DNA of 22,224 bases from a virus. Each line of letters starts with the position of its first letter. Within the stretch, counting starts at the first letter, position 1. This document shows positions 1 through 22,224 of the stretch, one piece after another. The notes under the pieces are model-generated. The model had not been told where the DNA came from, did not search any database, and was given only the letters and a program-made list of their open reading frames with translations. The position numbers were made by a program, and so were the translations under genes. The stretch is taken from positions 1-22,224 of the IMG/VR virus record IMGVR_UViG_3300020467_000060; one strand, given 5' to 3'.

Positions 1-48
1 GCGAATTATTAAGTTTTGATATATAATGGAAAAACAGAATACCACATA

Positions 49-216
49 ATGCTAAAAAATAATCCTGAGGAAAAACGCCCCATAGAAGTTGATACAGTAT
101 CTGGTGAGTATTATGTAAGATTACCTGAATGGGTCGTTAATGACCAAGGTTGGTTTGAAGATACAGAATTGAGGTTTAAAACAGATGGCGATGAACTCAT
201 TATCACAGAAGGTTAG
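49..216 (+). CDS. Small acidic protein, possibly AbrB-like
   Basis: This is a 55-residue protein read from the ATG at 49. The frame is open back to a stop at 10-12, with a TTG at 16 as an alternative start (66 residues). I prefer the ATG, although neither start has a convincing ribosome binding site. The body runs from a short polar N-terminus into YYVRLPEWVVNDQGWFEDTE and ends with a short strand (DELIITEG). The order strand, LPEWVV, GW-x-(E)GTEL-like turn, then a strand resembles the swapped-hairpin AbrB/SpoVT fold of small DNA-binding or antitoxin-like proteins. That similarity is pattern recognition only, and the basic residues expected of a DNA binder are few. The next gene starts inside its 3' end, so the two are probably translated together. 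The function is unknown. Confidence 0.55.
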   Translation: MLKNNPEEKRPIEVDTVSGEYYVRLPEWVVNDQGWFEDTELRFKTDGDELIITEG

Positions 217-379
217 TACATATCACATCTATCTAAGAGGAGAGTGTCTCTTCAAGGATCTTGATGAATATGAATTTAAGTTGATATGGGGAAGAATATA
301 TGAATCATACTTTAGAGATGAACTTACTTATGAAGAAATTCAACTTGATGATGGTATAACAGAAGATGCAAGTTATTGA
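185..379 (+). CDS. Small hypothetical phage protein
   Basis: This encodes a 64-residue acidic protein of unknown function. The start at 185 is supported by TTGAGG at 169-174, about 10 bases upstream; an in-frame ATG at 191 would sit too far from it. It overlaps the previous gene by 32 bases and the next by 14, which suggests translational coupling. The protein opens with a predicted strand (YHIYLRGECLFKDL), continues with an amphipathic helix (DEYEFKLIWGRIYESYF), and ends LTYEEIQLDDGITEDASY. I remember similar short proteins (YHIYL...CL...L...EEF) in cyanomyovirus genomes, but that recollection is not a search result. No catalytic motif, membrane segment or signal peptide is visible. Confidence 0.7.
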   Translation: MAMNSLSQKVSTYHIYLRGECLFKDLDEYEFKLIWGRIYESYFRDELTYEEIQLDDGITEDASY

Positions 380-860
380 TAATTTTTTAGATGAAGAATA
401 CTTTCAATATCTTTATGATAAAATAACTGATCAAAGGAATTTTGGATGGCAGTTTCAAAGAAAGGTTGCCACCCATGAAGAAGATGAGAATAGAAATCTA
501 AATCATTTTTACTGGGTACATAGTTTATATTATGATTACAAAGTAGAAAGTGAGCACTATGAAGACTTTCATCATTTGTTTAGGCAATTAAAGGTACAGT
601 TCTTACATAGGGCAAGATGTCTATTATTCGTGAATCAAGGAGTACAGCATATACATGATAGACATATTGATACACCATGTACTAGTAATACTGCGTTAAT
701 CTATATGAATACGAATGATGGGTTTACTGAATTTGAAGATGGTGAGAGGGTTGATAGTGTAAAAAATCGGTTGTTACTTTTTGATGGTTCAGTTCCTCAC
801 AGTAGCTCAACACCTACTAATACTAGAGAGAGAATGTTGATATCCGTAACCTATCTTTAA
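366..860 (+). CDS. 2-oxoglutarate/Fe(II)-dependent oxygenase family protein
   Basis: This is a 164-residue protein with the layout of a compact 2-oxoglutarate/Fe(II) dioxygenase. These enzymes use 2-oxoglutarate and oxygen to hydroxylate a substrate, often a protein side chain. The visible facial triad is H100-x-D102 (within RHIDTP) and a distal H145 (VPHSSSTPT). An arginine soon after (R154 or R156, in NTRERMLISVTYL) is placed to bind the 2-oxoglutarate carboxylate. The N-terminal MQVIDNFLDEEYFQYLYDKI is the usual opening helix of this family. The start at 366 overlaps the previous gene by 14 bases, with AGAAG immediately before it. The substrate cannot be told from the sequence. It is one of two such enzymes in the window, the other at 1976-2617, and they look only distantly related. 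Confidence 0.85.
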   Translation: MQVIDNFLDEEYFQYLYDKITDQRNFGWQFQRKVATHEEDENRNLNHFYWVHSLYYDYKVESEHYEDFHHLFRQLKVQFLHRARCLLFVNQGVQHIHDRHIDTPCTSNTALIYMNTNDGFTEFEDGERVDSVKNRLLLFDGSVPHSSSTPTNTRERMLISVTYL

Positions 861-861
861 G

Positions 862-890
862 TTGACATAGACTACATAATGGGATATAAT
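862..890 (+). promoter_or_regulatory. Consensus sigma-70-type promoter
   Basis: A perfect -35 box TTGACA (862-867) and a perfect -10 box TATAAT (885-890) are separated by exactly 17 bases, in the short gap between the first oxygenase gene and the glycosyltransferase-like gene. Transcription would start near 897, leaving a leader of about 17 bases before the ATG at 914. This is a host-polymerase promoter of the kind T4-like phages use for early genes, and it differs from the TATAAATA late boxes elsewhere in the window. Activity is inferred from the match alone. Confidence 0.85.
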
Positions 891-913
891 ATTGGTATAA
901 CATTACGTAGGTT

Positions 914-1669
914 ATGGCTAAAGGATTTACAGTTAAGGCGAAATCCCCTGTGGTAAAAAAAGAAGCAGAGTGGGATTACGAGAAAGCAAAAGAACTCATT
1001 AAAGGTAAAACAGTAGTATTCTGTTTACCTGGTCGTGGAGTTTCATATACATTTTTAAAAAGTTTTGTACAGTTATGCTTCGATCTTGTCCAGGCGGGTG
1101 CTTCGATACAGATCTCACAGGATTATTCCTCTATGGTGAACTTCGCTCGGTGCAAATGTCTCGGTGCGAATGTACTGAGAGGACCTGAGCAAAAACCTTG
1201 GGATGGCAAGTTACAATATGATTATCAATTATGGATTGATAGTGATATAGTATTCAACTCTGAGAAGTTTTGGCAAGTGCTATTAATGGATAAGGATCTT
1301 GCTGCTGGTTGGTATTGTACTGAAGATGGCAAAACCACCTCGGTAGCACACTGGTTAGAAGAAGATGATTTCCGCACCAATGGTGGGGTTATGAATCATG
1401 AAACCATCGAAAGCATCTCGAAAAGAAAGAAACCATTTACCGTGGATTATACTGGTTTTGGTTGGTTACTTATTAAGAATGGCGTATTTGAGCATGAAGG
1501 TATGCCTTATCCTTGGTTCGCTCCTAAGATGCAAGTCTTTGAAAGTGGCGAAGTACAAGATATGTGTGGTGAGGACGTTTCGTTCTGCCTAGATGCGAAG
1601 GAGGCAGGTTTTGAAATCTGGTGTGATCCTCGTGTTCGTGTAGGTCATGAGAAGACTAGGGTAATCTAA
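914..1669 (+). CDS. Glycosyltransferase-like protein (GT-A fold)
   Basis: This is a 251-residue protein that looks like a GT-A nucleotide-sugar transferase. After a lysine-rich start, strand KTVVFCLPGRGVS (32-44) opens the nucleotide-binding half. QLWIDSDIVF (105-114) carries the D109-x-D111 motif that in this fold holds the metal and sugar nucleotide. GEDVSFCLDAKEAGFEIWCD (219-238) matches the late acidic motif and following helix of such enzymes, with a candidate catalytic base at E220 or D221. TGFGWLLIKNGVF (180-192) is the usual acceptor-side strand. It would transfer a sugar to phage DNA, a virion protein or a host surface glycan; which one cannot be decided here. GTAGG lies only two bases before the ATG, a short spacing. 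A consensus promoter sits directly upstream, and the stop overlaps the next start (TAATG). Confidence 0.75.
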   Translation: MAKGFTVKAKSPVVKKEAEWDYEKAKELIKGKTVVFCLPGRGVSYTFLKSFVQLCFDLVQAGASIQISQDYSSMVNFARCKCLGANVLRGPEQKPWDGKLQYDYQLWIDSDIVFNSEKFWQVLLMDKDLAAGWYCTEDGKTTSVAHWLEEDDFRTNGGVMNHETIESISKRKKPFTVDYTGFGWLLIKNGVFEHEGMPYPWFAPKMQVFESGEVQDMCGEDVSFCLDAKEAGFEIWCDPRVRVGHEKTRVI

Positions 1670-1827
1670 TGACCAAATATAATATTCTAATTGATGGTAA
1701 AATTGCTTTTGAGGGATTAACCCAAGAGGAGTATTTTGATAAAACAGAGGATTTGGCACAGCAGTTCTATAATTGTGGTGTGCCCGATCCAACTTCTTTA
1801 AAAACTGAAATGATTGAGGATGACTAA
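1669..1827 (+). CDS. Small acidic hypothetical protein
   Basis: This is a 52-residue gene found by reading the gap after the glycosyltransferase-like gene. Its ATG overlaps that gene's stop (TAATG at 1667-1671), and its own TAA overlaps the next ATG at 1827. The protein begins MTKYNILIDGKIAFEGLTQE, followed by EEYFDKTEDLAQQFYNCGVP and an acidic tail ending MIEDD. The pattern is two short strands followed by a helix. I recall similar short ORFs in cyanomyoviruses near the baseplate genes. The precise overlaps with both neighbours argue that it is real. No function can be assigned. Confidence 0.75.
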   Translation: MTKYNILIDGKIAFEGLTQEEYFDKTEDLAQQFYNCGVPDPTSLKTEMIEDD

Positions 1828-1979
1828 TGGCAGTTAAAACAAAAATGGGTGGATTCGGTACTGGTGATTACATACAGGCAACCCCGAAGAAGACTCGACA
1901 AGGAACTGGAAAACATACGAAATACGCAGCATCGTCTCGTAACTCTGCTCGTAAAAAGTATAGAGGGCAAGGGAGATGA
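1827..1979 (+). CDS. Small highly basic protein
   Basis: This is a 50-residue, strongly basic and probably disordered protein with about 15 Lys/Arg and a single acidic residue. It begins MAVKTKMGGFGTGDYIQATP, continues with KKTRQGTGKHTKYAAS, and ends in the RNA/DNA-binding-like tail SARKKYRGQGR. The start overlaps the previous stop (TAATG), and the stop TGA (1977-1979) overlaps the ATG of the next gene (ATGA at 1976-1979). Composition suggests binding to nucleic acid or an acidic partner, or a small virion component; none of these is shown. I recall close analogues in cyanomyovirus genomes at a similar location. Its final codons form the left arm of a terminator-like hairpin. Confidence 0.75.
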   Translation: MAVKTKMGGFGTGDYIQATPKKTRQGTGKHTKYAASSRNSARKKYRGQGR

Positions 1980-1996
1980 ATGAATCTCCCTTTTTT
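1969..1996 (+). terminator. Intrinsic-terminator-like hairpin over a start codon
   Basis: AAGGGAGAT (1969-1977) can pair with ATCTCCCTT (1984-1992), giving a perfect 9-bp stem with a 6-base loop GAATGA. The stem runs into six T residues (1991-1996). This is the standard shape of a rho-independent terminator. It lies over the end of the basic-protein gene and the first seven codons of the downstream oxygenase gene, with the ATG at 1976-1978 inside the stem and loop. It could end the transcript from the promoter at 862-890, or act as an attenuator or translation block for the oxygenase. Confidence 0.7.
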
Positions 1997-2617
1997 GGTG
2001 TCCATCATGATAACTTCATATCTGAGTTTGAATCTAATCTTGATTGTGATCTTTTAGTTGATTATTATGAGCAATTAGTTGGTGCTGGAGCAGTAGGTCC
2101 TAGAAATAATCGAAATATTGTATCTGATGAGCAAGTTTCTCTGGAAAATATGCTATGTGTAGATGAACTTACTGTAAGTATAACAAGAGTTCTAACCGAT
2201 TGGCATTCCGTTGTATTGGCATGTGTTCGTGATTACTATAAAAAGTATGATATATTGAATACTCGTGCCTTTGAGTTTAAATACGCCAAGTTTCAGAAGA
2301 CTCGTCCTTCTCAAGGGTATCATATGTGGCATCATGATGCTGATCCAGAGGATCCTTATCGTAAATTAGTCACTTTATTGTACTTAAATGATAATTTTGA
2401 AGGTGGAGAAACTGAATTTTTGTATCAATCATGCCGTATTTCCCCTAAAAAAGGTAAATTCGTGATTTTTCCTGCTGGATGGACTCATACACATCGTGGA
2501 AACCCTCCATTAGGTGGAAATAAGTACATAATGACGGGTTGGGTCGAAGAATTTCCTACAAATAAGATCAAATTTCCCGATTTTGGGGAAGAAAGACCGC
2601 CTATTTTACAAAATTAA
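1976..2617 (+). CDS. Prolyl-4-hydroxylase-like 2OG/Fe(II) oxygenase
   Basis: This is a 213-residue protein of the prolyl-4-hydroxylase branch of the 2-oxoglutarate/Fe(II) dioxygenases. The iron triad is H119-x-D121 (YHMWHHDAD) and H173 (WTHTHRG). K183 lies exactly ten residues after the distal histidine (GNKYIMTGW), the position of the lysine that binds 2-oxoglutarate in prolyl-4-hydroxylases. The core strands LVTLLYLNDNFEGGETEF (131-148) and GKFVIFPAGW (160-169) are typical. The start at 1976 has AGAGGG (1962-1967) eight bases upstream, and no other start codon occurs in frame until codon 59. Its 5' end lies in a terminator-like hairpin. Marine T4-like phages often encode such enzymes near structural genes, and a virion protein target is plausible but unproven. 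Confidence 0.88.
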   Translation: MNESPFFGVHHDNFISEFESNLDCDLLVDYYEQLVGAGAVGPRNNRNIVSDEQVSLENMLCVDELTVSITRVLTDWHSVVLACVRDYYKKYDILNTRAFEFKYAKFQKTRPSQGYHMWHHDADPEDPYRKLVTLLYLNDNFEGGETEFLYQSCRISPKKGKFVIFPAGWTHTHRGNPPLGGNKYIMTGWVEEFPTNKIKFPDFGEERPPILQN

Positions 2618-2626
2618 AGAATTGAG

Positions 2627-2634
2627 TATAAATA
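2627..2634 (+). promoter_or_regulatory. T4-type late promoter box (gp25 unit)
   Basis: TATAAATA lies in the 44-base gap between the oxygenase gene and gp25. This is the -10-like late consensus recognised by the phage gp55 sigma factor in T4; cyanophage late promoters have been described as NATAAATA. Transcription would begin roughly 12 bases downstream, leaving a leader of about 10-25 bases before the gp25 GTG at 2662. It probably drives gp25, gp6 and the giant gene. Confidence 0.85.
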
Positions 2635-2661
2635 AAATGAAGTGATACTAAAATCCTTCAA

Positions 2662-3066
2662 GTGCTTACAGAACCACGCAAATCACGCTCGTTTAAAGAT
2701 ATAAGTTTGTCCTTCGTACCACATCCTGTTACGAAGGATTTGCCTGTCTTAACAAATGAACGTGCGATTATGCGATCTGTAAGGAATTTGGTGGAAACAA
2801 TACCTACAGAGAAGTTTTTTAACACTATTTTAGGTACTGATATACGTGACACACTGTTTGAAAACTATACAAACAGTACTGTAATGGTGATTAGGGATCA
2901 AATTAGAACAACTTTAAGAAATTTTGAACCAAGAGTAGAAAATGTTGAAATAGATGTTAATGGTCAACCCGACCTTAACGCATTTGAAGTGATTGTTTTT
3001 TATGATATTGTTGGTATCCCTTTACCACGTCAAGTATTCACCTTTCTTTTAGAACCAACTAGGTAA
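2662..3066 (+). CDS. 25: Baseplate wedge protein gp25
   Basis: This 134-residue protein is close in length to T4 gp25 (132). gp25 is part of the inner wedge core joined to gp6 and gp53, and is related to the TssE sheath-initiator component of type VI secretion. The hallmark EPR motif is present at E89-P90-R91 (RNFEPRVENVEI), after the long helix region RSVRNLVETIPTEKFFNTI (38-56). The chosen start is GTG at 2662: the frame has a stop at 2638-2640 and no ATG or TTG between. No clear Shine-Dalgarno is visible, so initiation is probably leader-dependent or weak. A late promoter box lies 28 bases upstream. gp6 begins three bases after the stop, matching their direct contact in the baseplate. Confidence 0.92.
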   Translation: MLTEPRKSRSFKDISLSFVPHPVTKDLPVLTNERAIMRSVRNLVETIPTEKFFNTILGTDIRDTLFENYTNSTVMVIRDQIRTTLRNFEPRVENVEIDVNGQPDLNAFEVIVFYDIVGIPLPRQVFTFLLEPTR

Positions 3067-3069
3067 GAT

Positions 3070-5007
3070 ATGCCATATACACAGTTTTCTGACCTTGATT
3101 TTGGTCAAATTAAAACACAAATACGAAATTATCTTCAATCAAACTCAAATTTTACTGATTTTGACTTTGAAGGATCAAATTTTTCAGTTTTAATCGATAC
3201 TTTAGCATATAATACGTATATTAACTCATTTAATGCTAATTTAGCGGTAAATGAGACCTTTTTAGACTCAGCAACTATAAGAGAAAACGTAGTTTCGCTG
3301 GCAAGAAACATAGGATATGTACCAAGATCAAAAACTTCATCAAAAGCAACTATATCGTTCCAAGTTGCAATTGATGATCCAACAGCATCTGTAACACATT
3401 TAAGTTTAAATAGGGGTTTAGTGTGTATTGGTACTGCTGCTGATACTTCATACAGGTTTTCAATCACAAGTCCTATAACTTCAAAGGTATATACTGATTC
3501 TAGAGGTCATAGGGTATCTGATTTTACTGACTTAGAAGTAACACAAGGAACATTTTTAACTAGTACTTTCCTTGCTCAAATACCTTCTGATCAAAAATTT
3601 ATCTTAGATAATTCAAGTATTGATACTTCAACCGTTAAAGTTACTGTAACAGGTAATGCTGTTGGTAGTATGGGTAGAGAATTTTCAAGAGTTGATAATA
3701 TTTTAAATTTAAATAAAGACTCAGAAATTTATTTAATACAAGAAATACAGGATGAAAAGGTTGAAATATTGTTTGGTGATGGTTTCTTTGGTAAACAATT
3801 AGAAAATAATGATCTTGTTTCAGTATCATATATTGTTAGTAATGGTCCAGGTAGTAATGGAGCAGAAGTATTTGATTTCCAAGGATCATTTACAAGACCA
3901 GATGGTGCTAGTATCAGACCTTCTAAGGTTGTAAACATAACAACCGTTGTACGTGCTTCAAATGGTTCTTTCAGCGAAGATATATCATCTATTAAGTATT
4001 TGGCTCCTAGACTGTATTCCGCACAGTACAGGGCGGTTACACCAAGGGATTATGAGGCAATAATTAAGACAATTTACCCTGCAACTGAATCAATCTCTGT
4101 TGTTGGTGGAGAAGAATTGTCACCACCAAGATTTGGTACGGTTCAGATCAGCATTAAACCAAAAAATGGTACTTATGTATCTGATTTTGATAAACAGCAA
4201 ATTAAAAATAAATTAAAGAGTTACGCTATTGCTGGTATTAATTCTGAAATTATTGATCTTAAAATGCTATATGTTGAGATTGAATCAACTGTTTATTATA
4301 ACACCTCAATTGTTAGTGATTCTAACACATTAAAACAGTTTATAGTCAATTCACTGGAAACTTATTCAGATACTGTAGATATTAATAAGTTTGGTGGTAG
4401 ATTTAAATATAGTAAAATTAATCAACTTATTGATAGAGTTGATGAAGGAATCACATCTAACATTACAAAAGTGAAGATTAGAAGAGATTTAAAGGCATTA
4501 ATTAATCAATTTGCCCAATATGAACTGTGTTTTGGTAATAGATTCCATATTAATCCAGAAGGATATAATGTTAAGAGTACTGGATTCTATATTTCTGGAT
4601 GGTCTAAAGTTGTTTATCTAACTGATATTCCAAATACCAATGATTCTGGTAAATTAGATGGTAGTGAAAAGGGTGTTATTTGTATCGTTTCTAAGGATAA
4701 TGATGATCAGATGAAGATTGTTGCCAAGGATGTTGGTATAGTTGATTATAAAAAAGGTGAAATTATACTTAATACTATAAACATAACATCTACAATTGCT
4801 GCGAATAATCTAATTGAGATTCAAGCGTTTCCTGACTCTAATGATGTGATTGGATTGAAGGATTTATACCTCAAATTTGATCCATCTAATAGTACGATAA
4901 ATATGGTTAAAGATGTAATTGCTTCGGGTGAAGATGTATCAGGCGTTGTATTCTCCAGAGATTATTACACTTCAAGTTATTCTAACGGAACACTAGAAAG
5001 AAAGTAG
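3070..5007 (+). CDS. 6: Baseplate wedge protein gp6 (baseplate J-like)
   Basis: This is a 645-residue protein, close to T4 gp6 (660). gp6 dimers form the continuous ring that links wedges and triggers sheath contraction. The signature N-terminal block is present: NFTDFDFEGSNFSVLIDTLA (27-46), then YNTYINSF and NETFLDSATIRENVVSLARN (61-80), then IGYVPRS. VEILFGDGFFGKQLENNDLV (231-250) is the standard baseplate-J strand and turn. YRAVTPRDYEAIIKTIYPAT (320-339) is another conserved block of the family. AGG (3061-3063) sits six bases before the ATG at 3070. It follows gp25 with a three-base gap, and the giant gp7-like gene begins one base after its stop. No truncation or frameshift is seen. Confidence 0.93.
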   Translation: MPYTQFSDLDFGQIKTQIRNYLQSNSNFTDFDFEGSNFSVLIDTLAYNTYINSFNANLAVNETFLDSATIRENVVSLARNIGYVPRSKTSSKATISFQVAIDDPTASVTHLSLNRGLVCIGTAADTSYRFSITSPITSKVYTDSRGHRVSDFTDLEVTQGTFLTSTFLAQIPSDQKFILDNSSIDTSTVKVTVTGNAVGSMGREFSRVDNILNLNKDSEIYLIQEIQDEKVEILFGDGFFGKQLENNDLVSVSYIVSNGPGSNGAEVFDFQGSFTRPDGASIRPSKVVNITTVVRASNGSFSEDISSIKYLAPRLYSAQYRAVTPRDYEAIIKTIYPATESISVVGGEELSPPRFGTVQISIKPKNGTYVSDFDKQQIKNKLKSYAIAGINSEIIDLKMLYVEIESTVYYNTSIVSDSNTLKQFIVNSLETYSDTVDINKFGGRFKYSKINQLIDRVDEGITSNITKVKIRRDLKALINQFAQYELCFGNRFHINPEGYNVKSTGFYISGWSKVVYLTDIPNTNDSGKLDGSEKGVICIVSKDNDDQMKIVAKDVGIVDYKKGEIILNTINITSTIAANNLIEIQAFPDSNDVIGLKDLYLKFDPSNSTINMVKDVIASGEDVSGVVFSRDYYTSSYSNGTLERK

Positions 5008-5008
5008 A

Positions 5009-5960
5009 ATGAGTATAGAATTTGATAAGAGAGTTCAAGTAAATAGGATTATTGAGAGTCAGCTACCCGAATTTGTGGTTGCTGATTTTCCATTAGCTAC
5101 AGAACTTTTAAAAACTTACTATATTTCCCAAGAAAATCAAGGTGCTAATGCAGATTTACTTGATAATATTGATCGGTATATTAAAGTTGACAATCTAGTT
5201 CCTGAAGTTATTACTGGAACTACTAATTTAACTGAAGAAGTACTCATAACTGATACTATAATTGAAGTTACTTCTACAAAAGGATTTCCTTCTTCATATG
5301 GTCTTTTGAAGATTGATGGAGAAATTATTACATATACTGGAAAAACAGATACTAGTTTTACTGGATGTATTCGTGGATTTAGTGGTGTAACTGGATATAG
5401 TGTTGGTATATCAACATCATTAGATCATGTTAACAACGAAAATCTAGTATTTGAGGATACTAATGCTTCTGGTCATGCCAATGAATCTATAGTTACTAAC
5501 CTTAGTGTCTTATTCTTACAAGAATTTTATAAGAAGATTAAAAAGACATTTTTACCTGGATTAGAAGATAATAAGTTTGCTGATGGTATTGATGTTGGTA
5601 ATTTTATAAAGAATGCTAGATCATTTTACCAATCAAAAGGTATTGCAGAATCAATTAGAATACTTTTTAAAGTATTATATGGTGTTGAAGCAGAAGTTAT
5701 AGATCTTGAAGAACGTTTAGTTAAACCATCAAGTGCTGAATATATTCGTAGAGAAGTTATTATTGCTGATGCTCTTAATGGTGAAGCTCAAAATCTAGTT
5801 GGACAAACAATATTTAAATCAACTGATTTAAGAACTAATGCTTCAGTATCAGAAGTTGAAGTTTTAACTAGAGATACTAAACTTTATTATAAATTATCTC
5901 TTTTTGTTGGTTTTAATGATAAAGATTTAATAGAAGGTACATTTACTATACCTGGTAAAA
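5009..5960 (+). other. gp7-homologous N-terminal domain of the giant protein
   Basis: Residues 1 to about 317 hold the only part of the giant protein that ties it to T4 gp7. An N-terminal helical segment (QLPEFVVADFPLATELLKTY, 18-37) and LFLQEFYKKIKKTFLP (168-183) lead into RSFYQSKGIAESIRILFKVL (204-223), YGVEAEV and LVGQTIF. T4 gp7 has the same order (RSYDFYSTKGIEASYKFLFK, then LVGQTIY). Between the two helical pieces, residues about 65-150 are an inserted unit, FPSSYGLLKIDGEIITYTGK followed by FTGCIRGFSG, a module I recall from other phage tail proteins. In T4 this domain is at the C-terminus; here it is at the N-terminus of the polypeptide. Confidence 0.8.
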
Positions 5961-8900
5961 CAAAGGTATTGGAACAAGTTGTTCCTGGTGAATCTATTGT
6001 TTCAGTAGATAGTACTATTGGATTTGGACAGACTGGTAACTTTACTGTAGAATATCTTAATGGTAATGTTGGGGTCGTTACTTATACCTCTAAGACAGTT
6101 AATCAATTCTTTGGATGTAGTGATATAACTGGTAATATTGGAATTTCTAGTGATTTAAGATCAACCGAAACTATATTTGGGTATGAAAATGGCGATTTAA
6201 GTAAGAGAGTTGATTTAAGAATTACTGGAGTAGTTTCTGATTTTGTTCCAGAATCTGATATAGCATTAATTTCAGAAAAACAAGAGATAACTGTAAAGAA
6301 TGTAGGTGAATATATTCAAAATCCATCAGAAACTACTCAATCATATAAACAAATATTTGCTAATTCTTGGATTTATAATACAAGTTCTAGATATGAAATA
6401 AATGGATCAATTAATAGTGGTACAACATCATTTACCTTTTTAAGTAAAATTGATAAGTCTAGTTTAAAGGTTGGTGATAGTTTTGATATTATTCGCAGAG
6501 GAACTAATATTAGAGTTGGTGGTGGTATAGTTAAGAGAATTGATAGTGATTATGTATTTACTGGAGAAGGTGTTAACTATATTGCTAATGAACCACATTC
6601 TTCTGTATTTTATGATATAAGAAGGAATTTAAGGAAAGCAAATTATGATACTGCAAATACTAATGCACTAAAGTTATCTGATGGTACTAATAAGATTATT
6701 GCGGATACTTTAAATGTTTATGTTGATAGTGATGATTTTGGATATGCTGCTTCTAACTCATTATCAAGTCATAAGATCAATGAGGAACCATTAACTGGCA
6801 CTATTCCCTCTGGAGCACCTCCTCATATACAAACAGGTACTATTAATGCTCTAACAGGCGTTGAGATTAATTTTACAGAGATTAAGTTTTCTGAGAAGGT
6901 TAAGTTCCGTACTGGAGATTCGATAATTTATACTTCTGACAAACCACTTCTTGGTTTGATTAATGGATCTAAGTATTTTGTTAAAGCAGATTCTACTGAA
7001 AAGGTTATAAGGTTATATGATACAATTAATGCGATTGAAAGAGATTCTGCTAAAGAATTTAATCAACCATCAGATCCAAATGCAACACATATATTTACAT
7101 TAGAAGATCATTACAATAAAGAAATAAAACCAAACAGTATTTTAAGAAAGTTTCCTCTTGGTCAAGATTTAAATATACCTTCAAAAGAGGAAAAACAATC
7201 TAAAAATATTGGATTATTGATTAATGGTGTTCAATTAAGATCTAACACCAATGATGATTTTATAACTTATGGTACAGTTGAAAAAACAGAAGTATATAAT
7301 TCTGGTGAAGGATATGATGTAGTTAATCCTCCTAAAATTAGAGTAGGAAATGCTAATACCTTTATAAAACCAGATGGAACTGTTGGTATTGGTACGACAG
7401 CACTTGTAGAACCAGTTATTAGAGGAAATATTAAGGAAATATTGGTAGATCCACAAGATTTTGATATTGATAATGTTTCTTCAGTAAGATTAACTGGTGG
7501 TAATGGTAAGGATTGTTTCTTACAACCAGTAGTTGGACCAAGATATAGAGAAGTTGAGTTTGATAGTAGAGATATATTCTTCTCAGGTGGATTGGATGTA
7601 CAAGAAGAGACAATAACCTTTAAATCTGAGCATAATTTTGTTGATGGACAATTAATTTATTATAATAAAAATGGTCAAGATCCTATTGGAATTACACCAT
7701 TTAAGTCCGCAGCAACAACTGTAACAGAATATCTTGTAAATGGAGCACCTTATTATGTTAAGGTACTTAATCCAAAGAGAATTAGGTTATTTAAGAGACC
7801 TGAAGAGGCTACATTTGGTGTAGCTGGTATTAACACTATAGGATTCTCTACAGCAACAACTGCTGCTGGTATTCACAAGTTTAGAACAGAATCTAAAAAT
7901 ACGTTAAATGCTGTAAAAGTTATTAATCCTGGTTATGATTATCAATATAGAAAATTACCAGTAAGACCATCTGGAATTTCTACTTCTTATGATACTATTA
8001 ATTTTGTAAATCATGGATTTAGAGATGGTGATATTGTTGAATATTCATCTGATGGAACTACTATTGAGGGATTGGATACCTCATTATCATATCTTGTTAT
8101 TAAGATAGATGCTAATTCCTTTAGATTGGCAGAATCTGATGCTGTTGGAGTGGCAAGAACCGATTTTGAGAGAGGAAAATATGTTGATTTGAGATCAACT
8201 GGAACTGGATATCAAATATTTAAATACCCTGATATTAAAATAGAAACCACTGTAAGTTTTGCCACAACAGTTACTGGATCATATGAAGGAAAAATAACTC
8301 CTATTGTTGAAGGTGAGATAATCGATGCATACACCTATGATAATGGTAGTAATTATGGTTCATCTATTATTAATCATATTATTAAACCATCCATTGAAAT
8401 AGTTAATGGAAAAAATGCTGAGATAAAGGCATTTATAGATGATGGTAAAATTTTAGATATTATTGTTCTTAATGGTGGTCAAGAATATAACTCATTACCA
8501 CATATAAAAATAGAAGGTCCTTCTGGTAATGGAGCAATACTAAGACCAATTATCTCTGATGGTAAATTGAATGATGTTATTGTTATTAATACTGGTATTG
8601 GATATTCTTCAACTGATACTAATGTTTATGTTGATCCTAGAGGAAAGAATGGGTTATTAAGTCCACAAATAAGAAGATTGGAGATAGATGATGTTCAGAA
8701 GAGAGGTATGAATATTCATTTAGAACCTAGTGGAGATGATGGTTTATTATATGAAGTAAAAGCATATGATCAATCATTAAGAGATGAATTTGGTGATTCT
8801 GGTATTAATAATGCTGGTATAGGTACTCATTCACCCCTAATAGGATGGGCATATGATGGAAATCCAATATATGGTGCGTTTGGATATTCTATTCCAAATG

Positions 8901-11900
8901 ATATTGGTGAAGTTAAGAGATTAAAATCTGGATATGTTAAAGATAACACTTGGTATGATCGTCCAGAGCAAGATTCTGGATATTTTATTGATGATTATAA
9001 ATTTGATGGTAGTGGTGATTTAGACAAACATAATGGTAGATTTTGTAAAACACCTGAGTTTCCAAATGGTGTTTATGCTTATTTTGCGACATTAGATGAA
9101 AATGAAAATCCACAATATCCATATTTTATAGGAAAAACTTATAGATTACCATTTATTACTGATAATCTTTCTTTAGATCATAAATTTGATTTTAATAATT
9201 CAACACTTTCTAGAAATACTTTACCATACAAAGTAAATGATAGATATGCCAATAATGACTTTATTATTGAGTCTAATGAAATTACTAAACAAAAATCAGT
9301 TATTGAATCTGTAACTAGGGGTGTTGTAGATACATTCCAAGTTTTAGATGGTGGACAAAATTATAAGGTAGGTGATTTCACTTCATTTGATAATGAAGGT
9401 ACTGGTGGTAGTGGTGCTAGAGGTCAAGTTGATCGTATTGTTGGTATTGGTGTTTCTAATATTAAGACCGAATTAACTACATTTGAGAATGCTACTCTCA
9501 TTTGGAAAGATGCCCAAACAGTTGAAGCACACTTTTTACCAAAAATTGAGTTAAATGATCAAGATACTGTATTAATTTCTGGATTAAGTGCTGCTAATTA
9601 CAAGTTAAACAACTCATTTAAGGTTGGTATTAGTACCGATATTATTGGATTAGCAAAGACAATGACTGTTAATAATAATCCAAATGGAAAAACTGAGGAT
9701 ATTTACGTAAATATTATACCAAATACTGTATCTGTTGGTGGTTCTTTACGAGTTGGTGATGAAACTCTTAAAGTATTAAACCTATATGGTTTAGAAAAGA
9801 TAATTAGGGTACAAAGATATGGAACAGGTATTGGACATACTTATAGTTCTGAGATAGATGTACTAAACAATAGAATAAGTATTCCTGTTAAATCTAATTA
9901 TTTTGATTCAAAATTAAATGACTTAGTACATTTTAATGGTCATCAGTCTGTAGGTTTAGGTACTACTTGTGGATCAGTAATTGATTATGTGTATGGTGAG
10001 ATAACAAATAATATAAATGTCCCTCAACAAAGCATTTACTTACCAAATCATTCATTTAGTAATGGGCAGAAAGTTAAATTATCAAAACCATTAACTGCTA
10101 CTTCATTCTTAGTTAGTAGGGATGATGATGCATCAAACCAATTCTATATTCCAGACCAATCAACCGCTATTTCAGAATTATATGTTGTAGATAAAGGTAC
10201 TGATTATATTGGTCTTGCTACTAATGTTGGTGCTGCCAGTACCGAAAGTGGATTATTCTTCTTTGGTAATGGTGATAATAATTATCAATATTTAATAGAA
10301 TCTGATCATGATCAGTTAACTGCTAATATTGATAGAGTAGTTTCTACAGTTACTACAAAAGTAGCACTGGCAAATACAACTACTCATGGATTAGCAGTAG
10401 GTGATCTAATTGATCTAGAGGTTGTTCCTAATATTGCTGTTGGTATTGGATCCACTGCTCCATTAACTGTTTCATTTAACGATGAACATCAGAAACTATT
10501 AATTAATGAAATTAGTTTCAATGCTACTGCAGTTGTATTAAACACTGATACAATTACCATACCTGATCATGGATATAAGACTGGTACTAAGGTATTTTAT
10601 GATAATCAGGAAATAATATCAGGATCTTCTTTAGTTGGTGGTCTTTCTGTTGGAGCATATTATGTCCATACAATTGACTCAAATACTATTAATTTGTGTG
10701 AAACATATAAAGATTCTATAGCAACTCCTCCTATAATAATAGATTTAACTGGTCAAGGTAATAATAAGCATACTTTATCATTAATTAACCCACCAATTAC
10801 AGTTGTTAAAAATTCAGATTTAACATTTGGAGTTGGTTCAACATCATTAGAGGATTATAAATTAAAATTCTTCTATGATAGAGAATTTAAGAATGAATTT
10901 GTAAACGCTACCAGTTATGACCCATTAGAATCTGTTCAAGCAGCATTTACTGTTGCTGGTGTTGGAACTGTTGGTGTTGGAACATTCTCATCTAGTCCTG
11001 TAGTTGGTGCTGCTGTATCGATTGGATTTAGTACTTCTGTTCCATCAGTATTATACTATGCTCTTGAGAAGAGTGGATATATTAGTACTGCTGATACAGG
11101 TGTATATAATTATTCAGAAATTAGATTTGTAGATAGTGCTTATAGTGGAGAGTTTAGAGTATTTGATGTTGATGACGAAACATTTAAGATTTCACCTAGA
11201 TCAGTACCTGAAGTATTAGAATATCATGATACTCAGTGTGATTTATTTGAATATTCTAGTAAGTCTGGAAATATAGTTGGACCTATTAAGTCTATAAAAA
11301 CAATTTCTGAAGGATTTAGTTATAAGAGTATACCTGGATTTACTTCTGTTACTAGTGCTAATGGTGAAAATGCTAATGTTGTAGCACTATCAACATCTAT
11401 TGGTAGAATTAATAACTTAAGAATTATTGATTATGGATTTGAATATTCTGCTGATAAAACTTTAAGACCTGAGGCATATATTTCACCTATTGTTAGAGTT
11501 GATGATTTAGATGTAATTGAGTCTATTAAAGTTATTAATCCTGGAGCAGAATATTTGAGTGCTCCTGATGTAATTTTATTCAACCCAGAATCTAAAAAGG
11601 TTGTTGATACTACTTCATTAATGGCAACTGTTCCTAATCAAGGAATATCTGAAATTAAAGTAATAGCACCAATTAAAGGTTTAGATTCTGTAAACCATAG
11701 AGTTATCACTATCAATAATTCTAATGGTATAGGAATTGTTTCTATGACCACAGATGGTACTGTTGCTAGATGTGTAATGGAAACACCAATCAATGGATAT
11801 GATGTTCCACCATTTGCTGCTGGTGATGAAATATTTGTTGAAGGTATATTAATGGGTTGGGAATCTGGTATTGGTACTCAGACTTCTTCAACTGCTGGTA

Positions 11901-14900
11901 TTTCTACAGAAGGAACGGGATATAACTCAGAAGATTATGATTATCAGTTCTTGAAGGTTAAATCTTATGATTCATCAAACCCAGATGTGCTGAAATTTGA
12001 TTTGGTTGGTTTAACTACAAATCCAGGAATTGCTAAAACATATCAGACTGGATATGCTAATATAGTTAATCGTAAGAATTATCCAGTATTTGAGACTGAT
12101 CAAAAGAGAGCAGAATTTACAATTAGTGAAAGTTTATTGGTAGGAACTCCTTTTATAAAAAGTGATCTTATTGTTACTGAAACAAGAGATGATTATATTA
12201 AAGTAGATGGTTTAGACAATCTTAGGACTGGGGATAGAATAGCTGGAGAATCTTCAGGAACTAGTGCTACTGTTGTTGGTATTGATAATCAATATGCTAA
12301 ATTTAAAGTTGATTATTCTAATAGACAAGATTATGGATGGATTGATAATACGGGTAAATTAAGTGACGATTTCCAAGTAACACCTAATAACGACTATTTC
12401 CAGAATTTATCATATTCTATTAAGAGTACAAAAACATGGGATGACTTTGTAGATCCTGTTAATAGGTTAGTTCATCCTTCTGGTCTTAAGAATTTTGCCG
12501 ATACTGTTGTTGAAACTACACTAGCAGGTGTTGGTATTGGATCTACATTCTTTACTACACCAACATTAGTTCTTGATGTTGTTGGTGAGAGAAGAGTCGA
12601 TACTATTAATGATTTTGATCTTGGTATTGATTTTGAACCAAGAGAATCTGGAAATACTCGTGATTCTAAGTTTGTTGATTTCCAAAATGCTAAATTAACA
12701 GATTATAGTAAGTGTAAGACAAATAGAGTATTGATACATGATGATATAAGTGGAAGATTCTCAAGTAAAGGAATACAGGATTTATTTACAGAAATAGAAG
12801 AACTTAATACAAATTATGCTCGTTATTTGGTTCAAATTGTTGATGCTGATACATTTGATATTCAGGTTAGTGATTTAATAGTATTAACTTCTACAGAAAA
12901 TGCTTATTTGATTGAGAAATCATCAGATTACTCTAATATGAAATTGGGTGATTTTTCTGCTGATGTTGATTACTTTAAGAGAAAAACTTTATTATTTACC
13001 CCAACAGATAAGTTTGATAAGGATCATGATATTAAACTCCTTAAGACTTCATTTAATACTGATAATATTACAGCTGGTACAAAAGAATTTGGGTCTGTTG
13101 ATTTAATTGGTAATAATGTTTCTGTTAGTGCTGGTCGAACAATGTTCTCAGCAACTATTAGTGGAACTACACTAACAACAACTGATTTTGATCTTCTTAG
13201 TCTTAAGCATGTAAATGGTCTTCCTACTACAAATTCTTTGGTCGGAATCGGTACTACAGTATCTGGTTTAGGTCTAATAAAGGATACTCTAGGTAATGAA
13301 CTTACTGAGATTGTAAGTATTGATAGTTCAAGTACAGCAACAATAAAGATCAATCCTGATACTACTCCAAATGCCCCTACAGTACCTTCTAGTTACACTA
13401 CACCTGTTACGGGTCAATTTGGATTTATCAACACTCCATACTTCGTTAACAACGGTGTTGGTGGATTAGATCCAGTACCAGTTCCTATTGGTGTTAGTAC
13501 ATCAAATATTATGGAATTTGCTGATACTAATTGTAATGCTTTCTATGCTAGTGTTGTTGCTAAGGATGATGTTACTGGAGAATTAGATTATACAGAAGCA
13601 ATTGTTAATGTTAATGGTAGTGATGTAACGATATCTCAACTTTATGCTGATTTAACTCAGACTTCTCTCAGTATTATTGATAATGGAACGGTTGGTATAT
13701 TAACCGCAAGTTATGATTCTGGTACTATTAAATTTGATTGTATTAATGAAAGGCATTCTACTATAAGATTAAGTACATCTGTTGTTGGATTAGGTACAAC
13801 TACTGCTGGTATAGGAACCTATAGATTTAACGTTCCTGGGCAACCAGAAGGGGCAGAAAGAACTGCTAGGTATGAATCAACATATAACACGACTGAAGTT
13901 GGTACAGGAGTAACTGTAGCAACAATTGATAGGACTATTGATAGTACTGTTAAATCTATTATTAAAGTTAGACAGGGTGATAAATTTGCTATACATCAAC
14001 CAATTCTAATACATGATCAGAATAATGATGCTATTACTGTTCAATATCCTCATATTGGTGAAGTTACTGGTTTAGGTACTTTTGGATCAGAAACAGATAC
14101 TCAAAATGTGAATTTAGTATTCTATCCAGATGATAGTGGGTTAGTTGAGGTTCAATCATATAACGAAGTCTTTAATACTATTAACGATTTTGCTAATGAA
14201 CCAGATGTTCTACAATATGGTCCTGTTACCAGTGATCTATTATTAACATCATATGATGGTATTAACGGAACAAGAGGTAATAAAGTTAATTTCAATTTAA
14301 CATATCAAGGTATTCCAATATATGTTAAGAAATTCAATCCTACAGACACTACAAGGGTTATAACAGATTCAACTCCAGGTGCTGGAACTACTTTTGCTAT
14401 ACCAAATCATTTCTTTAATACAAATGAAGAGTTAACTTATACACCAGAATCTACCTTTATTGGTGTTCCTCCTGTTTCAGTTGGAATTGCTGCTACATTA
14501 GATGCTGATGGTAGTTTAGTTACTGTCATGCCATCAAAAGTATTTGTTAAGGCAGGTAGTTCTGATAAATTCCAAATATATTCCAGAAAAGAATATATTG
14601 ATGTAGGAAATCCAATAACAATAACAACTAATGGTTCTGGTAATGCTCATAAGTTTGAGATGACCAAGAAATTAAGTAAAACTGTTATTGGTCTTGATGG
14701 AATTGTCCAACAACCAGTTACATATACTTCTATAAAGCATAGTTTACCTTCTAATATTGGTATCGGAATTTCTCAATTTGCTTTGAGTGGAATTAGCTCA
14801 GTTCAACCAAGAGATGTATTAAAGATTGGTAATGAGTATATGAAGGTTGAGCAAGTTGGATTTGCTACAGAAGTTGATGCGACAATTAACTCTAGTAATG

Positions 14901-17900
14901 ATTGGGGAAATATACCTGTAGTTAGGGTTAAGAGAGGTTCTTTAGGAATTGATGCTTCTACTCATAGTGCTGGAGACGAAGTAAGAATACATAGAGGTTC
15001 ATTCAATATTGTTGATAGTACAGCATGGTTCTTAGATCCACCTAAAGGTAATACTAGAACAAGAAGAAATGATACTAATATTCCTTATGTTAGAGCAGAA
15101 TATAGTGGTAGAACATTCTTAAGGACAAATTATGATACCAATATGGTATTTGATGATATTTCAGATTCCTTTACTGGAATAGGTAAGACATATACATTAA
15201 CTGTTGGTGGTGCTAATACTGTTAGTGGTGTTGGTGTTGGAAATGGAATTTTATTCATTAATGGGGTATTCCAGACACCATTAACTTTAAACAACTTAGG
15301 TAATAATTATGAAATAGAAGGAAATGCTACTGCTGGTATATCCAGTGTTACATTTACTGGAATTAGTTCTGAAAATGGGCAAAAAATTGAATCTGAGTTT
15401 GATATTAATCAAAATCAACTTCCAAGAGGTGGACTCATTGTTTCTATGGGATCAACAACTGGACTTGGTTATGCTCCTTTAGTTGGTGCTAGAGTTTTAG
15501 CAAAAGAAACCAATGGTGTACTTGATAGTATTGTAAGCATTGCCTCTTCAGTAGGTCCTATTGGTTCTGGTATTGAGACTGCTCATTATGATCCTGTTAC
15601 TGGAATTATGACAGTTACAACTAATACTGTTCATGGTTTTGCTTTAGAGAGTCCAGAAACAGTTAAATTAGAAGATCTACATTTTACTTGCCCAACATAC
15701 ACCGTTGGACAACCTACTGCTAATACAACATATGATGCAGCAACAGGTGATATGGTGATAGAACTTGCTGGTCATGGTCTTTCAAATGGCGATTCAATTA
15801 AATTAAAAGAAGAATCAATCACATTTAGTTGTGGATTTGGTGGTGCTTCTGGTTCTGCTGCTGAAAAGTCATATCCTAGAAAGACTGATCCTGCCTATGA
15901 CAGATATATGTACATATCTGATGTTACTGCTGATACTTTCAAAGTTAATGTATTATTTGGAGTAACACCTACCAATACAGACGCACACACCTTTGTTGGA
16001 GCAACTCCTGATTGTGTTCAATCACTAAACTATATTGGAGTTACTACATCAATATTCCAAAATCATGAAAGACCTATTCCATTGGTCGGAGTAACTTCAG
16101 AAAGGAGTTTCCAAGTTAATGTTGGTATTACTAGTATTCCTCATAATTATTTGAAAGGTGGTGCTGTATATGCGTTCTATGATGAGTTGACACCAGGATC
16201 TGGATATCGTGAACCAGTTTCTATTGGTGTTACTGATATCAATTATCTTCATAAGTTTGTAAGTGCTACTACAGATGCGATAACAGCATATACAGGATCA
16301 TTCATGGGTCAGAATCTAAATCCAACTTTAGCGGATTATAATTCTGAAACTGGTAGTTTATTATTCACAACAGAGGTACATGGAATACCAGAACCAGTTG
16401 ATCTTGATATTAATGATGCTAAGTATGATGCTAGAGTTGGTATTTTAACAGCATATGCTGGTACAAATTTTGATGTTAGTGGTGCTACATATGATCCAAC
16501 AACAGGTAATATGGTTCTTGAAATAGGAGATCATGATGTAGATACTAATGATAAAGTTAAGATTGCTCCAAATTCAATAACATTTAGTTGTACTTTTGAC
16601 AATCAGGTTGGTATAGATTCTCACAAATCATATCCTAGATCCTCTGGAACAGGTAATGCTGGTGGAGGTGCTGATCCAGCATATGATACTTATTTGGATG
16701 TTATTGCTGCTGATAAATTAGCTGGAACAATTACTGTAAAAGTATTAACAACAACACCATCAACAAATACAGATCCTCATTTATTCGTAAGTGCTACTGA
16801 TGGTTGTGTATTTGTTCCAAGAGTCTTTACTAATAATGAACAAGTTAAGTTTGTAGATGGAGCAATTACCTTCAAATGTGATATGGATGGTAATACTACA
16901 GAGCATTCTTATCCAAGATTAAGTGATCCAGCAAGAGATAAGTGGTTATTAGTTTCTCAAGCAAATAATAATAAGTTTGAGGTTCAGGTTGGAATGAGTC
17001 CATTAGTTGGTTGGACTCCACAATTAACTGGTACGAGTTATGATCCAAATACTGGATTAATGGTTCTTGAAATAGGAACTCATACTCTAAAAGCTGGTGA
17101 AAGAGTTAGATTAGATCCATTATCATTGAAGTTTAGTTGTGGATTTGGTGGTGCTACTGGTACTGCTGCTGAGAAATCATATCCAAGATCTACTGACCCT
17201 TATTATAATACTGCTATTCCAATTCAATCGGTAACAGAGACTTCTATTACCTTACAAGTATTGACTTCTGTACCTTCAACAAACACAGATCCTCATACAT
17301 TTGTCAGTGCTACTACTGGTGCTGTTAAGTCTGGTGGTTTCTATCCACATACTTATGTTTCATCTATAGCAAAGGGTGTGAGAGCAACAAAATCAATGAA
17401 GATTGCTACAAATTCACTAACCTTTAAGTGTTCTAAAGATAACTTCATTGGAAATCATACTTATCCAAGAACAACTGATCCAGCATATGATACATTCCTA
17501 CCTATTACTGGTGCTTCACAGAATACATTATTAACTAATATTGGACCTGGTGGTGGAGCAGGAACTGGAGCAGTTGTAACCGCAATGGTAGCACCAAACA
17601 GACATAAGTTTGTAAATGCTATTGGAACACACAAATATGTTGATTCTATAAGTGATGCTGTTACTGTTGCTGGTATTAAGAGAGATGTTAGTAATGCTGT
17701 TTATACTCCAAGTACAGGAGATTTCACATTAACAATCGGTAATCATAGTTTCACTACTAGTGATACAGTAACTATTGCTCCCAAAGCAATAATTATGACA
17801 TGTGATGCTGATTCTCATGGATCAAATCATGCTTATCCAAGACCAACTGATCCAGCATATAATACTCCTTTAGCAATTACTGCTGTAACTGCTCAAAAAA

Positions 17901-20536
17901 TTACATGTAATGTTGGAAAACCTGCACAGATAGAAAGTGTAACTGCTGATGTTGGTGGTCCATTTACTGCTAATACTGCTGCTTATGATCCTCAGTCGGG
18001 TATCATGACAGTAACTACTGCTACTGCTCATGGATTTACTGCTTCAGATACTTTATCCACAAATACTGCAATATATGATCCAAGAGCTGGTATTTGTACC
18101 ATAACTACAACTACTAATCATGGATTATCTAATGGTGATTGGGTTAAGTTAGAAGATAATTCTATATTCTTTGAGTGTTCTGAGGACAATTATGCTAGTG
18201 AGCATTCTTATCCAAGAAGTACTGATCCTTTATCTAATAAGTGGGTTCAAATTACAATTGATGGTGCTGATAAAATTGAAATTCAAGCATTATCAACACT
18301 ACCTTCTACAAATATATCAGCACATCAATATCTACGTTCTGTAGAAAATAACATTCAGAAAGCAAATAATAGAGTTAAATTTGCTACTGGATCTTTAGTC
18401 TTCCAATGTAACAAAGATCAGTACTCCACAAACCATGCTTATCCAAGAACAACTGATCCATATTATGATACCTTTATGGGTGTAGAGACTATTGTTTCTA
18501 CTAAGAAATTTACTGTAAATGTTGGTAAATCTCCTGCTGGTACTGGTGGTGCTTTAGAATTTACTATTGTTGATGGTGGATCTGGATATGTAAATCCAGA
18601 ATTAATGATTCCTCAACCAGTTTATGAAGATATTCCCATAGTTGGTGTTTCTAGACTAGGTGTAGGTAAGACTACAGATACTGGTGAGAATCTATTGCTT
18701 AATTTAAATGTAGGATCTGCTTCAACTGCTGTTGGTATAGGATCAACATTATTTGAAATATCAGATTTTGCTATATCAAGACCTGGTCATTCATTCAAGA
18801 TTGGTGATAGATTTAAGCCTATTGGATTGGTTACATCTTCAGAATTAAGAGAACCTCTTAAAGAGTTTGAACTTGAAGTTGTTGAAATCTTTAATGATTT
18901 CTTTGCTGCTTGGCAGTTTGGTGAAATTGATTTCATTGATAATATTGAAAATCTTCAGAATGGTGTTAGGAGAAGATTCCCATTATTCTTTAATGGACAA
19001 CTATTAAGTTTTGAAACTGATGAAAATGATTCTATATCTTCAGATATAGATTTGAATGCTGTATTACTTATTTTTGTTAATGGTGTTATTCAGACACCTG
19101 GTATTGCTTATCAATTTGAAGGTGGTGCTACATTTACATTTACTGAAGCACCTGATACAGGAGATAAAGTTGATATATTCTTCTATCTTGGTCAAAGAGG
19201 TATTGATGTTGAGATTATCGACATTCAAGAAACAATAAAACCAGGAGATGATATTAGAATACTTCGTCACGTTCCTGGTAGACAAGATCAAAATAGAAAT
19301 AGAACAGTTAAAGAAATATTATCTTCTGATATTCTTGAAACTGACATTTATACGGGTCCAGGTATTGATAGTTTGGATGACTTTATATGGAGACCAGTTG
19401 ATTGGGCAAAACAGAAGGTTGATAAAATTATTGAAGGTAGTTTAGTAAGTAAAGATAGAGAATCTATTGAACCTTGTGTTTATCCAACAGCAAAAGTTAT
19501 TTCAGATGTTAAAATTGATTCTGGTATAGGACTTGATTTACAAGATGGAATATTTGTAGATGATGCTGAAATTTTCTTCTATGAAGAAGGACCACTTCGT
19601 CTTCCTAGTTCTGAGCGTTATGGTGTTACAGTAGATGCTGTAGATAGTATATTATTACCAGCAGTTCCAGATCAAACTCCTGCTGATGTTACTTTAGTTT
19701 TAGGTAATAATGTTGGTACTGGAAATACTGAGGTTACTTCATATACAATTGCTAATAATGGTAAAGGTTATTTGACTACACCTACTGTTAGGATATCAAA
19801 TCCACCAGAAATTGGTGTTGGTATTGGATCTACTGCTACTGCTACAGCAACAATTTCAAATGGATCTTTAACAGCATTAACAATTACAAGTTCTGGATAT
19901 GGATATAATGTAGCACCACAAGTGATAATTGAAAATCCAGTGTATAAAACTGAAGATATTAATCTTATTAAGTATGGGCAAGGATTTACTGGCATCATTA
20001 CTGGTATAGGAACTGCTGTTGGAACTGGTGGACATCCACTTGCTCTTGAGTTCTTCTTTAATGTAACTGATGGTAAGCAAGCAAGTTTACTTCAGGCAGG
20101 ATATCCAATTCTAGTTAAAGAAACATCTATTGGTGATGGTGTTACTTCTGTTGATAGTGGTGATGCTTCACTTGTGGGTATAGGAACAACTTTCCTAGAT
20201 AATATCTACAAGGTACATTCAATAACTGTAGCAGGTGATAAGGTTGGTAAGATCAAGTGTAATGTACTAAGTACAACTAATCATGTAGGTTTAGCTTCTA
20301 CAGGTAGATACTTACCTGGAAATATTGGAGTAACTACTTGTTTGGGTAAAATCACTTGGGGTAGATTATATGGAGACACCACAACTAGGGAAGCAAGTCC
20401 AATTTCAATTGGAGTGACTGGACTTACTATTGATTCTGGTTTATCTACATTCCCAACAATTCAAAGGAGAAACAATGTATTGGGTTCCCTTAAAGGGTTG
20501 AGGAATACAGGTGCTATTAGATTACAAGTATTATAA
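5009..20536 (+). CDS. 7: Giant gp7-like baseplate wedge protein with repeat-rich extension
   Basis: This is one uninterrupted 5,175-residue reading frame, five times the length of T4 gp7 (1,032). In T4, gp7 is the peripheral wedge protein that binds gp10, gp8 and gp6. Residues 1-300 match the C-terminal part of T4 gp7 as I remember it, above all RSFYQSKGIAESIRILFKVL (204-223) and LVGQTIF (263-269). The remaining ~4,870 residues are mostly beta-rich, Asn/Thr/Gly/Ser-rich modules. They include G-x-GY...P modules throughout, HGF..GD...YYV modules (about 630-1,900), a YHYH-like domain (1,271-1,375), NGVxQ modules, and eight Cys/YPR..DP repeats (about 3,525-4,511). Residues about 2,530-2,700 form a less repetitive block I do not recognise. 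No signal peptide or membrane segment is apparent. A purine-rich AGAAAGAAAG precedes the ATG at 5009. Position between gp6 and gp8 is the T4 order 6-7-8. A receptor-contact or tail-fibre-like role for the extension is inference. Confidence 0.85.
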   Translation: MSIEFDKRVQVNRIIESQLPEFVVADFPLATELLKTYYISQENQGANADLLDNIDRYIKVDNLVPEVITGTTNLTEEVLITDTIIEVTSTKGFPSSYGLLKIDGEIITYTGKTDTSFTGCIRGFSGVTGYSVGISTSLDHVNNENLVFEDTNASGHANESIVTNLSVLFLQEFYKKIKKTFLPGLEDNKFADGIDVGNFIKNARSFYQSKGIAESIRILFKVLYGVEAEVIDLEERLVKPSSAEYIRREVIIADALNGEAQNLVGQTIFKSTDLRTNASVSEVEVLTRDTKLYYKLSLFVGFNDKDLIEGTFTIPGKTKVLEQVVPGESIVSVDSTIGFGQTGNFTVEYLNGNVGVVTYTSKTVNQFFGCSDITGNIGISSDLRSTETIFGYENGDLSKRVDLRITGVVSDFVPESDIALISEKQEITVKNVGEYIQNPSETTQSYKQIFANSWIYNTSSRYEINGSINSGTTSFTFLSKIDKSSLKVGDSFDIIRRGTNIRVGGGIVKRIDSDYVFTGEGVNYIANEPHSSVFYDIRRNLRKANYDTANTNALKLSDGTNKIIADTLNVYVDSDDFGYAASNSLSSHKINEEPLTGTIPSGAPPHIQTGTINALTGVEINFTEIKFSEKVKFRTGDSIIYTSDKPLLGLINGSKYFVKADSTEKVIRLYDTINAIERDSAKEFNQPSDPNATHIFTLEDHYNKEIKPNSILRKFPLGQDLNIPSKEEKQSKNIGLLINGVQLRSNTNDDFITYGTVEKTEVYNSGEGYDVVNPPKIRVGNANTFIKPDGTVGIGTTALVEPVIRGNIKEILVDPQDFDIDNVSSVRLTGGNGKDCFLQPVVGPRYREVEFDSRDIFFSGGLDVQEETITFKSEHNFVDGQLIYYNKNGQDPIGITPFKSAATTVTEYLVNGAPYYVKVLNPKRIRLFKRPEEATFGVAGINTIGFSTATTAAGIHKFRTESKNTLNAVKVINPGYDYQYRKLPVRPSGISTSYDTINFVNHGFRDGDIVEYSSDGTTIEGLDTSLSYLVIKIDANSFRLAESDAVGVARTDFERGKYVDLRSTGTGYQIFKYPDIKIETTVSFATTVTGSYEGKITPIVEGEIIDAYTYDNGSNYGSSIINHIIKPSIEIVNGKNAEIKAFIDDGKILDIIVLNGGQEYNSLPHIKIEGPSGNGAILRPIISDGKLNDVIVINTGIGYSSTDTNVYVDPRGKNGLLSPQIRRLEIDDVQKRGMNIHLEPSGDDGLLYEVKAYDQSLRDEFGDSGINNAGIGTHSPLIGWAYDGNPIYGAFGYSIPNDIGEVKRLKSGYVKDNTWYDRPEQDSGYFIDDYKFDGSGDLDKHNGRFCKTPEFPNGVYAYFATLDENENPQYPYFIGKTYRLPFITDNLSLDHKFDFNNSTLSRNTLPYKVNDRYANNDFIIESNEITKQKSVIESVTRGVVDTFQVLDGGQNYKVGDFTSFDNEGTGGSGARGQVDRIVGIGVSNIKTELTTFENATLIWKDAQTVEAHFLPKIELNDQDTVLISGLSAANYKLNNSFKVGISTDIIGLAKTMTVNNNPNGKTEDIYVNIIPNTVSVGGSLRVGDETLKVLNLYGLEKIIRVQRYGTGIGHTYSSEIDVLNNRISIPVKSNYFDSKLNDLVHFNGHQSVGLGTTCGSVIDYVYGEITNNINVPQQSIYLPNHSFSNGQKVKLSKPLTATSFLVSRDDDASNQFYIPDQSTAISELYVVDKGTDYIGLATNVGAASTESGLFFFGNGDNNYQYLIESDHDQLTANIDRVVSTVTTKVALANTTTHGLAVGDLIDLEVVPNIAVGIGSTAPLTVSFNDEHQKLLINEISFNATAVVLNTDTITIPDHGYKTGTKVFYDNQEIISGSSLVGGLSVGAYYVHTIDSNTINLCETYKDSIATPPIIIDLTGQGNNKHTLSLINPPITVVKNSDLTFGVGSTSLEDYKLKFFYDREFKNEFVNATSYDPLESVQAAFTVAGVGTVGVGTFSSSPVVGAAVSIGFSTSVPSVLYYALEKSGYISTADTGVYNYSEIRFVDSAYSGEFRVFDVDDETFKISPRSVPEVLEYHDTQCDLFEYSSKSGNIVGPIKSIKTISEGFSYKSIPGFTSVTSANGENANVVALSTSIGRINNLRIIDYGFEYSADKTLRPEAYISPIVRVDDLDVIESIKVINPGAEYLSAPDVILFNPESKKVVDTTSLMATVPNQGISEIKVIAPIKGLDSVNHRVITINNSNGIGIVSMTTDGTVARCVMETPINGYDVPPFAAGDEIFVEGILMGWESGIGTQTSSTAGISTEGTGYNSEDYDYQFLKVKSYDSSNPDVLKFDLVGLTTNPGIAKTYQTGYANIVNRKNYPVFETDQKRAEFTISESLLVGTPFIKSDLIVTETRDDYIKVDGLDNLRTGDRIAGESSGTSATVVGIDNQYAKFKVDYSNRQDYGWIDNTGKLSDDFQVTPNNDYFQNLSYSIKSTKTWDDFVDPVNRLVHPSGLKNFADTVVETTLAGVGIGSTFFTTPTLVLDVVGERRVDTINDFDLGIDFEPRESGNTRDSKFVDFQNAKLTDYSKCKTNRVLIHDDISGRFSSKGIQDLFTEIEELNTNYARYLVQIVDADTFDIQVSDLIVLTSTENAYLIEKSSDYSNMKLGDFSADVDYFKRKTLLFTPTDKFDKDHDIKLLKTSFNTDNITAGTKEFGSVDLIGNNVSVSAGRTMFSATISGTTLTTTDFDLLSLKHVNGLPTTNSLVGIGTTVSGLGLIKDTLGNELTEIVSIDSSSTATIKINPDTTPNAPTVPSSYTTPVTGQFGFINTPYFVNNGVGGLDPVPVPIGVSTSNIMEFADTNCNAFYASVVAKDDVTGELDYTEAIVNVNGSDVTISQLYADLTQTSLSIIDNGTVGILTASYDSGTIKFDCINERHSTIRLSTSVVGLGTTTAGIGTYRFNVPGQPEGAERTARYESTYNTTEVGTGVTVATIDRTIDSTVKSIIKVRQGDKFAIHQPILIHDQNNDAITVQYPHIGEVTGLGTFGSETDTQNVNLVFYPDDSGLVEVQSYNEVFNTINDFANEPDVLQYGPVTSDLLLTSYDGINGTRGNKVNFNLTYQGIPIYVKKFNPTDTTRVITDSTPGAGTTFAIPNHFFNTNEELTYTPESTFIGVPPVSVGIAATLDADGSLVTVMPSKVFVKAGSSDKFQIYSRKEYIDVGNPITITTNGSGNAHKFEMTKKLSKTVIGLDGIVQQPVTYTSIKHSLPSNIGIGISQFALSGISSVQPRDVLKIGNEYMKVEQVGFATEVDATINSSNDWGNIPVVRVKRGSLGIDASTHSAGDEVRIHRGSFNIVDSTAWFLDPPKGNTRTRRNDTNIPYVRAEYSGRTFLRTNYDTNMVFDDISDSFTGIGKTYTLTVGGANTVSGVGVGNGILFINGVFQTPLTLNNLGNNYEIEGNATAGISSVTFTGISSENGQKIESEFDINQNQLPRGGLIVSMGSTTGLGYAPLVGARVLAKETNGVLDSIVSIASSVGPIGSGIETAHYDPVTGIMTVTTNTVHGFALESPETVKLEDLHFTCPTYTVGQPTANTTYDAATGDMVIELAGHGLSNGDSIKLKEESITFSCGFGGASGSAAEKSYPRKTDPAYDRYMYISDVTADTFKVNVLFGVTPTNTDAHTFVGATPDCVQSLNYIGVTTSIFQNHERPIPLVGVTSERSFQVNVGITSIPHNYLKGGAVYAFYDELTPGSGYREPVSIGVTDINYLHKFVSATTDAITAYTGSFMGQNLNPTLADYNSETGSLLFTTEVHGIPEPVDLDINDAKYDARVGILTAYAGTNFDVSGATYDPTTGNMVLEIGDHDVDTNDKVKIAPNSITFSCTFDNQVGIDSHKSYPRSSGTGNAGGGADPAYDTYLDVIAADKLAGTITVKVLTTTPSTNTDPHLFVSATDGCVFVPRVFTNNEQVKFVDGAITFKCDMDGNTTEHSYPRLSDPARDKWLLVSQANNNKFEVQVGMSPLVGWTPQLTGTSYDPNTGLMVLEIGTHTLKAGERVRLDPLSLKFSCGFGGATGTAAEKSYPRSTDPYYNTAIPIQSVTETSITLQVLTSVPSTNTDPHTFVSATTGAVKSGGFYPHTYVSSIAKGVRATKSMKIATNSLTFKCSKDNFIGNHTYPRTTDPAYDTFLPITGASQNTLLTNIGPGGGAGTGAVVTAMVAPNRHKFVNAIGTHKYVDSISDAVTVAGIKRDVSNAVYTPSTGDFTLTIGNHSFTTSDTVTIAPKAIIMTCDADSHGSNHAYPRPTDPAYNTPLAITAVTAQKITCNVGKPAQIESVTADVGGPFTANTAAYDPQSGIMTVTTATAHGFTASDTLSTNTAIYDPRAGICTITTTTNHGLSNGDWVKLEDNSIFFECSEDNYASEHSYPRSTDPLSNKWVQITIDGADKIEIQALSTLPSTNISAHQYLRSVENNIQKANNRVKFATGSLVFQCNKDQYSTNHAYPRTTDPYYDTFMGVETIVSTKKFTVNVGKSPAGTGGALEFTIVDGGSGYVNPELMIPQPVYEDIPIVGVSRLGVGKTTDTGENLLLNLNVGSASTAVGIGSTLFEISDFAISRPGHSFKIGDRFKPIGLVTSSELREPLKEFELEVVEIFNDFFAAWQFGEIDFIDNIENLQNGVRRRFPLFFNGQLLSFETDENDSISSDIDLNAVLLIFVNGVIQTPGIAYQFEGGATFTFTEAPDTGDKVDIFFYLGQRGIDVEIIDIQETIKPGDDIRILRHVPGRQDQNRNRTVKEILSSDILETDIYTGPGIDSLDDFIWRPVDWAKQKVDKIIEGSLVSKDRESIEPCVYPTAKVISDVKIDSGIGLDLQDGIFVDDAEIFFYEEGPLRLPSSERYGVTVDAVDSILLPAVPDQTPADVTLVLGNNVGTGNTEVTSYTIANNGKGYLTTPTVRISNPPEIGVGIGSTATATATISNGSLTALTITSSGYGYNVAPQVIIENPVYKTEDINLIKYGQGFTGIITGIGTAVGTGGHPLALEFFFNVTDGKQASLLQAGYPILVKETSIGDGVTSVDSGDASLVGIGTTFLDNIYKVHSITVAGDKVGKIKCNVLSTTNHVGLASTGRYLPGNIGVTTCLGKITWGRLYGDTTTREASPISIGVTGLTIDSGLSTFPTIQRRNNVLGSLKGLRNTGAIRLQVL
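6840..10710 (+). repeat. Divergent HGF..GD...YYV modules in the giant protein
   Basis: A recurrent unit of about 45 residues has a His-Gly-Phe/Tyr turn, then GD/GT/GQ and a Y or K strand, a variable loop with a GL or GG turn, then YYV/YLV, a variable spacer and a final Asp/Asn-x-(I/F)RL strand. Copies begin near 6907 (FRTGDSIIYTSD...YFVKAD...VIRLYD), 7631 (HNFVDGQLIYYN...YYVKVLNPKRIRLF), 8012 (HGFRDGDIVEYS...YLVIKIDANSFRLAES), 10048 (HSFSNGQKVKLS) and 10567 (HGYKTGTKVFYD...YYVHTIDSNTINLCET). Protein similarity is clear, but DNA identity is low, so these are old duplications or convergent phage modules. Confidence 0.65.
8822..9145 (+). other. YHYH-like domain lacking its histidines
   Basis: Residues 1,272-1,375 of the giant protein carry the flanking signatures of the YHYH protein family. 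They are WAYDGNPIYGAFGYS (1,280-1,294), an acidic DLDKHNGRFC segment ending at C1346, and YPYFIG (1,370-1,375). At the position where the family normally has Tyr-His-Tyr-His, this copy reads Y1356-A-Y-F (NGVYAYFAT). The putative ligand histidines are therefore gone while the surrounding scaffold is kept. The order of the three blocks is what supports the call; I could not run a profile search. Confidence 0.65.
15241..15320 (+). repeat. NGVxQ module, copy 2
   Basis: FINGVFQTPLTLNNLGNNYE lies in the giant protein and has the (F/L)(I/V)NGV(x)Q(x)P...Y pattern seen in phage tail proteins. A shorter relative (GLLINGVQLRSNTNDDFITY) is near 7210, and the most complete copy is at 18955-19200. Only the NGVxQ core and the following Y-x-(F/I) strand are shared. 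Confidence 0.6.
15585..18543 (+). repeat. Array of eight Cys/YPR..DP modules in the giant protein
   Basis: Residues about 3,525-4,511 are built from a repeated unit. The full unit has a head (YDP.TG.M.(V/L)(E/T)IG.H.L..GD.VK), a core strand with one conserved Cys (F.C), then (H/K)(S/T/A)YPR..DP.YD, and a tail ending (T/V)NVG or PSTNTDPH.FVSAT. The Tyr of YPR is at 15872, 16631, 16910, 17180, 17462, 17834, 18209 and 18440. Spacings are 253, 93, 90, 94, 124, 125 and 77 residues. Copies at 16910, 17462 and 18440 lack the head. The copy at 18209 has two heads. A broken copy ends at its Cys near 15695. The protein repeats are evident to the eye, and some pairs are also similar in DNA. Confidence 0.85.
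18955..19200 (+). repeat. NGVxQ module, most complete copy
   Basis: This segment reads NGVRRRFPLFFNGQLLSFET, a short spacer, LLIFVNGVIQTPGIAYQFEG, then FTFTEAPDTGDKVDIFFYLG. The order (NG.R..F.L..NG / (L)(I)F(V)NGV.Q.P...Y...G / F.F...P..GD.V.I.F(Y).G) is one I recall as a common module of T4-like tail and baseplate proteins. It sits near the C-terminal end of the giant protein, ahead of the unique ending. Confidence 0.65.
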
Positions 20537-20540
20537 TGAC

Positions 20541-20548
20541 TATAAATA
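20541..20548 (+). promoter_or_regulatory. T4-type late promoter box (gp8 unit)
   Basis: TATAAATA lies five bases after the giant gene's stop codon, in the 33-base gap before gp8. It matches the box ahead of gp25 exactly. It gives gp8 and the downstream genes their own late transcript, independent of polymerase finishing the 15.5-kb gene upstream. Confidence 0.85.
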
Positions 20549-20569
20549 AACAATAAAAGTATATTTAAG

Positions 20570-22201
20570 ATGCCAGCGATTGTTACTGACCAATTTAGAA
20601 TACTTAACGCTAGTAATTTTGTAGATTCTGTTACAAATAATAACTACTACGTTTTTATTGGTTTACCAAACCCAACCCAAACAAAAGAGGGTGGTGTTAT
20701 AGGGTATGGTAGATCAGAAACTTGGAATCAGTCTTCAGAAACACCTAGACCACTTGATAGTTTTTCCAGCAATGCTCATGTTGGAGATATTATGATGTTT
20801 GGTAAGAAAATACAAGCAAAGAATATAAGAAGAGTTATCAAGAGAATTGATTGGAAAGCTGGTGAAAGATATGAGATTTATCGTGATGATTATAGTCGTG
20901 AAAATCAAAGTCCAAATACTCAAGCAAATAAGCTATACAGATCCAGATATTATGTAATGAACTCTGATTACAAAGTTTATATTTGTATTGATAATGGTGG
21001 ATATGGTTCTAATACATCTCAGACTGCTAAAGGAAATGTATCTCAAGATGAGCCAACATTTACCGATTTAGAACCATCTAAAGCTGGTAGTAGTGGTGAT
21101 GGTTATTTGTGGAAATATCTATTTACAGTTTCACCTAGCGATATTATTAAATTTGATTCTACTGAATATGTTGCTGTTCCCAACGACTGGGAAACCAGTA
21201 CAGATCCTCAAATAAGATCAGTTAGAGAAAATGGAGATTCTATCTTAAATAATAATCAAATTAAGCATGTATATATTGAAAATGCTGGAAAATCTTATTC
21301 AAACTTAACTGGACAAGAGGTTAACATTGTTGGTGATGGAATTGGTGCTAAAGCAAGAGTTGATGTTAATTCTGATGGTAATATTACTGATATAACCGTT
21401 ACTTCTGGTGGTAAGGGATATAGTTATGGATTAGTTGATTTGGGTGCGGTTAATACCAATTCAGGTGGATCAAGTGCTAAATTAGTTCCCATTATTCCTC
21501 CAAGTAGAGGACATGGTTATGACATTTATCAAGAATTGGGAACCGATAAGATTTTAATTTATGCCAGATTTGATGATAGTACTAAAGATTTCCCAGTAGA
21601 TACTAAATTTGCTGTAGTTGGTATAGTAAAAAATCCTACTAAGATTGATCAAGTAACAGTCTTTAATGAAAATCAGTTTTCATGTTTAGATGCTATGTTA
21701 TTTAAAGATGATCAATTAAGTCAAGATCCAACTCAACAAGTAACAGGAAATCCACAAGTAGGTGAAGTAATTGAGCAAACACAAACCGATGCTTTGACTG
21801 GTGCTTCAGTTAAAGCAAGAGCATATGTTGCTTCATTTGATCAAGATACTAAAGTGTTAAAATACTTTACTGATAGATCATTAAATTATAGTGGATCTCA
21901 GGATCAAACAGATTATATTGGTATATCTACATTAGGTAGACATTATTCCTTTACTTCAACTGATGGTGTTGTTGAGGGTAAGAGTTCTGGATTTAAGGGT
22001 TATATCAATAATAACTATACTGGAATCACAACTAATCCTACTGGAAATAAGCAAGTTGATCTAGGAATGGCCTTCACAGAAGGGTTGGCAAAATCCGAGA
22101 TAAATAAAGGATCAGGGGAGTTGGTTTATATTGACCATCGACCATTGATTGCTCGAAATGAGCGACAAAAAGAAGACGTTAAAATCATCCTGGAATTCTA
22201 A
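20570..22201 (+). CDS. 8: Baseplate wedge protein gp8, enlarged
   Basis: This is a 543-residue protein homologous to T4 gp8 (334), a wedge dimer that bridges gp6, gp7 and gp10. Matches to T4 gp8 as I remember it are clear in order: IVTDQFRI (4-11), YGRSETW (46-52, T4 GRSEPW), VIKRIDW (89-95, T4 VIPRRDW), GDGYLWKYLFTVSP (176-189, T4 GDGYVWEYLFEIPP), TEYVAVP (198-204) and the C-terminal GELVYIDHRPLI...ILEF (516-543, T4 GEMIYMENRPPI...ILFTF). Residues about 225-500 are an insertion absent from T4. It contains two G-x-GY modules (ENAGKSYSNLTG and TSGGKGYSYGLVDLG) like those of the giant gene upstream. The start at 20570 follows a late promoter box; the ribosome site is weak (TTTAAG). Confidence 0.93.
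   Translation: MPAIVTDQFRILNASNFVDSVTNNNYYVFIGLPNPTQTKEGGVIGYGRSETWNQSSETPRPLDSFSSNAHVGDIMMFGKKIQAKNIRRVIKRIDWKAGERYEIYRDDYSRENQSPNTQANKLYRSRYYVMNSDYKVYICIDNGGYGSNTSQTAKGNVSQDEPTFTDLEPSKAGSSGDGYLWKYLFTVSPSDIIKFDSTEYVAVPNDWETSTDPQIRSVRENGDSILNNNQIKHVYIENAGKSYSNLTGQEVNIVGDGIGAKARVDVNSDGNITDITVTSGGKGYSYGLVDLGAVNTNSGGSSAKLVPIIPPSRGHGYDIYQELGTDKILIYARFDDSTKDFPVDTKFAVVGIVKNPTKIDQVTVFNENQFSCLDAMLFKDDQLSQDPTQQVTGNPQVGEVIEQTQTDALTGASVKARAYVASFDQDTKVLKYFTDRSLNYSGSQDQTDYIGISTLGRHYSFTSTDGVVEGKSSGFKGYINNNYTGITTNPTGNKQVDLGMAFTEGLAKSEINKGSGELVYIDHRPLIARNERQKEDVKIILEF
22099..22106 (+). promoter_or_regulatory. Possible late promoter box inside the end of gp8
   Basis: GATAAATA matches the relaxed cyanophage late consensus NATAAATA. 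It lies about 100 bases before the next gene, inside the gp8 coding region. It departs from the TATAAATA of the other two boxes at the first base. The placement before a gene start favours function, but a chance match is quite possible. Confidence 0.35.
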
Positions 22202-22207
22202 AGTAAA

Positions 22208-22224
22208 ATGCCACAAAAGACTAA
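22208..22224 (+). CDS. Start of next structural gene (partial)
   Basis: The ATG at 22208 is six bases after the gp8 stop and opens a frame reading MPQKT followed by an incomplete Asn or Lys codon before the window ends. Cyanomyovirus genomes commonly have a virion structural protein beginning MPQKTN immediately after gp8, as I recall, and the position fits. The frame being open through the last base is all the sequence itself shows. AAGTAAA precedes the start. Confidence 0.6.

Follow-up and report, generated by a model that had tools for sequence, protein, structure and literature searches.

Gene order at the phrog_516-oxygenase junction

The window, i.e. the whole stretch of DNA analysed here, is a 22,224-base IMG/VR virus record. 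Judged by gene order and matches, it groups with the T4-like marine cyanophages; closest to it are the records of the single-cell contig AG-345-F15 and of Prochlorococcus phage P-SSM2. The genes for phrog_1574, phrog_3252, phrog_516, an oxygenase and gp25 follow each other in this order and are succeeded by long tail genes. The following features make up the region:

862..890, plus strand: sigma-70-type promoter, perfect TTGACA-17-TATAAT (sequence scan; recurs in relatives)
914..1669, plus strand: phrog_1574 gene, product with weak similarity to phage glycosyltransferases
1669..1827, plus strand: phrog_3252 gene, 52 amino acids
1827..1979, plus strand: phrog_516 gene for a basic 50-amino-acid protein, stop codon TGA (1977-1979) at the top of the hairpin
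1962..1967, plus strand: AGAGGG, Shine-Dalgarno-like, identical with Arg-Gly codons of the basic protein (phrog_516)
1969..1992, plus strand: hairpin with 9-bp stem and loop of 6 over stop codon and ATG
1976..2617, plus strand: 2OG-Fe(II) oxygenase gene (PF13640, phrog_61), ATGA overlap with the phrog_516 gene
1991..1996, plus strand: U-tract of the putative intrinsic terminator, identical with Phe-Phe codons of the oxygenase
2627..2634, plus strand: T4-late-like promoter TATAAATA, opening the gp25 unit downstream of the oxygenase gene
2662..3066, plus strand: baseplate wedge gene gp25

A promoter had been predicted at 862-890 from the letters alone and is indeed present in perfect form. It recurs about 1.1 kb upstream of the oxygenase ATG in the related contigs L086, L094, L095, L096 and L098, and it probably drives the unit with the hairpin at its end. 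The assignment of the oxygenase is based on its match to PF13640 (E = 3e-14). Most of the window is occupied by an open reading frame of 5,175 amino acids (5009-20536) that matches the 15.6-kb gp7 gene of P-SSM2 in position and length. The late-promoter core ATAAATA occurs four times in the window (2628, 4897, 20542 and 22100), compared with about 18 occurrences expected from shuffles; two of these cores reside directly upstream of structural genes, namely gp25 and the gene at 20570, and the motif seems to be avoided in the rest of the window.

Hairpin and start codon of the oxygenase gene

The hairpin is built from a 5' arm AAGGGAGAT (1969-1977), the loop GAATGA and a 3' arm ATCTCCCTT (1984-1992), with Ts at 1991-1996. 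It holds the last codons and the TGA of the basic protein together with the ATG and the first codons of the oxygenase, and the stop and start codons of the two genes, which run in the same direction, overlap in ATGA (1976-1979). A stable, G/C-containing stem with six Ts directly 3' corresponds to the make-up of an intrinsic terminator. The two outer A-U pairs use the first two Ts, leaving a core of 7 bp with four G-C pairs, and given this core and the six-U run, termination at the hairpin may be moderate. The fold has a calculated energy of -13.2 kcal/mol (z = -4.4) that was equalled by none of 200 shuffles, and the element ranks top among the terminator-like sites in the first 12 kb of the window. 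A search of positions 1-4000 of the window against Rfam 15 yielded no match to a known structured RNA above the gathering score. Taking all fetched loci together, 132 distinct terminator-like sites were counted. Eight of these hairpins contain the start of an open reading frame of at least 90 amino acids, six of them being phrog_516/oxygenase junctions, and the other two are located in L217 and L356.

The original prediction had described most of this arrangement, i.e. a 9-bp stem with a six-T run over the ATG at 1976, the oxygenase codons for MNESPFF within the hairpin and the overlap of the ATG with the stop codon of the basic gene, and all of these statements proved correct. The start codon was also held to be hidden in the stem, and this agrees with a pairing probability of at least 0.98 for A1976 and U1977 in predicted mRNA folds. 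The hexamer AGAGGG at 1962-1967, which had been regarded as a good ribosome site, is present as described; it need not have evolved for the oxygenase start, because it doubles as the Arg-Gly codons of the phrog_516 gene and also occurs in phages lacking the oxygenase.

The oxygenase gene exhibits dN/dS values of 0.07-0.23, indicating that it is under purifying selection and in use. As the ATG at 1976 lies 5' of the U-run, oxygenase mRNA carrying it must be a readthrough product, and with the gene under purifying selection, readthrough would have to happen often enough to matter. A wrongly assigned start codon was considered and rejected: no in-frame ATG, GTG or TTG is present from 1979 to the conserved HHDNF motif, and ATG and frame are kept in all close relatives, including one with a 3-nt loop deletion. 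A programmed frameshift joining both proteins was likewise dismissed, as CAA GGG AGA does not constitute a canonical slippery heptamer on inspection (the only means applied here). In P-SSM2 (L001, AY939844.2), the phrog_516 gene at 3403-3588 is unannotated and the oxygenase gene PSSM2_108 probably begins 42 nt earlier than annotated, with an ATG (3546) that is part of a TAATG overlap.

Occurrence of the hairpin with and without the oxygenase gene

Hairpin and U6 are found over the ATG in 14 further contigs (L085-L098) with the same arrangement as the window, with loop lengths differing by 3-nt changes that preserve the frame. The pair formed by columns 19 and 34 is changed from G-C to A-U in L091-L093, such that GGG/CCC becomes GGA/TCC. 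This exchange is silent in the basic gene and replaces Pro by Ser in the oxygenase. A check of related phages for compensating synonymous changes had been part of the original prediction, and its outcome favours the prediction, if thinly: one compensatory change and the conservation of rare codons were found, and it is only for the basic gene that this change is synonymous. The observed count of pairs changed on both sides was matched in 92 of 500 shuffles, so it is not unusual on its own; covariation of the stem taken alone is weak and was used in combination with the codon evidence only.

As to the codons, the stem features GGG in 27 and GGA in 3 of 30 sequences, AGA in all 30, TCT in 29 and TCC in 1, and CCC in 27 and TCC in 3. 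GGG and CCC are rare, accounting for 3-12% of Gly and 3-10% of Pro codons, respectively, in these genes, and are nevertheless retained in 27 of the 30 sequences, the remaining three being those with the paired exchange. Other codons for identical residues match between lineages in just 51-64% of cases on average. The 30 sequences are related and recombine, and codon retention therefore carries no formal probability. Part of the complementarity of the stem is provided by conserved residues, i.e. Gly-Arg in the basic protein and Ser-Pro in the oxygenase.

The U-run differs between oxygenase-bearing lineages. It is intact in the clade of the window, interrupted in a second lineage (L207-L213, UUUAUU, CCCTTTATT) and absent from a third one comprising L268-L275 and L002 (CCCGAAATC), with the stem being kept in all of them. 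The stem of L273 appeared broken at first sight, a possibility ruled out by refolding, which yielded a shifted stem of -10.4 kcal/mol. In a tree calculated from the basic protein and gp25, the clade of the window forms one starred group (97/94), and L374, an oxygenase-less contig, is sister to L210 (99/88). The ATGA overlap is present in 30 of 30 hairpin-bearing oxygenase loci examined. An overlap of the same kind is found without any hairpin in L001, L121, L122, L126, L127, L145-L147 and L150-L152; comparison of the loci thus shows the overlap to be more general than the hairpin, which is confined to some lineages. A hairpin at every oxygenase junction is ruled out by P-SSM2-like and other loci that have the overlap only.

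The junction behind phrog_516 was inspected in all fetched loci. Considering those in which gp25 resides at most 400 nt downstream of phrog_516, a terminator-like hairpin is located near the phrog_516 stop codon in 38 of 52 distinct cases, compared with 2% for random positions drawn from the same loci, and the stem sequences at these junctions are many and mostly unrelated. A pattern scan of IMG/VR furthermore revealed the hairpin type of the window, including U6, behind phrog_516 in the oxygenase-less contigs L352, L361, L373 and L374. Here, the frame opened by the ATG in the hairpin runs for no more than about 13 codons before a stop, directly followed by the late motif TATAAATA and gp25; in L352 and L374 the motif follows soon 3' of the hairpin. 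Contigs without phrog_516 that matched the hairpin pattern (e.g. L348, L351, L367 and L378) were excluded as unrelated terminator-like sites. It is thus well supported by comparison that the hairpin acts as an intrinsic (Rho-independent) terminator of the phrog_516 unit just upstream of the late gp25 unit, as had been proposed for 1969-1996, because it occupies the same position in many phages, is formed by many unrelated stems and occurs in the same form without the oxygenase. L016 represents a separate phrog_516 lineage with its own terminator AAGGGAGGTAATACTCCCTTTTTT across the stop codon (1096-1120), apparently of independent origin. In L360 and L366, a small basic open reading frame likewise ends with YRGQGR, and AAGGAAGATGAAAATCTTCCTTTTTT spans its stop codon; the frame is not identified as phrog_516 by tblastn and may be a remote relative or convergent.

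L374 and L361 were compared with the oxygenase-bearing L382 (contig of L210). Flanking regions share 93% identity upstream and 96% downstream, the latter over up to 11.8 kb, and the oxygenase gene is missing as a clean block with MNQSPFFNDH left as a remnant of its start. Since the N-terminal codons are common to both forms, we favour loss of the oxygenase gene over gain, without considering it proven. Within this lineage, the U-run reads UUUAUU in L207-L213, where the oxygenase gene follows, and UUUUUU in L374 and L361, where it does not, which would fit a terminator weakened in the presence of a downstream gene.

Proposed ribosome gating and competing explanations

Our preferred reading, to which we assign a probability of roughly 0.58, is that the terminator of phrog_516 has merged with the start of the oxygenase gene and that the ribosome at UGA gates both transcription and translation of the latter. 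Position, conservation and independence of the terminator from the oxygenase are shown by comparison, and the role of the ribosome and the regulatory outcome are what we infer from the geometry and from work on other systems. RNA polymerase arriving at 1991-1996 would tend to stop. As the stop codon sits inside the hairpin, a ribosome terminating at UGA should cover the stem and keep it open, such that polymerase could continue. That ribosome could then reinitiate at the AUG of the ATGA overlap and would in doing so also lift the block on a start codon whose A and U are predicted to be paired. Translation of the basic gene would then control the oxygenase at both levels. Ribosomes ending at UGA appear to be the likeliest cause of readthrough. 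That coupled translation opens the stem, as originally suggested, is plausible and agrees with published data for E. coli, where a stop codon 5 bp upstream of terminator tR2 lowered termination from about 90% to less than 10% and where uncoupling of translation abolished this repression (PMC4824070). A more elaborate version is put forward as a tentative extension that we consider possible. It envisages a two-step switch, in which a ribosome finishing the basic protein would first prevent termination and then restart at the AUG concealed by that stem; upstream translation would set oxygenase output at both levels, and gain or loss of the U-run would tune the switch in individual lineages.

Elements of this arrangement have precedents. 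The tR2-type terminator of E. coli (PMC4824070) shares with it a G/C-containing stem, a U-run and an adjoining stop codon, and weakening by terminating ribosomes is therefore expected here, too; the phage hairpin differs in that it also holds the start and first codons of the next gene, which makes every mRNA for that gene a product of readthrough. ATGA overlaps are associated with translational coupling by termination-reinitiation, a documented route (PMC6728339), and the 4-nt stop/start overlap and a Shine-Dalgarno-like sequence within the upstream gene are common to both cases. The phage overlap differs in that it lies inside a terminator hairpin; related phages have the overlap without the hairpin. 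Ribosome-controlled attenuators such as pyrBI similarly feature a translated upstream open reading frame ending in a terminator, and readthrough could be decided by the position of the ribosome. The phage upstream frame, however, encodes a widely conserved 50-amino-acid protein and not a dedicated leader peptide. With UGA (1977-1979) inside the hairpin, the geometry allows attenuator-like control. While ATGA coupling, ribosome-controlled attenuation and terminators close to stop codons are already known, the present arrangement is unusual, and no earlier report of the same arrangement in cyanophages was found in the literature searched, which was covered in part.

The main alternative is a passive, leaky terminator that just ends the upstream unit, with low amounts of oxygenase arising from constitutive readthrough and an overlap that is historical and involves no gating by ribosomes. 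Terminators are common at the end of phrog_516 whatever comes next, the hairpin is unchanged after loss of the oxygenase gene, and six Us behind a 7-bp core could leak unaided. Still, we judge this explanation rather unlikely, given that the stop codon is located within the hairpin, where translation in E. coli interferes with termination, and that oxygenase-bearing lineages with a broken or missing U-run retain the stem. This retention, in L207-L213 with UUUAUU and in L268-L275 and L002 without any U-run, would be explained by a stem whose main role is to conceal the AUG, leaving initiation of the oxygenase to coupled ribosomes alone, with a U-run that is secondary and lineage-dependent. Almost complete pairing of A and U of the AUG is predicted, and in T4-related phages, hairpins cover the site at which translation of gene e begins (PMC3014915). 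Precedence of translational control appears slightly less probable again than simple leakage, as phages without the oxygenase have retained, next to the hairpin, a perfect U6 that has no evident use in translational control, and many oxygenase loci with the same type of overlap have no hairpin.

The likeness to gene e (PMC3014915) comprises a T4-like phage and a hairpin closing a translation start; in contrast to gene e, the junction studied here lacks a conserved late promoter in the stem region and is followed by a U-run. A mechanism like that of gene e, in which the DNA encoding the 5' arm includes a late promoter and late mRNAs are consequently devoid of the stem, was rejected, as TATAGAG (1959-1965) is replaced by TACAAAG or TACAAGG in L091, L092, L096 and L098; a clear late motif is found downstream of the oxygenase gene (2628). 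Chance complementarity of Gly-Arg and Ser-Pro codons that entails no RNA function could invoke the conservation of these residues in their proteins and the single compensatory event. It is nevertheless highly improbable when set against the retention of rare synonymous codons on both arms, the single exchange in which a change on one arm is answered by a matching change on the other even though it alters a residue, and the conservation of the hairpin where no downstream gene is present.

For annotation, a predicted terminator in the start of a gene need not imply that the start codon is wrong. Natural pairs with and without the oxygenase gene and the intact, interrupted or absent U-runs make the arrangement directly testable. 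Whereas terminators are normally pictured between genes, the one described here is part of a protein-coding sequence, forms the beginning of the following gene and is conserved as such in phages that infect abundant marine cyanobacteria. If ribosome gating holds true, these phages would possess a minimal device of about 30 bases that links two levels of expression.
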